Part shown: one piece after another, positions 1 to 64,000 of the stretch
Numbering within the stretch: position 1 is the stretch's first letter
Layout of the letters: every line of letters begins with the position of its first letter
Source of the DNA: Pectobacterium polaris
GTDB taxonomy: Bacteria; Pseudomonadota; Gammaproteobacteria; Enterobacterales; Enterobacteriaceae
DNA: 64,000 bases
Direction of reading: 5' to 3'
Assembly: GCF_002307355.1 (NCBI RefSeq)
Contig: NZ_CP017481.1
Coordinates: 4,402,001-4,466,000 of the forward strand
Translations under genes and position numbers: made by a program
Notes under the pieces: generated by a model
What the model was told of the DNA's origin: nothing
Databases searched by the model: none
What the model saw: only the letters and a program-made list of their open reading frames with translations

Positions 1-1
1 T

Positions 2-253
2 GTCGAATTCAGAGAGGCTGATAGTGCGCTCAATATTTACTGGAGTAACCTGCCCGATTATATTAAAGGGCAACTGAAAGAGGATGCACGACAGTGGATA
101 AAAAATAAAAATAAAAAATGTGGTGCAATAGAAACTATCGCGAATAACAACCGCTCAATGGAAGATCAGGCAAAAATTTATACCTGCCAACAGCAGATGA
201 CGAGGGAAAGGCTGGTGCAGCTTGGATTGACTGAAAACAAGGACAAGAAATGA
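2..253 (+). CDS. LprI-like protein, C-terminal part (5' end outside window)
   Basis: The frame is open from the window edge to TGA at 251-253 and encodes about 83 residues. The end contains a Trp, then Cys, a Thr/Cys stretch, Arg and Leu (W-x8-C ... C-x5-T-x-E), matching the C-terminal part of the next gene (W-x8-C ... C). This layout is that of the lysozyme-inhibitor LprI-N/DUF1311 family, usually periplasmic; the assignment is from pattern and is not certain. It overlaps the following start by an ATGA, so the two genes are probably co-transcribed and translationally coupled paralogues. Confidence 0.6.
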   Translation, partial: VEFREADSALNIYWSNLPDYIKGQLKEDARQWIKNKNKKCGAIETIANNNRSMEDQAKIYTCQQQMTRERLVQLGLTENKDKK

Positions 254-1053
254 AACAGCTCCTCTATGTTATGATTGGAACTATCCTTACTTGTACGTCA
301 GCGTATGCAAAGGACGACTTTCAATGCAGCGATCCCAACGCGGTTGAAGCCGTTAAAAAAACGTTTGCTGACCGTGCAAAAGAAATGTTCTATAAGTCCC
401 CTTCTCAGTCTGTTGATACTGTAAACGTGATTTACTCTAAAATATCAACTCAGCCACGCTGGGGAAAAGCATTCTCGTGTAGTTTGCGGGCTGAAATTCC
501 CGTAAGTCAGGAAATCGTCGACATCATTCTTAATAAAGATGAATTTTTGTATACAAAAGATGAAATGGGTAAAATTAGCAATAACATTTTTACTAAAACA
601 GGCGAAAAAATAGATAATAGACTCAGCGATAACAAGATCGTCATTCCGTCCTTTGCCTACGACCTCAGTATTCTTGAACATGAAAAGGAAATAAAAGTAG
701 AAAAAAAATCCTATGATGCCCTATCCAAAGCAATTTATGCCGTAGCCTGGCTCAGTGAAAATGCCGAAAAAATCACAAAAACCGCACAAGAGAAAACGCT
801 TGAAAGTGAAAAGGAACAATATCTTTTCTTTTTCACCGATGTATATGGAATATTGGAAGACGCGCCTAAAGACATAAAGAGTAAATTCCATGCTTCTCAA
901 GCAACATGGGTTAAAGAAAGAAATAAAAAATGCGGCAATACCGAATCCTTAGAGACGAATAATCTTTCACTTAAAGAGCAGATTCATGCTTATCGCTGCC
1001 ATAATGCAACGATGAGTGAACAAATATCCAGTTTAAATCCAGACGAAGGGTGA
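250..1053 (+). CDS. secreted LprI-like hypothetical protein
   Basis: 267 aa. Residues 1-20 form a Sec signal peptide (hydrophobic core, cleavage after SAYA). The middle is Lys/Glu rich with no recognised motif. The last 55 residues repeat the W...C...C arrangement of the partial gene just upstream, so it is a paralogue with an LprI-N/DUF1311-like end. The start ATG overlaps the upstream stop by 4 bp. Function is unknown; members of the family include periplasmic lysozyme inhibitors, but most of this protein lies outside that domain. Base composition is AT-rich compared with the out genes, consistent with accessory DNA. Confidence 0.7.
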   Translation: MKQLLYVMIGTILTCTSAYAKDDFQCSDPNAVEAVKKTFADRAKEMFYKSPSQSVDTVNVIYSKISTQPRWGKAFSCSLRAEIPVSQEIVDIILNKDEFLYTKDEMGKISNNIFTKTGEKIDNRLSDNKIVIPSFAYDLSILEHEKEIKVEKKSYDALSKAIYAVAWLSENAEKITKTAQEKTLESEKEQYLFFFTDVYGILEDAPKDIKSKFHASQATWVKERNKKCGNTESLETNNLSLKEQIHAYRCHNATMSEQISSLNPDEG

Positions 1054-1189
1054 TAGTCACACCGATATTGCTTCAGGCTATTGCCTGCTATCTTAGCAAT
1101 GGCCTGAATATAAACCTCTCGCCCAGTTTACCCTACTTGGCCCAGCCAAATCGTCAGCGAATCAGCTATCACTCGGCTGTACAGGGCGC

Positions 1190-1338
1190 TCAAGATAGGT
1201 GGACAGCACAATTTTTCGTATCGCGCCGAAACCGCTTGACCCGTTCATGCGCGGCAGGAGCGGAAAGCGCGACCTTTTCCCCCAGTTCGGCATAGCTCAG
1301 CGTGGCATCATCAACCAGTTCCCTTAATAAAAAAATAC
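1190..1338 (-). pseudogene. Lrp/AsnC-type regulator remnant
   Basis: On the minus strand, codons ending at TGA 1190-1192 read LRELVDDATLSYAELGEKVA and continue with LSAPAAHERVKRFRR. This is the helix-turn-helix region of Lrp/AsnC family regulators (typically LL..DatlSyaELGekvgLS.paa.eRVkRLrr). No start codon or effector (RAM) domain is present: there is a stop just upstream in frame and the reading frame leaves the homology after FRR. It is therefore a decayed fragment of about 45 codons. I see no other gene in 1054-1544. Confidence 0.6.
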
Positions 1339-1544
1339 CTCAATGGTATATCGGCGCTATGACCCCCAGGAAGAACAGCGGAAGCCCGCTCGTGGTTTAT
1401 TTTAGGAAACGAACACCAAGATAATGCCAAGAAATAACTGCATGATAGAATAGCTAAACTGGCATCTAGGATCGTTCCAAAAGCCGATACCTCAACCGGT
1501 TGGTGCCAGTTGAAAAATAGGGAGGAGGGTAACGGGGAACACCT

Positions 1545-2477
1545 TTGTCAAAGTTGAACAATTTACGGAAATGGCTCAGTCTCGACGAGTCAGCGAAATA
1601 CCTCGAAAGAAAAATTAATGAGCAAGTGGCCATAACAGATATTTTACGTTTTGCTCTGGATGGGCATCTGATTTTATCAGTGAACCTACAGTCACCTAAA
1701 ATCGCTAAAAAGGTTGAAATAAAAAGAGTAAAAATGGCTGAAACAGCGACGAATGTGGAAGTGTATGTGCGTGAAAATTGGGGAGTGTATATCGGTGAAT
1801 CATTCTCCCCAGATCGTGAAATAGACTTTGCTATCGCAACAAGCAATGAGATAACAAGCCTGAGTGGGGTCCAAGACACGCCACTGTTAGGTATTGAGCG
1901 CTTATTTGCTGAAGAACAATACTGTAAGAGCCTTGGACTCCCCAAGCCATCAAGAAAGCAAGACCTCATTCGAGGTGTAACCATCTCTGCTGGCCCATCG
2001 GGTCTTTACCAACTACAGCATTTTATCGACGTTGACGATGAGATTGAGGAGCTTAACCAAGCCGCGGAAGCCGCCGGGGATGCCAATCATCCCGCGTTCG
2101 ATAGCATTATCGAAATATTCAAAAATCTCAGCACGATTAGCATGTGGGATGCTGATGCCCACATGAGGTATATACCCGTGCCATCCGTGCCAGATGATAT
2201 CTATTTTGTTGCCCGAACGGCCAACCTGGATAAGTTAGTTGAGGTGCTCAATGCAACTCCAGTAACAAAAACACCAAAACAGTCAAAGAAAACTGAGAAT
2301 GCTCAAGCCAAGTTTATTAAAAATCTACTCACTGTGATGTATGGCGCAGATGTCGCTGAACATCCAAGAAAACATATCGATGGAAAGATGGCACAAATTA
2401 GAACCGATCTGGAGGCAAAAAGCCTTTACTGTCCTAGCGGAGTCACCATCGAAAACTGGCTGTCTGACATAGAATAA
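1545..2477 (+). CDS. hypothetical protein with HTH-like N-terminus
   Basis: 310 aa starting at TTG; an in-frame TAA lies just upstream, so the start is bounded, and GGGG sits about 6 bases before it. The N-terminus (WLSLDESAKYL ... ITDILRFALDGHL) looks like an excisionase/HTH-type segment found in many accessory proteins of enterobacteria. The remainder has no recognised motif. The C-terminal 60 residues (KFIKNLLTVMYG ... GVTIENWLSDIE) resemble a second small helical domain. No signal peptide or membrane segment. It stands alone between an Lrp remnant and small coupled ORFs. Function unknown. Confidence 0.6.
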   Translation: MSKLNNLRKWLSLDESAKYLERKINEQVAITDILRFALDGHLILSVNLQSPKIAKKVEIKRVKMAETATNVEVYVRENWGVYIGESFSPDREIDFAIATSNEITSLSGVQDTPLLGIERLFAEEQYCKSLGLPKPSRKQDLIRGVTISAGPSGLYQLQHFIDVDDEIEELNQAAEAAGDANHPAFDSIIEIFKNLSTISMWDADAHMRYIPVPSVPDDIYFVARTANLDKLVEVLNATPVTKTPKQSKKTENAQAKFIKNLLTVMYGADVAEHPRKHIDGKMAQIRTDLEAKSLYCPSGVTIENWLSDIE

Positions 2478-2540
2478 ATCGTAATATTGCATTTTCTCTT
2501 TGTAAGATTACCCCACCAGAGACCTAGCACTGTCAACATT

Positions 2541-2569
2541 CTCCTGTAGACCGCAACCCCCTACAGGAG
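2541..2569 (+). promoter_or_regulatory. hairpin masking the ribosome binding site of the next ORF
   Basis: CTCCTGTAG (2541-2549) and CTACAGGAG (2561-2569) form a perfect 9-bp stem with an 11-base loop. The 3' arm contains AGGAG, the Shine-Dalgarno sequence 7 bases before ATG 2577. When folded, the stem would hide the ribosome binding site, so translational control is a reasonable inference. No T-run follows, so it is not a standard terminator. Confidence 0.5.
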
Positions 2570-2576
2570 ATAGTAA

Positions 2577-2687
2577 ATGACTCACCCCTCGATACCTCGT
2601 TCCCCTCAACTCACTGCCCCTATCGGGAGCGTCAGCGATATCCATACTGAAGTCCGTGAATCGCAGGAACAGGGGACAGGCAAGTGA
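2577..2687 (+). CDS. small ORF, 36 aa, behind an RBS hairpin
   Basis: ATG at 2577 with AGGAG 7 bases upstream; TGA at 2685-2687. The peptide is polar (starts MTHPSIPRSPQ) with no recognised domain. Its stop overlaps the GTG start of the next ORF by 4 bp (GTGA), which suggests translational coupling. Support comes from the good ribosome binding site and the coupling, not from homology. Confidence 0.45.
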   Translation: MTHPSIPRSPQLTAPIGSVSDIHTEVRESQEQGTGK

Positions 2688-2869
2688 AGGAAGGGATCGA
2701 AGTAAAGCTGACCATGCTCCGTGGAATTATTGACCTAATGACCAGTTGCGACGATTCAACCGAACTTGAAACCCTCCGCAATGTTGCCTTAACGGCGCTT
2801 GTGATCGTGGACGACATCAATGATGAATATTGCCGTGAACAGTTCGACGAGAAGCGAACACAAAGCTAA
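2684..2869 (+). CDS. small hypothetical protein
   Basis: 61 aa from GTG 2684 to TAA 2867-2869. The sequence is acidic and helical (ELETLRNVALTALVIVDDIN) with no signal peptide. The start overlaps the 36-aa ORF by GTGA; an in-frame stop lies a few codons upstream, which supports this start. Function is not recognised. The downstream 2870-3080 region holds no gene I can support. Confidence 0.45.
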   Translation: MKEGIEVKLTMLRGIIDLMTSCDDSTELETLRNVALTALVIVDDINDEYCREQFDEKRTQS

Positions 2870-3080
2870 GAACGTCACAGTATAAACAATATTATTTCCT
2901 TGCCACATGACTGGAATAAAAAGACGCGTCTTATATTTTCCTGAACGAACTATGCATGCAGAATTCAATGATATAAATGGTAGTGTAATTAGGCTGGCAT
3001 CATTCCAAGGACAGATCGCCCCTGATTATTATAAAAATCAATATTTCCATATATCGAAAATCTATCGACAGGAAATAAGA

Positions 3081-3114
3081 AAACAGAGAGAGGTATGTCT
3101 GACCATACCTCTCT
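3081..3114 (-). terminator. intrinsic terminator of the necrosis protein gene
   Basis: AGAGAGGTATG (3087-3097) and CATACCTCTCT (3104-3114) form a perfect 11-bp stem with a 6-base loop, 9 bp past the stop of the minus-strand gene. Read on the minus strand it is followed by CTGTTTTCTTATTT, a T-rich tail. Confidence 0.8.
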
Positions 3115-3122
3115 TATGATGA

Positions 3123-3920
3123 CTATTTCGACGCCGTTAGACTCGCCGCCGTAAATTCTGGATAACCAGCCGGTCGGCCATTATTCAGGTTAGTCAGGAA
3201 ATTACTGTCTTTAAGCGGAATCGAAGCGGAACCATAATCAAATGCATTTAATTGATTACGCAGCGCTTCATTACTGATACCGTCACCCGACATCGCATAC
3301 CAGCTGACAATATCCGGCGTGACAAAATTGCCGTAAGGATTTTCTGCCTGTTCATTCGTTTTGGCAAACCGGAAAGCGTGCGTTAAGGCACCGTCTTTGT
3401 GGTACACGAATTTTAGATGGCCGCCCTGCTTATCGATATTCGCTGCGGTTTCCGTCGTCAGTTTGCCGTGCGCACTGAAGCTGCCGTGTGTTACCGCGCC
3501 GTTTTTAGTCCAGATGGCAACATGCTCCCAGTCATGTCGATGACCCGTGTTCAAACCGCCCAACACCTGATCTTTTAAGAAATAGAGCGCATAGAAGCTA
3601 CCGCAATAGCGAGAACCCGCGGAATCAACACAGGCGTATCGGTGCAATGTATTTGACGAGTCGAGAAAATTGCCCCATCGGCACCCGCCAGTCAGACTTC
3701 CTGTCGGCTTCAACCCCCCATTTTGTACCCCGCCTCGGCTAACCCCGGCACTGGGCAAACAGCCATCACTGTCGAAATCAAATACTGGCGCAATCGCAAG
3801 CGCATTAATGCCTGACGGTAGCGCTTGATCCAACTTAGAGAAATTATCCGCATGCGCAGAAAAAGCGACACATAATATGGATATCGCCATGATCGTTTTC
3901 TTTCCTGAAAGCATTTTCAC
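3123..3920 (-). CDS. nip: Nep1-like necrosis-inducing protein (NLP)
   Basis: 265 aa. A Sec signal peptide covers residues 1-24 (cleavage after SAHA). The family's hallmark heptapeptide GHRHDWE is present near residue 126, followed by HVAIW, and two cysteines lie before it. These features identify an NPP1/NLP-type cytolysin, which binds plant sphingolipids with a metal-coordinating pocket built from this heptapeptide and permeabilises dicot cell membranes. In Pectobacterium the orthologue is exported by the Out type II system, encoded 10-30 kb away in this window. The gene is monocistronic with its own terminator; the 200-bp upstream region is AT-rich. Confidence 0.9.
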   Translation of the reverse strand: MKMLSGKKTIMAISILCVAFSAHADNFSKLDQALPSGINALAIAPVFDFDSDGCLPSAGVSRGGVQNGGLKPTGSLTGGCRWGNFLDSSNTLHRYACVDSAGSRYCGSFYALYFLKDQVLGGLNTGHRHDWEHVAIWTKNGAVTHGSFSAHGKLTTETAANIDKQGGHLKFVYHKDGALTHAFRFAKTNEQAENPYGNFVTPDIVSWYAMSGDGISNEALRNQLNAFDYGSASIPLKDSNFLTNLNNGRPAGYPEFTAASLTASK

Positions 3921-4146
3921 TCCTTTAGCAGAAAATAGCCCTTTTATGGACTTGTACCCTTGCAGTTACAATGAAGATAAAACGTAATATTGATAAAAAA
4001 ATGAAGGCGGGATTATTTTTAACAAGAAAGGAGTGGAAATAAAAATCATTTATTTCCAACAATGAACATCAATATATTTAGCCTGCAAAATAATGCAGAG
4101 GATTTATATATTAAAAATCGCTAACATTCCTGATCCGTTAGCATTT

Positions 4147-4908
4147 TTACTCACCGATCACACCATAACGCTGGCTTGCCGCATCAAAACGGTATTCCAG
4201 CAGAATATCGCCTCCGCCGTGGGAATAGCAGTTCAGCAGGATACTGCGATTATCTCCGCCATTTTCAATATTCATATAAACCGGAGTCATGAAAAAGCCA
4301 AACTGGCATTGTTGAAAATCAGGCTGGAGAAGCTGGTCGACATTGCCGCTCTTCTTGTTAATCGCCTTGACTCCCTCAACAACCATGCCCGTATCACTGT
4401 TTTGATACACGCCGACAAAACTGTGAGTCGCTGTTTGCCCCCAGAACGGAATATCGACCTGCCCTTCGACCTTGGCGGGCTGCTCGCTATCGTCAAAGGA
4501 TGCCACGCGCCGTAGGCTAACATCATAACGCGTCTTTCCGTTTGACCACTCGCCGCGCAGTTCTTCCCCCATATCGGTCAATTTAAACGGGCAGTGCGTC
4601 ATATCGATGCCGGACTTAACGCCCTGAACAATATATTTATCATAATCTTGCGGGGTATGGATTTCGCAGATTTCAAGCGACGTTTCCGAGAGCCGTCCAT
4701 ACAGAGGGATCGGCGCTCTGTATTTATCGTAAAAGTAGCTCCCAAGCAGATTCTTATCCTGGTCAATACTGTATTTCTGCAATGAAAAATGCACCGGATA
4801 AGGCCCAATGTGACCTTCGTAATTGCTCACGACATACCAGCCGGCTTGCGCTCCCCATGTTGCCGTAAATAGTCCACAGGCTATTAAGGTTGATACCGCT
4901 GCTCTCAT
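4147..4908 (-). CDS. secreted hypothetical protein
   Basis: 253 aa from ATG 4908, chosen because AGGTG precedes it and the product then begins with a clean signal peptide (MRAAVSTLIACGLF ... GAQA); a longer frame to 4932 lacks this. The mature part starts GWYVVSNYEGHIGPYPVHFSLQ and contains beta-rich segments and two YF/GSYFYD motifs. Its type resembles small periplasmic lipocalin-like or DUF proteins, but I do not recognise a family. It lies alone, on the same strand as the necrosis protein. Function unknown. Confidence 0.65.
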   Translation of the reverse strand: MRAAVSTLIACGLFTATWGAQAGWYVVSNYEGHIGPYPVHFSLQKYSIDQDKNLLGSYFYDKYRAPIPLYGRLSETSLEICEIHTPQDYDKYIVQGVKSGIDMTHCPFKLTDMGEELRGEWSNGKTRYDVSLRRVASFDDSEQPAKVEGQVDIPFWGQTATHSFVGVYQNSDTGMVVEGVKAINKKSGNVDQLLQPDFQQCQFGFFMTPVYMNIENGGDNRSILLNCYSHGGGDILLEYRFDAASQRYGVIGE

Positions 4909-5033
4909 ACATTCACCTTGTCTACCCGTCATACTTCAAGCTGCTTATACGTTGGTTTGTCTGCAACTCGCGTTGTGTTTTTAGTGTGTCAATCATGAAG
5001 TCGAAGCGTTCAAAAACAGCTTAACGTATCAGG

Positions 5034-5300
5034 CTAATCATGGTGGCAGCAGGGGCAGATTTCTACCTCAGCCACCGTCATGGCTGTTGTGTCTTCGCAA
5101 TCCCATTCGACACGTATGGCCTGCGCCTCTCGCCCTGAGTGGTGCAAATACTTCTCGACTGGGCTTTCTGTCATCCCGGTAATCACCTCGGTGGCGATGA
5201 GCTCATCACCAACAAAAACGCGAGCCGTTGCCTGTGAGGCTTCACGCGTTTCGTCGGATTGCCGATACAAATAGTTGACCGTCAGTTTAATACTGGGCAT
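5034..5300 (-). CDS. small hypothetical protein with CPCCHH tail
   Basis: 88 aa from ATG 5300 (MPSIKLTV); a longer frame to 5327 adds nine residues with poorer context. No signal peptide. The C-terminus ends ICPCCHHD, a Cys/His cluster able to bind metal. The body has beta-strand-like alternation (ARVFVGDELIATEVITG). Family not recognised; the intergenic region upstream (5301-5564) shows nothing definite. Confidence 0.5.
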   Translation of the reverse strand: MPSIKLTVNYLYRQSDETREASQATARVFVGDELIATEVITGMTESPVEKYLHHSGREAQAIRVEWDCEDTTAMTVAEVEICPCCHHD

Positions 5301-5564
5301 AGCACTTCTTAACAGAGGAAAAAACAAGAAAACCAGTGTATCGCGTTACCCCGCGCTTGTAGAGCACATATGGGGTAAGAGTTATCACTGCATCACGCTA
5401 ATACCTTGATAGTTTTCTATTTTTTAAAAATGGAGAAGTTTGGTCACATAAGCTCGCACGATTGGTAATCAAAAAGTTAAATCTTATGCCTTTTGGATAT
5501 TAATGAAGCAGAAAAAACAGCCGATACCTTTTACGATAGGGTGTTTTTAATGCAATTGCATTTT

Positions 5565-5596
5565 GCATAAATAGTGTTTGGCATAAATACTGTTTT
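5565..5596. repeat. 16-bp tandem repeat in promoter region
   Basis: GCATAAATAGTGTTTG (5565-5580) is followed directly by GCATAAATACTGTTTT (5581-5596), 14 of 16 identical. It lies about 230 bp before the 5826 gene in an AT-rich 480-bp gene-free stretch. It may be a regulator binding site; no known consensus is recognised. Confidence 0.5.
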
Positions 5597-5825
5597 ACAT
5601 TAACTGTGTTCTCACTGAACCATTTCGTTAATGTCATATTGTTGAATGATAGGAAATTATCCCCAGCAGACTGATCCCTCTTCCAAGGAAGATAATTATC
5701 CTGCTTGTGTTGATAGCCTGAATTTCAACGACTGTGGCATTAGTGCATGTGGTTTTAACACACTGAAGTAACTCACTGGTAAAAACCATTACCAGCATTA
5801 AATAGATATAAGAAGGAGTTATACT

Positions 5826-6365
5826 GTGGTGATTCCAGATATTCAACTCGTGAATGCGACTACCCCGGCAACCATGCCTCCGATTGGCGCAGCGGCTAAC
5901 CCGACCGTGGTTGCAGCTATCAGCCCGGGGAATAAAACCGACACATCAGCAAACTCCGACTCACAAAATATGCCGGGCTCGAACGAGAGCACCAAAGTCA
6001 CGCTGTCTTCCCAAAAGAAACGTGCGGCCGCAGAGAACGATACTCCCTCACCTGAACAGATTAAGGCACAGCAGAAAGCCACTGCCGAGTACTCGCTGGC
6101 GATGACGGGTATTCCCTTGTACAACGGCAAGCTCATTTCCGTGGTTAAGTACCCAGATGGTAATTCTGAAATGTTCGATGCCTTTACCGGACAGCGCATC
6201 ACACAAGAAGATCTGGCACTCATGGGCGCACTTCATAGTTCCGGTGGCGAACAGGTATTACATTTTGAGAGCAAAACATCATATAGCAATTTGTCTGCTG
6301 CCGAAGTTTATCAGCAGATTCAGGAAATGCTGCATGGTTCAGGCGATCAGGAAGAGCTGGCTTAA
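5826..6365 (+). CDS. hypothetical protein with disordered N-terminus
   Basis: 179 aa starting at GTG 5826 with AAGGAGT 7-8 bases upstream. Residues 1-75 are rich in Pro, Thr, Ser, Asn and Ala and look unstructured; no signal peptide. Residues 75-179 form an apparent compact domain (GIPLYNGKLISVVKYPDGNSEM...). No enzymatic motif seen. The long AT-rich upstream region suggests regulated single-gene expression. Such an N-terminus is compatible with, but does not show, export by a non-Sec route. Function unknown. Confidence 0.6.
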   Translation: MVIPDIQLVNATTPATMPPIGAAANPTVVAAISPGNKTDTSANSDSQNMPGSNESTKVTLSSQKKRAAAENDTPSPEQIKAQQKATAEYSLAMTGIPLYNGKLISVVKYPDGNSEMFDAFTGQRITQEDLALMGALHSSGGEQVLHFESKTSYSNLSAAEVYQQIQEMLHGSGDQEELA

Positions 6366-6469
6366 TAAAAAATAGATGCCAAGACAACTATATTCATTGC
6401 CCTGGCATTAAAGAAAAATATAACGTTATCTTAATAATGTAATATGACTACTTGATGGAAACTGGCCGA

Positions 6470-7042
6470 TTAACGAGTCTCAATGAGCGTTTCTGAAAAC
6501 TCAGCTAATCTTGTCAGACCATATTCCCAGGGACCAAATCCCGCTTCTGCATTAATGTGCCCCGCCTCACCGACATCAACCAGTTCGCTGTTCCACGCAT
6601 GCGCCCAATATTGGGCGCGAGTGAAACTCATCAGCGGATCGTTATGACTGGCAAATGTCAGCGTCGGAACCGACAGAGGTGCAGCCTGAATGCGATCGTC
6701 AATCTCAAAGCGCATCGGCTCAGCAGGGGCGACCAGCATCACACCAGCAATTCCCTCCTGACCTTGCTGCACCACATGACAGGAAGCCAGTGCGCCAAAG
6801 CTATGGCCGATCAGAACCACGGGCTGTGTACAGACGCTAAGCTCACGACGGATCGCCAACACCCAGCGATCCAGATCGGCCTGATACCATTCCCGCTGGC
6901 GTATACGATGCCAGTGAGGGAAACGCCGTTCCCAATGGCTTTGCCAGTGTTCGTCATCGCTGTCGCGCAATCCCGGTACTAGCACCATCGTTAGCTGCTG
7001 GCTCACTTCCGTTAGCCGCCGATCGATTTCTATTGTCTGCAT
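6470..7042 (-). CDS. RBBP9/YdeN-family alpha/beta hydrolase
   Basis: 190 aa, the usual length for the family. An N-terminal strand (MVLVPGLRDSD) is followed by the nucleophile elbow GHSFGA near residue 100, an aspartate in SHNDPLM, and a histidine in GEAGHINAEAGFGPW, giving a Ser-Asp-His triad. The GHINAxxGFGxW ending is typical of the RBBP9/YdeN (DUF1234-like) serine hydrolases, cytoplasmic enzymes of unclear physiological substrate. It lies just downstream of dbpA on the same strand, 60 bp apart. Confidence 0.85.
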   Translation of the reverse strand: MQTIEIDRRLTEVSQQLTMVLVPGLRDSDDEHWQSHWERRFPHWHRIRQREWYQADLDRWVLAIRRELSVCTQPVVLIGHSFGALASCHVVQQGQEGIAGVMLVAPAEPMRFEIDDRIQAAPLSVPTLTFASHNDPLMSFTRAQYWAHAWNSELVDVGEAGHINAEAGFGPWEYGLTRLAEFSETLIETR

Positions 7043-7102
7043 CCGCCCTTAACGCTCCTGTCAGTTACCCGTGCCCCTTCTGTCTGGTATATCAGCCACC
7101 GG

Positions 7103-8485
7103 TTACTTTAACAATCTGGCCTTGCAGCTTTTTCCTTTGATTTTGCCTTTCTGGAGCTGCTGCAACGCGCGCTTAGCACTGGCTTTACGGATAGCGACAT
7201 AAGCATGCATCGGGAACATATCAATTTTCCCTACTTCCGCTGCCGTTAATCCTGCATCGCCGGTTAACGCCCCGAGGATATCGCCGGGACGGATTTTGGC
7301 TTTTCTGCCACCATCAATGCACAGCGTCATCATCTCAGGTTCAAGCGCAACCTCGCCACTGCGACTAACTTCATCCGCCGGTGTCCATTTAATGCGCATA
7401 CCGAGGTAGTCTTCAATCAGATTAGCGCGGTTCATTTCCTGTGGTGTACACAGGCTCACCGCCAGACCTTTCGTACCCGCGCGGCCCGTTCTGCCAATGC
7501 GGTGAACGTGAACTTCAGGGTCGAAAGCCAGCTCAAAATTTACCACCAGCTCCAACTCTTTGATATCGAGGCCACGAGCCGCAACATCGGTTGCCACCAG
7601 CACACGGCAGCTGCGGTTAGCAAAACGCACCAGAACCTGATCGCGATCGCGCTGTTCCAGATCGCCATGCAGCGCGGATACGCTAATCCCGCGCATGTCC
7701 AGCGCGTCAAATACGCTCTGGCAATCACGCTTCGTATTACAGAACACCACGCAGGACGCAGGCTGATAATGGCCCAAAATGGCAATCAACAGCGGCAGAC
7801 GCTGATCTTTCGTTGTCTCATAGAAACGTTGTTCAATAGCCGATTCTTCCACACCATCTGCAATCTCGAAACGTTGCGGCTGACGCTGAACGCGTGCGCT
7901 GATCTGTTCGATCTCTTCTGGGTACGTAGCGGAAAATAACAGGGTTTGACGATCGGACGGCGTGTAGGAAATCACATCATCAATGGCATCAGTGAAGCCC
8001 ATATCCAGCATGCGATCCGCTTCATCCAGTACCAGCACTTTCAGGCTATCCAGAGACAGCGACTGCTTGCGTAAATGGTCCTGAATACGTCCCGGCGTCC
8101 CGACAACAATATGCGGAGCGTGAACCAGCGAATCGAGCTGCTGGCCCATCGGCTGACCGCCGCACAGTGTCAGAATCTTAATGTTTTGTGCAAAACGAGC
8201 CAGACGACGCAGCTCTTTGCTGACCTGATCGGCCAGCTCACGCGTCGGGCACAGCACCAGCGCCTGCGTGGTAAAGTCGCTCACGACAATACGATCCAGC
8301 AACCCAATGCCGAATGCCGCCGTTTTACCGCTACCGGTTTTCGCCTTGGCCCGCACGTCTGCGCCGCTCAGAACGGCTGGCAGCGTCACCGCCTGGACGG
8401 GCGTCATGTCGGTATAGCCCAGTTCATTAAGATTGGATAACTGCTCTGCGGGCAGCGCGAGGGAAGAAAAAGAGGTTGTACTCAC
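7103..8485 (-). CDS. dbpA: ATP-dependent RNA helicase DbpA
   Basis: 460 aa DEAD-box helicase. Q motif near residue 30 (TDMTPVQ), Walker A AKTGSGKT, PTRELA, GTPGR, DEAD (VLDEADRMLD), SAT, and the second RecA domain motifs VATDVAARGLD and HRIGRTGR are all present. The C-terminal 75 residues form the RRM-like domain (MTLCIDGGRKAKIRPGDILG) that in DbpA recognises hairpin 92 of 23S rRNA, so a role in 50S subunit assembly follows. Cytoplasmic. Length matches the E. coli protein. Confidence 0.95.
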   Translation of the reverse strand: MSTTSFSSLALPAEQLSNLNELGYTDMTPVQAVTLPAVLSGADVRAKAKTGSGKTAAFGIGLLDRIVVSDFTTQALVLCPTRELADQVSKELRRLARFAQNIKILTLCGGQPMGQQLDSLVHAPHIVVGTPGRIQDHLRKQSLSLDSLKVLVLDEADRMLDMGFTDAIDDVISYTPSDRQTLLFSATYPEEIEQISARVQRQPQRFEIADGVEESAIEQRFYETTKDQRLPLLIAILGHYQPASCVVFCNTKRDCQSVFDALDMRGISVSALHGDLEQRDRDQVLVRFANRSCRVLVATDVAARGLDIKELELVVNFELAFDPEVHVHRIGRTGRAGTKGLAVSLCTPQEMNRANLIEDYLGMRIKWTPADEVSRSGEVALEPEMMTLCIDGGRKAKIRPGDILGALTGDAGLTAAEVGKIDMFPMHAYVAIRKASAKRALQQLQKGKIKGKSCKARLLK

Positions 8486-8605
8486 AGTGATTACTCTACC
8501 AAGGACGAGATAACGAAAGGTGACGCCGCGCTAAAAAGCGGCGCAGATATGCCGCAATCATAGCAGAGTTCGTCATCATTGACCGATTTACCTCCCGTTC
8601 TGCGA

Positions 8606-9340
8606 CTAAAACAGTGAGGCAAATCCTTTGTTCACCAGAAAGCCTTGTCCTTCAGGAGATAAAAGATAGTTCGCCAGCAGCCGCGCCTCACGTCGTGCAG
8701 GTTTCATAACAGCCAGCATGTACTCGGCATCAATACGATAGGGATCGGGTAAATGAACCACATGCAGATCCGGTTGATTGAGCAATAACGGCAGATAGCT
8801 CGCATAGCCAATGTGCATATCGCTCTGCCCAGTCCGAATCAGGTAACTTCCCGCCGTCATGCCAGCCGGAATGGCATGGTCGAGCCCGCCGCCCACCAGC
8901 GGTTTCGCTTTGTCGCGCAACTGATTTCCCCAGCCTCGATGCAGACGTTCGATGCGATCAAAAAGCTCAAACGCATAATCCCCTCCGGGATCGCTGCCAG
9001 GCGTCGAAGTTGAAAGCACAAAACGTGGGTCAAGGAGCGCCATCAGCCAGGATTGCGTGGTGAGTTCCGGCACGTTACGCATCACAATACAAAGGTGGTT
9101 GCGCGTAAACACGCTGGTTTCTTCCGCCAGCCCCAGCGCTTTCAAGCGTAAAGGATGCGCACAGTTTGCCGAGGCGAAAATATCTACCGCGTCACCGTGC
9201 ATCACTTTTTCACTCAGTAGCCCAGCAGGGCCAAAAGTCTGTATCACGTCCACCGCATAACGTTCGCTGAACGTTGCCAACAGCGGAGCAAATGCAAGGC
9301 GCAGGCTGCCCGCTGCATACAGGCGAAGGGGATCGGTCAT
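8606..9340 (-). CDS. ModA-like oxyanion-binding protein without signal peptide
   Basis: 244 aa. The start ATG 9340 overlaps the stop of the ABC ATPase gene by ATGA. The product opens directly with LRLYAAGSLR, followed by VIQTFGPAGLLSEKV and DIFASANCAHP, the pattern of ModA/tungstate-type binding proteins (class II periplasmic binding fold). No hydrophobic signal sequence precedes it, so as written the protein would be cytoplasmic, unlike normal ModA. As last gene of a four-gene ABC operon it argues that the transported ligand is molybdate, tungstate or a related oxyanion rather than iron. Confidence 0.75.
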   Translation of the reverse strand: MTDPLRLYAAGSLRLAFAPLLATFSERYAVDVIQTFGPAGLLSEKVMHGDAVDIFASANCAHPLRLKALGLAEETSVFTRNHLCIVMRNVPELTTQSWLMALLDPRFVLSTSTPGSDPGGDYAFELFDRIERLHRGWGNQLRDKAKPLVGGGLDHAIPAGMTAGSYLIRTGQSDMHIGYASYLPLLLNQPDLHVVHLPDPYRIDAEYMLAVMKPARREARLLANYLLSPEGQGFLVNKGFASLF

Positions 9341-10107
9341 GGTGACTCCGTCATGGTCAATATCGGTATCAGCGCATAATACGGCTGTGGCGCGATGTCC
9401 ACGCAAACCTGCCGCATCGGAATACCATACAGCTGCGACAGGTTATCCTCCGTCACAACCTCATCACAGCGGCCATAAAGATAGTGTTGATTGCCCATCA
9501 GCAGCAGCGCCCGATCGGCAATGGCCAGCGCGTGCGAGGGATCGTGTGTGGTTAGCAGGATGCTCAGGCGCTGCGTTTTAGCCAGATGCGTCAATAACCG
9601 CAGCACCTGCGCCTGATTTTGCACATCAAGCGCCGCCGTCGGTTCGTCCAGAATCAGCGTCTGACACTCCGAGGCTAACGCTCGCGCGATTAAGACAAGC
9701 TGCCGCTGCCCGCCGGACAACGCGCTAAACTCACAATCGGCAAGGGATGCGATTCCCAGCATCCCCAGCGCATTCTGCGCCACGGTGATGTCATGCGCAG
9801 AAGGCATGGCAAATAGCCGAACACGTGCCGCACGCCCCATTAGCACCATATCCAGAACGCTATAAGAAAACGGCGGTGTGAATATCTGCGGCACAAAGCC
9901 AATGTGTCCATCACGCTGGATCGTCCCGGAAAGCGGCGATAAATGCCCCATCAACGTATTCAGCAGCGTCGTTTTTCCTCTGCCATTCGCGCCCAGAATC
10001 GCCGTAATTTCCCCTTCCCGACAGCACAAATTCAGCGGTGAAAAAAAGCCCTGCCCCTGTTGATAGCCGTACACCAGCTCTTCTGTCGATAACCTGATGG
10101 TCAGCAT
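9337..10107 (-). CDS. ABC transporter ATPase (FecE/BtuD/MolC type)
   Basis: 256 aa from ATG 10107, which has AGGACG upstream and lies one base after the permease stop; the longer frame to 10170 overlaps the permease. Walker A GANGRGKTT, signature LSGGQRQ, Walker B LILDEPTAALD and switch His (TTHDPSHALA) are intact. It energises the FecCD-type permease encoded next to it. Overlap on both sides places it in one transcript with the binding protein, permease and ModA-like genes. Confidence 0.9.
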   Translation of the reverse strand: MLTIRLSTEELVYGYQQGQGFFSPLNLCCREGEITAILGANGRGKTTLLNTLMGHLSPLSGTIQRDGHIGFVPQIFTPPFSYSVLDMVLMGRAARVRLFAMPSAHDITVAQNALGMLGIASLADCEFSALSGGQRQLVLIARALASECQTLILDEPTAALDVQNQAQVLRLLTHLAKTQRLSILLTTHDPSHALAIADRALLLMGNQHYLYGRCDEVVTEDNLSQLYGIPMRQVCVDIAPQPYYALIPILTMTESP

Positions 10108-10108
10108 G

Positions 10109-11146
10109 CTAGCGTCCTCTCTCCTGTCGCTGTGTTTTATACAGCAGCACGGCAAAAAGTGGCGCGCCAAGTAGCGCCGTCAGAATGCCCAACGGGATTT
10201 CCGCTTCACTGAGATTGCGCGCCAGATCGTCCACCAGCACCATGAATCCGCCACCCAGCCACAGTGACACCGGCAGCAGGCGACGATGATCGGCCCCAAC
10301 CAGCATGCGTGCGACATGGGGAATCACCAGCCCAATCCAGCCAATACTCCCGCTGACCGCCACCTGAGCGGCGACTATCGCGGCACACAAGCTCAAAATC
10401 AGCCAGCGCAAGGGCTGTACGGCGACACCTAGCGCACGCGCGTCCTGCTCGCCCATCGACAACACGTTGATGTGCCAACGCAGCCGCAGCAGTAGTCCGC
10501 CCGCAAGGGCTAATGGCACCGCCATGGTCATCAGCGAGTTCCAGTGTGCAGTGGCAAAGCTGCCTAACAGCCAGAAAACGATACTCGGCAACTTCTCTTC
10601 GGTATCCGCCAGATATTGCATCAGGCTGACCAACGCCCCGAAAAAGCCGCTGAGGATGACGCCGGCCAGGATCAGGATCAGCACGTTCTGCCTGCCGAAT
10701 GCGGCGGCCATTATGAAAATCAGCAAGAGCGCCAGCATGCCGAACGTAAACGCAGACAGCAGCAAAAGCAGCGGCGTCCAGCTTAATAGAATCGCCAGCG
10801 TGCCGCCGAAAGCCGCGCCGGCAGACACGCCGATGATATGCGGATCGACCAGCGGGTTACGGAAAACGCCTTGCAGCGTGGCCCCGCTCAGCGCCAGCGC
10901 CGCGCCTGCACACCAGGCTAATAACACGCGGGGTAAGCGCACGCTCCACACCACTTGCCGTTCAATATCGCCAAGCAGCGGTTTTTTTCCAAACAGCAGA
11001 TCGTTGCCAGACAGCGGTTCGGCAAGTATCTGGACGATGCGCCACGGGGATAAGCTAAAACGCCCTATCCCCAGTGAGCACACGGCGATCAACAGCGTGA
11101 CCACCACCACCGTGAGCAGCGTGATCCGGTAGGTGCGATAACTCAT
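10109..11146 (-). CDS. ABC transporter permease, FecCD/BtuC/MolB family
   Basis: 345 aa with about ten predicted membrane segments. Typical FecCD signatures are visible: LPRVLLAWCAGAALALSGAT, QGVFRNPLVDPHIIGVSAGA and GSIGWIGLVIPHVARMLVG. This family moves ferric siderophores, cobalamin, haem or, in the MolBC branch of Haemophilus, molybdate. The start overlaps the stop of the binding protein gene by ATGA. Confidence 0.9.
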   Translation of the reverse strand: MSYRTYRITLLTVVVVTLLIAVCSLGIGRFSLSPWRIVQILAEPLSGNDLLFGKKPLLGDIERQVVWSVRLPRVLLAWCAGAALALSGATLQGVFRNPLVDPHIIGVSAGAAFGGTLAILLSWTPLLLLLSAFTFGMLALLLIFIMAAAFGRQNVLILILAGVILSGFFGALVSLMQYLADTEEKLPSIVFWLLGSFATAHWNSLMTMAVPLALAGGLLLRLRWHINVLSMGEQDARALGVAVQPLRWLILSLCAAIVAAQVAVSGSIGWIGLVIPHVARMLVGADHRRLLPVSLWLGGGFMVLVDDLARNLSEAEIPLGILTALLGAPLFAVLLYKTQRQERGR

Positions 11147-12207
11147 TGTGCCGCGGAGGCGTCCGCACGGTAGTCCATACGGTAAAAGCGTTGGTAATAC
11201 GCATCAGCCGCTTTTTGCATATCAATATCAGCAAAGCGCTCAGGGTACAGCTTTTTCGCCATCCACAGTTCGCCAATCGCTAACGCTTCCGGCATCGGGT
11301 AACCCCAGGCTTTGGCGTATTCCGGCATCAGATACACGCGATGCTGTTTCACCGCTTCAATCGCCTGCCAGGCCGGATCGTTGACGATCTGCTTCACCAC
11401 ATCTGGGTAACGATCCTGTACGAAAATTACCTCTGGATTCCAGGCCAGCACATTTTCAATCGACACCTGTTTGAAGCCTTTTATCGATGCCGCCGCCACA
11501 TTCAGCGCCCCTGCATGCGACATCATCAGGCCGGTATATTTCCCTGAGCCGTAGGTTGTCAGGTCTGGGTTAGCCATGTACACGCGGATTCGTTTCTCTT
11601 CTGGAATAGACTCCAGACGCGCACTCACGTTTTGCCGCTGCGTAAACGTATAGTCGATCAGTGCTTCCGCCTGTTTCTGACGCTCAACGACGTCACCAAT
11701 CAGCCGAATCCCAGCCTTAAGCCCTTCGTTATACGCCGTGTTTTCGTCACCCATCGTAGGATTGATTTTGTCGGCTTCTCCCGGCTGATCCTGACGCAGC
11801 GAGATCGCCACGACCGGAATACCCGTTCGCTCAATCTGCGCAATCATTTCCGGCGGCGCATAGTTAGCGACAAAAACCACCTGCGGTGACAGCTTCAGCA
11901 GGCTTTCAATATTGACCTGAGTGAGATCGCCCGGCATTGGCAAATCCGCCAAACGCGGAGCCAGCCGCAAGTAATGCTCACCCAGCTGTTTCTTCCAACT
12001 GGACAGCACACCCACTACGCTCTCTTGTGCATCCAACTGCACCAGAAGATTTAAGGTTTGATGCTGCAACACCACCACGCGATTAACGTGGTCGGGAATC
12101 GTGACATTGCGCCCGAGTTGGTCGGTCACCTGACGCGCCGCCCAGGCGTTAGAAAACACCAAAAACAGCCCGGCAACCCACAGCGTGTAGCCAAATTTCT
12201 TTATCAT
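11143..12207 (-). CDS. FecB/BtuF-type periplasmic binding protein
   Basis: 354 aa from ATG 12207 (MIKKFGYTLW), which has AGGA upstream and starts a clean signal peptide ending at NAWA; the longer frame to 12258 would place extra residues before it. The mature protein has the class III binding-protein opening (RQVTDQLGRNVTIPDHVNRVVVL) and the domain-linking helix region (YNEGLKAGIRLIGDVVERQ). First gene of the four-gene operon. The ligand cannot be read from the sequence; the ModE-like operator and ModA-like last gene suggest molybdate or tungstate. Confidence 0.85.
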   Translation of the reverse strand: MIKKFGYTLWVAGLFLVFSNAWAARQVTDQLGRNVTIPDHVNRVVVLQHQTLNLLVQLDAQESVVGVLSSWKKQLGEHYLRLAPRLADLPMPGDLTQVNIESLLKLSPQVVFVANYAPPEMIAQIERTGIPVVAISLRQDQPGEADKINPTMGDENTAYNEGLKAGIRLIGDVVERQKQAEALIDYTFTQRQNVSARLESIPEEKRIRVYMANPDLTTYGSGKYTGLMMSHAGALNVAAASIKGFKQVSIENVLAWNPEVIFVQDRYPDVVKQIVNDPAWQAIEAVKQHRVYLMPEYAKAWGYPMPEALAIGELWMAKKLYPERFADIDMQKAADAYYQRFYRMDYRADASAAQ

Positions 12208-12224
12208 GTTGGTATCCTGATTTT

Positions 12225-12248
12225 CGCTATATATAAAATGATACAGCG
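12225..12248 (-). promoter_or_regulatory. ModE-like operator
   Basis: CGCTATATA (12225-12233) and ATACAGCG (12241-12248) are inverted half-sites (7 of 9 positions symmetric when read as CGCTATATA / CGCTGTATC). This resembles the ModE box, an inverted repeat of TATATA-type half-sites ending in CG. It lies 18-41 bp before the start of the binding protein gene, where a repressor would act. The assignment is by eye. Confidence 0.45.
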
Positions 12249-12557
12249 ATAGCGACAAAGAAAATACTGATCTCGCTCATAATAATATTTGGATACCAAC
12301 TTGGAGGTAGAGAAGTCCGAGTGACGCTCTATCCCAAATAACAACAGGATTATTTACCCACGCAAATCAGAAAGTGCCCGTTCAATAGACTATTAATTCT
12401 GCGAACGATTAGTCAGATAAACTGAATTATTACGTTAAAAAAATGATATTTATTCTCACTATTAATCGCGTAGAGTGCTTCTATTACTGATCTATAGAAC
12501 CTTGCTGTGCAGGACGAATATGCTAAATATTTGTCTGAATATAAGGATAAATACCCT

Positions 12558-13583
12558 ATGAAGAAGATTGGCTTTTTATCATTCGGCCACTGGGCCCCGT
12601 CGCCGCAGTCTGGTACCCGTTCCGCCGCTGATGCACTACTGCAATCTATCGATCTTGCCGTTGCCGCTGAAGAGTTGGGTGCTGACGGCGCCTATTTTCG
12701 GGTGCACCACTTTGCCCGCCAGTTGGGTTCACCTTTCCCACTGTTGTCCGCGATTGGGGCGAAAACCAAAAGCATTGAGATTGGCACCGGTGTCATCGAC
12801 ATGCGTTACGAAAACCCGCTGTACATGGCTGAAAACGCCAGCGCCGCCGATCTGATCGCCGGCGGACGCTTGCAGCTCGGCATCAGCCGTGGCTCGCCAG
12901 AACAGGTGATCGATGGCTGGCGCTATTTTGGCTATCAGCCGACAGAAGGGGAATCAGAAGCGGACATGGCACGGCGTCATACCGAGGTGCTGTTGGATGT
13001 GTTGCGTGGCGAGGGGTTTGCAAAGCCGAATCCACAGCCTATGTTCCCGAATCCGCCGGGCCTTTTGCGTCTGGAACCTTATTCTGATGGGTTACGCGAA
13101 CGAATCTGGTGGGGTGCCGGATCGAATGCCACGGCAGTATGGGCAGCGAAGCTGGGCATGAATCTACAAAGCTCCACGTTAAAGGATGATGAAACGGGCG
13201 AACCTTTTCATATCCAGCAGGCACAGCAAATTCGTGCCTATCGAGCCGCCTGGGCTGAAGCTGGGCATACGCGCACGCCACGCGTCTCCGTCAGCCGTAG
13301 TATTTTTGCATTGATGGATCACCGCGATCGCGCCTATTTCGGCGGAAGCAGTAACGATAGCGACAAGGTGGGTTTTCTGGATGAAAACACACGCGCGATT
13401 TTCGGCCGCAGCTATGCCGCCGAGCCGGACGCACTCATCCAACAGTTAAAACAGGATGAAGCGATTGCCGAAGCGGATACGCTATTACTCACGGTGCCGA
13501 ACCAACTGGGCGTGGATTACAATGCGCATGTGATCGAATCAATCCTGAAACATGTCGCACCCGCGATGGGGTGGCGAGCGTAG
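12558..13583 (+). CDS. LLM-class flavin-dependent oxidoreductase
   Basis: 341 aa from ATG 12558 (MKKIGFLSFGHW), 10 bases after AAGGATA; the upstream frame adds 17 unlikely residues. It has the luciferase-like monooxygenase signatures: SIDLAVAAEELGADGAYFRVHHF near the start, IEIGTGVIDMRYENPLYMAENAS, and ADLIAGGRLQLGISRGSPEQVIDGW, which form the FMN-binding TIM barrel. Likely FMNH2-dependent monooxygenase; substrate unknown. It is divergent from the ABC operon, with 350 bp between. Confidence 0.85.
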   Translation: MKKIGFLSFGHWAPSPQSGTRSAADALLQSIDLAVAAEELGADGAYFRVHHFARQLGSPFPLLSAIGAKTKSIEIGTGVIDMRYENPLYMAENASAADLIAGGRLQLGISRGSPEQVIDGWRYFGYQPTEGESEADMARRHTEVLLDVLRGEGFAKPNPQPMFPNPPGLLRLEPYSDGLRERIWWGAGSNATAVWAAKLGMNLQSSTLKDDETGEPFHIQQAQQIRAYRAAWAEAGHTRTPRVSVSRSIFALMDHRDRAYFGGSSNDSDKVGFLDENTRAIFGRSYAAEPDALIQQLKQDEAIAEADTLLLTVPNQLGVDYNAHVIESILKHVAPAMGWRA

Positions 13584-13649
13584 TCCAGCAGACTAACGCA
13601 TTCAAGCCTATCCAATAGGTGCCAAACCAACGATAACACCATCAAAAAT

Positions 13650-13694
13650 CGGGAAGATTGAGGAGCTATTTTCACTCGAATTCTCCCGGTTTTC
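13650..13694 (+). terminator. possible terminator after the oxidoreductase gene
   Basis: CGGGAAGATT (13650-13659) pairs imperfectly with AATTCTCCCG (13679-13688), two mismatches, and is followed by GTTTT. The loop is long (19 bases), so this is only a candidate. Confidence 0.35.
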
Positions 13695-13940
13695 CCAGTC
13701 CCTGAAACGGTTCAACGCTTTTTAATGCTATTTTGAAAATATAGTTTCTGGACCTCTTGAATTCCCCCCCTCACTCGGCGTAGATTTAGCGCCGATCCCG
13801 TCATAACTGGTGTGACTCTGGTGATGACAACGGGAAAGATTACCCTTCGGTGACATCACCGGCAGCGTAATTATTTCCTTCCATAATAAAACGCACAATC
13901 GGGATCGTTGCTGGCGTGGTTTCTGCTGGAGAATAAATCG

Positions 13941-14015
13941 GTGAAGTATTTTTTTATGGGTATCTCATTCTGTTTAGTCGTTTGGGTGAGTACCTTTATG
14001 CTGATGGTAGAATAA
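13941..14015 (+). CDS. possible 24-aa membrane peptide
   Basis: GTG 13941 with GGAG 9 bases upstream, TAA at 14013-14015. The translation is MKYFFMGISFCLVVWVSTF followed by MLMVE, almost wholly hydrophobic with one Lys near the N-terminus, the layout of a single-span small membrane protein. It sits in a 577-bp stretch (13584-14160) otherwise without genes. No homologue is recognised. Confidence 0.35.
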   Translation: MKYFFMGISFCLVVWVSTFMLMVE

Positions 14016-14067
14016 CCTGTCATTTGCCCGGCAAAGATTTATTCATTGAAGGGCACACACAGATAAA

Positions 14068-14110
14068 GATAAAAAAGGCTGATGGTATTTATACCCTCAG
14101 CCTATTTTTA
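14068..14110 (-). terminator. bidirectional terminator at the end of the out operon
   Basis: AGGCTGA (14076-14082) and TCAGCCT (14097-14103) enclose a second pairing GGTAT/ATACC with one mismatch between. Read on the minus strand, downstream of outO, it is followed by TTTTTTATCTTT; on the plus strand it is followed by ATTTTTAT. Confidence 0.8.
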
Positions 14111-14160
14111 TGCCTGCCGATCGGCATTCAGCCGATGACTCGTATTGCCTTTGTTATTCT

Positions 14161-15006
14161 CTACAGATTGAATCCGTTCATTATCACGCTGAACACGCCG
14201 CCCATTGCCAGCCAGGGGCCAAAGGCCAGCGGTTTAGCCGTATCCTCTTTACGCAACCCACGCCAGACAAGAGTAACGACCAACCCGCTCAACGCTGCCA
14301 CCAAAACCAGATTCGGCAATGCCTGCCAACCCAGCCAGGCACCCAACGCAGCCAGCAACTTAAAATCACCGTACCCCAGCGCCTCTTTGCCCGTTGCGTA
14401 TTTGAATACCCAATAAAGTAGCCATAGAGATAAATAACCAGCCATCGCGCCGACTACGGCATCATTCAATGAGACAAAGGTCTCCGATAGATTAAACAGC
14501 AGTCCCATCCACAGAAGCGACAGCGTAAGCACATCCGGCAGCAGCAGCGTTTTGATATCAATAACGGTCAGCACCAGCAGGAAAGACAGCAGAATCAATG
14601 CCCCCCACAACGCCATACCGGGCAACCAGAGCAAACCCGCCGTCAGAAAAGCCAGCATAGTGATGACTTCCACTAACGGATATTGCACAGACACCGATTG
14701 ATGACAGCAGCGGGAGCGGCCTCGCAACCACAGCCAACTGAATAGCGGGATGTTATCTTTCACTGCAATAGCCTGCTGGCAGTGCGGGCAAGACGAAGGC
14801 GGCCAACACAGGTTGTAGCGCGTATCAGGATCGGAATCGGCCATGCCCGCTTCAAGCTCGATGTCCTGCCGCCAGCGACGCTCCAGCATAATCGGCAAGC
14901 GGTAAATCACCACGTTCAGAAAACTACCAACAATCAACCCCAACACGCCCAGCGCCCCAAACCACCACGCCGGAAACAGCTGTGCGAATTCCCTTAAATC
15001 GTCCAC
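14161..15006 (-). CDS. outO: T2SS prepilin peptidase / methyltransferase OutO
   Basis: 281 aa from GTG 15006, preceded by AGGGA; the frame extends to 15072 without a better signal. Polytopic inner-membrane aspartyl protease that cleaves and N-methylates the pseudopilins OutG-K. Catalytic aspartates lie in VIDIKTLLLPD and GYGDFKLL. The cytoplasmic zinc motif begins CPHC, but the second pair reads SRCCHQ where CRxC is usual, so one conserved Cys position is Ser. Last gene of the out operon, followed by a strong terminator. Confidence 0.9.
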   Translation of the reverse strand: MDDLREFAQLFPAWWFGALGVLGLIVGSFLNVVIYRLPIMLERRWRQDIELEAGMADSDPDTRYNLCWPPSSCPHCQQAIAVKDNIPLFSWLWLRGRSRCCHQSVSVQYPLVEVITMLAFLTAGLLWLPGMALWGALILLSFLLVLTVIDIKTLLLPDVLTLSLLWMGLLFNLSETFVSLNDAVVGAMAGYLSLWLLYWVFKYATGKEALGYGDFKLLAALGAWLGWQALPNLVLVAALSGLVVTLVWRGLRKEDTAKPLAFGPWLAMGGVFSVIMNGFNL

Positions 15007-15099
15007 GTTAGTCCCTGATTGTTGATAAAGAAACGGTATGAATGAGCAGTTTATTTCTGCGCACGACGGCACAAAAATAACAACGCTTACCTCTATTAA

Positions 15100-15846
15100 T
15101 TACAGCAAGCGCCCTTGAAAATTCAGCGTTCTGGCACCCTGCTCGTCGGCTTTACCGGTGGTTGCCAGCAGTTTTTTCATCGTCGCGGGTAAGTCATTTC
15201 CGCTGCTCAGCCGCCCCGTAAAACGGTATTCGCCTTTCGGGGTGACGCTGCCTTTGCCAGACAATTGCAGATGTGAGGAGGTCTGCCGCAAGTTCGCTTC
15301 TAGCGCGCCTTGCTGGCAGCGTAACGTGGCCTGAGGTGTCGCAAGCACCAGACCACCCAGCGGCGTTTTCACTCGCGCCCCCGGCCAGGTTATGTTGGCG
15401 TCCAGCGACTGGCAGCCTGAACGGTCTACCGTCGCCTCTTGTAGATTGAGCTGCACGTTTCCCTCTGCGCCGATGGGCACGATAAAACGCAGATGGCTGA
15501 ATAAATAGCCCGCGGGCACAGAAAGCTGCCATTGATAAAACTGCGGCTGCTGCCAGCCGCGAATGATCCCGCGGCCTGCAATGCCTTCTGGGTTTTTAAA
15601 CGCAATTTCCAGCGCGGGCATAAAACCCGAGAAGGTGAGGTTCCAGTGCACATCGTCCAGCGTTAACGTGCGCCAGCTAAACCGTTGTAGATTCCCCTGC
15701 CACAGCGTTCCGGCAGCCTCTGCAACCACCATTCCGGCTGGCAGCGGCACGGCGGTGAGCAAACGGGCAGGCGCATAGCTCGCCAGGAACAGCCCATAGG
15801 CCAGAACCAGAGCGATACCTACGCCGATGCCGGACTTAAGCTTCAT
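15100..15846 (-). CDS. outN: T2SS protein OutN (GspN)
   Basis: 248 aa. One N-terminal membrane anchor (residues 7-24), then a periplasmic beta-rich domain typical of GspN (TLWQGNLQRFSWRTLTLDDVHWNL ... with LSGKGSVTPKGEYRFTG). GspN is a non-essential inner-membrane T2SS component in several soft-rot bacteria. It overlaps outM by 11 bp and precedes outO by about 90 bp. Confidence 0.9.
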   Translation of the reverse strand: MKLKSGIGVGIALVLAYGLFLASYAPARLLTAVPLPAGMVVAEAAGTLWQGNLQRFSWRTLTLDDVHWNLTFSGFMPALEIAFKNPEGIAGRGIIRGWQQPQFYQWQLSVPAGYLFSHLRFIVPIGAEGNVQLNLQEATVDRSGCQSLDANITWPGARVKTPLGGLVLATPQATLRCQQGALEANLRQTSSHLQLSGKGSVTPKGEYRFTGRLSSGNDLPATMKKLLATTGKADEQGARTLNFQGRLL

Positions 15847-16330
15847 CCGCCCGTTCCAGCATCAGTCTGGTGACGTCCACCATTCCGGGGCTTTGCTCGA
15901 CGCCATTCACGTCCAGCGATATCACTTTTACGCCATTTTTCTGTTCCAGTTCGCCAAGCCAACGCAGCAGACTATTAAAGTCACTCTGCCCCAGCGTCAC
16001 CGATGCCTGACTGCCCTGCGGCTGCAAACGTACGACGTTTAGTCCGTAACGCTTGGTGCTTTGTGAAATCAAAATCGGCAGACTGACGTCGCGCTGACTA
16101 TTGTCCTCCTGCGCCTGATTTCCCTGCGGAATCAATGAAGCCTGTTTCTGCATCCAGCTGACGGTCTGCTGCTCGCGGGAAATCGTGCGCTCCCACAGAT
16201 CTTCCCGCTCCTGCCACGGCTGGAGAATAGCGTAATACACCAGACAGAGCAGAAGCACCGCCGCGCACACGACCATAAGCTGACGCTCACGCGGGCTCAT
16301 CGCCTGCCAGCGTTGCCGTAATTCATTCAT
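15836..16330 (-). CDS. outM: T2SS inner-membrane protein OutM
   Basis: 164 aa. Short cytoplasmic start (LRQRWQAMSPRERQL) typical of GspM, one transmembrane helix near residues 19-38, then a ferredoxin-like periplasmic domain. GspM pairs with GspL to form the assembly platform and stabilise it. The start overlaps the outL stop by ATGA. Confidence 0.92.
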   Translation of the reverse strand: MNELRQRWQAMSPRERQLMVVCAAVLLLCLVYYAILQPWQEREDLWERTISREQQTVSWMQKQASLIPQGNQAQEDNSQRDVSLPILISQSTKRYGLNVVRLQPQGSQASVTLGQSDFNSLLRWLGELEQKNGVKVISLDVNGVEQSPGMVDVTRLMLERADEA

Positions 16331-17600
16331 TGCTGGCTCCTTAATGTTAAGCGGCCTTCAACCCGATCGTTTTCCTGCCGCATCTCTCCCGCCTGTACCT
16401 GATAATAAGCGGCAGCCTGCTGCTGAAACTGCTCGAGTTCCTGATATGACGTGCCCTGCAACGCCAGTCGGAATTCACCCGCAGCGCCGTCGTAAGACAG
16501 CGACTGAATTTTGATCGCACTATTCTGTGTCATGAGCTGCTGTAAGGGGTTTAATTGATCCAGCAGCGCTTTCCCTGCGCCTCCGGTTGCCGTACGTTGC
16601 AGGTGCTGCTGCATCTGCGCGCGCGGGTTAACGACATTCGTCTCGGAAGGGAAAATCTGCCGATAGGTGCGCACGCTTTCCTGTCGCCAATGTTCAGACT
16701 GTTGATAAAGCTGGTAGTGCGCCCAGCCAGCATCTGCCGCAACCAGCAGGAGGTAACAGGCAAACGCGATCCCGACGCCGCGCCACGGCAGCAGGGTGTT
16801 TTGCCAGGCTTTCTCCGGCGCATAGTCTCCTTGTCGCAGATCGACCGAGGCAGGTAAGTGTGCCGTTGCCGCCAGCGTGAAGAGATCCGTTTCCGGCTGC
16901 GCCTTCCACTCGCCCTCTTCCTGCCATTCGTACTGCGACAGCTCACCACCGACTGATGCCGCGCTGTAGCTGTATATCGCAGGCAACGGCATAGCGGCTT
17001 TCAGCAGATCACCGCACCAGGAGGACTCCGCCGCCATGGCATGGCCCGTCGGCTGGCGAAACAGCCACATGTCATCATGCTGCAACGCGCTCCAGCCATC
17101 CTGATGTTTCGGCAATACGCGGGCGTCAGGCAATAACGTATCGACGCTGAGGCCCAGCGCATCACACTGTGCCAGCCAACGCTGCATCCGGTTTTTTTCC
17201 ACCACGGCAACCGTGCCGTCATCGCCATGAATTTCCAGCACAGCAAAATGCAGCTTTTCAATTTCCGTCGCCAGCTGGTCTTCCAGCATAAACGGCACGA
17301 CTTGCGTCAGCTGACGCCGGGCCTGTCGGGGCAACGTCAGGGTATAAAACGTTACGTCAGTGGCCGGAACCAGAACGCGGGTAAACGTCACGGACGGATA
17401 GGCTGCCAGCGCCTGACGAACCTGCTCTATGCTACCGCGCCCCTGACTCAGTAAACTTTCCCCATTGGATGAGCGCACCTGCCATTCGATCTCTCCCAGC
17501 TCCTCTACCGGAAGACGAACAATGAGGCACGGATGCCGAGCGATCGTTCCTCGATTTAATGGGGTTTTTGCGGCTTTTCGCTTCCATTTTCCCGCTATTT

Positions 17601-17604
<4 letters not shown>
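16327..17604 (-). CDS. outL: T2SS inner-membrane protein OutL
   Basis: 425 aa. The N-terminal ~260 residues form the actin-like cytoplasmic domain that recruits the ATPase OutE, a single membrane helix lies near residues 275-292 (GIAFACYLLLVAAD), and the C-terminal ~110 residues form the periplasmic domain that contacts OutM. Start overlaps the outK stop by ATGA. Length and layout are as expected for the family. Confidence 0.93.
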
Positions 17605-19595
<1,991 letters not shown>

Positions 19596-19599
<4 letters not shown>

Positions 19600-20162
19600 C
19601 GTTTCTTACCCTGACTCATCGACGTCACAAATCGCCCGGTGTTATCCACCTGGAGCCAATTCGAGAGCGCTTTGTCTTTAGACTTAACGAGCAGACGGAA
19701 AGGCGTGATTTCGCCACCGGGCAAAATCAGGATATCGGGGTCGTCACCACTCTGCGTTTTATCCACTTTTTTCCCATCGGCTTGCAGTAACTCAAGCCGT
19801 AATGCCTCGGGCAACGACGCCGATGCGCTCACCCGATGTGGTTGCCACGGCTGCCACTTGTAGCCCTGCCAGCGATCGCCGCTTGGGATCGGCATCCCTT
19901 CCGATGCAGCGGGTCGCTGGAGTTGATAAAACTGCCAGCGATCGGGATGGATACGAACACCCAGCATGTATTCATTAATCTGACTGCTTTCAGCGGCAAA
20001 TTCTAACTGCGCCTGAAAACGAGCCAGCTGCCAGGCGCTGTCATCCTGGCGCTCGGGAGGAAACGCCATGACAACCATGCTAGCCGCGATGCCCGCCAGT
20101 AACACGACTAGCATCATTTCCAGCAGAGTGAATCCCTGCTGCTTCCTCGTTGACCGCTTCAT
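19596..20162 (-). CDS. outH: T2SS minor pseudopilin OutH
   Basis: 188 aa from ATG 20162 (MKRSTRKQQG), chosen because it gives the normal short basic prepilin leader; the frame runs to 20219 but that would add 19 residues before it. Mature start FTLLEMMLVVLLAGIAAS with Glu at +5. GspH links the tip complex to the GspG filament. Confidence 0.92.
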
Positions 20163-20262
20163 TGCGCTTTTGCCGTCCTTTTCCCGCCGCCATCGATAGC
20201 AGCTACCCACAACAGTCATCCACAGCCGTCATCAATAAAGACAGGCAGATCGCCGCATGCCT

Positions 20263-20733
20263 TTATTTCTTATCAAGATTCCAGTTGCCGATGTCATCTT
20301 CCGTTCCCGGCATGCCATCTGGCCCCAGAGAGAAGATATCCAGTTTGCCGTGCTGACCAGGGTTCAGTAGCTGATAGTCCGTGCCCCACGGATCCTGTGG
20401 CAGGCGGCGGATATAGCCATCGGCTGGGTAGTTACGCGGTTCCGGTTGTACCGTCGGCTTCGTCACCAGCGCCTTCAGCCCTTGCTCTGTCGACGGATAG
20501 CGGTTGTTATCCAGCTTGTACATGTCGAGTGCGCTTTCCAGAGAGACAATATCGCTGACGGCTTTTTGCCGATCCGCCTTTTCCTTATTCCCCATCAGAT
20601 TGGGCACCACCAGGCTCGCCAGTACGCCGAGAATGACGATGACCACCATAATTTCCAACAGGGTAAAACCACGCTGACGATAACCGCTCTGACCATAACT
20701 ATTTTGTCCACAACTACGCTGAGACTGTTGCAT
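20263..20733 (-). CDS. outG: T2SS major pseudopilin OutG
   Basis: 156 aa. A 21-residue leader ending RQRG, then FTLLEIMVVIVILGVLASLVV with Glu at +5. The C-terminal domain carries the conserved GspG segments (LDNNRYPSTEQGLKALVTKP, DPWGTDYQL, GPDGMPGTEDDIGNW), including the calcium-binding aspartates. It forms the pseudopilus filament that drives substrates through OutD. A gap of about 100 bp separates it from outH. Confidence 0.95.
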   Translation of the reverse strand: MQQSQRSCGQNSYGQSGYRQRGFTLLEIMVVIVILGVLASLVVPNLMGNKEKADRQKAVSDIVSLESALDMYKLDNNRYPSTEQGLKALVTKPTVQPEPRNYPADGYIRRLPQDPWGTDYQLLNPGQHGKLDIFSLGPDGMPGTEDDIGNWNLDKK

Positions 20734-20765
20734 CCTTACTTTTCCTCATTCAATTGTTGGTTCTC

Positions 20766-21992
20766 TTACGAACTCATTAACGTATTCAGTTGCAGAATCG
20801 GTTGTAAAATCGCGAGTACGATAAACAACACCACCGCCGCCATGCTGACCACCAGCAGAGGCTCAAATAGCCCCAACGCCAGCGTCATCTGCGAACTGAA
20901 TTCCCGATCCTGATTATCCGCCGCCCGCTCCAGCATGCTGTCCAGCTCGCCGCTGCGTTCACCGCTGGCGATCATATGGCGCATCATTGGGGGGAAGAGC
21001 GCCGTCTGTTCCAGCGCTTTGTGCAGGCTGACGCCCTCTCGTACCGCATCCGTCGCCAGAGAGAGCCGATGGCGGGCATAGTCATTGCTCATGACATCGC
21101 CGCTAATGCGCATCGCCTGTAACAGCGGCACCGCACTGGCGTTAAGAATACTGAGCGTCCGCGCGTAACGTGCCGTATTTAAGCCACGCGCGATGCGGCC
21201 GATCAGCGGTAAATGCAGCAGGCGTCGATGAAAACTGACGCGCCGCTTTTCCTGCCGCAGCATCACGCGGAACGCCATAAATCCAGCTAACAATGCCAGC
21301 AGCATCCACGGCCCAAACGTGCGCACGGCATCGCTCATCCCCATCAATACGCGGGTTGAAAGCGGCAGCGCCTGCTTCATATGAATAAATTGCTCGACGA
21401 CTTTCGGCACCACGACAGACAGCAGAATACTGACCACGGCAATCGCGACCACGGTTAATACGCACGGGTAAATCATCGCCTGCTGAATGCGGCTGCGCAT
21501 CTGCTGGCGCTGCTCGGTGTAGTCCGCTAATCGGTTCAACACGGCATCCAGGTGGCCGGACGTCTCGCCTGCGGCGACCATCGCGCAATACAGCCGTTCA
21601 AAGCTGCCGGGGAAGCATTTCATGGCATCGGCCAGCGAGTGACCTTCCATGACCTTGCTGCGTACCGCCGCCATCAACTGGCTCAGCTGTGGTTTTTCGC
21701 TCTGTTTCGCCACCGCATCCAGCGCTTCTTCCAGCGGCAACGACGCTGCCACCAGCGTGGCCAACTGACGAGTCAATAGCGCCAAATCTGAGGTGCTGAT
21801 CCGAATTTTTCGACGTAGGGAGAATCCTGTAGAACCGGATTTCTGTTGGTCGCCTCGGTTTTCATCAACCGACAGCGGCACCAGCCCGCGCTCCCGCAAT
21901 AGCTGACGCGCCTGTCTGGCAGAGTCGGCCTCCTGAGCGCCACGGCATTTTTTCCCCTGCGCATCCAGCGCCTGATAGTGGTACTGTGCCAT
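20766..21992 (-). CDS. outF: T2SS inner-membrane platform protein OutF
   Basis: 408 aa polytopic protein with two GspF repeats, each with a conserved Pro/Gly-Glu segment ([22 protein letters not shown] and [19 protein letters not shown]), and three membrane helices. It forms the core of the assembly platform with OutE and OutL. The gene begins 3 bp after the expected stop of outE (TGA 21994-21996), but the outE frame actually read here ends earlier. Confidence 0.95.
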
Positions 21993-22016
21993 ATCATTCC
22001 TCTTTGGTTACGCGGA

Positions 22017-23489
22017 TCACTTCTTCCCAGGTCGTGAGCCCCGCCAGTACCTTATCCAACCCATCCTGACGGATGGTGGTTCGACTTCCCCCAGAATCTG
22101 CGCAATCGCCATTTCACCGTCACTGCGGTGGATCGCGGCGCGGACGTCGTCATTAATCAACACCAGCTCATGAATGCCGATACGTCCTCGGTAGCCGGTA
22201 AAGCTACACTGCGGACAGCCAACGGGATTATGCAGCAGTGTACCGGGCGCGATCCCCATCTGTTCAGCCTGAACCGGATCGACCGGCTGTGGCTGGCTAC
22301 AGTCAGAACACAGCGTCCTGACCAGACGCTGCGCGAGTACGCCCAGCAGAGAAGTTGACAGCAGGAAAGGCTCGACGCCCATATCCTGCAAGCGGGACAG
22401 TGCGCCCAGCGCACTATTGGTATGCAGCGTGGATAACACAAGGTGACCAGTCAGCGAGGCCTGCACGGCAATCTGCGCCGTTTCACCATCACGGATTTCC
22501 CCCACCAGCACGACGTCCGGGTCCTGACGCAGAATGGCACGCAGCCCGCGGGCAAACGTCATATCGACCTTGGTATTGACCTGCGTTTGCCCGATGCCTT
22601 CCAGTTCATACTCGATGGGATCTTCCACCGTCATGATGTTACGTTCCGAGGCATTCAGGCGGCTTAGCGCGGCGTAAAGCGTGGTACTTTTCCCCGAGCC
22701 TGTTGGGCCGGTGACCAGAATAATGCCATGGGGACGATGGATCAGGCTGTCCAGCAGCTGTCGATTGCGTTCCGACATGCCCAGCAGTTCAAGATCGAGC
22801 TTAACGCTGTTTTTATCCAGCAAACGCAGCACAACGCGCTCACCGTAGTTCGACGGCAGCGTGGAGACACGAACGTCAATCGCCCGTCCCCCTACTCGCA
22901 GCGCCATACGTCCATCCTGCGGGACACGCTTTTCCGCAATATCCAGCTTTGCCATGACCTTGATACGCGACACCAGCAGCGAAGCCAACTTACGCTGTGG
23001 ACGCAAAATCTCACGGAGCACACCGTCAACGCGGAAGCGGATCAGCAAATAGCGCTCATACGTTTCGATATGAATATCCGACGCTTTATTCTTAATCGCT
23101 TCGGTCAACATGGCATTGATAAGGCGGATAATCGGCGCGTCGTCGTCGGCATCGAGCAAATCATCGCTGTCTGGCAATTCCTCCACCAGCGTATAGAAAT
23201 CCATCTCATTACCGATGTCCTCCATCATACGCCGCGCTTCTTCCGAGTCGCGCTGATAGCTAATGACTAATTGCCGTTCAAACTCTTCTTCCGTAACGCG
23301 TTCAATCCCGAGCGAACAGCCCGCAATCCGACGCGCTTCCAGCAAGGCGGATGGCGGCGTTTGCGCGACGCAAATCGTCTGCAGGCTCGCGTCATTTTCC
23401 CTCTGTAACAGCAGAATTTGCTGCGACCGCGCATAGGCAAAAGGCAGTATGGGGCGTAATTCTATTATCAGGGAGGCAGCGTCACTCAT
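22017..23489 (-). CDS. outE: T2SS ATPase OutE, C-terminus frameshifted in this sequence
   Basis: The open frame codes 490 aa. Walker [11 protein letters not shown], Asp box, Walker B ([16 protein letters not shown]), His box and the C-x2-C...C-x2-C zinc motif are intact, so the ATPase core is whole. After residue ~466 (AIAQILG) the frame departs from the family. The -1-shifted frame reads [20 protein letters not shown] and ends [10 protein letters not shown] at TGA 21994-21996, the normal GspE ending. The cause is a run of five C (22088-22092; G on the coding strand) where six would restore the frame. Either a real mutation or a homopolymer error; normal length would be 498 aa. Confidence 0.9.
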
Positions 23490-25540
23490 TTCCCGCCCGC
23501 CGGATAAAACGCCACAATAGAGGACTGAACCTGACGGAACGTATAAGCATTTCCACCTTCCGGCAAGCGCAGCAAATCGTTACTCAACAGCCCTCCCTCA
23601 CTGCCATTCACATTTCGCTGTTTCTCTTCTTCAGCATTGAACGAGTGATACTTACTGGCGGAGGCGCTCTGGTATTGGCTGCGATCGCGAATAATGGAAG
23701 GACGGATAAACAGCATCAGGTTACGCTTTTTCGTTTCCGTGCTGTTGGAACGGAACAAATACCCCAGCACGGGAATATCGCCCAGCAGGGGCACTTTACT
23801 TGCAGACTCATTGGTACTTTTATCCAGCAAGCCGCCCACCACCACGGTTTCGCCGCTGCTGACCAGCACCGCGTTATTAACGGTACGCGTATTGAATGTT
23901 GCCCCTAAATTGGAGCTGCTGCTGGAGGCAGAATCTGCCACGCTGGAGACTTCCTGTTCGATTTCCAGCAGAACGGAGTCACCTTCGTTAATTTGGGGCT
24001 TCACTTTCAGTTTGATACCCACCGTTTTACGTTCCACCGTTTGGAAAACGTTGTCGCCGGATGTCGTCTGCGAACCCGCTAATACGGGCACTTCCTGGCC
24101 GACGTTAAACGTCGCTTCCATATTGTCCAGCGTCACAATACTGGGCGTTGCCAGAATATCGTTCTTGCTGTTGCTGGACAGCGCGGTCAGCAGCATGCTC
24201 CAGTTGCCCTGATAGAAACCGGCAGCAATCCCGTTGAAACCGCCAAGTGCTGCTGTCGCTGCTGTGCTCACCGTCCCATCACGTCTAAACTGGTCTGCCC
24301 CTGCCACCATTGTCGTGATCGGTAATCCCGTATTCGTGAATTGCGTTACGCCAGCATTTCTATTGGCCCACTGCACGCCTAGGTTCATCCCATCACCATC
24401 TTGTATTTCCGCGATGATCGCTTCGACCAAGACCTGCGGACGGCGGATATCCAACTGTGCAATCACCTGCTCCAGATCGCGCATGATGTCCGGTGCGGCA
24501 TTCACAATCAGGGAGTTGGTTTGCTCGTGTGCCTTAATCGAAATGTCTTTACGCAGCGCGGGCAACGCATTTTGCTGATCGGTTTGGATACTGTCGCCGA
24601 CACCGGTGAGTACTTCGACCAGATCGGCAGCCTTGGCGTATTTGAGATAGATAACTTTGGTGTTGCCCTGTACCGCCTGCTGGCGATCGAGCTGCTTGAC
24701 CATATCAATCACGCGCTGGCGTGAATTCGGCTCGCCGCGCACCAGCACCGAGTTGGTTCGCTCGTCCGCCACCACGTTGGCAGTCAACATGCCGGGCAAG
24801 GCGGATTTCTCATCCATCTTGTTCAGCTCATTCACCATCTTCACCACTTCCGTTGAGGAAGCGTAAGACAGCGGTATGCTGGTCACATTCCGATCACCCG
24901 TCTGATCAACCCGTTCGACAATCGTCATCAGCCGTTGGATCACCCCCGCGCGGCCAGTCATCAGCAGCACGTTCGACGGTTCGTAATGCACCACACTCCC
25001 GGCACCCGCGTTGTCATTTAACTGGCGCAGCAGCGGTGCCAAATCACGGGCAGCGACGTTGCTAACGGGCACGACGCGCGTCACCACTTCATCGCCAATG
25101 CCCGGCTGTTCATCAGTGGCCAGCGGCATAGACGTCGATTTCGCATCCTTCGAGCGAATAATCTTCAAGACGTTGTTATCCATCGGAATCACGGTGAATC
25201 CATAGACATCCAGCACGCTCAGGAAGAACTGGTAATACTGTTCTTCGTTCATCATGTCATAGCTGCGTACGGTAATTGTTCCGCTGACCGACGGATCGAT
25301 AATGACCGTCTTATTTAGATTCTTACTGACGGTATTAATAAACTCCTGAATATCGGTGCCTTTAAAACTGGCGGAGAATTCGGCGCTCCACGCCAATGAT
25401 GACGCCATCAGCAAAACGCTCCCGCTGAGCAACAACATGCCCTTGCGGCGTAAATGACCAAGCCACTGGTTTTTATTCTTCGAAAAAACCTGACGCTTAA
25501 AAAATCCCTGTCCCTTGCTAAACAAATTAGTGGTCTCCAT
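23486..25540 (-). CDS. outD: T2SS outer-membrane secretin OutD
   Basis: 684 aa from ATG 25540 ([10 protein letters not shown]); other candidates are 25576 and 25438, so the start is uncertain. A hydrophobic segment ending SLAWS precedes the N0 domain ([20 protein letters not shown]), then N1-N3 repeats, then the secretin core with VPVLAGSQT and the [11 protein letters not shown] strand. The C-terminal S domain, which binds the pilotin OutS, is present to the end. It forms the dodeca- to pentadecameric channel for folded pectinases. The start overlaps outC. Confidence 0.93.
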
Positions 25541-26390
25541 CCAGTGCCAGATATATATCCTGCTGTTGACCATCACGTTCGACGGTCAAATTAAATTTGC
25601 TCATCCCGGCTAGCTGCGCCATCGCCTGCTGTGCCTGATCCGCATCGCGTAAATCCATGCCATTTAATGACACGGCGAGATCGTTATCCTGCAAGCCTGC
25701 GCGGTAGAAAAGATCGGGATTTTTGCCGGGGTTTAACTGATATCCTTTCAGTACTTCTTCTTCCGTGACGGGAGAAATGGTCAGGTAGTCCTGCGCCGAG
25801 AAGGGATCTTTTTGTATCTCGTCTTTCACTTGGCTAAATGCGCCAGACGACGACGGCGCGTCAGTCGCCTTTTCTTCCTGATACAAATGCAGCGCCTCGT
25901 AGCGCCCCTGATACTGGAGCACGACACGATCGGCAGAGATAGTCACAATTTTGGCTTCATAGCCCGGAATGGCATCGCCGACGTTGCGACTGTATTGCTG
26001 ACTATCTTTAGCGATAATGGCAATCGAACGCTTGGCGTCTCCACTCGCCAACACCCCAGTCAGGCTGATATTTAACGAGGTTAGCGGAATATCGCCGGAT
26101 AATGCGGCGTCGTTAACCGCAGACGCATCGGCATCGGGGGCATGGCCGAATAGGGTAAAATCACCCGGCGTAGCGGGTTTTTCTTTCGCCTGGGCAGGCG
26201 CGACCGACACGCCAGCAATGCGTGAGTCTTCAGGGAGGAGAAAGCGCCAGGTCAATACGGCCAACTGCTGACAAATCAGCAGCAAAATCAGCCCCAACGC
26301 AATACGTCGGATCAGCGGAGCGGGCAGTGACCGAAAAGTGGCAACCAACGAATGAAAAGACGGATCTTTGAAAGCTTGCAATCGTGCCAT
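25527..26390 (-). CDS. outC: T2SS inner-membrane protein OutC
   Basis: 287 aa. One membrane helix (residues ~30-47), an HR domain (SLNISLTGVLASGDAKRSIAI) that contacts the OutD N0 domain, and a C-terminal PDZ domain (GYQLNPGKNPDLFYRAGLQDNDLAVSLNGMDL) implicated in substrate choice. First gene of the outC-O block; a 22-bp hairpin lies between it and the pehX stop 50 bp upstream. Confidence 0.94.
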   Translation of the reverse strand: MARLQAFKDPSFHSLVATFRSLPAPLIRRIALGLILLLICQQLAVLTWRFLLPEDSRIAGVSVAPAQAKEKPATPGDFTLFGHAPDADASAVNDAALSGDIPLTSLNISLTGVLASGDAKRSIAIIAKDSQQYSRNVGDAIPGYEAKIVTISADRVVLQYQGRYEALHLYQEEKATDAPSSSGAFSQVKDEIQKDPFSAQDYLTISPVTEEEVLKGYQLNPGKNPDLFYRAGLQDNDLAVSLNGMDLRDADQAQQAMAQLAGMSKFNLTVERDGQQQDIYLALDGDH

Positions 26391-26410
26391 AGGTAATCAT
26401 CCATAATACT

Positions 26411-26432
26411 CCCCACGCCGATTAGCGTGGGG
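26411..26432 (-). terminator. hairpin between pehX and outC
   Basis: CCCCACGC (26411-26418) pairs with GCGTGGGG (26425-26432), an 8-bp GC-rich stem with a 6-base loop. It sits 9 bp past the pehX/outC gap start and about 20 bp before the outC start on the minus strand. No T-run follows, so it may act as an mRNA-stabilising or partial attenuation element rather than a full terminator. Confidence 0.5.
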
Positions 26433-26440
26433 AAAATGCC

Positions 26441-28420
26441 TTATTCCGTTGCGGCTTCCCGGGTGATGGTCTCATCACCGCTGGTCGTCAGCGCGGCATC
26501 ATTATTTACACGGTCTTCGAGCCTGATATTTTCAATATGTCCGAAATTCCAGGCTCCCGGTACATTCTCAAAAATGACATTTTTAAATTCACTGTTCTTC
26601 AGGAACGTAATGTCCGTCGCTTTTACATTTTTGAATTTTACATTCTCAAAATGCAAGCCTTGGTGATAGGCATCACGTCCAAAAGAGAACTTATACGCAT
26701 CAGCCATTTCAGTTACGGTCATCCCATCGACCAGGATGCTGTTTTTCTTCGCTGTCCCATCAACCGTGACGTTGGAAACGGTCACATCACGGAACTGCGC
26801 GGGTTCAGCGGCAGGCTGGGTATCGTTCACGTCCGCTTTATATTTAATCGTGAACACAAACGGCTCGTTGACAATATCACGCATCGCGTTATTACGGAAT
26901 ACCACGTCACGCGAGCCACCACCATAATAGGGTCGGCTCTTCATGCGCAGGCCAACATCCGTCTTATTCATTACGTTATCTTCAGCAACAATTTTTTCAA
27001 TCCAGGCACCAGTATGGCTACCTGTGACCACCGCACCATGCCCACGGCGGAAGTAGTTATTGAAGATCCAGGCACCACTCTGCGCTTTTTGCCCCAGCGT
27101 TGCCACTTCGGCACCGTATCCCGCCGCAAAGTTTACGCTGTCATCACCCGTATCAAAAAAGTTATTAAATACCATGACGTTCTGGCTATTGCCGAATTCA
27201 ATGCCATCCGCATTATTGGCATCGTACGTCGTGTGTACCAGCGCATTCATCGCCACATTTTCGGATTCCAGCACCATCACACCGTGGAAAGCTGGGTTCA
27301 GAATCGTCAACCCTTCCAGGTACATGTTGCTCACGCCGCGCAGCGTCATCAGGCTGGAGCGTCGGTTTTTGTACGCCTCATCCAGTAGCATTCCTTCAGA
27401 AACGGCTTTTGCCGTTTGGTCTTTTGCCAGAATACCGTCGCTGCCAACGTTGGCGGCTTTACTCGCACGGTAGAGCGGCAATTCATTCTTTAACTCATCA
27501 ATTTCAGTAATGTTTGTATCGGTGGCTTTAACGCCACGCGTCCAGCCGTTGCCATCAATGGTGCCCTGCCCGACGATACGAATATTTTTAAAGGTGCCTG
27601 CATGGCTGCTGCCCTGATCGTCTGCTTCCAGTACGTTAATCAGAGAAGGCGGACGCTTCGGCAATTTAGGTGAACTGTAAGGGTAGAGATAGTAGCCGCG
27701 TGCGAGCGGGTAATCGTCACCGTTTGCCGATCCGAGCAATGTGGCGCCTTTCGCGACTTCAAACGTCATATCGCTGTGCAGGAACAGCGCCCCCGTTTTA
27801 AACGTTCCCCCTTCAACCACGACTTTACACCCTTTCGGATACGCGGCGGGCGTACAGTCATCAATCGCCTTCTGAATCGCCACCGTGTCGTTGGTTAAGC
27901 CATCGCCTTTCGCACCATAGTTGGTCACATTCAGTGAAGCTGGCGTCGCCGTCGTTTTCTGCACGACGGTTTCACTATCAACGGATTCTTTGCCGTCGTC
28001 ATAAAGCGCACGCACCGTGAAGCGGTATTCCGTTTCCGGTGACAGATTAGCGACCTTGAAATTATGGAAGCTGACGCGGACATGCCAGTTATCGGTATCG
28101 ATCGAATTGTAGAAATTATCGATATAGGGCTTGGCCGGTGAATGGGTGTTCTGGTTATCAATGGTTCCGCCCAGCAAGGTTCCATTCATGTAGACACGGT
28201 AATCCTTAATACCAGCGGCAGGTTTGGTCGGTTTTTCCCAGGCAAGTACCACGCTGTGGTCATCATAAGCCAACGTCGGTACTTTAAGATTTTGTGGTGC
28301 GGCGGAACGATCAACACCGACATCCGGCGTTGAGTCGCTATCGCTGCATCCAGCAATCAGGCCGCTCAGGACTAATGTTGCGCAGAGCGTAAGACGGGTA
28401 CGAGGTAAAAAGTCAGTCAT
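26441..28420 (-). CDS. pehX: exo-poly-alpha-D-galacturonosidase PehX (GH28)
   Basis: 659 aa from ATG 28420 (MTDFLPRTRL), which has AGGAAA upstream; the longer frame to 28501 is not signal-like. Residues 1-25 end in a lipobox, LIAGC. A fibronectin III-like domain (residues ~35-140) precedes the GH28 beta-helix, which shows NADGIEFGNSQNV, DTGDDSVNF and the catalytic-region GSHTGAW/GHGAVVTGSH. It releases digalacturonate from non-reducing ends of polygalacturonate. Clustered with a pectate lyase and the out genes that could handle its export; the lipobox suggests membrane attachment. Confidence 0.9.
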   Translation of the reverse strand: MTDFLPRTRLTLCATLVLSGLIAGCSDSDSTPDVGVDRSAAPQNLKVPTLAYDDHSVVLAWEKPTKPAAGIKDYRVYMNGTLLGGTIDNQNTHSPAKPYIDNFYNSIDTDNWHVRVSFHNFKVANLSPETEYRFTVRALYDDGKESVDSETVVQKTTATPASLNVTNYGAKGDGLTNDTVAIQKAIDDCTPAAYPKGCKVVVEGGTFKTGALFLHSDMTFEVAKGATLLGSANGDDYPLARGYYLYPYSSPKLPKRPPSLINVLEADDQGSSHAGTFKNIRIVGQGTIDGNGWTRGVKATDTNITEIDELKNELPLYRASKAANVGSDGILAKDQTAKAVSEGMLLDEAYKNRRSSLMTLRGVSNMYLEGLTILNPAFHGVMVLESENVAMNALVHTTYDANNADGIEFGNSQNVMVFNNFFDTGDDSVNFAAGYGAEVATLGQKAQSGAWIFNNYFRRGHGAVVTGSHTGAWIEKIVAEDNVMNKTDVGLRMKSRPYYGGGSRDVVFRNNAMRDIVNEPFVFTIKYKADVNDTQPAAEPAQFRDVTVSNVTVDGTAKKNSILVDGMTVTEMADAYKFSFGRDAYHQGLHFENVKFKNVKATDITFLKNSEFKNVIFENVPGAWNFGHIENIRLEDRVNNDAALTTSGDETITREAATE

Positions 28421-28451
28421 AGCATTTCCTGTATTTTTACTATTATTTTTC

Positions 28452-28504
28452 CCGATGTATTTCGCCCTACAGCAGAATCGTTGCCACAAGGCGAAACACA
28501 TCGG
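28452..28504. repeat. long inverted repeat between pectate lyase gene and pehX
   Basis: CCGATGTATTTCGCC (28452-28466) and GGCGAAACACATCGG (28490-28504) are inverted repeats, 14 of 15 pairing, around a 23-base loop, in the 140-bp gap before the pehX start. No T-run follows on the minus strand. Could be an mRNA processing or stabilising stem, or a dispersed repeat; no second copy was seen in the window. Confidence 0.55.
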
Positions 28505-28560
28505 CAGATGGGTTTACAGATAAAAATCAAATAAAAAAATAACGGGTTGAATCAGACGAT

Positions 28561-30129
28561 CTACGGCAGAGCAATATCCAGTTTCCCCGCACCGGCATTG
28601 TCCAGGACGTATTTCTCAACGGCGGCAATGGATTTCCCGGCGCTATACGTATAAGGCGGGCTCCATTCCAGTTCATTGGTGCAGGTTTCCAGCGCCCATG
28701 CGGGTACGGCTTTCCCAGAATTTGTAGCGGCTGCCTTCTCGGCTTCTTGTAATGTGCTGCATTTGTCTAATGCGATTTGATTCAAATTGCTTGCCGGATT
28801 GCCATTGAACCAGGAGCCGTTGTCTTTAAATTTGCTTCCCTTGTAGGCACCGATAATCAGCTTTTCATCCGCCCCGCCGCCCTGGAAATTAAACACGTTA
28901 CTTTCGGAAAGAATGGATGAATCGAAGCCCATCCCAATGGCATACAGAATGGGGTAATTCGTATCCGTTGCCCCACGATGGTAGTTATTCAGCAAATGCA
29001 CCTGACCAAAACGCACGCGCGGTGAACGCTGCACGCTGTTGTCCCATAAATTGCCTTCAAACGTGATTCGGTATTCCCCTTTATCACCATCGCCGGAGCC
29101 AATTAATACCGTTTTGTCATGTTGGTCGAAGATGTTGTAGGAAATCGTCAGGTAATCGGCACCGTCTTCTATATCCAGCAAGCCGTCGTGGCGTTGGATA
29201 TGCTTGCCAAATAGCACCGGTTCTAAATGATCTGGATATTCACCGTCCGTAAACGTGCAGTGGTCGATCCAGACATTTTTGCTGGCATTAATCGACACGG
29301 AATCATAACGTGCATTCCAGTTGCCTTTATCGCCGTCGCCCGCATCCCAGGCCGGAGCAAAGTCACGTGGTGCCTGAAACGTAATATTGCGGATAATGAT
29401 GTTGCTGTTATCCGTTTTGCCGAACGTCTGGCTCAGGGTATTGAGGGATAAATAGCCTTCCACCAGTTTGGCTTCACTACCCACACCTAAAATCGTGGTA
29501 TTTGGCGGTACCTGAAATTGAATCTGCGCCTTCTGGTTGTTGGCATACTGCGAACGTTGACCATTCTGCTTTTTCAAAAGGTTAAGCTGTGTGCTGGCCG
29601 CCGCTGCGTCACTTCCACCCGCATCCACCGTCGCTTTCAACTGCGCCATATAATTTTGATCGAATGCTTTGACGTATAAGTCAAAATCAAACGTTGTTTT
29701 ATTCGGTTTAGTTTTATAATCCTCAGCATTGGCATAGCGTCCATTGCCTAAGTCATCACCACGGATAGTGCCTTGCCAGTAGATAATTTTTGGTTCTAAT
29801 TTTGCTTTCAATTCCGCATCGGCATCACCGGCGATATAGCGGGGGCTGCGGATATTATTTAATGCGTCTTTTAATTCCTGACGACTGGTGACGACATAAA
29901 TGCTATTTTCAAGCGCGCCTTCGCCCCCCGTCGTCGCATAAAATTTACCATCCGTATTATGATATTGCGCAGCCCAGCCAAACGGTGCCGTTTTCACCTG
30001 CAAATCTGGCGGGGTCGTTTCTGCCACTGGCTGCTGACTATTATCACACCCGGAGAGCACAAGCCCGGAAAGGGCAATAGCTACCGCACAGGTACGTAAA
30101 CGACCAGTCCCAATAACCGTTCTAAACAT
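28561..30129 (-). CDS. pectate lyase, PL1 family, Bacillus-type, lipoprotein
   Basis: 522 aa. Signal peptide with lipobox LVLSGC at residues ~23-28. The PL1 beta-helix is closely of the Bacillus subtilis Pel type: NVWIDHCTFTDGEYPD (calcium-binding Asp), HDGLLDIEDGADYLTISYN, and RSPRVRFGQVHLLNNYHRG, containing the catalytic Arg region. Cleaves polygalacturonate by beta-elimination with calcium. An insertion of about 60 residues near 100-170 (AENDYKT ... QLNLLKKQNGQRSQ) is longer than in Pel. Gene leads pehX in the same direction. A soft-rot pelB-type lyase has been described with this architecture; I do not assign the symbol. Confidence 0.88.
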   Translation of the reverse strand: MFRTVIGTGRLRTCAVAIALSGLVLSGCDNSQQPVAETTPPDLQVKTAPFGWAAQYHNTDGKFYATTGGEGALENSIYVVTSRQELKDALNNIRSPRYIAGDADAELKAKLEPKIIYWQGTIRGDDLGNGRYANAEDYKTKPNKTTFDFDLYVKAFDQNYMAQLKATVDAGGSDAAAASTQLNLLKKQNGQRSQYANNQKAQIQFQVPPNTTILGVGSEAKLVEGYLSLNTLSQTFGKTDNSNIIIRNITFQAPRDFAPAWDAGDGDKGNWNARYDSVSINASKNVWIDHCTFTDGEYPDHLEPVLFGKHIQRHDGLLDIEDGADYLTISYNIFDQHDKTVLIGSGDGDKGEYRITFEGNLWDNSVQRSPRVRFGQVHLLNNYHRGATDTNYPILYAIGMGFDSSILSESNVFNFQGGGADEKLIIGAYKGSKFKDNGSWFNGNPASNLNQIALDKCSTLQEAEKAAATNSGKAVPAWALETCTNELEWSPPYTYSAGKSIAAVEKYVLDNAGAGKLDIALP

Positions 30130-30403
30130 GTTATCCCTCAGTATTTTTTAATTATTAAAATAGAAAAATAAATCCGCACAAAACCCTGCGATATTAATCG
30201 CATACTTTAAAAGTACTTTTATTCTTAATGTTGTGGCAGATTGACACGTCCCTTATTGATGAAAAAGCAGCACACGATCTGTAGTCAAAAACCACATAAT
30301 AATACTGCCCATTTAGCACTCGGGACTGTTAATTAAATGATGATGGCACCACCCCACGCTGATTGATTATCGAACACCAAAAAGAAACGTTATACCTACA
30401 ATG

Positions 30404-30422
30404 GTAAAACATGGTTTCATTA
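30404..30422. promoter_or_regulatory. KdgR-like operator
   Basis: GTAAAACATGGTTTCATTA read in reverse is TAATGAAACCATGTTTTAC, close to the KdgR box (AATRAAAYRNYRTTTYATT). It lies between the divergent pectate lyase gene (start 30129) and outB (start 30660). KdgR represses pectinase and out genes until pectin breakdown products accumulate, so dual control is plausible. The remainder of 30130-30659 is AT-rich promoter DNA without a gene. Confidence 0.65.
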
Positions 30423-30659
30423 AAGCAAATTCACACGTTTTTTTTGCGACCCGCATCAAGATTCCATCTGTGATTATTATGACTGTAATAGTTTTTAATC
30501 AAAATGGAGGAACTGTCACATAACCGAGAGATTCAGTTTTCTGGCTCTTTCTATTTTTTGCAAAATAAGGCAGACGGCACCATCCTACTCGCCCGACTTT
30601 GGTTTATGATGTGATGCTACACGACCTAAAATATGCCCTAAACACTTAAGGATGAGCGC

Positions 30660-31229
30660 GTGGACAACGCACCGGACGCAACGACACACTCACAGCCAGC
30701 ACTGCTTGCCAGATACCCGATGCCCGGTTATCTGATGATTATTTATGCACTGCTTTTTACCGCACTCGGCTGGTTCAGCCACCAGCGCTGGGGTAGCCCT
30801 GCTTCTCCGACGACCACGTTAGCGGCTCAAGCTGCCACCTTGCCTGCGACAGAGGAGCAAACGCCAGCTGCACTCGCCGCTACACCTCACCCAAGTGAGG
30901 CCCATACCGATACGCCTGCTTCCTCAGAGAAGAAGACCACACTGCCGCTACCCGCCATCAGCAATGGTGAGATTCCGCCGCTGGCCTACAGCGCACATGT
31001 TTACACGTCGGATGAAACCAAGCGCAGCATCACGCTCAACGGCCTGCAATTTCGTGAAGGGGATTCGCCAATAGAAGGGCTGACCATAGAACAGATCCAG
31101 CAGGATATGACCATTTTCAGCGTAGAAGGTGAAGTGTTTATTTTGGAAGCACTGGAAGATTGGCCGGGCGGAAAATTCAACGAGAATGAACGTTCCGCCG
31201 ACGGTAAAAGTGGAAGTGCTACGCCTTAG
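30660..31229 (+). CDS. outB: T2SS accessory protein OutB (GspB)
   Basis: 189 aa from GTG 30660 with AAGGATG upstream. One membrane helix near residues 23-40 (YLMIIYALLFTALGW), an Ala/Pro/Thr-rich periplasmic linker (~45-105), then the conserved GspB domain (IPPLAYSAHVYTSDETKRSI, ITLNGLQFREGD, QDMTIFSVEG). OutB contacts the secretin OutD and the peptidoglycan side of the channel. It is convergent with outS, overlapping by 4 bp. Confidence 0.9.
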   Translation: MDNAPDATTHSQPALLARYPMPGYLMIIYALLFTALGWFSHQRWGSPASPTTTLAAQAATLPATEEQTPAALAATPHPSEAHTDTPASSEKKTTLPLPAISNGEIPPLAYSAHVYTSDETKRSITLNGLQFREGDSPIEGLTIEQIQQDMTIFSVEGEVFILEALEDWPGGKFNENERSADGKSGSATP

Positions 31230-31639
31230 CCTTGGCTGCGAATGGCCTCAATAAACGGCGTCAGCGTACGGTTAAATTCCGAACACTGCGCCTCTTTTGG
31301 CGTACTGTCTTTCAATAACCCTTGATACAGGCTTTCACTGCGCTGCGGTAAAGCCTGATAGCTCGCGACATTCCAGCCTCGTTGTTTCGCTACAGCCAAC
31401 GCAACATTGGCAATCGTCGCATCATCGGGCAGATCGCTGCGGTTACACTTCGATTTAAGGTAGCGGGTAGCCGCAACCAGCGACGCCAGTTGATTCAGTT
31501 GATCGTTAGGAGAAACCGTTACCGCAGAAGACTGGCCTGCCACCGTTCCTTTTTGGGCAGACGTTCCTGTTTGTTGGCACCCGGCCAGCGTGACGCAAAG
31601 CAGCGTTAACGCAGAAATTTTAGACAGAGATAATGACAT
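31226..31639 (-). CDS. outS: T2SS pilotin OutS
   Basis: 137 aa from ATG 31639 (MSLSLSKISAL); the frame runs to 31675 but this start gives a proper lipoprotein signal with lipobox LAGC. The mature part is a helical pilotin domain with paired cysteines (LKSKCNRSDLP ... EAQCSEFNRTL). It binds the C-terminal S domain of OutD, protects it from degradation and directs it to the outer membrane. Separated from outC-O by the pectinase genes. Confidence 0.9.
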   Translation of the reverse strand: MSLSLSKISALTLLCVTLAGCQQTGTSAQKGTVAGQSSAVTVSPNDQLNQLASLVAATRYLKSKCNRSDLPDDATIANVALAVAKQRGWNVASYQALPQRSESLYQGLLKDSTPKEAQCSEFNRTLTPFIEAIRSQG

Positions 31640-31760
31640 GACAAACTCATCCTGATTGAGATTAACGGTAGGCATTCTAGCAAATGATAAGCCGCTGTCA
31701 CGGCATGTTTATGTGCTCCCAGTCAGCCGACTGGAAGCCACAGTTATCAGGAAATCACTA

Positions 31761-33002
31761 TCAGGCAGCCGTGCCCTTGCCGGGTAAGGATTTGCTGGTT
31801 GGTAAGAGACCGTCAGCACGGAACATGGCCTTAATACCGCGCACCGCCTGCCGAATACGATCCTGATTCTCAATTAAGGCGAACCGAACATGGGTATCGC
31901 CATAATCGCCAAAGCCAATGCCGGGGGAGACGCAAACCTTCGCTTCTGCCAGCAGTCGCTTGGCAAACTCCAGCGACCCCAGATGCGCATAAGCTTCAGG
32001 AATTTTCGCCCAGACATACATTGACGCTTTCGGCTCATCAACCATCCAGCCCGCCTCGTGCAGACCACGCACCAACACATTACGGCGCTGGCGATACTGC
32101 TCGGCAATATCCCGCACACATTGCTGATCGCCTTCCAACGCAGCAATCGCCGCCACCTGCAACGGCGTAAACGTGCCGTAATCGTGGTAGCTCTTAATCC
32201 GCGCCAGCGCGTTGACCAGCTCTGGGTTGCCGACCATAAAGCCAATGCGCCAGCCCGCCATGTTGTAGCTTTTTGACAACGTGAAGAACTCTACCGCGAT
32301 GTCCTTCGCGCCGGGAACCTGCATGATCGACGGCGCTTTCCAGCCGTCATACACGATGTCGGCATAAGCCAGATCGTGGATCACCAGCACGCCGTACTGT
32401 TTCGCCAGCGCCACAGCGCGTTCAAAGAAATCCAGCTCGACACACTGCGCTGTCGGGTTCGACGGAAAACCGAGAATCATCATTTTCGGCTTTGGAATAC
32501 TTTCGCGGATAGCGCGTTCTAATTCATTAAAGAAATCAACGCCTTCCACCAGCGGTACTGAACGCACCTGCGCCCCGGCAATCACCGCACCATAAATGTG
32601 AATCGGATAACTGGGGTTAGGCACCAGCACCGTATCACCATGATCCAACGTTGCCAGCATCAGGTGCGCCAGCCCCTCTTTGGAACCAATCGTGACGATC
32701 GCTTCGCTTTCAGGATCGATATCAACCTCATAACGATCGGCGTACCAGCGGGAGATCGCACGGCGTAAGCGCGGAATGCCTCGGGATGTCGAATATCCGT
32801 GAGTATCTTCGCGTTGTGCGACCGTACAGAGTTTTTCCACGATATGAGGAGGGGTCGGGCCGTCAGGGTTACCCATGCTGAAATCAATAATATCTTCGCC
32901 GCGACGACGCGCAGCCATTTTTAATTCAGCAGTAATATTAAATACATACGGGGGAAGACGATCGATGCGCGTAAAACGGCGCGGAGAAGTAGAATCAGCC
33001 AT
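31761..33002 (-). CDS. alaC: alanine-forming transaminase AlaC
   Basis: 413 aa class I/II PLP aminotransferase. The PLP lysine lies in [15 protein letters not shown] near residue 240; [12 protein letters not shown] and GFPSNPTAQ are the other cofactor/substrate segments typical of AlaC/YfdZ. It transfers amino groups between glutamate and pyruvate to give alanine. Cytoplasmic. Start at 33002 with a purine-rich upstream; no operon partner. The 367-bp region upstream, shared with the next gene, holds no other gene I can support. Confidence 0.93.
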
Positions 33003-33369
33003 AACATCCTCAGATTAACGTGAGCGCCCGGACCGTCCGAGCGACGCAGTGCCTGTAAAGGCACTCTACTCAACATCATTCAAATCGCTTTAACCCGTTT
33101 TTGTTGACGACAGCTTTCGTTAACTACAAGGGTACAGGCGACCTGAAGTGTGATGAGCTTATTCAAGCTATCTCAGATAATTCGCCCTGTCGATACCGTG
33201 CTCATAAATTTTTCCAACCCGGAATTAAGCCTCATCGATTTCTGGCTACGATCGCGAAAAATGGAGAATACGCACCGGAAGAAGCATTACACTTGATGAC
33301 CCGTTCAGACCTTGCAAATAAGGCACTGATGCCAGTGAGGCACAGGATGGTTAATCCGAGAGTAAGCTT

Positions 33370-34350
33370 ATGACTGAGATGCGATATTTCACCGAAAGTT
33401 GGCCAATAGAAGGCGCATTTACCATTTCACGCGGCAGCAAGCGTCAGGCGGATGTCGTTGTGGTGGCGCTCCAGTCCGGCAGCGTGACAGGCTACGGCGA
33501 ATGCGTCCCTTATTCACGCTATGGCGAATCCCTCGACAGCGTAATGGCACAGATTGCTTCACTGCACAGCGACGTCCGTAACGGTTTAGATCGAGAGACG
33601 CTGCAAACCATCCTGCCCGCAGGCGCAGCGCGCAATGCGCTCGATTGCGCCTTCTGGGATCTGGAGTGCAAACAGCATCAGCAGCGCATTTGGCAGCGTT
33701 TGAATCTCCCTTCGCCTACGGCGTTGGAGACAGCCTATACCCTATCGCTGGATACGCCAGACCATATGCGCCACGCCGCAATGCATCATGCCAGTCGCCC
33801 TCTCCTCAAACTAAAGCTGGCCGATTCAGACGATCTGGCCAGAGTTGCTGCCGTGCGCGAAGGTGCGCCATCGGCTCGCCTGATTGTGGATGCCAATGAA
33901 GGATGGGACGCCGAACGCTATCTGACGCTGGTTCCTGAACTCGCGGCGCTTGGCGTAACGATGATCGAACAACCTTTTCCAGCAGGCAAAGACGATGTGC
34001 TGGCAGACTTGCCCCGCCCGATTCCCGTCTGTGCCGATGAATCCTGTCATGACAGCCAGTCGCTGGCCGCTCTGGTCGGCCGCTATGACATGATCAACAT
34101 CAAGCTGGATAAAACCGGCGGACTAACGGAAGCCCTGCGTCTGCGAAAATATGCGCAGGAGCAAGGTTTAAAAATTATGGTCGGCTGCATGGTGAGTACA
34201 TCGCTCTCGATGGCACCGGCATTTGTCGTGGCACAAGGTGCCGCCGTGGTCGATTTGGATGGCCCGCTGCTCTTGCAGCGCGACCGCACTAACGGACTGC
34301 ACTATAACGGTAGCGAAATATTACCGCCCAACGCATTATTGTGGGGATAA
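33370..34350 (+). CDS. dipeptide (L-Ala-D/L-Glu) epimerase, enolase superfamily
   Basis: 326 aa. Enolase-superfamily barrel with the KxK lysine pair (LLKLKLAD near residue 150), metal ligands D/E/D in VDANEGW, IEQPF and CADES, and the distal lysine in NIKLDKTGG. This matches YcjG-type L-Ala-D/L-Glu epimerases of murein tripeptide use. It is followed 40 bp downstream by a D-amino-acid aminotransferase gene, which supports a role in D-amino acid/murein peptide turnover. Confidence 0.88.
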   Translation: MTEMRYFTESWPIEGAFTISRGSKRQADVVVVALQSGSVTGYGECVPYSRYGESLDSVMAQIASLHSDVRNGLDRETLQTILPAGAARNALDCAFWDLECKQHQQRIWQRLNLPSPTALETAYTLSLDTPDHMRHAAMHHASRPLLKLKLADSDDLARVAAVREGAPSARLIVDANEGWDAERYLTLVPELAALGVTMIEQPFPAGKDDVLADLPRPIPVCADESCHDSQSLAALVGRYDMINIKLDKTGGLTEALRLRKYAQEQGLKIMVGCMVSTSLSMAPAFVVAQGAAVVDLDGPLLLQRDRTNGLHYNGSEILPPNALLWG

Positions 34351-34392
34351 CGCGCGTTAACCTGCATTGAGCAACTATTAAGGAGTGTTGTG

Positions 34393-35253
34393 ATGCAACG
34401 TCTTGTTTATGTTGATGGACAGTATTTAGAAGAAAATGAAGCAAAAATTTCTGTATTTGACCGTGGTTTCCTATTTGCCGATGCTGTCTATGAAGTGACA
34501 GCGGTCATCGATGGCAAGCTGGTTGATTTCGCCGATCATATCACTCGCCTACAACGCTCCTGCCGCGAGCTATCGCTCACGTTGCCTGTCACACCTGAGG
34601 CGCTCAGAGAGATTCACGATGCGCTGATCAATAAAAACAATCTGAAAGAAGGCGCGATCTATTTACAGCTTAGCCGCGGTAATGCTGGCGATCGTGATTT
34701 CTATTTCCCTTCTGCTGACGTCAAATCCACACTGGTGTTATTCACTCAGGCACGTTCGCTGGTCGGTAACCCGAAAGCCACAACGGGCCTGCACGTTGTC
34801 ACCACTGAGGATATTCGCTGGCATCGCCGGGACATCAAAACCGTCAGCCTGCTCGCCGCCAGCCTGGCAAAAGAGTATGCCCATGCTAATCAGGCCGACG
34901 ACGCTTTCTTTGTTGAAGACGGTTTCATTACCGAAGGCAGCTCCTGCAACTGCTACATCGTCCTGCATGACAACACGATTGTAACGCGCCCACTCAGCAA
35001 TGCTATTCTGCACGGTATTACGCGTCAGTCGCTGCTCAAGCTGGCAGAAAAAGATGGCATTGCGCTGGAAGAACGCTTTTTTACGCCGGAAGAGGCGTAT
35101 CACGCCAAAGAGATTTTTGTCAGTTCAGCCACCATGCTGGTTCTCCCCGTCGTGATGCTGGATGGAAAAACAATCGGCGACGGCAAGCCTGGAAAAGTGA
35201 CTCAGCGGTTGCGTGAAATTTATCTCGATATGATTAAACAGCAGGGAGAATAG
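34393..35253 (+). CDS. dat: D-amino-acid aminotransferase
   Basis: 286 aa from ATG 34393, 8 bases after AAGGAGT (a GTG three bases earlier is in frame). Fold type IV PLP enzyme: FDRGFLFADAVYE near residue 25, PLP lysine in RDIKTVSLLAA near residue 147, and EGSSCNCYIV. Interconverts D-alanine and D-glutamate with 2-oxo acids. Co-directional with the epimerase gene, so likely one transcript. Confidence 0.88.
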   Translation: MQRLVYVDGQYLEENEAKISVFDRGFLFADAVYEVTAVIDGKLVDFADHITRLQRSCRELSLTLPVTPEALREIHDALINKNNLKEGAIYLQLSRGNAGDRDFYFPSADVKSTLVLFTQARSLVGNPKATTGLHVVTTEDIRWHRRDIKTVSLLAASLAKEYAHANQADDAFFVEDGFITEGSSCNCYIVLHDNTIVTRPLSNAILHGITRQSLLKLAEKDGIALEERFFTPEEAYHAKEIFVSSATMLVLPVVMLDGKTIGDGKPGKVTQRLREIYLDMIKQQGE

Positions 35254-35289
35254 CCGCACCTCACGCTCTGTAAGCACGGCTTCGATGTT

Positions 35290-35323
35290 CATCCGTTACC
35301 CGTTCACTGCCGGATAACGGATG
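35290..35323. terminator. inverted repeat between convergent genes
   Basis: CATCCGTTA (35290-35298) and TAACGGATG (35315-35323) form a perfect 9-bp stem with a 16-base loop between the ends of dat (+) and the MscS gene (-). No strong T-run on either strand, so its terminator role is inferred from position. Confidence 0.5.
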
Positions 35324-35333
35324 GCTGAGTACA

Positions 35334-37787
35334 TTATTTATCCTCACCCGAAATACTATCAGGCAGCGCAAGCCCTGAGTTTTCCAACACCATCTTCTGC
35401 GGTACGGCCAGCGGAATGTTTGATGCCCGTAGCCGCTTGATAATCTCAAACAGCAGATCGCTCTTCGCTTCCGATACCATTCTCGGGCTACTGACATAGC
35501 CCGTGACGCTCAGCACCATGCCCGTTGGGTTCAACTGACTGAACTTCACTGACGGTGCGGGTGTTTCCAGAATCGCATCATGGCCGATGTAAGCGTCCAG
35601 TAACAGTGTCCGGACTTCTTCAGGGTCGATATCCAGCGGGAACGTCAGCGCCAACGTGGCAACCCCAAACGGGTTTCCCATCGTAATATTGCGCACATTC
35701 TGCGAAATAAATTGGGAGTTCGGCACGATCACCGTCGAACGATCGCCCAGCTGAATTTCCGTTGCACGCACATTAATCCGCCGGATATCCCCTTCAACCC
35801 CGCTGATACTGACCGAGTCACCGACTTTCACCGGGCGCTCCGTCAACAAAATCAGGCCAGAGATAAAGTTCTTCACGATCTCCTGTAAACCAAAACCAAT
35901 CCCCACCGACAGCGCACTGACAATCCATGCCAGCTTGTTCCATTCAATCCCTAATGTCGCCAACGTCAGCAGGATAATCAGGATGTAGCCGATGTTGCTG
36001 AACAGCGTCACCAGCGACGCCCGGATTCCGCGTTCTAACGTCGTTTTAGGCAGGAATTCATCTTCCAGCCAGCGTTTTGAGGAGCGTAAAACATAAACCC
36101 CCACCACCAGAAAGAGCACGGCATTGACCAGATGAGCAGGCACGATGCTCAAGGTTTCCAGCCCTTTCCCGCCCCAGATTTCAACGGCTTTTTGCACCAA
36201 CTCCAGCGGCGTAGTGGTGCCAAACGTCCCGTTCAGTAAGGCGACGGCTGCCATCAAAATTAAGAAGACTTTACCGCCAGCCGACAGAAGCAAGGTGGCC
36301 TGAGCCAAATGCCGATCGTCCAGATTGAGCGAATTTTTCATTCGCTTGCCGCTGGCGTTATTGGGAGAAAAGAGGCTTTCGCAGATATCGGTAATAAACG
36401 TTGAGAACAAATACAGGCAGGAGAACACCATACCAATCCACACCAGCTCGAACGCAAGGAAACGAGCCAGTGAGATATAACCGATGACCAGCGACACCAG
36501 AATAGCGAACGATGTCGCCAATACAGCAAGATGAATAATGCCGGATAATGTCGAACGCGCTTCCGGCTGTTCCCCTGAATGTACCATCTGCCGACGAATC
36601 TGATCACTTTTCAGCGTGATCGTCCCCGCAGTAAAGGCCAGGAACAGAGCAGATAAGCCGTTCACCATAATGGTTGCCGCGACCGATGTTCCCACCGTCG
36701 CCGTCACTTGTTCAATAAAACCGAAGATCAGAATAATGCCTGCGGCAACCACAGGAAACGGCTTCATGGCTTTTGCGACGGGGTTAGCAATCGCAGGTAA
36801 ACGCCATGAAGGGCGCTGATTCGAAAGGAACGCACGCCCCAATCCAGCGATCATCGAACAGAAAATTGCCTGTCTCACCAACGCATCAAGGAACGACACG
36901 ACACGTTCTGAAGCCTCACCGTGGCGCGTAAACGTAAAGTCGATCAGATTTACCGCAATACCGATCGTGACCACCGTTGAAATAACCGACGCCGTGGCTA
37001 AAAAACTCCGCCGCAGACGCCCTTCCGGCAGCCAGTTAATTCCCGCCCAGGCCAGACATTTCTCCATATACCGACGTCCCACCGAACTCATGGCCATGGC
37101 GATCAAAATCAGAAGTGCGGAACCGTAACGCCAGTCTGGATCCCAGGCCACTGTAAAGGCGTCACTTAATTGATCCTGAAAGGTGCTCAGGCGGCGTACA
37201 TCCTCAGCCTGCGGAGCCACAATCGGTGCCCAGAAGCGTCCGCCCAGAATGCTACCGGAATTCAAGGCCAGCTGCGTTTTCAGCGCATTACGGCGCAGAG
37301 TCACTATTTGCGCGGACAGATTGGCCGCTCCGGTGCGTAAAGCCTGAATCTGCTCGACCTGCGCATCCATTTTTGCTTTTTGCGCATTCAGACTGTTTCG
37401 CTTACGCGTCACTTCACTGGTTTCATTAATACTGGAGCCAGACTCTGGCGCTGGCCCTAAGACATCCAACTGAGCCTGAATTTGAGCGCGTTGCGGTGTT
37501 ACTGCATTAGCAAGCTCATTGGCGCTATTCACCAGCTCCTGCGTTGTGTCATTCAACGCACCAAATTTACTGTCGCTATTTGTGCCTGAAACCTGCTGCT
37601 TGATGTTATCTAACTGTTTTTGCAGCTTGATCAACTCGGCATCAACATTAATTTTTACTGGCGCATCGGTCTGCGCGGGCTGTGGGTCAGGATCAGAATC
37701 CGCACTCGCCGCCGATGCATAGCCAACAGGCAGCATCAACATTGCCAGCAGACAAACACGCAAGAATGCGGATGAAAGAATGTTCAT
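35334..37787 (-). CDS. large MscS-family mechanosensitive channel (DUF3772)
   Basis: 817 aa. Signal peptide (residues 1-26), then a coiled, periplasmic DUF3772-type domain (DNIKQQVSG ... LNAQKAKMDAQVEQIQ) to ~190, about ten membrane helices, and the MscS core with pore helix (SALSVGIGFGLQEIVKNFISG) and beta domain (GDSVSISGVEGDIRRINVRATEIQLGDRSTVIVPNS). Likely an inner-membrane channel that opens on osmotic downshock. Larger relatives of this type (YbiO/YjeP-like) are common in enterobacteria. Confidence 0.88.
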   Translation of the reverse strand: MNILSSAFLRVCLLAMLMLPVGYASAASADSDPDPQPAQTDAPVKINVDAELIKLQKQLDNIKQQVSGTNSDSKFGALNDTTQELVNSANELANAVTPQRAQIQAQLDVLGPAPESGSSINETSEVTRKRNSLNAQKAKMDAQVEQIQALRTGAANLSAQIVTLRRNALKTQLALNSGSILGGRFWAPIVAPQAEDVRRLSTFQDQLSDAFTVAWDPDWRYGSALLILIAMAMSSVGRRYMEKCLAWAGINWLPEGRLRRSFLATASVISTVVTIGIAVNLIDFTFTRHGEASERVVSFLDALVRQAIFCSMIAGLGRAFLSNQRPSWRLPAIANPVAKAMKPFPVVAAGIILIFGFIEQVTATVGTSVAATIMVNGLSALFLAFTAGTITLKSDQIRRQMVHSGEQPEARSTLSGIIHLAVLATSFAILVSLVIGYISLARFLAFELVWIGMVFSCLYLFSTFITDICESLFSPNNASGKRMKNSLNLDDRHLAQATLLLSAGGKVFLILMAAVALLNGTFGTTTPLELVQKAVEIWGGKGLETLSIVPAHLVNAVLFLVVGVYVLRSSKRWLEDEFLPKTTLERGIRASLVTLFSNIGYILIILLTLATLGIEWNKLAWIVSALSVGIGFGLQEIVKNFISGLILLTERPVKVGDSVSISGVEGDIRRINVRATEIQLGDRSTVIVPNSQFISQNVRNITMGNPFGVATLALTFPLDIDPEEVRTLLLDAYIGHDAILETPAPSVKFSQLNPTGMVLSVTGYVSSPRMVSEAKSDLLFEIIKRLRASNIPLAVPQKMVLENSGLALPDSISGEDK

Positions 37788-38112
37788 AAATCAAAAGGTT
37801 CCAAAGTTCGACAAAATAGCGGTTCCACAAATGACCAAGCGACAAGCCTGGCACGTGAAAGCAGCCCACACTCATCCAAAACCCACGAATGCAGGCATAG
37901 TGTACCAACAGCACAGGGTGCAGAATACGTCCGTTCATAACTTGAAAAGAATTACTGAACGCATCTAGCAGATAAAACTGAAATTTTCATTGCTATGTGT
38001 AGTTCATATGGACGAGGCTCGCAATTGTGCAAAAAAATCACACCAGAGAAAGCGACATTCACCCAAAGTTGTACAGGGATTCACCGTATAGCGTAAATCC
38101 AGCGCCAACCCG

Positions 38113-38140
38113 TTGACTCACTGGGACGTGTGGGTATAAT
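38113..38140 (+). promoter_or_regulatory. sigma-70 promoter of tRNA-Arg
   Basis: TTGACT (38113-38118) and TATAAT (38135-38140) with a 16-base spacer, followed by a GC-rich discriminator, end 46 bp before the tRNA. This is the stringently controlled promoter layout typical of tRNA genes. Confidence 0.8.
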
Positions 38141-38185
38141 CCAGCCCACTGTTGTAACAAGCAACAGCCATTTCTTTTTTGAAAT

Positions 38186-38262
38186 GCGCCCTTAGCTCAG
38201 TTGGATAGAGCAACGGCCTTCTAAGCCGTAGGTCACAGGTTCGAGCCCTGTAGGGCGTACCA
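38186..38262 (+). tRNA. argU: tRNA-Arg (TCT anticodon)
   Basis: 77 bases with CCA encoded. The acceptor stem GCGCCCT pairs with AGGGCGT (one G-U pair), the D-arm is TTAGCTCAGTTGGATAGAGC, the anticodon loop CTTCTAA carries TCT, and the T-arm is CAGGTTCGAGCCCTG. A P4-type integrase gene begins 150 bp downstream, and the 3' end serves as the likely attachment site of the genomic island. Confidence 0.96.
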
Positions 38263-38375
38263 TTTCAAGTTCTCGAAACGTCCACTCAAGTCTACAAAAC
38301 CCAAATAAATCAAACAACATAGCCATATCTCAGTATTCCTACGTCTACAGCCGTCTATTGAAATCTACAATCATG

Positions 38376-38396
38376 TGGGGGTATATTTGGGGGTAT
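38376..38396 (+). repeat. 21-bp G-rich repeat, left copy
   Basis: TGGGGGTAT followed by AT and TTGGGGGTAT; itself made of two copies of TGGGGGTAT. A second copy with 19 of 21 identical lies at 52446-52466 in the same orientation. It sits 17 bp before the integrase start and may be an integrase arm site or an end repeat. Confidence 0.7.
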
Positions 38397-38412
38397 TCGC
38401 AGGTTCAATGAA

Positions 38413-39642
38413 ATGAGATACCCCCAAGTGAAGCTAAATGCCCGTCAGGTCGGTACTGCCAAAGCTAAAGAGAAACCCTACAAGCTGGCTGATGGTGGCG
38501 GGTTATACCTGTTAGTAAATCCGAACGGTGCAAAATACTGGCGTTTAAAATATCGCACCGCCGGTAAAGAAAAATTATTGGCTGTGGGGGTATATCCAGA
38601 CGTTTCACTTGCCGATGCCAGGGCGAAGCGTGATGAAGCAAGGCGTCTTTTAGCTGGTGGCAGAGATCCAAGTGACGATAAGAAATCTGAGAAACAAGCC
38701 AAGAAGCTAAGTGTAGATAATACTTTCGAGGCTCTGGCCAGAGAATGGCACGCATACAAACATCCGAACTGGTCAAAGGGATATTCTGAAGACCTGATGG
38801 AATCTTTCGAGAAAGATATTTTCCCCTACATTGGCAAGCGACCGATTACCGATATTAAGCCACTCGACATTCTGGAAGCCCTGCGCAAACTGGAAAAGCG
38901 AGGCGTATTGGACAAAATGCGCAAAATCCGTCAGGCCTGTAGCCAGACTTTCCGTTATGCCATTGTGACCGGTCGGGCAGAGAATAACCCCGCCAGTGAG
39001 TTAGCTGGTGCGCTCGCTATACAGAAGCATAAGCACTACCCACATTTAGTTGCTTCCGAATTCCCTGAATTTCTGCAATGCCTCAGTCAATACTCAGGCA
39101 GCCGAATAACCCAAATAGCAACGCGATTACTCATGCTAACAGGTGTGCGTACCATTGAGTTACGCGCCGCCGAATGGATAGAATTTGATTTAGATAATGG
39201 GTTATGGGAAGTCCCTAAAGAAAGAATGAAAATGCGCCGCCCTCATCTCGTTCCACTTTCCGAACAAGTTTTGATACTGCTTCGTCAATTACAGGAAATG
39301 ACCGGTCGCTTTAAGCTCGTATTTCCAGGCAGAAATGACAGCACTAAACCAATGAGTGAAGCCAGTATCAATCAAGTAATAAAGCGAATTGGTTATCACG
39401 GCAGAGCTACAGGCCACGGCTTCAGGCACACCATGAGCACCATTCTGCACGAACAGGGTTACAACACTGCATGGATTGAAACCCAGCTTGCGCACGTTGA
39501 TAAGAATTCTATTCGCGGCACCTATAACCACGCGCAATATCTGGACGGACGCAGGGAAATGCTTCAGTGGTATGCAGATTACATGGAAACATTGGAGAAC
39601 GGCGGAAATGTGGTTCATGGCTCGTTTGGGAAACGTGCGTAA
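38413..39642 (+). CDS. P4-type tyrosine integrase
   Basis: 409 aa. N-terminal arm-binding domain (DUF4102: KPYKLADGGGLYLLVNPNG), core-binding domain, and catalytic domain with R-(TGVRTIELR near residue 246), HxxR (HGFRHTMS near 336), and the nucleophile Tyr in GTYNHAQY near 371. It integrates DNA at the 3' end of the adjacent tRNA-Arg. Transcribed away from the tRNA, as usual. Confidence 0.95.
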   Translation: MRYPQVKLNARQVGTAKAKEKPYKLADGGGLYLLVNPNGAKYWRLKYRTAGKEKLLAVGVYPDVSLADARAKRDEARRLLAGGRDPSDDKKSEKQAKKLSVDNTFEALAREWHAYKHPNWSKGYSEDLMESFEKDIFPYIGKRPITDIKPLDILEALRKLEKRGVLDKMRKIRQACSQTFRYAIVTGRAENNPASELAGALAIQKHKHYPHLVASEFPEFLQCLSQYSGSRITQIATRLLMLTGVRTIELRAAEWIEFDLDNGLWEVPKERMKMRRPHLVPLSEQVLILLRQLQEMTGRFKLVFPGRNDSTKPMSEASINQVIKRIGYHGRATGHGFRHTMSTILHEQGYNTAWIETQLAHVDKNSIRGTYNHAQYLDGRREMLQWYADYMETLENGGNVVHGSFGKRA

Positions 39643-39785
39643 CTGGATAGATAGACAGTTGTAGTATACCGCGATAGACTGCTGTGGACGTACAAAGAAT
39701 AGGCTATATCTAGGTTGATCCCCGAAAACCCGCACACCTCTGCGGGCTGGCATAGCCGCCAAAATCAGAGGGCGTGAGGTGGCGT

Positions 39786-40505
39786 ATGCCTATTGTAGAA
39801 AACCTTCCTGATCTAACCCATTGGAAAACAGTACAGGAATTCAGTATTACTCAGGCCGCGTTATTACTATCGGGAATAGATCCTTATGATTATGTAAATG
39901 GCCTTGATGGTGTAAAAAACACCCATCATGAACGCTGGAAAATGGCTTGGGGAATATCTGAGGGTATAATAAGTGCTATTCGCCGTGGGGTGTTAACTCC
40001 GGTTCAATGCCTTGCTACTCGATGGGTTGGGGATGAGTGGAATAATCACGAGGAGCATTATGAGATTAGACCCACTGATCGTAAGCATGATATATCCAAA
40101 GATAAAACAATAATCACTCGCGACTCATTATTTGTGTGGGTTGAAAATGAGCGAGTGGATTTTGTCCGTAAATCTATACCAGTAAGACCTCGTGATTCTA
40201 TTCCTCATTGGAACGCAAAATCATCACATATCGTCATTGATATGGAAACAGATAATAATGAAAAAACATTATTGCTGCCAAGCTATGAACACAAATGTGA
40301 AGGGCTAGATTTTGTTGAAGAAGCCATAAAACAATTCTGGTCAACATATGATGCGGATGATCCGACTACCGCCCCAACAAAACCAGAAATAATTGAATAT
40401 CTTAAAGGGAAAGGGGCATCAACTAATCTTGCCGAAGCTGTAGACTTAGTTCTTAGGCCGTTCGCAGTTAGAAAAATCGGCAGAAGAAAATCAAATAAAT
40501 CATAA
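39786..40505 (+). CDS. hypothetical island protein
   Basis: 239 aa from ATG 39786 (MPIVENLPDLTHW), with AGGTG 5 bases upstream. AT-rich relative to core genes. Residues ~10-90 (TVQEFSITQAALLLSGIDPYDY) look like the N-terminal segment of proteins often found beside island integrases; residues ~190-235 (KPEIIEYLKGKGASTNLAEAVDLVLRP) look like a small helical domain. No catalytic motif. Followed by a strong hairpin. Function unknown. Confidence 0.6.
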   Translation: MPIVENLPDLTHWKTVQEFSITQAALLLSGIDPYDYVNGLDGVKNTHHERWKMAWGISEGIISAIRRGVLTPVQCLATRWVGDEWNNHEEHYEIRPTDRKHDISKDKTIITRDSLFVWVENERVDFVRKSIPVRPRDSIPHWNAKSSHIVIDMETDNNEKTLLLPSYEHKCEGLDFVEEAIKQFWSTYDADDPTTAPTKPEIIEYLKGKGASTNLAEAVDLVLRPFAVRKIGRRKSNKS

Positions 40506-40514
40506 ATTTAATGC

Positions 40515-40545
40515 ATACCCACCCTTATTGCTAATGGGTGGGTAT
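40515..40545 (+). terminator. hairpin after the hypothetical island gene
   Basis: ATACCCACCC (40515-40524) and GGGTGGGTAT (40536-40545), a perfect 10-bp stem with an 11-base loop, 10 bp after the stop. Followed by TGATGG rather than a T-run. A related GGATGGGTG segment occurs again near 40633. The stretch to 40726 holds the alpA promoter region. Confidence 0.6.
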
Positions 40546-40726
40546 TGATGGCACGGGAAGTTACCATCATTTAGTAAATCAGGGTGTATTTAACAGTTCT
40601 TTGTTGAAAATAGGTACCCATAGATAAGCATTATGGATGGGTGCGATAATTATTACCTCCCATCTATTTTTAATTCTCAGCAAGTGAAAATATCTCGTAA
40701 ACCGCAATAGACGTTACGAGGTAAAC

Positions 40727-40924
40727 ATGTCCAATAATTTGATTCGTCTCCCTGAAGTCCAACGCCGTACCGGTTACAGTAAGGCATGGTTATATCGCCT
40801 TATGAAAGAACAGCGCTTCCCCGCAGCTATTAAGATTGGTTCTCGTTCGATTGCTTTCGTTGAAAGTGAAGTTGATGAATGGATTGATCAACGCATAGCA
40901 GAGTCTCGCGGGGAGGTTGCATAA
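40727..40924 (+). CDS. AlpA-family transcriptional regulator
   Basis: 65 aa winged-helix/MerR-like DNA-binding protein: LIRLPEVQRRTGYSKAWLYR, then LMKEQRFPAAIKIGSRSIAF, the AlpA/excisionase pattern. AlpA activates island integrase or excision genes in P4-type and PICI elements. GAGGTAA upstream of the ATG. The stop overlaps the next start (TAATG). Confidence 0.88.
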   Translation: MSNNLIRLPEVQRRTGYSKAWLYRLMKEQRFPAAIKIGSRSIAFVESEVDEWIDQRIAESRGEVA

Positions 40925-41367
40925 TGCAAATAAAAAACGCCCGTGCTACCGAGCGTCAACTTGAACAAATAAAACCTGCTGCGCAAACTAATATTACTGG
41001 TGGACATAATAGCCAGCCAGAGCGGATAAGGCCAGTCCCTAAGAAGCATCGCGCACGGGTTTTCATGCTACGTTCCGGTGCTGGTGGGTTTACTGAGAAT
41101 GACATTCTTCGCCATTGCCGCCTTTCTTCTGGCCGGAATTACGCCACCGAATTAGAACGCCGGCTTGATATTCAATTAGAGCGTATTAACGAACCGAACA
41201 CAGACGGGATCGGCAGTCACTATCGTTATCGGTTTGCAAAGCGCGATGATATTTCCCGCGTCATTAGGCTGGTAAACAACAATGCCGATATTAACGGCCA
41301 CCAGCCGCTTACCCAGCAAGAAATTAACCACATTCTGATCCTGTACCCGGATTACGCCGCCAGCTAA
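40924..41367 (+). CDS. hypothetical island protein, possible HTH
   Basis: 147 aa. Follows alpA with a TAATG overlap. Residues ~50-90 (RVFMLRSGAGGFTENDILRHCRLSSGRNYATELERRL) resemble a winged-helix of a phage replication or regulatory protein, and the C-terminal half is a mixed helical/beta part. Appears co-transcribed with alpA and the antirepressor gene. No firm function. Confidence 0.6.
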   Translation: MQIKNARATERQLEQIKPAAQTNITGGHNSQPERIRPVPKKHRARVFMLRSGAGGFTENDILRHCRLSSGRNYATELERRLDIQLERINEPNTDGIGSHYRYRFAKRDDISRVIRLVNNNADINGHQPLTQQEINHILILYPDYAAS

Positions 41368-41381
41368 CGGAGCCTGATTTT

Positions 41382-41984
41382 ATGAAATCAAAAAATAATG
41401 ACCTTAACGGTCAGGGATTCGCTCCCCCTGAAAACAGCCGGAGCGATATTTTCAGAAAAGGTGAACAGGATATTTCTGTTATCAAATTTGAAGGCACAAA
41501 AGTGCGGGTAGTGAATATTTCTAGTGAGCCGTGGTTTGTGGCTAAAGATGTTTGCCAAGCATTGGAGATAACCGATCACAAAGTGCCACTGCGTCGGCTT
41601 GGTGAGCATGAAAAGGTGGGGTACTCAGTACCCACCCTTGGCGGTATCCAGAAGATGGCAATTGTTTCAGAACCAGGCTTCTACAAACTCATTGCTCGAA
41701 GCCGTAAGGCTTCCGTTGAAGGAACTGCAGCCTATCGCTTTAGTGAATGGGTATTTGGTGAGGTTATCCCATCCATTCGTAAAACAGGCTCTTACGGTGT
41801 GCCGTGGGCATTCCTGCATGACTTCACGCAACGTAAACAATCCTACCTCAAGCAGGCCAGTAAGAAAGGCCGCGATCTGCAAGCCTGCAAACAGCAGAAG
41901 CAACGCTTAAATACGGAGGAAGAACAGCTATGGCGTGAGTATCAACCAGCCTTACCACTGGCGGGAGATAGCGATCATGATTAA
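41382..41984 (+). CDS. BRO-N domain antirepressor
   Basis: 200 aa. Residues ~25-120 form a Bro-N domain: SSEPWFVAKDVCQALEITDH and KMAIVSEPGFYKLIARSRKA, ending FSEWVFGEVIPSIRKTGSYG. Proteins of this type act as phage antirepressors or DNA-binding regulators. The C-terminal 60 residues are charged and helical. Starts 15 bp after the preceding gene. Confidence 0.85.
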   Translation: MKSKNNDLNGQGFAPPENSRSDIFRKGEQDISVIKFEGTKVRVVNISSEPWFVAKDVCQALEITDHKVPLRRLGEHEKVGYSVPTLGGIQKMAIVSEPGFYKLIARSRKASVEGTAAYRFSEWVFGEVIPSIRKTGSYGVPWAFLHDFTQRKQSYLKQASKKGRDLQACKQQKQRLNTEEEQLWREYQPALPLAGDSDHD

Positions 41985-42071
41985 TCGCCTGTATCTCACC
42001 AGCACTGCGCATACTGTATACGAAATGCGCCCGCACCGTTTAGCCAACGCAATTGTGCGTTTGCTTGCTGG

Positions 42072-42245
42072 CTACTCTTTTGATTTCTTGCGTTGCCGGT
42101 ATTTCACTTCACGCTGTAAAGCAGAAACAACGAATTGCCCAGTTGTTTCACCTTCTTCTTTTAGTGCCTCAACCTCTTTAACCACTTCATGTGGGACACG
42201 GGCGGCAATAGTTTGCGACCGGCCATTGACTGCTTTCGTTGCCAT
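42072..42245 (-). CDS. small ribbon-helix-helix regulator
   Basis: 57 aa from ATG 42245 (MATKAVNGRSQTIAARVPHE), GGAG upstream; the longer frame to 42416 is in the promoter region. Arc-like RHH: a beta strand (SQTIAARVP), then helix HEVVKEVEALKEEGETTGQFVVSALQREV. Points away from the small-gene/primase operon. Likely controls that operon; three GTGTTCAACA sites lie right upstream. Confidence 0.75.
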   Translation of the reverse strand: MATKAVNGRSQTIAARVPHEVVKEVEALKEEGETTGQFVVSALQREVKYRQRKKSKE

Positions 42246-42266
42246 ATCAGCGTTTCTCCGTTTTAG

Positions 42267-42346
42267 GTGTTCAACAGTATGGCATGGAAAAAGTGATTGT
42301 AAACGCTTGACGTGTTCAACACCTTGCAATAGGCTGGTGTTCAACA
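42267..42346. promoter_or_regulatory. three GTGTTCAACA direct repeats (putative operator)
   Basis: GTGTTCAACA occurs at 42267-42276, 42312-42321 and 42337-42346, spaced 45 and 25 bp. The third is inside the near-palindrome GGTGTTCAACACC. Location is the divergent promoter between the RHH gene (-) and the Icd-like/primase operon (+). Autoregulation and control of the operon are inferred. Confidence 0.6.
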
Positions 42347-42437
42347 CCTTATCCACAGGTGTTACACAACTAACGAAGCCCAGCAGTGCGGGAACACTTA
42401 CTGGGCTTCTCACCACACCGTTATTAGGAGTAACGCT

Positions 42438-42629
42438 ATGGCTGATTCACAGTCTACCCAAACTCACCCCAAATTTATATGGCGCTTTCTGGCGCTGGGC
42501 ATGTCGTCTCGCCGCATTATTCGCATTGTCGCTACTACCGAGCACGAAGCACGGGAAAAATCCCCGTCTGGCTGTGTCATTGTTTTCGCTGGTCGCCTGC
42601 CCGTTCAGGAGGTGCGCTATGTTCGATAA
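42438..42629 (+). CDS. Icd-like small protein (host cell division inhibitor family)
   Basis: 63 aa. The segment FLALGMSSRRIIRIVATTEH and following EAREKSPSGCVIVFAGRLP match the short proteins annotated in P4-type islands as Icd/ash-like host cell division inhibitors. First gene of the small-gene cluster leading to the primase. AGGAGTAACGCT precedes the ATG. Functional name is from family resemblance. Confidence 0.7.
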   Translation: MADSQSTQTHPKFIWRFLALGMSSRRIIRIVATTEHEAREKSPSGCVIVFAGRLPVQEVRYVR

Positions 42630-42810
42630 CACCCCGTTAGAGCTGGAAGAAATTATCGACCAATGCCGCGCACTGGCCTACGCCGCTGTTAATACCGATG
42701 CGCCACAAGCACGTGAAATCCTGCTGTTTGTCCTGCAAGAACGTATCGATCACCTTTACCGCACCAGTCAGGCAGAACCAGCACAAGCGGAGGTGTCCCA
42801 TGTTGCGTGA
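42619..42810 (+). CDS. small island protein
   Basis: 63 aa from ATG 42619 (MFDNTPLELEEII), AGGAGG upstream inside the preceding gene. Helical and acidic (DQCRALAYAAVNTDAPQA). Overlaps its neighbours at both ends (42619 before the 42629 stop; 42800 start before its own stop), typical of the tight gene chain of P4-type elements. Function unknown. Confidence 0.6.
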   Translation: MFDNTPLELEEIIDQCRALAYAAVNTDAPQAREILLFVLQERIDHLYRTSQAEPAQAEVSHVA

Positions 42811-43036
42811 CTCTACGCTGTCTCAGGCAGCACAGCAGGCCGATCAGTTGTGCGTTCTGCTGCTGTTACTTGAACAGACTCACGAACAATTAAGTGAAGT
42901 CGATATGGCTACGGCGTTAGGGCTTGCCCGTGATCTATCGGCCAACCCTGCTTTATGGCTGCTGGATGAGCAACAAAAGCAAAGCCGATGCCGTGAAGGT
43001 GATGCCCCTGAAAAAACGGAGGTGCCCCATGCCTAA
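42800..43036 (+). CDS. small island protein
   Basis: 78 aa from ATG 42800 (MLRDSTLSQAAQQ), GGAGG upstream. Leucine-rich helical protein (LCVLLLLLEQTHEQLSEVD). Overlaps both neighbours. No recognised domain; conserved position ahead of a primase gene suggests a replication or regulatory accessory. Confidence 0.6.
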   Translation: MLRDSTLSQAAQQADQLCVLLLLLEQTHEQLSEVDMATALGLARDLSANPALWLLDEQQKQSRCREGDAPEKTEVPHA

Positions 43037-43238
43037 CCAGACGCCAACCATTACCGCCACGCTGCAAGTTACCCCTGATTTCACAGGGCGCGTGCTGGTG
43101 TACGTGAAGAACGGCAGAGCCACCAGCGACCGCCGACTATTCGATGATGAGCTGGTGGCCGGACTCGATACCTTTCTGGAGCTGGCAACCCGTGCAGGCT
43201 ATCAGGTGATTTCACCGGACACAGGAGCGGCAGCATGA
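43029..43238 (+). CDS. small island protein
   Basis: 69 aa from ATG 43029 (MPNQTPTITATLQV), GGAGG upstream. Beta-rich (TGRVLVYVKNGRATSDRRLF), then helix (ELVAGLDTFLELATRAGY). Overlaps the previous gene by 8 bp and the next by 4 bp. No recognised family. Confidence 0.6.
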   Translation: MPNQTPTITATLQVTPDFTGRVLVYVKNGRATSDRRLFDDELVAGLDTFLELATRAGYQVISPDTGAAA

Positions 43239-43462
43239 GCAAGCAGGTTTATGAGATTTGTTGCCAGGTTGAGGAAGCGTTACACCACGTCAAAAAATCG
43301 AAAGAGATCCTTGATATGTGGCTGAACCTCATCCCAAACGATGAAGCCCGCGAGGGTGAATCTATCCGCGTCGCTATCGTGATGGATCAGGTTATCGAAG
43401 CCATTTCCTGTCTGAATAAGGCGGAAGCTATGGGCAGCAACAAAACAGGAGAGGCGCGATAG
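43235..43462 (+). CDS. small island protein
   Basis: 75 aa. ATG overlaps the previous stop by ATGA. Coiled/helical (YEICCQVEEALHHVKKSKEI). Ends with the stop shared with the primase start (TAGTG). Function unknown; part of the primase operon. Confidence 0.6.
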   Translation: MSKQVYEICCQVEEALHHVKKSKEILDMWLNLIPNDEAREGESIRVAIVMDQVIEAISCLNKAEAMGSNKTGEAR

Positions 43463-46155
43463 TGCGTAATATCGATTTTATCCGCAAGGTATCCGCTGCT
43501 GCTGCGGGTCGCTGGCCTGATGTGCTTTCTCAATTGGGGATTGAGGTTCCCCGTCACCCGACAACGCTCACCCCTTGCCCAGCCTGCGGCGGTACCGATC
43601 GCTTTCAGTTCGATAATCTGGAAGGACGCGGGACATGGCATTGCCGCCACTGTGAACCGGAAGCCGGTGACGGGCTGGCGCTGGTGATGAACGTTCGCCA
43701 ATGTGCCGCGATGGATGCCGCGCAGAGGGTGGCAGAGGTATTGGGTATTGATACCCGGACACTGGAACAGGCCACCCGCCAGAGCGACACCCGACACCTG
43801 CCAATGGAAAATAACGGGCGTTCCCCTGCCGTTGAAGAAAAAGCCCAGCGCTTTGCCCCGCGTCTGGAGAAGCTGACCACGCAGGCACATCCGGGAGAGT
43901 CTGCATATCTGGCCGGAAAGGGGTTAACCGGCTTTTCGTATCCGCTGCTGTCTGATGGCACCCTATTGCTGACGTTACAGGACGCGAACGGTACCACCAC
44001 CGCCGCACAGACGATAAAACCCGATGGCAGCAAGCGACTGGTGACCGATTCCGCTAAGCGCGGGGCGTATCACGTTGTTAATGCCTCAGAACAGCCCGAT
44101 ACGGTGATTATTGGTGAGGGACTGGCGACCGCGTTAAGCGTTCACCTGATGCGCCCTGATGCGCTGACCATCGCCGCTATCGATGCAGGCAACATGGTGC
44201 CGGTCGCAAAGACGATGCGTGCTCTGTATCCCAATGCGCAAATCATCCTTGCCGCGGATAACGACATCGTGGCAGGTAAGCCAAACGCGGGGAAGGACTG
44301 GGCAGAGAAAGCCGCCCGCGAGGTGAACGGCTGGGTATCCCTACCGCCCACCAGCGAAAAAGCCGACTGGGATGATTACCGCCAGCAATACGGACTGACC
44401 GCCGCGGCACAGGCGTTTGCCGATTCGCTCTATCCAGTGTCTAGCGGTGATAAACCGGCGCGTGACGACCCGTTAAGGCCGCGTGTCGAGAGCCGTAGCG
44501 ATGGAGTTTTCTGGCTTACCCCCAAAGTGGATAAAGACAGTGGCGAGGTGATCAACAACGAAAGCTGGCTATGCTCCGCGCTGAACGTGGTGGGCATTGG
44601 TCGGGATGAAAAAGACCAATACCTGATACTGCGCTGGCGGGCAATCGGCGCAAACGCGGATACCACGCATGCTATCCCGTTGGCTGATATCGGTGAACGC
44701 GAAGGCTGGCGAACGCTGAAAAACGGCGGCGTGAACGTCACCACCAAAAACAGCCTGAGGGCGATACTGGCCGACTGGCTCCAGCGCAGCGCCGTGCATG
44801 AGATTTGGCATATCGCCCACGCCACAGGCTGGCAGTGTGGTGCCTACATCATGCCGGACGGTGAAATTATCGGACAACCCGACAGGCCGGTACTGTTCAA
44901 CGGTCGCAGCTCTGCGGCGGCGGGCTACACCGTCAAAGGCACCGCCGAAAGCTGGCGCACCAACATTGCACGGCTGGTGGACGGCAACTATTCCATGATG
45001 ACCGGCATAGCGGCGGCGTTATCCGCTCCGCTTATTGGGCTATCTGGTTCGGACGGATTCGGTATCCATTTCTATGAGCAATCCAGTGCCGGTAAAACCA
45101 CGGCGGCGAATGTCTCTGCCAGTCTGTACGGCAACCCCGATTTACTGCGCCTGACATGGTACGGCACCGCGCTGGGGCTGGCGAACGAAGCCGCCGCCCA
45201 CAATGACGGCCTGATGCCACTGGATGAAGTCGGGCAAGGCGCTGACCCGGTGAGCGTGGCGCAAGCCGCCTATGCCCTGTTTAACGGCGTGGGCAAACTA
45301 CAGGGTGCCAAAGAAGGCGGCAACCGGGATTTAAAGCGCTGGCGCACGGTGGCGATCAGCACTGGCGAAATGGATTTGGAAACCTTCATCGCCAGCGTAG
45401 GCAGAAAGACCAAAGCCGGCCAACTGGTACGCCTGCTGAATATCCCGTTAAGCAAAGCGATGCGCTTTCATGAGCACAACAACGGCAAACAGCACGCCGA
45501 TGCGCTGAAAGATGCCTACCAGCGGCACTACGGCGCAGCCGGGCGCGAATGGATTAAGTACCTTGCCGACCACCCGCAACAGGCTATCGAGGCCGTGAGA
45601 GCCGCCGAAATGCGCTGGCGCGGGTTAATTCCATCTGATTATGGCGAACAGGTTCACCGCGTGGCCGCTCGCTTTGCCGTGATGGAAGCGGCGCTATCGC
45701 TGGGCAAGGTGATTACTGGCTGGGATGAGCAGACGAGCCGCGACGCGATACAGCACAGCTTCAATGCCTGGGTGCGTGAATTCGGTACCGGCAACAAAGA
45801 GCACCAGCAGATTATCGAACAGTGCGAAGCGTTCCTGAATGCGTGTGGGTTAAGCCGGTTCGCGCCGCTGCCTTACGACCGTACCAGCCTGCCTATACGG
45901 GATTTGGCCGGATACCGTGAACGGGGCAAGCACGACGATTCACCGATGGTGTTCTACACCTTCCCCGCCGCGTTTGAGGGAGAGATAGCCAAAGGGTTTA
46001 ACGCCAAGCAGTTTGCCGAAATACTGCGCGGTGCGGGCATGTTGACCCCGCCCACCAGCGGGCGCGGCTATCAGCGTAAGTCTCCGCGCATTGATGGGCG
46101 ACAGATAAACGTCTACGTCCTTCAGTATCGCCCGGAAGACGACCAGCCAGAATAG
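43462..46155 (+). CDS. satellite primase-helicase (zinc finger, Toprim, DUF927)
   Basis: 897 aa starting at GTG 43462. N-terminal zinc-binding domain (CPACGG ... CRHC near residues 39-60), Toprim-like region (TVIIGEGLATALSVH, AADND near 210-280), then a DUF927 ATPase with P-loop EQSSAGKTTAANV near residue 540 and LPLDEVGQGAD as a Walker B-like stretch. This combines primase and helicase roles like the P4 alpha protein. The operon leads straight into the iteron block, which would be its binding site. Confidence 0.92.
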   Translation: MRNIDFIRKVSAAAAGRWPDVLSQLGIEVPRHPTTLTPCPACGGTDRFQFDNLEGRGTWHCRHCEPEAGDGLALVMNVRQCAAMDAAQRVAEVLGIDTRTLEQATRQSDTRHLPMENNGRSPAVEEKAQRFAPRLEKLTTQAHPGESAYLAGKGLTGFSYPLLSDGTLLLTLQDANGTTTAAQTIKPDGSKRLVTDSAKRGAYHVVNASEQPDTVIIGEGLATALSVHLMRPDALTIAAIDAGNMVPVAKTMRALYPNAQIILAADNDIVAGKPNAGKDWAEKAAREVNGWVSLPPTSEKADWDDYRQQYGLTAAAQAFADSLYPVSSGDKPARDDPLRPRVESRSDGVFWLTPKVDKDSGEVINNESWLCSALNVVGIGRDEKDQYLILRWRAIGANADTTHAIPLADIGEREGWRTLKNGGVNVTTKNSLRAILADWLQRSAVHEIWHIAHATGWQCGAYIMPDGEIIGQPDRPVLFNGRSSAAAGYTVKGTAESWRTNIARLVDGNYSMMTGIAAALSAPLIGLSGSDGFGIHFYEQSSAGKTTAANVSASLYGNPDLLRLTWYGTALGLANEAAAHNDGLMPLDEVGQGADPVSVAQAAYALFNGVGKLQGAKEGGNRDLKRWRTVAISTGEMDLETFIASVGRKTKAGQLVRLLNIPLSKAMRFHEHNNGKQHADALKDAYQRHYGAAGREWIKYLADHPQQAIEAVRAAEMRWRGLIPSDYGEQVHRVAARFAVMEAALSLGKVITGWDEQTSRDAIQHSFNAWVREFGTGNKEHQQIIEQCEAFLNACGLSRFAPLPYDRTSLPIRDLAGYRERGKHDDSPMVFYTFPAAFEGEIAKGFNAKQFAEILRGAGMLTPPTSGRGYQRKSPRIDGRQINVYVLQYRPEDDQPE

Positions 46156-46174
46156 GATTGCTTCACACACGTAG

Positions 46175-46293
46175 AAAGTATGTTGGTTCAGTTAGTTCAG
46201 TTGGTTCAATGTGTAAAGACGGTTGTTATGTAAGGAAAATATTTTCCATGTTGAACCAACACTGAACCAACAAAGGGGCATTTTGAACCAACA
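46175..46293. repeat. iteron block A (candidate origin)
   Basis: Three TTGGTTCA-like units (TGTTGGTTCA, AGTTCAG, TTGGTTCA), GTGTAAAG, then TGAACCAACA three times in inverted orientation. It lies 20 bp past the primase stop. The first 53 bp (46175-46227) match the reverse complement of 52267-52319 at 48 of 53 positions. In phage P4 the alpha protein acts at ori and crr made of similar repeats. Confidence 0.75.
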
Positions 46294-46324
46294 GCGATAA
46301 ATGGCTGAGGGGAGGAAAACAACC

Positions 46325-46762
46325 ATGACAGCACAAATTTCCGCTTATGGTCGCCTGGTGGTGGACGTGCAGAGCCGCACCACCAGCAACGGTAACACGA
46401 TGAGTTTCACCCGCATGGCGGTACCGCTGCCCTGTCAGAAGGCAGAGAACGGCGAGGCCACTTTCTGGCTGGCGGTGACAGTCTTTGGCAAACAGGCGGA
46501 TGCGCTGGCGAAACACCAGAAAGGCGACATGATGAGCGTATCGGGCAACATGCAGATCACCCAGTGGACAGACGGCCACGGTAACGCACAAACCGGCTAC
46601 CAGGTGATTGCCGACAGCGTGGTAAGCGCCCGAACGGTGCGACCCGGAGGCCGTAAAGGTGCCGCAGGCCAACCCACTGACGCGCTACGCCGCGCACACG
46701 AACAAAGCGTACAGGGTAATAGCCACCTTACACCTGATTTCAGCGATGACGCGCCATTTTGA
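46325..46762 (+). CDS. ssb: single-stranded DNA-binding protein
   Basis: 145 aa from ATG 46325 (MTAQISAYGRLV) with GGAGGAAA upstream; the 46301 ATG has no ribosome binding site. OB-fold core (GNTMSFTRMAVPLP ... FWLAVTVFGKQAD) and an acidic tail ending DFSDDAPF, the SSB partner-binding tip. Sits just after the iteron block, consistent with island replication. Confidence 0.9.
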   Translation: MTAQISAYGRLVVDVQSRTTSNGNTMSFTRMAVPLPCQKAENGEATFWLAVTVFGKQADALAKHQKGDMMSVSGNMQITQWTDGHGNAQTGYQVIADSVVSARTVRPGGRKGAAGQPTDALRRAHEQSVQGNSHLTPDFSDDAPF

Positions 46763-46770
46763 GGAATACC

Positions 46771-47226
46771 ATGATGACAGAGAACACACGTATCGTATTG
46801 CGTCTTAAGCGTGCCACCGTGAACAAGGTAACAACGCCGGGACATGTCACAGCCAAATCTTCACAGGCAACAGACAAAACAGGTAATAAGCAGCACCGCA
46901 AGAACCGGAAAAAACTCGAACGGCTGGTTTTACTCTGGCCGGATGCGTTCAATCTGGAAAATCCCCGCCCGTTGGCTATCGGGATCGATAAGGCGCTGGC
47001 GGCAGATATTGAACGTCGCCAATTATCCGGGGCGGGCTCGCTGCGTTTTTCGCTGGGGTTGTATGTCCACCGCTCTGCCTACATCAAAGCGCTGGCCGCT
47101 GGTGGGCAACGCTACGACCTGAACGGCAAGCCTCTGGGGGAAGTCACCACCGAACAGCAGGAGCGTGCCAGAGCGCAGCGCAAGCAGAAAACCGCCCTGC
47201 GCACAGAGGATGCAAAATGCGCCTGA
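46771..47226 (+). CDS. ProQ/FinO-domain protein
   Basis: 151 aa from ATG 46771 with GAGG 6 bases upstream. Residues ~40-115 carry a ProQ/FinO RNA-binding domain (LVLLWPDAFNLENPRPLAIGI, YVHRSAYIKALAAGGQRYDL, NGKP). Basic N-terminal and C-terminal extensions. Such proteins on mobile elements bind structured RNAs and may control replication or conjugation genes. Confidence 0.9.
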   Translation: MMTENTRIVLRLKRATVNKVTTPGHVTAKSSQATDKTGNKQHRKNRKKLERLVLLWPDAFNLENPRPLAIGIDKALAADIERRQLSGAGSLRFSLGLYVHRSAYIKALAAGGQRYDLNGKPLGEVTTEQQERARAQRKQKTALRTEDAKCA

Positions 47227-47306
47227 CAGCAGAGCAGAAGGCGGAGATTATCCGCCTTAAAAAACAGGAATTGATTGCCTCGGTAGCACAGAATTATTTG
47301 GGCTGA
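47217..47306 (+). CDS. short 29-aa ORF, possibly truncated
   Basis: ATG 47217 inside the previous gene, TGA at 47304-47306. Peptide begins MRLTAEQKAEIIRLKKQELI, a helical start seen in longer island proteins. It stops at the junction with the low-GC, opposite-strand HEPN-like gene, so it may have been cut by an insertion. Confidence 0.4.
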   Translation: MRLTAEQKAEIIRLKKQELIASVAQNYLG

Positions 47307-47935
47307 GTCGAGTTAGGGGGGATTTCAAGATAAGAAAATAAACACATGATTAATGCGCTATATAGGCAAATCAGCTTTGCCCTGTTTGGCGTATCCCTTG
47401 ATTCAAGTGCATATCTGTATTTAGTCTTTCCGTCTTCATCATAAGTCTCTATTTGAAATTCACTCAGCGGAAAGGACAAATAAGTTTCAGCTAGGCCTCT
47501 AACATGATGATGAACAGTATCAATTTCACTATCTTTAATGGCTGTCACTGAGAGTCTATGTGCAAATGAATTTCTTATATCATTGATTTTTTTAATCGAC
47601 TTATAAGCACTTTCTGGCAACCCTGTGAGCTGACACATTTTAAGTTTCTGGAAAAATTCCATTTGAAAATCACCAGACTGAGGGGCTTCACTAAAGAGGT
47701 TGTCATGTCCTGTTATGCCACAAATCCATGCCTCCAGAAACTTCTCGCAAAGCAAATGAATCCGTAAAACAACGCCCAAATCATCCTCGCTGTTCGCAAT
47801 CTTAATCATAGGCAGAGCTATACCAATGCTGCCATAGTAATTCATAAATGATTGAATTTTCACTTTATTTAACCACTCCGCATCCAACAAATTAAAGATA
47901 AATCGATAATAGCGCCATCGAACGTTAAGTGACAT
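47294..47935 (-). CDS. HEPN-like protein (cargo gene)
   Basis: 213 aa, all-helical, no signal peptide. The segment KKINDIRNSFAHRLSV has Arg-Asn-x3-His, the R-x4-6-H motif of HEPN RNases and related helical dimers (MltR/DUF4145-like). It is the only long gene on the minus strand within the replication module, and AT-rich, so it looks like an inserted cargo gene. HEPN proteins on mobile elements are often toxins or defence effectors; here the function is inferred. Confidence 0.6.
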   Translation of the reverse strand: MSLNVRWRYYRFIFNLLDAEWLNKVKIQSFMNYYGSIGIALPMIKIANSEDDLGVVLRIHLLCEKFLEAWICGITGHDNLFSEAPQSGDFQMEFFQKLKMCQLTGLPESAYKSIKKINDIRNSFAHRLSVTAIKDSEIDTVHHHVRGLAETYLSFPLSEFQIETYDEDGKTKYRYALESRDTPNRAKLICLYSALIMCLFSYLEIPPNSTQPK

Positions 47936-48047
47936 GCCACTGGATAAAAATCACACCCATTAACATCCCTATATTTGCAACACTTGTTGATATAATTTTA
48001 ATTTATGCAACAATAACCACTGTATAAATATCATGTATGGGTGTTAT

Positions 48048-48227
48048 ATGACCGCACGCGGGAAAGTGGTACCGATATTACTCAGCAAAGAACAGGTAGG
48101 CGCAATTCGTCGTATTCAGGAGCAGGAACGCAGCAAGTCACCGCTGGGCGTTGCGCCAACCATCCATGTGATTGCGCGTAGCCTGATGGATAAGGCGTTA
48201 AAGGAAAGCGAAGTAGCACATGGCTGA
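48048..48227 (+). CDS. small hypothetical island protein
   Basis: 59 aa from ATG 48048 (MTARGKVVPILLSKEQV); an ATG at 48033 is also in frame. Basic, with a ribbon-helix-helix-like pattern (KVVPILLSKEQVGAIRRIQE). Preceded by an AT-rich promoter-like region (TATAAT-like elements near 47990-48030). Possibly a regulator. Confidence 0.55.
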   Translation: MTARGKVVPILLSKEQVGAIRRIQEQERSKSPLGVAPTIHVIARSLMDKALKESEVAHG

Positions 48228-48298
48228 AGCCATTGATTCGCTGGTGATATTAATGGCCTGAATGTCATGACGGTGATTTCTCACTATGACGTGGATTT

Positions 48299-49267
48299 AT
48301 GGCAATGAAAGAAAATACTGAACTGTACGGCGTTTATGACGCTGGCTTTAATCATCGATTTGACGGTATCACGGTACTGAAAGCGTCGATTACCCGCGAC
48401 GCCAAAATGATGGAGCACCCACTGGAGGACGGCAGCACCATAACCGACCATCGCATTATTCTGCCTATTGAGATTGAGATAGCGGCGCTGATCCCTGTGG
48501 CGCAATCTAACAGCCTCTATACCGAAATCCGGCAGGCGTTCACCAGCACTGAGCTATTTTCAATAAACACCCGATCCGGTGTTTATCCCAGCATGGCAAT
48601 GTCGGCCATGCCGCACGAAGAAGACCCTACGAACGCCGACATGATCCCTATCGTGTTGCGATTCAAGGAAACGATTCTTGTAGAAACGCAGTACCAGGCA
48701 TTGCCGCCGAGAAAGGTTAAATACCCAAAGGATTCCAGCACCGTTAATCGAGGTGAACAAAAGGCCGAATATGCACGGCATTGCGGTGTAAGCCGTCAGA
48801 CAGTGTACGACTGGGTGAAAAAGGGTGAGGTCATTCTTTCTGGCGTGAAGATCGATGTCACAGCGACCGAACAGAAACGTGCTGGTGGAAATCATGCCAG
48901 TGATTCGCCGTGGCCACATCGCACAATGGAAATGACGTGGAAACAGGCCGCTGAATGGGTGAGCCAACACGATGGAGAAAAGCCTGATGAGGATAATCAT
49001 GACGATCGATTAACTCGTCTGGCGGCTGCTGCGGATGAGTTGGGCTATGGCGTTGATGGCAGCGAATACGACGAACAGGAATCCGTAATTGCTCTATACA
49101 TGGACGGCAGTGTACGACACGAATTCTACGATGAAGGATGCGTGGATGCGGCGATCACTTTTTTGCGGGCAGAACTTTTCTATGTCGCATTCCGTGTTGA
49201 TGATGAGGCTGATTGGAGTCCTCAGGGATTATCAGCGTTGTGCTTACGGCAAGGCAAGAAAATATAA
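48299..49267 (+). CDS. Dit-like tail domain fused to Nu1-like HTH
   Basis: 322 aa. Residues ~1-125 look like the N-terminal domain of Dit-like baseplate/tail proteins (FDGITVLKASITRDAKMMEH, PLEDGSTITDHRIILPIEIE). Residues ~155-190 (AEYARHCGVSRQTVYDWVKKG) match the HTH of Nu1-type small terminase subunits. The C-terminal ~100 residues are acidic. The two parts are usually separate proteins, so a recombined gene is likely. RBS not strong. Possibly part of a satellite packaging or interference module. Confidence 0.6.
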   Translation: MAMKENTELYGVYDAGFNHRFDGITVLKASITRDAKMMEHPLEDGSTITDHRIILPIEIEIAALIPVAQSNSLYTEIRQAFTSTELFSINTRSGVYPSMAMSAMPHEEDPTNADMIPIVLRFKETILVETQYQALPPRKVKYPKDSSTVNRGEQKAEYARHCGVSRQTVYDWVKKGEVILSGVKIDVTATEQKRAGGNHASDSPWPHRTMEMTWKQAAEWVSQHDGEKPDEDNHDDRLTRLAAAADELGYGVDGSEYDEQESVIALYMDGSVRHEFYDEGCVDAAITFLRAELFYVAFRVDDEADWSPQGLSALCLRQGKKI

Positions 49268-49323
49268 ACCACCAGCCAGGAGAAGGGCAGCAATCTTGAC
49301 AGGGCTTGACGCTTTTTATCTGG

Positions 49324-49597
49324 GTGTAAAGCCGGGATGCACAAAAGTGTCAGATTTGCCGTGATAGCGTCAAGTTCCCCCTCAATGTGTAAAGCGCTCA
49401 ATATATAGATTTATATAGGTTATCAGCAGGATGAATCTAACTTAATCAGCCTGTTATCGGGTGCTCTCCACATCATTGATGAGCGTCAGACTCCAGATCA
49501 TTGGCCTGTAAAGTACGCGCAGCCTGATGCTAAGATTTGCTAAGGTTATCCGCTCGATGTATCGGAATGTATCGGCTTTTCTGGTGAAGGTGTAAAG
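49324..49597. repeat. GTGTAAAG direct repeats in gene-poor stretch
   Basis: GTGTAAAG occurs at 49324-49331, 49387-49394 and 49590-49597, and also in both iteron blocks (46211-46218; 52276-52283 reverse). CAATGTGTAAAG is shared by the 49387 copy and the blocks. The 49268-49728 region has no gene I can support. Confidence 0.45.
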
Positions 49598-49728
49598 CGC
49601 GAACATAACTAATCCTTACGTTCGGCCAAAAACGAAACCTGAAGGTTTACACAATTCTCAAAAACGAAACGGATACGGGTTTATATCTTCTGGACACATC
49701 CAGATAAGCCCCAATTAGTTGTGAGTGC

Positions 49729-49908
49729 GTGTCTGATGATGTTGCCGCGGCCACCGGCTGCCGACTGACGTATACACAGGCTGATGAAGCAGGGGCGTCA
49801 CTCCGCGCAGTTGGTTTCGTTCTGATTAAAAACATCCCCGCGCGTGGCAGTTGCTCGGCAATTGTGGGAAGTGAGGCGGTGACCATCACAAGGCGCATTT
49901 GCGAGTAG
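49729..49908 (+). CDS. possible small protein or remnant
   Basis: 59 codons from GTG 49729 to TAG 49906-49908 (VSDDVAAATGCRLTYTQADE...). An in-frame stop lies 9 codons upstream. The sequence has a plausible helix-turn pattern but no recognised family and no clear ribosome binding site; it could be a degenerate gene. Antisense to it only an unlikely frame is present. Confidence 0.25.
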   Translation: MSDDVAAATGCRLTYTQADEAGASLRAVGFVLIKNIPARGSCSAIVGSEAVTITRRICE

Positions 49909-49977
49909 GCATGATGACCATTAAAATTTTTCTTTCTGTTGCCGATAATCTTTATCTCATTAATAAAGGAGCTAAAG

Positions 49978-50178
49978 ATGAACTTTGATGATTTGAGTAG
50001 AATGATGAGAGAGCATGATGATTTTGAAATTAACTTCGCTCCACATTATGTAAAAATTCTTCGCGCCCTGGCTGATAGTATTGAGGCAGGTGAAGAAATT
50101 GGTGTTGAGGGCAAACTTTTAATGTCTCATGATGCTCCTGGTGTAACCACCTATACGGTGATAACTCATAAAAAATAG
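49978..50178 (+). CDS. small hypothetical island protein
   Basis: 66 aa from ATG 49978, preceded by AAAGGAGCTAAAG. Acidic (FDDLSRMMREHDDFEINFAP, HYVKILRALADSIEAGEE), followed immediately by a strong terminator. No recognised family. Confidence 0.65.
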   Translation: MNFDDLSRMMREHDDFEINFAPHYVKILRALADSIEAGEEIGVEGKLLMSHDAPGVTTYTVITHKK

Positions 50179-50183
50179 TTATA

Positions 50184-50206
50184 GCCGCCTCCGGGCGGTT
50201 TTTTAT
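50184..50206 (+). terminator. intrinsic terminator
   Basis: CCGCC (50185-50189) and GGCGG (50194-50198) with a TCCG loop, followed by TTTTTTATT, directly after the 49978-50178 gene. Confidence 0.9.
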
Positions 50207-50269
50207 TGCCATCACACCATTCATTCCTGAGCGAGTGAATAGCGTAATAGTTTTATCAGGGGAATCAAA

Positions 50270-50719
50270 ATGGCAAGACCGGACTGGGGGGCGCTGCAAG
50301 ACAAGTTCCTCGCCGAGCACGCCAAGACCGGTATCTCAGCCAAAGACTGGTGTGTGGCGAAAGGACTGAATTACGCCAGCGCCAAGCTCCATATCAAAGT
50401 TACGAATTACGGTGCGAATTCGCAGAAGTCAGGAGCGCCACCCGTCAAGGCGAAGAAGGCTGCAAAAGAGAAGCACGAATCACCGAAGGCCGAAAATCCT
50501 CCAGAAACGAAACCGATTCGCGGATCGCGTACCGCACCACCCGTTAATCCATTCCAGCCCGGCAATCAGCATGCGTTAAAGCACGGCGGATACGCTCTGC
50601 GTGCCGCAGCCTCCAGAATGTTTACAAATGTTGGTGTTCAGGCGTTTCTCAAATCAGTACAGGGCGAAGCCATAAACGACGCTATCATGACGCCGGGAAC
50701 ATGGAGAAACTCACGTTAA
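50270..50719 (+). CDS. phage small-terminase-like protein
   Basis: 149 aa. N-terminus ARPDWGALQDKFLAEHAKTG, then ISAKDWCVAKGLNYASAKLHIK, matches the HTH start of YjcR-type terminase small subunits. A Lys/Ala/Pro linker and NPFQPGNQHALKHGGYA follow. The C-terminal part after ~125 looks shortened, so the protein may be truncated. Presence of TerS-like genes in satellites can redirect packaging of helper phage. Confidence 0.7.
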   Translation: MARPDWGALQDKFLAEHAKTGISAKDWCVAKGLNYASAKLHIKVTNYGANSQKSGAPPVKAKKAAKEKHESPKAENPPETKPIRGSRTAPPVNPFQPGNQHALKHGGYALRAAASRMFTNVGVQAFLKSVQGEAINDAIMTPGTWRNSR

Positions 50720-51323
50720 CGTCGACAGAGCGTGCGGAACGCGCTTATTGAAGTTGGCGTAAATTTAATACTGTTTAATACGGATTGCCTACACCAATTC
50801 ACAGCAAGGCCTTATACAGATAGGCTTACAGCGTGATTGCTCAAAAATCCCGTCTTAAATTTTTCTCCGCCCTGTCCGGGCTATTTCACCAATAAATTAG
50901 ACAGGGTTAGACGGATTGAGATAACGAAAAGCGGGTAATGCCTTATCTGGCAAGCGATGTAGGCCAACCGCTACAAATACCCGTCCCCAAAAAGCCGAAA
51001 TAGTTTTATTTACTTTTACATAATTGAGCATGGATTTTAAGCCATGCCCGCGCCACCGCTGGCTTTAACGGCAATTTTTGCTCATGAGGTGTAAAACAAA
51101 AAATCGATCATCACCACACCCTTTTCCTACAGGCTGATACAGGTTATATGCAGAAAAATAGTAAGAAATAGTAAGGTATTGACCTATCACCATAGCGACA
51201 AATATAGACGTTTAAGCCGAATTGCAGGCGTACCTATCTTTGATGACAGGAACAAATAGTAACGTTGTGAGCGTTACTGACGATCGGAGAAGCCTTTTTC
51301 CCGTATATTAAAGGCTAGATGAT
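50720..51323. other. gene-free stretch with repeats
   Basis: About 600 bp without a supported ORF. Contains a hairpin AGTAACG/CGTTACT (51258-51264 / 51272-51278), a TAGTAAGAAATAGTAAGG direct repeat near 51160-51178, and a GGTGTAAAA element near 51085. Likely regulatory or a decayed gene; could hold a small RNA. Confidence 0.4.
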
Positions 51324-51761
51324 CTATGTTTTTTCTATATAGCGCAGTATCACATCAAACGATTTCTGCGCAGCCCTGACGCGTAGTGCCACTTCCCGAT
51401 CCTTCAGAACAATAGCAATAAGTGCCGCCGATATTTCACGCAATAATATTGATATCAGATAGCTCTCTTCATCACCTTCTATACGCACCCTTCTTTCAAT
51501 TGGTAAGGCTGCGATGATAGCAGGCCTCAGAGCTTCTGATTTAGCTTGTGACGCACGGGAGTCAGAGCGAAGCCAGCGAAAGATCTGCTGCCGATTGTTG
51601 TAGATAGCCTTACAATCAGCAACACCGTTGTTTTCTATCCGTCTCAGGCGAATAGAATCATTACCGCCTAACAAGAAGAATTGCTTCGTTATCTCGATCG
51701 CTACCTGTTCCTGCCCATCTTTCACCGCCCAATTTTCAACTTCAGCTTTTAAGCGATCCAT
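51324..51761 (-). CDS. YdaT-like / CII-type regulator or toxin
   Basis: 145 aa from ATG 51761 (MDRLKAEVENWAV), GGGAG upstream. The pattern VENWAVKDGQEQVAIEITKQ followed by FFLLGG and, further on, NNRQQIFRWLRSDSRA and ALRPAIIAALP matches YdaT of the Rac prophage. YdaT-family members are CII-like phage regulators that inhibit host growth when overproduced. Diverges from the DUF4224 gene. Confidence 0.8.
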   Translation of the reverse strand: MDRLKAEVENWAVKDGQEQVAIEITKQFFLLGGNDSIRLRRIENNGVADCKAIYNNRQQIFRWLRSDSRASQAKSEALRPAIIAALPIERRVRIEGDEESYLISILLREISAALIAIVLKDREVALRVRAAQKSFDVILRYIEKT

Positions 51762-51856
51762 TGTGTATCTCCCAGTCAATTGATTTGGCTTAATCAGATT
51801 TCAATTGCCTTTGACTGTTTCAATACCCAAGCGACATAAGAAAATGGTCAATAGAT

Positions 51857-52189
51857 ATGTCCCAGCATTATCCCGCTTTGGGTATTAACCAAGAAGTATC
51901 AGCACAGGAGGATGAAGTGGAAGAACGCGATCCAAGCATGACGTTAATTACCGATGAGGACATGATAGAAATTACCGGGGCTCACTACCCAAGCGTGCAA
52001 TGCCAGATACTAAGGGAAAATGGGATACCTTTCGTCAGGCGCAGGGATGGACGACTGCGCACCACCTGGTACAATTTCAACCATCCCTTTAGCACCCGTA
52101 ACAAGCAGCCAGAACCAGAGCCAAACATAGAGCCTAACTTTGCTGGTTTGGATCTCCCTTCCCCAAAGAGAAGAAAGAAATTAGCATGA
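51857..52189 (+). CDS. DUF4224-domain protein
   Basis: 110 aa. Residues ~28-70 carry the DUF4224 pattern (LITDEDMIEITGAHYPSVQC, QILRENGIPFVRRRDGRLRTTW), common in prophages beside integrase/excisionase genes. An in-frame ATG at 51938 is an alternative start. Ends at the second iteron block. Confidence 0.8.
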   Translation: MSQHYPALGINQEVSAQEDEVEERDPSMTLITDEDMIEITGAHYPSVQCQILRENGIPFVRRRDGRLRTTWYNFNHPFSTRNKQPEPEPNIEPNFAGLDLPSPKRRKKLA

Positions 52190-52319
52190 TGTTGGTTCAA
52201 GTAGGGGTTCGTGTTGGTTCAAAATGGCATGGTGTTGGTTCAGTTTTTGAGAAAATAATTAATGAAAACAATCATCTTTACACATTGAACCAACTGAACC
52301 GACTGAACTAACATACTTT
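52190..52319. repeat. iteron block B (inverted copy)
   Basis: TGTTGGTTCA at 52190-52199, GTGTTGGTTCA near 52211, GTGTTGGTTCA near 52232, then after a spacer CTTTACAC and TTGAACCAAC, TGAACCG, TGAACTAACA. Reading the minus strand, 52267-52319 matches block A at 48 of 53 positions. The block lies right after the DUF4224 gene and 6 kb from block A. Confidence 0.75.
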
Positions 52320-52445
52320 TGCTTATATATGCGTTTTCAGAGGGGTGGATTATCGAGCCGATCAGTAGTGTGAGGAAAATTATGGTCATCCAATCCCCTA
52401 CCCTTTCAGATGAAATTGCCCAAAAACACCGCACGCAAAACAATA

Positions 52446-52466
52446 TGGGGGTATCATTGGGGGTAT
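52446..52466 (+). repeat. 21-bp G-rich repeat, right copy
   Basis: TGGGGGTAT, CA, TTGGGGGTAT; 19 of 21 identical to 38376-38396 in the same orientation, about 14.07 kb apart. It may mark the right end of the island or an integrase-binding region of the second element. Confidence 0.65.
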
Positions 52467-52704
52467 ATATAAAAACACAACAAAAATAAAACAATATAAA
52501 TCAAGTCATTAAATCTTACGTTTCACTCCTGTAGGGTTTTTTTATGCCTCAAATTCAGTGAATTAGCTATAAATTCGCTGATTTCAGTCAACCAGACTCT
52601 ACCGACATCTCCGTACATCAAGTAGGATTTGTTGGTATAAGTGATGGTACAAGCCCGTTCAATGAATTCTTATACCGACAGCCAGCGTATGCCGACACCT
52701 CAAT

Positions 52705-53916
52705 ATGGATATCAGCTATCCCACTCATCGATGCAAAAGTCAGAAGAGCCAACCAGAAGACAAGGCTTATAAACTTACCGATGGTGAAGGGATGCATCTG
52801 ATGGTCCATCCTAATGGCTCAAAGTACTGGCGTCTGCAATACCGCTTCGACGGCAAACAGAAAACGCTGGCGCTTGGGGTATACCCTGAAATTACCCTGT
52901 CTGAAGCCCGGCAACGCCGTGATGAAGCCAAACGCCAGATTGCTACCGGGACTGATCCCAGCGAACATAAGAAGGTGGATAAACAACTACGCCAAACGCT
53001 CGTTGATAACACCTTTAAAGCTATCGCATTGGAATGGCATGAATATAAGCGCCCTAACTGGTCGAAGGGTTACGCTGAAGACCTGATGGAAGCGTTTGAG
53101 AATGACATCTTCCCTGATATCGGCAAACGCCCTATTGCTGAGATTAAGCCGCTGGAAATGCTAACCTCACTGCGCAAACTTGAAAAACGTGGCGTACTCG
53201 ACAAGTTGCGTAAGATTCGCCAAGCCTGTAATCAGGTGTTCAGCTATGCGATTGTCACTGGCCGGGCGGAAAACAACCCAGCATCAGAACTGGCAAGCGC
53301 CCTTCCCCCACCAAAAGCCACGCACTACCCTCACCTGCTGCCAGATGAACTGCCGGATTTTCTACGCGCATTATCAACTTACTCGGGTAGTAAGGTCACA
53401 CAACTTGCTACACGTATCCTGATGCTTACCGGCGTTCGCACTATCGAATTACGGCAAGCAGAATGGAAGGAGTTTGATTTTGAAAAAGGGCTCTGGGAAG
53501 TACCGAAAGAACGCATGAAAATGCGTCGCCCTCACCTCGTGCCCCTTTCCGATCAAGTGATCGATGCTCTACAACAGCTCTATGCCGTTACTGGACGCTA
53601 TAATCTGGTTTTCCCTGGACGTAACGACATCACCAAACCGATGAGTGAAGCCAGTATTAATCAGGTACTGAAACGGATTGGTTATCACGGCAAAGCGACA
53701 GGCCACGGCTTTCGCCACACCATGAGCACCATACTGCACGAACAAGGCTATAACACCGCCTGGATTGAATTACAGCTTGCCCATGTGGATAAGAACACGA
53801 TTCGTGGAACGTATAACCATGCGCAGTATTTGGAGCAGCGGCGCGGCATGTTGCAGTGGTATGGGGATTATGTTGATGGGCTGGAGCATGAGGATGTGAA
53901 GAGAAGGTTGTGGTGA
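52705..53916 (+). CDS. second P4-type integrase, N-terminus frameshifted
   Basis: 403 aa as read from ATG 52705. From residue ~20 (KAYKLTDGEGMHLMVHPNG) it matches the first integrase closely; catalytic R (TGVRTIELR), HxxR (HGFRHTMS) and Tyr (GTYNHAQY) are present. The first 18 residues do not match. In the +1 frame upstream, ISAIPLIDAKVRRA is the normal arm-domain start, and one missing base in GCCAACCAGAAGAC would join the frames (A-K-P-E-D-K). The gene is therefore probably damaged. Followed by a terminator. Confidence 0.85.
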   Translation: MDISYPTHRCKSQKSQPEDKAYKLTDGEGMHLMVHPNGSKYWRLQYRFDGKQKTLALGVYPEITLSEARQRRDEAKRQIATGTDPSEHKKVDKQLRQTLVDNTFKAIALEWHEYKRPNWSKGYAEDLMEAFENDIFPDIGKRPIAEIKPLEMLTSLRKLEKRGVLDKLRKIRQACNQVFSYAIVTGRAENNPASELASALPPPKATHYPHLLPDELPDFLRALSTYSGSKVTQLATRILMLTGVRTIELRQAEWKEFDFEKGLWEVPKERMKMRRPHLVPLSDQVIDALQQLYAVTGRYNLVFPGRNDITKPMSEASINQVLKRIGYHGKATGHGFRHTMSTILHEQGYNTAWIELQLAHVDKNTIRGTYNHAQYLEQRRGMLQWYGDYVDGLEHEDVKRRLW

Positions 53917-53947
53917 TGGGGAAACGAAAGTAGGCAGGAAGATAATT

Positions 53948-53970
53948 AGCCGGAGTTGTTCCGGCTTTTA
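53948..53970 (+). terminator. terminator of the second integrase
   Basis: AGCCGGA (53948-53954) and TCCGGCT (53960-53966), a 7-bp stem with a 5-base loop, then TTTTAC, 32 bp after the integrase stop. Confidence 0.8.
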
Positions 53971-53995
53971 CACAATGGCATGTAGTTCAATGATT

Positions 53996-54027
53996 TCAAC
54001 GGGATCGCTCTAGAGAGATCCCGTTGA
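53996..54027. repeat. perfect inverted repeat
   Basis: TCAACGGGATC (53996-54006) and GATCCCGTTGA (54017-54027), 11 bp, with GCTCTAGAGA between, which contains CTCTAGAG. Possible protein-binding site or structured RNA; no T-run. A further 8-bp inverted repeat CATAGTGG/CCACTATG lies at 54204-54232. Confidence 0.5.
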
Positions 54028-54275
54028 GTAGGAATATCCAAGCTCATATCAGAAGATAACGCTGAGATATCAGATGAATTAGCCGCTACTCAGCAGGACA
54101 CTGATCTACGAAAAAGTGAGGCTAAATCTGTCGGCTGAACTCACAGCACTGGCCAGCCCATAAAAGAGAAGTAAGGCTGCCATGCGAAAGTGGACTCATA
54201 GCCCATAGTGGGTTAAAAATTCGGCCACTATGAAAGTAGGACTAAATCCAGATTGCATTCATCAGCATGAGCAGG

Positions 54276-55160
54276 CTATACCGTCTGATAAGGCACATTT
54301 CCTATGGTTGTAATACGGGTGAATTCAGCATCAATGGCTTCAGCTTGCAACCGCCATTCGGCAAAACGTTTCTGGCGCTTTTTGCTCTCATCAAGCGACT
54401 TTTCAAGTAGGTTCAGTTCATCATGCAGCTTGATATAGCCAGCAAAAAATGTCGGAATAAAGTCATCTGCATCCAGAGTTTCAAGAGTTTTCTCTCGTTG
54501 GTCAGTAAAATTATTCACCATTTTAATCACTGCTTCAGCAAACATTTTTTCACGCTTATGTTGTTCCCATGTGTCCCAGGCTTCCATTGCCAGCCCAAGT
54601 ACGGACAATGCACCATTCAACCCTTTAGCCAGATTTACCGCCCCCCACGGGTTAAATTTCAGAATTTTTCCCAGATCAACCCCCACCATTTTTGCCAGTG
54701 AGACAACACCATCGCGTGCGGCGATAACCGTAGTGTTATTGATGACCTTGCTTTTGACAACGTAATCCAGCCCCTGCTTACCCATAGCAGTCAGGTTGCC
54801 GTTGTAGTGGCTGATATCAGCCTGATAACCTATTTCCATGCGTTGCAGCGCCTGAGCAACAGTGCGCAATCGGCGTTCAAACTCATTATCTAAACGGGTA
54901 GAGATAACAACACCTTTGTCGCCCACCTCACGTTCAAAAAATTCGGTGTAAGTTTCCAGGCTCAATCCTTTGGCCTGCAGGATCAGATCGCTGAAGTAAT
55001 TGACGACGAACTCTCTCAGTTTAATTCGGGTTTCTGAAATGTTAACCTGCATTGTCCCCATCTCTTTACTCATGCGTTGATGGATCGTGTTAAGGTCGGA
55101 GACTTCCTGTGTAATGCGCTCGTCATTCTCAATCGCCACTGGTAGTTGGCGAGTCAGCAT
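54276..55160 (-). CDS. leoA: leoA-like dynamin, 3' part (helical domain)
   Basis: 294 aa, mostly helical, starting ATG 55160 without a good ribosome binding site, 8 bp after the stop of the GTPase gene. The frame is open upstream of the ATG and reads SVIRD directly before MLTRQLPVAIEND, suggesting it continues the GTPase gene through a -1 shift. Helical parts (QMRELREFVVNYF..., LNLLEKSLDESKKRQKRFAE) fit the middle/neck domain of a dynamin-like protein. Together with the upstream part (279 aa) the length, ~573 aa, is that of LeoA. Confidence 0.7.
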   Translation of the reverse strand: MLTRQLPVAIENDERITQEVSDLNTIHQRMSKEMGTMQVNISETRIKLREFVVNYFSDLILQAKGLSLETYTEFFEREVGDKGVVISTRLDNEFERRLRTVAQALQRMEIGYQADISHYNGNLTAMGKQGLDYVVKSKVINNTTVIAARDGVVSLAKMVGVDLGKILKFNPWGAVNLAKGLNGALSVLGLAMEAWDTWEQHKREKMFAEAVIKMVNNFTDQREKTLETLDADDFIPTFFAGYIKLHDELNLLEKSLDESKKRQKRFAEWRLQAEAIDAEFTRITTIGNVPYQTV

Positions 55161-55168
55161 GTCGCGAA

Positions 55169-56008
55169 TTACGCTTCTTTTTGTCTCTTCCCCAGCGCAA
55201 GTACACCGCCGCTACGCTCAATTTTTTCGCTGGTGGCCTGCTGCAACGTACTAATGTGTGATAAGGCGCGAAACTTATCGGGATTACCCAGCCAGTATTC
55301 GGTTCCCATATCAAACGGGTTCGCTGCCACAGCAACAATGCTTAACGCATCACGCTCCTGCGGGGTCAAAGCAATCAAATCCTGTAAACGAGAAGCCACG
55401 TTCTCGCGCTTAACATTCGCGTTTGAGTGATAATCAGCCTCATCTTCAACGTCGGCGACTTCGTCAAAGCGGCTGAGCACAAAGACAGTGCGATCTAGTA
55501 AATTCAGCGTACGGAACAACCACTCCAGATCCTGTTTATGGCTCTCTTTGATCGGGTTAGTGGAGTTCATCACATACAGCACCAGATGTGCTTCACTAAC
55601 GTACTTCTTAGTCATATCTTTATATTTTTCAACGGACTGGACATCTTCATTGAACTGTTCTTTAAAGCCAAATAGCCCTGGAGTATCAATCAGCACAAAA
55701 TCGGAACCCACATCGTAAATTTTGACTTCGTTGGAGGATTCCTGATGGCTGATTTTCATGCTGGCTTTATCTAGCTTCTCCATCCAAGCGGCTGCAATAG
55801 AGGTTTTTCCTTCGGAAAAGCCGCCAATTAATGCAATGTGCAGCTTGCCATTGGCTGCACTCTCTTTAGCTGCCTGCAGCTTATGAAATAATTTGGGGTC
55901 CATCTGCACGCCAACGGATTCCCCCTGTTGCAGGAAATCACTAAGACTGTTTAGCAATGCAATATTCTGTGTTTGTTGAGTTTTAAACACATCAAGTGTC
56001 TTTTTCAT
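55169..56008 (-). CDS. leoA: leoA-like dynamin, 5' part (GTPase domain)
   Basis: 279 aa. GTPase motifs: G1 GGFSEGKTS near residue 63, G3 DTPGLFG near residue 110, and SRFDE in the G4 position near 180. Start overlaps the leoBC stop as TAATG. The frame closes at TAA 55169-55171, just after a run of five A on the coding strand; a -1 shift there joins the next gene. Likely LeoA of the Eleos/LeoABC dynamin system, split in this sequence or expressed by frameshifting. Confidence 0.75.
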   Translation of the reverse strand: MKKTLDVFKTQQTQNIALLNSLSDFLQQGESVGVQMDPKLFHKLQAAKESAANGKLHIALIGGFSEGKTSIAAAWMEKLDKASMKISHQESSNEVKIYDVGSDFVLIDTPGLFGFKEQFNEDVQSVEKYKDMTKKYVSEAHLVLYVMNSTNPIKESHKQDLEWLFRTLNLLDRTVFVLSRFDEVADVEDEADYHSNANVKRENVASRLQDLIALTPQERDALSIVAVAANPFDMGTEYWLGNPDKFRALSHISTLQQATSEKIERSGGVLALGKRQKEA

Positions 56009-58209
56009 TATTTTGCTCCTGATGTTTCAATGCTGACGGACAGTTGGCGTAGTTTTTGGCTGGCGTCTTTTAAAATATTGTTGGTATGGGAAGCTTGGCG
56101 CACGGGCTCCTGCAGCATGGCTTTTAACTGTTCGACCTTCTCATCAAGCTCGGGGAAGGCGCTTTCCAACCCATCACTGATGGAAGCTTTAATTTTGCGT
56201 GCAACGTTACTCAGGTTTTCATCTGCGGACTGACGTTGCTGAGACATTTTGTAGCTGGAGCTGAAGAAGCTGCGCACCGCTTTATAAAATGCGAATACTA
56301 GCCCGGCTAGCGCAGGAGCCAGTACGATCCATCCTGCGGGATTCCAGAACAGTAGTGCGCCTCCGGCAAGCGTTGCCAGTAAACTGGTGAGTTTGATGCC
56401 GCTATCAATGTCGATTCTCACATCAAACTGCCCCTCAAATTTATGCTGTTGCAGCTTGGAATAGGTTGCAAGTATCTCTTTGGCATATTGCTGAAAGCGA
56501 CGAATGACCTCTTCGGTTTCATCTTTAAAAATATCCAATTCACACTTAAGAATACCCGGCAGTTCTTTTTCCAGCTCAGCATGCTGCAGTGTGAGGCAAT
56601 CTTCTAGTTCAGTTTTGAAACGATCGTTGCTGATGTCGTTATTAATCTCGGCATAGACGCGCTGACGGGCGCGGTTTTTGAATTTTTCTACCGCTTCTTC
56701 GCCTTGGTCTGCCAGACGCGATTTCAGCGATGCAAGCGACATATCCAGCAACTGGTGGGCATTCTGCATTTCCTCGTCCAGTTGCTTTGACAGTTTTCCG
56801 TAAGTTTCTTTTTGCAGATAGGTAATTTCCTTGGTGGCTTCTTCCACGGTTTTACGCGCTTTACTGACGTTAGAACGAGTGATTTTTTCTTTGCTGTTAG
56901 TCACTAGTTTCTGTGTCAGCAAGTTCAAAAAACTGCTCAGTCCTGTCTTATCGAGCACCTCATCTTTTTCAAAGTTTTCTAGCAATTTGCTACGTTTTTT
57001 AAGATTTTCCGACCCTGGAACAAAGTGTTCTGCCACACTCAGAAATGCAGGCATTGCACTGAGTGTGCAACTATCGCGGTAATTATCACCAAGCTGCTCA
57101 TGCATTTTTGTATTCAGATCGACCAAGCTTTGCTCTTCGTCAGGACTTAGCAACACTGGACGATTTAGCTGCATCGGATTGGTAATCCGCTTGTTAAACA
57201 ACGTCCAGACTTCTGTCTGAGCATTAAGGTGTGCTTTGATCTTTTCCAGCGTACCTGGATTATTTTCATCACCTTTTTGCGGCGCTGCTGCTTTGCTGGT
57301 GACGTAGAACACAGCATGTGCTTTTTCTACCGCCTGCTGGATTTGCGCCAGCACTGTACTCTCTTTACCTTCGATGCCGGGTACATCCAACAAGGCAAAA
57401 CGCTGTTGATTAGCTTCAAAGGGATAGAGTGTAGTGTCCATGGTGAAATCGGACACCCCCGTACCAATGATTTCACCATCTGCCAGATGTGCCAGTTCGG
57501 CAAATTTTGCCAGTTGTATACTTTGCAACTGCCGTAGCTCTGCGGTTTTCGCATCGCAATCAATCTGCTGCCTTTCTAGATCTTTGAGCTCAGCGGCTTT
57601 TTCAATATTTAGTGCGCGTTGCTTCACAAGTAAGTGAGCATGCTCTTTTTGTTCCGGTGTTTTTCGCCATAAATTGAGTAACTTCTGCCATAAAGAGCCA
57701 AGCTGTTGCTGCGCGAGAATAAGCGCACTGATAGCATTGATTTGCTGATGTAGCGCCGTTTCTCGGTCAATGTACTGTGAGTTGATGACTTCTATCGTCT
57801 GGGACAGTTCGTTGGCTATTTTTTGATTGTCGTCCAACGACCACTGTAATTTTTCGATATCGCTGTCAGTAAGATGATACCGTTGCTGAAATTCACGGAA
57901 GGCTTTCTGGCGCTGTTGTTTACTCTCTTCTTTCAACAAAATACGCAGCGTTTCAATGACCGTCGATTTCCCTGCATTAGTTTCACCATAAAAGGCGATG
58001 GTGAATCTGTCCCACTCAGCATTTCGTCGAAGACTATCAATATTATCATTTAAGGCCTTACAAAAGGCCTCCAGTTTCTTACGGGCATCTTCATTCGTTT
58101 TTTTCAGCGTCTCATCGGTAGTATCCTGAGTGAGATTGCTGATAATTCTCCCAACCTCCTGAGATACCCTTTGATAAAGCGAATGTGGCGTTTCAACGTC
58201 AACTAACAT
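56008..58209 (-). CDS. leoBC: LeoBC-like dynamin GTPase
   Basis: 733 aa from ATG 58209 (MLVDVETPHS) with AAGGATG 7-8 bases upstream; the longer frame to 58272 lacks this. GTPase G1 GETNAGKST, G3 DVPGIEG and FNK in the G4 place, a long coiled-coil insertion (~110-260), a second helical part, and a paired hydrophobic segment near residues 640-680 (LLATLAGGALLFWNPAGWIV, LAPALAGLVFAF) for membrane contact. Matches a dynamin-like LeoB/LeoC fusion. Eleos (leoA-leoBC) is a reported anti-phage system; LeoA was also linked to toxin release in enterotoxigenic E. coli. Confidence 0.78.
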   Translation of the reverse strand: MLVDVETPHSLYQRVSQEVGRIISNLTQDTTDETLKKTNEDARKKLEAFCKALNDNIDSLRRNAEWDRFTIAFYGETNAGKSTVIETLRILLKEESKQQRQKAFREFQQRYHLTDSDIEKLQWSLDDNQKIANELSQTIEVINSQYIDRETALHQQINAISALILAQQQLGSLWQKLLNLWRKTPEQKEHAHLLVKQRALNIEKAAELKDLERQQIDCDAKTAELRQLQSIQLAKFAELAHLADGEIIGTGVSDFTMDTTLYPFEANQQRFALLDVPGIEGKESTVLAQIQQAVEKAHAVFYVTSKAAAPQKGDENNPGTLEKIKAHLNAQTEVWTLFNKRITNPMQLNRPVLLSPDEEQSLVDLNTKMHEQLGDNYRDSCTLSAMPAFLSVAEHFVPGSENLKKRSKLLENFEKDEVLDKTGLSSFLNLLTQKLVTNSKEKITRSNVSKARKTVEEATKEITYLQKETYGKLSKQLDEEMQNAHQLLDMSLASLKSRLADQGEEAVEKFKNRARQRVYAEINNDISNDRFKTELEDCLTLQHAELEKELPGILKCELDIFKDETEEVIRRFQQYAKEILATYSKLQQHKFEGQFDVRIDIDSGIKLTSLLATLAGGALLFWNPAGWIVLAPALAGLVFAFYKAVRSFFSSSYKMSQQRQSADENLSNVARKIKASISDGLESAFPELDEKVEQLKAMLQEPVRQASHTNNILKDASQKLRQLSVSIETSGAK

Positions 58210-58582
58210 AAAGCATCCTTTCAAAGCACAACATATTCTATATGTAATGATGATGAGCAAACCCATATTCACTGAACATCAAGTCCGGTGATATGTTCGG
58301 GGAGCATTTCAGGGCGTTTGTTAAAATAATTTGCCCTATACGCAGAAGCCTCCATCTGTATCTTGTAACAGTTTGAGTTGGTGTTTTTTTTAAAAATACC
58401 TAATAAAACAACGGCAGATCAGAGTTTTTCTTTAATGAAACTGGTCGCAGTGACGTTTCAAATATCAGCTTCTGGCACAGAACAGCACTAAAAAACACTC
58501 CAACAGCAATGTACCAAACGCAACTGTTCATGACAGATTAAATATCTATTCAATGTCTGCATTTTTCACTCTGCCCGACAGA

Positions 58583-58615
58583 AGAAAATCGGCTCAGTGC
58601 AATCTCACTGAGCCG
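58583..58615 (-). terminator. terminator of the monooxygenase gene
   Basis: GGCTCAGTG (58591-58599) and CACTGAGCC (58606-58614), 9-bp stem (10 with the flanking C-G), 6-base loop, ATTTTCTTC on the minus strand past the stem. The rest of 58210-58582 is an AT-rich gap holding the leoBC promoter region, with no other gene seen. Confidence 0.85.
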
Positions 58616-58627
58616 GCAACGTTTATG

Positions 58628-60061
58628 CTATTGAACTCGCCAGTCGCTAAAGTAATGACCGATCGCGGAAGGTTGGTCGAGAGGAGCGGTGGCGGCTATA
58701 TAGCCATCTGGCCGAACTAGCAGGTATTGATCAGAATAGGGGCTACTTCCCGTTTCAACATGCAGGACAGTGACGATATTAGGCAGTGATGCAGGCACCG
58801 TCGCCGTACCAACGATGAGCAGACTGTAATTACGATAATTTAAATGTGAGTAAATTCTGTCTGGCTGACTAGAGTGAGAATCACGCCACATAAAATCATG
58901 CAGCCTTTCGCCAACACGCCCGTCTGTTCCGTAGCGAACGCCCATACCCGTGATGTAACCCGCACGTTTTTCGACAATCTTGACGTAATCATCGGCGTGG
59001 GTGCCTGTCTCTGAGGTTTTGGTTGAACGCACGAGTTCCGCTGAGGTTTTTACGACTTCCAACGCGATCGCTTTTCGCTCTGTTTCGTAAGTCTGTAGCA
59101 GCGTTTGGGGCGCATGATGATGGGTAATCATCGCTATTTTCCAGATGAGGTTAAATGCATCGGCCAACCCCGTATTTAACCCTTGCCCACCATTCACTGA
59201 GTGAATATGGCTAGCATCACCAGCGATAAATAGTTTATCTTCAAGGCTATAGCGTTCTGCTACAGACTCTTTAACCGAGAATTGCGAGTACCACTCAATC
59301 GACTTGAAACGCAGACGGTGTGGTTGCAGAGCATGATTAATTTTATCTATCGCCTGCTGTTGCGTGAAGTCTTCACTGTCCATCTGGATATAGAAACGAT
59401 CAATCTTACCTTCACGTGGTATCCAGGCGACATCGGCTGTTTCTGCCTGAAAAACAATAATTTCCGGTACTTTGGGGAAATCAGTTTCTATTTCGCCATC
59501 AATCACTGCCCAGGTAATTTGCGGCCGAGTGATCTCAAACGGGATAGCAAAGTGTTGGCGCACAAACGATCGTGAACCATCTGCACCAATCAAATACCGG
59601 GAACGGACGGTCTCACCGCTGGTGAGCGTGGTGAGGCATCCGTCTTCCTCCAGCACAATATCTTCCACAGAGGTATTGCGGCGCACGGCGCTCTTTAGTT
59701 CGGTGAGCTTATTATCGAGCGCTTGTTCCACATAAGCCTGACCAATCATTAAAAAATGCTTGTGAAAACAGCCTTCTAAAGCATCCCACCAGGTAGATTG
59801 GCGTGAAATAAATTTACCTTTTGACCAGACTGAGCTGGTATTACAGGCTTTGCCCAAGGGATAAAGCTCGTCGAATAAACCGATAATTTCAAACAACTGC
59901 AAGCTACGAGCGTTTAACGCATCAGCACGGCCTACCGTCAGTGGCCCTTGTGATTTATCGATAATGACGGTGCTTAAACCCGACAGCTGAGCAAGATAGG
60001 CACAGGCCAAGCCGACAGGCCCCGCACCGATAATCATGAGATCAACATCTTGTGGTTTCAT
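58628..60061 (-). CDS. class A FAD-dependent monooxygenase
   Basis: 477 aa. FAD-binding GxGxxG (IGAGPVGLACAYLAQ) at the N-terminus, DG motif (LIGADGSRSFVRQ) near residue 160, and GD motif (LFIAGDASHIHSVNGGQGLN) near 280 identify a PHBH-fold aromatic or polyketide hydroxylase. Start overlaps the dioxygenase gene stop by ATGA, so the two act in one pathway. Substrate unknown; the operon is separate from the DltABC-like genes by a terminator. Confidence 0.9.
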   Translation of the reverse strand: MKPQDVDLMIIGAGPVGLACAYLAQLSGLSTVIIDKSQGPLTVGRADALNARSLQLFEIIGLFDELYPLGKACNTSSVWSKGKFISRQSTWWDALEGCFHKHFLMIGQAYVEQALDNKLTELKSAVRRNTSVEDIVLEEDGCLTTLTSGETVRSRYLIGADGSRSFVRQHFAIPFEITRPQITWAVIDGEIETDFPKVPEIIVFQAETADVAWIPREGKIDRFYIQMDSEDFTQQQAIDKINHALQPHRLRFKSIEWYSQFSVKESVAERYSLEDKLFIAGDASHIHSVNGGQGLNTGLADAFNLIWKIAMITHHHAPQTLLQTYETERKAIALEVVKTSAELVRSTKTSETGTHADDYVKIVEKRAGYITGMGVRYGTDGRVGERLHDFMWRDSHSSQPDRIYSHLNYRNYSLLIVGTATVPASLPNIVTVLHVETGSSPYSDQYLLVRPDGYIAATAPLDQPSAIGHYFSDWRVQ

Positions 60062-60936
60062 GACGGTTGCACCAAATGTGGATTATTCAGTGGCTGTTTA
60101 GCATGGATATGCACGCGGCGTAGATGACGGCCACTCTGGCTAGCATAAGATTCACGGCCATGTAGTAACGAGTAGTTATCTGCAATCGCAATATCGCCGC
60201 TTTGCCACTGATGAGCATACTGAACCCGTGGGTCATATAAGGCATGTTGCAAACTACTGAGTAATTGCTCTTGTTCTTCAGGTTCAATACCTGAGAAATG
60301 ATAAGTCGATGGGTTCAAAAATTCTTTATCGCCAGCAATAGGCGGTTCACAAAAACGAATGACGGGATGAGTACGGTAAGGGTGTTGTTCGATAATAGGA
60401 GCCTGCGCGGTACTGCTGTATAACTCGACTGCACGCTGATACTGACCTGTTGCACGCTGCCACAGTGCTTTGGTTTCGGGTGACGCCAGACGTAACGCCG
60501 TGGTGGTACTCGAAAACGTGGTTCGCCCTCCCTGACCTTCGCCAATAGCTGATACGCATTGAAAGACTTGTAATTCCGGCACCGTTTTAAGGTACATGCC
60601 GTCCCAATGCAAGGGGACATAGTTGTTAGCAAAGATATGGTCGGTAGCATCGGGTTGTTCAACCAACTCCAACACGGCGCCAAACGGCCATTGCATAATG
60701 TCGCCAATGGCTTCGCAGTATGTTGTTAAATTTTCTGCACTCGTAAAGCTATCAAAGCCCCGTAGTATCACTAACTGTTGGTTTTCTACCAATGTACGCA
60801 GCCAGGTAGGTGATAACTCGCCAATGTGTACGCCTAACTGTTTAGGCTCAATACGTACACCAAAATGACAGGTTTCACCTTGAGAATTGGTTAGAGGCTG
60901 ATAATCAAATCGATCTTCTAAAGTGAATGCGTCCAT
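60058..60936 (-). CDS. TauD/TfdA-family Fe(II)/2-oxoglutarate dioxygenase
   Basis: 292 aa from ATG 60936 (MDAFTLEDRFD), with GGAG 7 bases upstream; the 60960 ATG has a weak site. Metal-binding HxD (LHWDGMYL near 115), distal His (LLHGRES near 255) and 2-oxoglutarate-binding Arg (HLRRVHI) are present. Hydroxylates or desaturates a small organic acid or amino acid. Pairs with the flavin monooxygenase. Likely secondary metabolite modification. Confidence 0.88.
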   Translation of the reverse strand: MDAFTLEDRFDYQPLTNSQGETCHFGVRIEPKQLGVHIGELSPTWLRTLVENQQLVILRGFDSFTSAENLTTYCEAIGDIMQWPFGAVLELVEQPDATDHIFANNYVPLHWDGMYLKTVPELQVFQCVSAIGEGQGGRTTFSSTTTALRLASPETKALWQRATGQYQRAVELYSSTAQAPIIEQHPYRTHPVIRFCEPPIAGDKEFLNPSTYHFSGIEPEEQEQLLSSLQHALYDPRVQYAHQWQSGDIAIADNYSLLHGRESYASQSGRHLRRVHIHAKQPLNNPHLVQPS

Positions 60937-61109
60937 TTTACGTCTCCGTGTATTATCCATTGTTGAAAGATCTTTTCAGATAATATCGGCAACAAATATT
61001 CAACACCACGGATACAATTATAATAATTAGGGTGATTTGAATATAGAATCACTGCCCTCCTATTCTTCACCAATATCTGATGATGTAATCGACCTTAATA
61101 AAAACCCAT

Positions 61110-61139
61110 AAAAAAACCCCAGATAAACCTATCCGAGGT
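61110..61139 (-). terminator. terminator of the DltABC-like operon
   Basis: On the minus strand ACCTCGGATA pairs with TATCTGGGGT (one G-U and one mismatch) around a 4-base loop, followed by TTTTTT. Plus-strand positions 61130-61139 and 61116-61125, 37 bp past the carrier protein stop. Confidence 0.85.
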
Positions 61140-61175
61140 CTTTAAACAGCCGCAAAAACCGTCGCCGTTTCAGGC

Positions 61176-61397
61176 TTAGCCGCGGTTCTCTTCGATGTAG
61201 CGAGCCAAGTCCGCAGGGGTCTTCAGAACGGTGGCGACTTCGGTTGGTGGGATCACGCAGCCGTAAACGTCCTGCACTTCCAGCACCAAGTCGACCGCCA
61301 GAATAGAGTCGAGAATATCGGACTCAATTAGCTCATCGTTAAAGCCCACTTTACGGGATAAGATCTTTTCAAACAGCGCGAGTATTTCTTGTTCCAT
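61176..61397 (-). CDS. DltC-like acyl/peptidyl carrier protein
   Basis: 73 aa from ATG 61397 (MEQEILALFEKILS), CAGGAAA seven bases upstream; an ATG one codon earlier (61400) is possible. The phosphopantetheine serine lies in DILDSILAVDLV. The fold (VGFNDELIES ... VYGCVIPPTEVATVLKTPADLARYI) is that of D-alanyl carrier protein or a similar PCP. It would carry the aminoacyl group activated by the adjacent adenylation enzyme to the MBOAT protein. Confidence 0.88.
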   Translation of the reverse strand: MEQEILALFEKILSRKVGFNDELIESDILDSILAVDLVLEVQDVYGCVIPPTEVATVLKTPADLARYIEENRG

Positions 61398-61413
61398 CAT
61401 TTTTCCTGAGTCA

Positions 61414-62847
61414 TTAGATCGTGCGGGCATGGGTATCCAGCAGCTTACGGTCGATTTTGCCGTTAGGATTAAGCGGCAACGCATCTTTGATAATAATTTG
61501 GGAAGGTACCATGTAAGGCGGAATCACCTTCGAGAGCGATGTTTTGATCGCTTCTGGCGCTAAGTTCGTCACGCAGAACGCTGCAATACGTAAAACGCCA
61601 CCGCCCGATTTCATCAGCGGCAGAACAACCGCTTCGCTGATGTCGGAGATCGCCAGCAGGCGATTTTCAATCTCGTTGATTTCAATGCGGTAACCATTCA
61701 GTTTGATCTGGCTGTCATTGCGGCCCTGACAGTACAGCAGCCCGTCCTCGTAGCCCAGGTCGCCAGTTCTGTAGCCCCGGAACGCTTCGCTCTCCCGATT
61801 CAGCAATTTCTCCGCATTCTCTTTCGCCAGCCCGAGGTAGCCACGCATGACGTTTTTGCCCCAAATGATCAGCTCACCCTCAGACGTAATTTCCATTCTG
61901 GAGTCCGGCATCATCGCGCCGACCGGCAGCAGATCGTTTTCACTGTGCAGGATTTCATCGGTGATTTCGATGACGGTGGTCGCGATAGTCGCTTCCGTTG
62001 GGCCATAGGAGTTGAGAATTTTGGCGTGTGGGAAGCGACGGCGTAACTGTTTTACCAGCGCTTTGTTGAGCACTTCGCCAATGAACACGAAGACGTTGAG
62101 TTCAGGTAAATACTCACTGTTGAACTGGGGTGAGAGCAGCCTCTGGTAGGCGAAAGAAGGCGTTGAAACCCAGACCGAAACACCGTTGTCTTTCAGGCGA
62201 TCGAGCCAGTTTTCTGCCGCGATATCCTCTTTTGCATTCAGAACGATGTGCCCCCCAGTAGCCAGATTCGCCAGCAGCGGAATTAGAGAGAGATCGAAGC
62301 TGAACACTGCATGGTTCATCAGCACCGGCACGTCTGGCAGCGAAAAGTCCTGGCGCACCCACTTCATGAAGTGCCACAGGCTTTCACGCCCGATCTGCAC
62401 GCCTTTAGGCTTTCCAGTGCTGCCGGAGGTGAACATGATATAGGCAAGATCTTGCTCGACTAACGCCTGCCCTGCCTCACCGGTAGCAATGAACTGTCTG
62501 GTAGCCACATCGTAATAATAAGGGGCATTCGCCAGGTGGCAAATCTCGTTAAGCCGCTCCTGAGGATAGATGCAATCCACCGGAATATACGGGATGTTAT
62601 GCAGCAGACAGCTATAGATAGCCACGGCGAATTCCGCCTGCTGATGGCCGTATAACACGACCGGTGCGCCATCGAGCTGCTGGCAGTGCTGATAACGACG
62701 CGACCAGTCTGTCACGGCGGCGGATAGCTGTTGCCAGGTCATCGCGTCATCGCTGCCACTAATCGCCAACTGCTGTGGGTTCGCGGGGTCGAGTAATGCC
62801 GCCCGGAGGAAATCTTGTAGTTCCTGAAGCTCTGAGTGAAGTTTCAT
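61414..62847 (-). CDS. DltA-like amino acid adenylating enzyme
   Basis: 477 aa ANL-superfamily enzyme. ATP motif FTSGSTGKPKG near residue 145, core A5 SYGPTEAT near 285, TGDLGY near 375, GRNDSQIKLNGYRIE near 400, and the catalytic Lys in NPNGKIDR near 470. Architecture matches DltA (D-alanine-D-alanyl carrier protein ligase). In characterised DltA proteins a Cys in the FCGE segment shapes the D-Ala pocket; here it reads FIGEVL, Ile for Cys, so the activated amino acid may differ. Overlaps the MBOAT gene by ATGA. Confidence 0.88.
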   Translation of the reverse strand: MKLHSELQELQDFLRAALLDPANPQQLAISGSDDAMTWQQLSAAVTDWSRRYQHCQQLDGAPVVLYGHQQAEFAVAIYSCLLHNIPYIPVDCIYPQERLNEICHLANAPYYYDVATRQFIATGEAGQALVEQDLAYIMFTSGSTGKPKGVQIGRESLWHFMKWVRQDFSLPDVPVLMNHAVFSFDLSLIPLLANLATGGHIVLNAKEDIAAENWLDRLKDNGVSVWVSTPSFAYQRLLSPQFNSEYLPELNVFVFIGEVLNKALVKQLRRRFPHAKILNSYGPTEATIATTVIEITDEILHSENDLLPVGAMMPDSRMEITSEGELIIWGKNVMRGYLGLAKENAEKLLNRESEAFRGYRTGDLGYEDGLLYCQGRNDSQIKLNGYRIEINEIENRLLAISDISEAVVLPLMKSGGGVLRIAAFCVTNLAPEAIKTSLSKVIPPYMVPSQIIIKDALPLNPNGKIDRKLLDTHARTI

Positions 62848-63965
62848 AGTGGGGACATTCCGCTAAATATGTAGAGGGAGGCCGCGGCGCTTGCCAGCGT
62901 CAGAATTCGACCGATGAACACAATAACCGGATGGTGTAGACAATTGCTCAGTGCCGGACTGCGTTTGGCTGACCATTGCAGCATGTTGTGAGCAACGGAA
63001 ATGGCGCCAAACAGCGCGCCGCTGATAACATAGTGTCGTTCAAGCCCGTTCCATGCCCCCATACAAAACAGGGTGCAGAAGATGCCAATATTCTGTGCCA
63101 ACGTTTTGTTCTGTCGGAAAAAGTCGAGCTTCATCAGATTCATATAAATCGGCATAAAGACCACGTCCCTCAGCCATTCAGACAGGCTGATGTGGAAGCG
63201 ACGCCAGAAGTCCTGCGGGTTTTTCGCCAGAATAGGCAGATTGAAGTTCGCCGGGATATTCAGACCAAATAAACGCCCAGCCCCGATAGCCATATTGCTG
63301 TAGCCAGCAAAATCAAAGTAAAGGTAGGCGCTGTAAGCCAGCGACATTACGACACCCACGCTTAACGTAAACGGGCGATGGCTCCACGACTCAATCACCA
63401 GATTATTGATCAGCATAGCGAATAAAAATTTCTGAATAATGCCGGTAAAAATCTGCTCCATCGCCACTAAAAACTGTTCACGGGTCATCGTGAAGACGGG
63501 TTTATTAATGTCATTAAGCCATGTCCGCCAGCGATACATCGGGCCGGCCAGAATAATAAAAGGCATAAAGAGGTAGCAGAAATAGTGCAGGAAATTCCGA
63601 CCATCTTTTTTGCTGCGATAAAGCAGGACATCAATGGCGCGGAAGGTCATAAAGGACAGGCCGATCATGCCCCAGTGGTTGTTAAGGTGTAATTTCACCA
63701 AAAACAGCGGGAGCAACGTCAGGCTGACCGCCTGCCAGGTTTTTAACCACCCCTTCTCTTTTAAGGTGACGAGAATATAAAAGCTCAGGAACACCGCCAC
63801 GGGAATAACGTAATCCCCCTGGAAAATATATCCCCAGCCGAATACCGCCAATACGGAGAAGGCAGATAAATACGTCAGCCGATAACTGAATACGCGATTA
63901 ACCAGCGCAAACAATAATGCTGATGAAAACAGAAGGAAAAAAAACATTCCGGAGCTGTACATCAT
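62844..63965 (-). CDS. DltB-like MBOAT acyltransferase
   Basis: 373 aa, about ten membrane helices. The MBOAT core LAKNPQDFWRRFHISLSEWL precedes RDVVFMPIYMNL, and the conserved His lies in the segment around NGLERHYVISGALF. DltB relatives move D-alanyl groups from a carrier to an exported acceptor. The operon reads on toward the carrier protein; an upstream partner such as DltD would lie outside the window (the last 35 bp hold none). Confidence 0.9.
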   Translation of the reverse strand: MMYSSGMFFFLLFSSALLFALVNRVFSYRLTYLSAFSVLAVFGWGYIFQGDYVIPVAVFLSFYILVTLKEKGWLKTWQAVSLTLLPLFLVKLHLNNHWGMIGLSFMTFRAIDVLLYRSKKDGRNFLHYFCYLFMPFIILAGPMYRWRTWLNDINKPVFTMTREQFLVAMEQIFTGIIQKFLFAMLINNLVIESWSHRPFTLSVGVVMSLAYSAYLYFDFAGYSNMAIGAGRLFGLNIPANFNLPILAKNPQDFWRRFHISLSEWLRDVVFMPIYMNLMKLDFFRQNKTLAQNIGIFCTLFCMGAWNGLERHYVISGALFGAISVAHNMLQWSAKRSPALSNCLHHPVIVFIGRILTLASAAASLYIFSGMSPL

Positions 63966-64000
63966 TCATCCTTCAGAATTTTTGATATTCAAAATGCACT

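What the first reader, a model, noticed from the sequence alone, without database searches (positions are those of the whole stretch)
54276..58209. Eleos-type dynamin defence operon beside the island
Three tightly coupled minus-strand genes encode dynamin-like GTPase parts: a 733-aa LeoBC-like protein with G1, G3, a coiled insertion and a paired hydrophobic segment, then a ~573-aa LeoA-equivalent in two pieces. This matches the LeoA plus LeoBC composition of the Eleos anti-phage system and of the LeoABC dynamins of enterotoxigenic E. coli. Location right after a damaged P4-type integrase fits a defence island.
Basis: partly seen in the sequence, partly recalled or inferred. Interest (0 to 1): 0.75.

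Follow-up and report, generated by a model that had tools for sequence, protein, structure and literature searches.

The report
Eleos dynamin pair, LeoA broken
This is a copy of a known bacterial anti-phage gene pair that makes two membrane-shaping proteins, here with one partner gene broken; comparing relatives suggests that the other partner carries a long helical arm built into its engine domain.

Summary
Window 56008-58209 (-) encodes a 733-aa LeoBC (PADLOC E 1.6e-161). Overlapping it by one base, LeoA lies in two ORFs (55169-56008, 54276-55160) that match LeoA models collinearly. LeoA is broken rather than naturally split: an intact 577-aa copy, identical outside the junction, exists in another assembly. 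The operon sits beside a P4-type integrase with an out-of-frame N-terminus, at a variable site next to tRNA-Arg that is near-empty in some congeners and holds type I restriction genes in others. AlphaFold2 and Foldseek support a dynamin fold.

The less ordinary part is family-wide. Between P-loop and switch I, LeoBC carries a predicted two-helix hairpin (2 x 56 residues) with an amphipathic tip. P-loop-to-G3 spacing is 192 in 112 of 118 proteins. Two long variants lengthen both arms. The ETEC-type LeoC/LeoB split falls in this hairpin, with LeoC's anchor near where the tip would be. The same genome has such a split set elsewhere.

Verdict: new member of a known kind, probably inactive here; the hairpin is a testable explanation for the 'split dynamin'.

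The parts
56008..58209 (-). LeoBC, 733-aa dynamin-like GTPase (P0001)
   Evidence: PADLOC LeoBC E 1.6e-161; AlphaFold2 mean pLDDT 82.9; ten best Foldseek hits are bacterial dynamins
57964..57987 (-). G1 P-loop GETNAGKS, residues 75-82
   Evidence: sequence; G75, E76, T77, G80, K81, S82 invariant in 50 homologues
57490..57867 (-). hairpin insertion in the G domain: predicted helices 115-170 and 185-240
   Evidence: AlphaFold2 secondary structure, mean pLDDT per block 87-94 in the arms and 72-85 over residues 161-190; P-loop-G3 spacing 192 in 112 of 118
57643..57696 (-). hairpin tip SLWQKLLNLWRKTPEQKE, residues 172-189, amphipathic
   Evidence: lower entropy than most of the arms; helical moment p 0.006 for residues 172-184, one of several windows tested without correction
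57376..57387 (-). G3 DVPG, residues 275-278
   Evidence: D275, P277, G278 invariant in 50 homologues
56260..56382 (-). paired hydrophobic segment around NPAGW (about residues 610-650), putative membrane paddle
   Evidence: sequence; G626, W627 invariant; AlphaFold2 confidence mostly below 50 here
55169..56008 (-). LeoA piece 1 (279 aa): GTPase domain and start of the helical domain
   Evidence: PADLOC LeoA 1-265/559, E 3.9e-102; Pfam Dynamin_N and DLP_helical
54276..55160 (-). LeoA piece 2 (294 aa): rest of the helical domain
   Evidence: PADLOC LeoA 272-556/559, E 1.1e-62; DLP_helical 72-340/340; 100% identical to residues 284-577 of P0124
52705..53916 (+). P4-type tyrosine integrase, 403-aa ORF, expected N-terminus in another frame
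   Evidence: Pfam Arm-DNA-bind_3, Phage_int_M, Phage_integrase; three-frame view
52537..52597 (.). scar of an older insertion, shared with the near-empty site of G013
   Evidence: 61-base match at 84% to L046
38186..38262 (+). tRNA-Arg(TCT) at the left edge of the variable site
   Evidence: ARAGORN; in 4 of 4 congener sites aligned (L046-L049) the left-flank match runs through this tRNA

Best explanation
The locus is an Eleos (LeoBC + LeoA) defence operon carried at a variable site next to tRNA-Arg, most likely inactive in this genome because LeoA is broken. Intact, it probably works as a paired dynamin: LeoBC and LeoA hetero-oligomerise through their GTPase domains, insert hydrophobic paddles into the membrane and, on phage-caused membrane disturbance, assemble and remodel or breach it, so that the infected cell yields few phages. 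LeoBC adds a hairpin inserted between the P-loop helix and switch I; its amphipathic tip probably touches the membrane (or LeoA) and links that contact to the nucleotide pocket. In ETEC-type sets the chain is opened in this hairpin and LeoC ends in a membrane anchor near where the tip would be. Shown: gene identity, operon layout, break, variable site, predicted fold, insertion position and length behaviour. Inferred: defence activity, membrane action, tip function. I hold the identity at about 0.95 and the mechanism at about 0.4.
Against: No phage assay. Foldseek TM-scores are low (0.15-0.28 by query for the ten best), and the VIA list is led by translation GTPases that share only the G domain. 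Two other stretches of LeoBC are also length-conserved (distant set: 14 of 21 and 19 of 21 measurable, 15 of 36 lacking the motifs; the hairpin 31 of 36), so fixed length is not special to the hairpin. Heptad periodicity of the C arm is not significant (p 0.11-0.22). The tip is only moderately conserved (median pairwise identity 33%). The short Chryseobacterium form does not shorten both arms equally (-20 and -13). In two of three split LeoC the anchor begins 113 residues after the P-loop, not 92.
Confidence: 0.6

Rival explanations
1. The break in LeoA is an assembly or sequencing error, and the strain has a working Eleos operon.
For: Both pieces are identical to P0124 outside the junction; the integrase ORF a few kb away also shows a frame change, as indel errors would give.
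Against: The LeoBC cluster P0001 is on 10 contigs but intact LeoA P0124 on only 3, which would fit breakage in several assemblies, though cluster counts are indirect. The four flanking ORFs of 300-477 aa at 58628-63965 are open.
Confidence: 0.35
2. It is not an anti-phage system but an aid to vesicle or toxin release, as proposed for LeoABC of ETEC.
For: LeoA was described as a factor for toxin release and vesicle secretion (PMC4159319, passages).
Against: The operon is patchy and lies at a site that holds restriction genes in four congeners; relatives in RIT691 and E. coli TC24 (annotation) sit beside type I restriction genes. I did not test for secreted toxins; most of the window was not scanned, and one scanned ORF (51324-51779) hits Pfam YdaT_toxin.
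Confidence: 0.15
3. LeoA works as two separate chains, a second split dynamin like LeoC/LeoB.
For: Piece 2 begins with its own ATG eight bases after piece 1 ends; split dynamins exist in this family.
Against: Among 60 hits to piece 2 no near-identical stand-alone protein appears (best score 69% identity over 94%; highest identity 86% over 60%); an intact copy exists (P0124); the best 120 of 3835 LeoA hits are all 558-577 aa, although the tool's length limits leave out short ones.
Confidence: 0.05
4. The hairpin docks LeoA or another protein rather than the membrane.
For: Cj-DLP1/2 pair through added assembly elements (PMC6104087, passages); the tip is amphipathic, not transmembrane (best 19-residue hydropathy in the insert 0.77, against 1.8-2.0 for three LeoC anchors).
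Against: In split LeoC a membrane anchor lies near where the tip would be (from the P-loop, 92 residues in the ETEC-like LeoC and 113 in two others; 89 to the tip here).
Confidence: 0.35

Closest known systems
Eleos anti-phage system (PADLOC LeoA, LeoBC; called a dynamins-like defence system in PMC11811056, passages)
   Same: Two adjacent genes, LeoBC then LeoA, same strand, profile matches over nearly the full length
   Different: LeoA is broken here; the PADLOC LeoBC model has 601 positions, so I infer that much of the hairpin falls in insert states
LeoABC of enterotoxigenic E. coli (PMC4159319, passages)
   Same: LeoA family, tandem dynamins, same gene order
   Different: ETEC-type sets split LeoBC into LeoC (with a C-terminal anchor, already described in that paper) and LeoB; here it is one chain. 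An ETEC-type set lies elsewhere in the same genome, its LeoA 82% identical to the ETEC-like LeoA of L042 and 28.5% to P0124
Cj-DLP1/Cj-DLP2 of Campylobacter jejuni (5OWV, 5OXF)
   Same: Operon-paired bacterial dynamins; structural hits
   Different: No G-domain hairpin in the passages seen; pairing goes through a Campylobacter-specific element
Heterotrimeric G-alpha subunits
   Same: Structural hits at E about 1e-4; a helical insertion after the P-loop helix (site recalled, from no call)
   Different: No dynamin neck or paddle; a helical domain, not a two-helix hairpin; analogy only

Membership tests
Eleos system | LeoBC component by profile | tested here: met
   PDLC03841 E 1.6e-161, positions 11-599 of 601
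Eleos system | LeoA component by profile | tested here: met
   two pieces, positions 1-265 and 272-556 of 559
Eleos system | adjacent, co-oriented genes | tested here: met
   one-base overlap of LeoBC stop and LeoA start
Eleos system | both genes intact in this genome | tested here: not met
   LeoA in two frames; intact copy elsewhere. So: member by ancestry, probably not a working system here
Eleos system | protection against phages | not testable with these tools
   needs an experiment
Dynamin superfamily | GTPase motifs G1, G3, G4 | tested here: met
   key residues invariant in 50 homologues
Dynamin superfamily | helical neck/trunk next to the G domain | tested here: met
   AlphaFold2 helices 439-523, 528-587, 651-732; dynamins as the ten best Foldseek hits; Pfam DLP_helical in LeoA
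Dynamin superfamily | membrane paddle | tested here: inconclusive
   conserved hydrophobic pair, but model confidence mostly below 50 there
ETEC-type LeoABC | LeoBC split into LeoC with C-terminal anchor and LeoB | tested here: not met
   single 733-aa chain in the window; the split form lies at G000:C1:20050-22442
Heterotrimeric G-alpha | homology to G-alpha over the insertion | tested here: inconclusive
   Foldseek E about 1e-4; Pfam G-alpha E 1e-4 in P0115, under its cut-off

The most novel reading that the evidence does not exclude
LeoBC is a dynamin whose G domain carries, at a site like that of the G-alpha helical domain, a coiled-coil antenna of near-constant length with a membrane- or partner-sensing tip that gates GTPase activity and so triggers defence; the puzzling LeoC/LeoB gene split of ETEC is this antenna cut near its tip and re-anchored by a transmembrane helix.
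Probability: 0.35. Interest if true: 0.65.

Novelty: new member of a known kind. Interest (0 to 1): 0.42.

Why it matters
The locus itself adds one more, probably decayed, Eleos copy. The comparison offers a concrete answer to a question left open in 2014, why LeoC and LeoB are separate chains (PMC4159319, passages), and points to the hairpin tip as the part to test for how dynamin-based defence senses infection. Two Leo sets in one genome, one fused with broken LeoA and one split with intact LeoA, make a natural comparison.

Tried and rejected
Rejected: natural two-chain LeoA. Rejected: clean att repeats around integrase plus Eleos; no shared 9-base word between 52450-52700 and 58450-58700 or between 53900-54280 and 58280-58700; CCTGTAGGG of the tRNA end recurs at 52528 among other short words, so the element's ends are not defined. 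The LeoBC family search in 196 genomes rings in 194 of 196 and in 14 of 14 controls, because weak GTPase matches pass; I used only the strong rows (G000, G012, G102). No LeoBC match in 50,697 phage records. The phylum sample gave 1 of 398 genomes, G000 itself, at E up to 1e-20 with at most two candidates scored in the rows shown: rarity only. A 'distinct fold' claim from the VIA list was dropped because shared G domains fill it. Limits of the hairpin counts: 12 of 126 proteins lacked a P-loop or G3 and were dropped, 5 more were skipped for lack of G3 or the switch-I motif, the tip pattern was misplaced in 13 of 111 rows and absent in 2, and for Enterococcus I read the tip by eye (offset about 120, script 107), 28 and 29 of 118 lacked the control motifs; many of the 118 are close relatives; the 14 sequences were chosen by me and all have spacing 192. 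PADLOC named none of three neighbours on the Raoultella plasmid and not L043:3380-4018. Papers: searches showed no description of a G-domain hairpin in LeoBC (listings and passages only; the library lacks most subscription papers). The original Eleos paper is recalled, not read. G008 (48-kb site) was not read; L044 (G012) was fetched but not examined. The organism of the window was not identified.
Full report
Observation. From ATG 58209 the first encodes 733 aa; its stop shares a base with the start of the second. PADLOC and NCBIfam name LeoA, PADLOC names LeoBC, and Pfam gives GTPase and dynamin-helical domains. The two LeoA pieces match the LeoA models collinearly, with six model positions of PDLC03839 between them.

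The break in LeoA. The best hits to the two pieces are residues 1-279 (98.2%, no gaps over the length) and 284-577 (100%) of P0124, a 577-aa protein whose longest contig is 308,752 bases, so not the closed 4.83-Mb genome of the window (its source name is not shown). The RIT691 relative is intact (L038, 568 aa). LeoBC P0001 is on 10 contigs, intact LeoA P0124 on 3; whether other assemblies carry the break is open.

Setting. The genome is a single contig of 4.83 Mb and is unnamed; the organism was not identified. The left-flank gene (817 aa, 35334-37787, mechanosensitive-channel-like by eye) is in 25 of 25 genus genomes, own included; the right-flank FAD gene in 11 of 25. The distance between the two is 20.8 kb here and, computed from those coordinates, about 0.6 kb in G013, 0.8 in G011, 1.6 in G021, 3.6 in G024, 8.6 in G003, 8.5 in G019, 13 in G004, 23 in G014, 28 in G009 and 48 in G008. 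In the four sites aligned to the window (G013, G011, G021, G024) the left match runs through the tRNA. Six sites were scanned for ORFs of 150 aa or more (G024, G003, G019, G004, G014, G009; 50 ORFs). PADLOC finds type I restriction enzyme, methylase and specificity models in four members each; by sequence these are in G003, G019, G004 and G009, directly beside the FAD gene, where Eleos sits here. A 61-base scar at 52537-52597 recurs in the near-empty site of G013. Between tRNA and integrase lies a P4-like or prophage remnant with primase, SSB, anti-repressor, terminase-like and excisionase-like genes; of eight of its ORFs given to PADLOC only the primase has a hit, a weak one.

Spread. LeoA is found in 6 of 394 genomes sampled from the order, at seven loci. 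Five have a fused LeoBC-like ORF upstream (window, G667, G640, G593, G800) and two are split (second set of G000, G102). In 5,426 complete E. coli genomes, 4 hold a relative over at least 80% of the query, at 70.8% identity. Nine plasmid records match the protein, six of them over at least 80%; none of 50,697 phage records does; four contigs of a viral collection do, two over nearly the full length.

Fold. AlphaFold2 on 50 sequences gives mean pLDDT 82.9 and pTM 0.66. The ten best Foldseek hits are all bacterial dynamins, with low TM-scores (0.15-0.28 by query); hinged proteins with an extra arm may give that, so the claim rests on hits and profiles together. VIA-align rows that span the whole model include IniA (rmsd 35.7), Fzo1 (4.3 over 282) and Mfn1 (5.4 over 311), but the list is led by translation GTPases over the G domain alone. 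By sequence LeoBC has only marginal solved relatives (Irgb10, E about 0.001); LeoA matches 4AUR at 2.5e-64.

The hairpin. After the P-loop helix the model has helices 115-170 and 185-240, 56 residues each, around a tip helix 173-181. P-loop-to-G3 spacing is 192 in 109 of 114 proteins and in 112 of 118 after other loci were added; in the distant set it is 31 of 36. In LeoA it is 38 in 120 of 120. In 14 sequences that I chose, all with spacing 192, median pairwise identity is 18% in the arms, 33% in the tip and 67% in the flanking G core. Control: two other stretches of LeoBC are also mostly fixed, so constant length is shared rather than special. Length variants: L062 has +32 and +36 before and after the tip start, the Enterococcus lactis plasmid protein about +31 and +36 (tip read by eye), Chryseobacterium -20 and -13. 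A model of L062 (mean pLDDT 73.6) gives arms of 88 and 94 residues around a tip helix, as expected if both arms lengthen. Helical periodicity is significant in the N arm (p 0.002) but not in the C arm.

The split form. Aligned LeoC/LeoB pairs break inside this hairpin. The LeoC anchor starts 92 residues after the P-loop in the ETEC-like protein and 113 in the other two; the fused tip starts at 89. The ETEC paper already describes the anchor and places switch 1 in LeoC; my alignment puts the conserved SDFT-type stretch in LeoB, a difference that I cannot settle here.

Mechanism. Defence by paired dynamins acting on the membrane is the best fit to family knowledge, but no step of it is shown in this genome. 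The tip as membrane or partner sensor is inferred from position, amphipathicity (p 0.006 for 172-184, uncorrected) and the anchor of LeoC.

Verdict. Ordinary as a locus (new member of Eleos, LeoA broken), with a family feature that deserves a test.

Noticed in passing
G000:C1:18348-23380 (L043 4349-9381): Second Leo set in the same genome: WYL regulator, split LeoC (224 aa, C-terminal anchor), LeoB (573 aa) and intact LeoA (576 aa), beside ZorA/ZorB-like genes and a PDC-S26-like gene.
   Followed up: partly
P0112, P0115, L062 5164-8409: LeoBC fused behind an N-terminal DUF726 domain (alpha/beta-hydrolase by weaker DUF900 hits, GHSLG motif by eye); possible lipase-like effector.
   Followed up: partly
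window 38413-47226: P4-like element after tRNA-Arg: second integrase-like ORF (409 aa, by eye), anti-repressor, 897-aa primase, SSB.
   Followed up: partly
window 48299-49267: 322-aa ORF that matches tail fibre families in its first half and a terminase small subunit family in its second.
   Followed up: no
window 51324-51779: ORF called YdaT_toxin by Pfam but CII-like activator by PHROGs.
   Followed up: no
L062, L063, L064, L065: Contigs of a viral collection carry LeoBC relatives, two nearly full length and followed by a LeoA-like ORF; whether they are true phages or islands is unclear.
   Followed up: partly
L040 8001-9631: Helicobacter bizzozeronii LeoBC relative is broken and seems to lack most of the hairpin.
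   Followed up: no
L057 493-4826: On a Raoultella plasmid the Leo pair follows a TerY-C, PP2C and InaA-kinase-like set by annotation; PADLOC did not name these.
   Followed up: partly
L059 4058-8835: On a Chryseobacterium plasmid a WYL gene precedes a 707-aa LeoBC and LeoA, with a shorter hairpin.
   Followed up: partly
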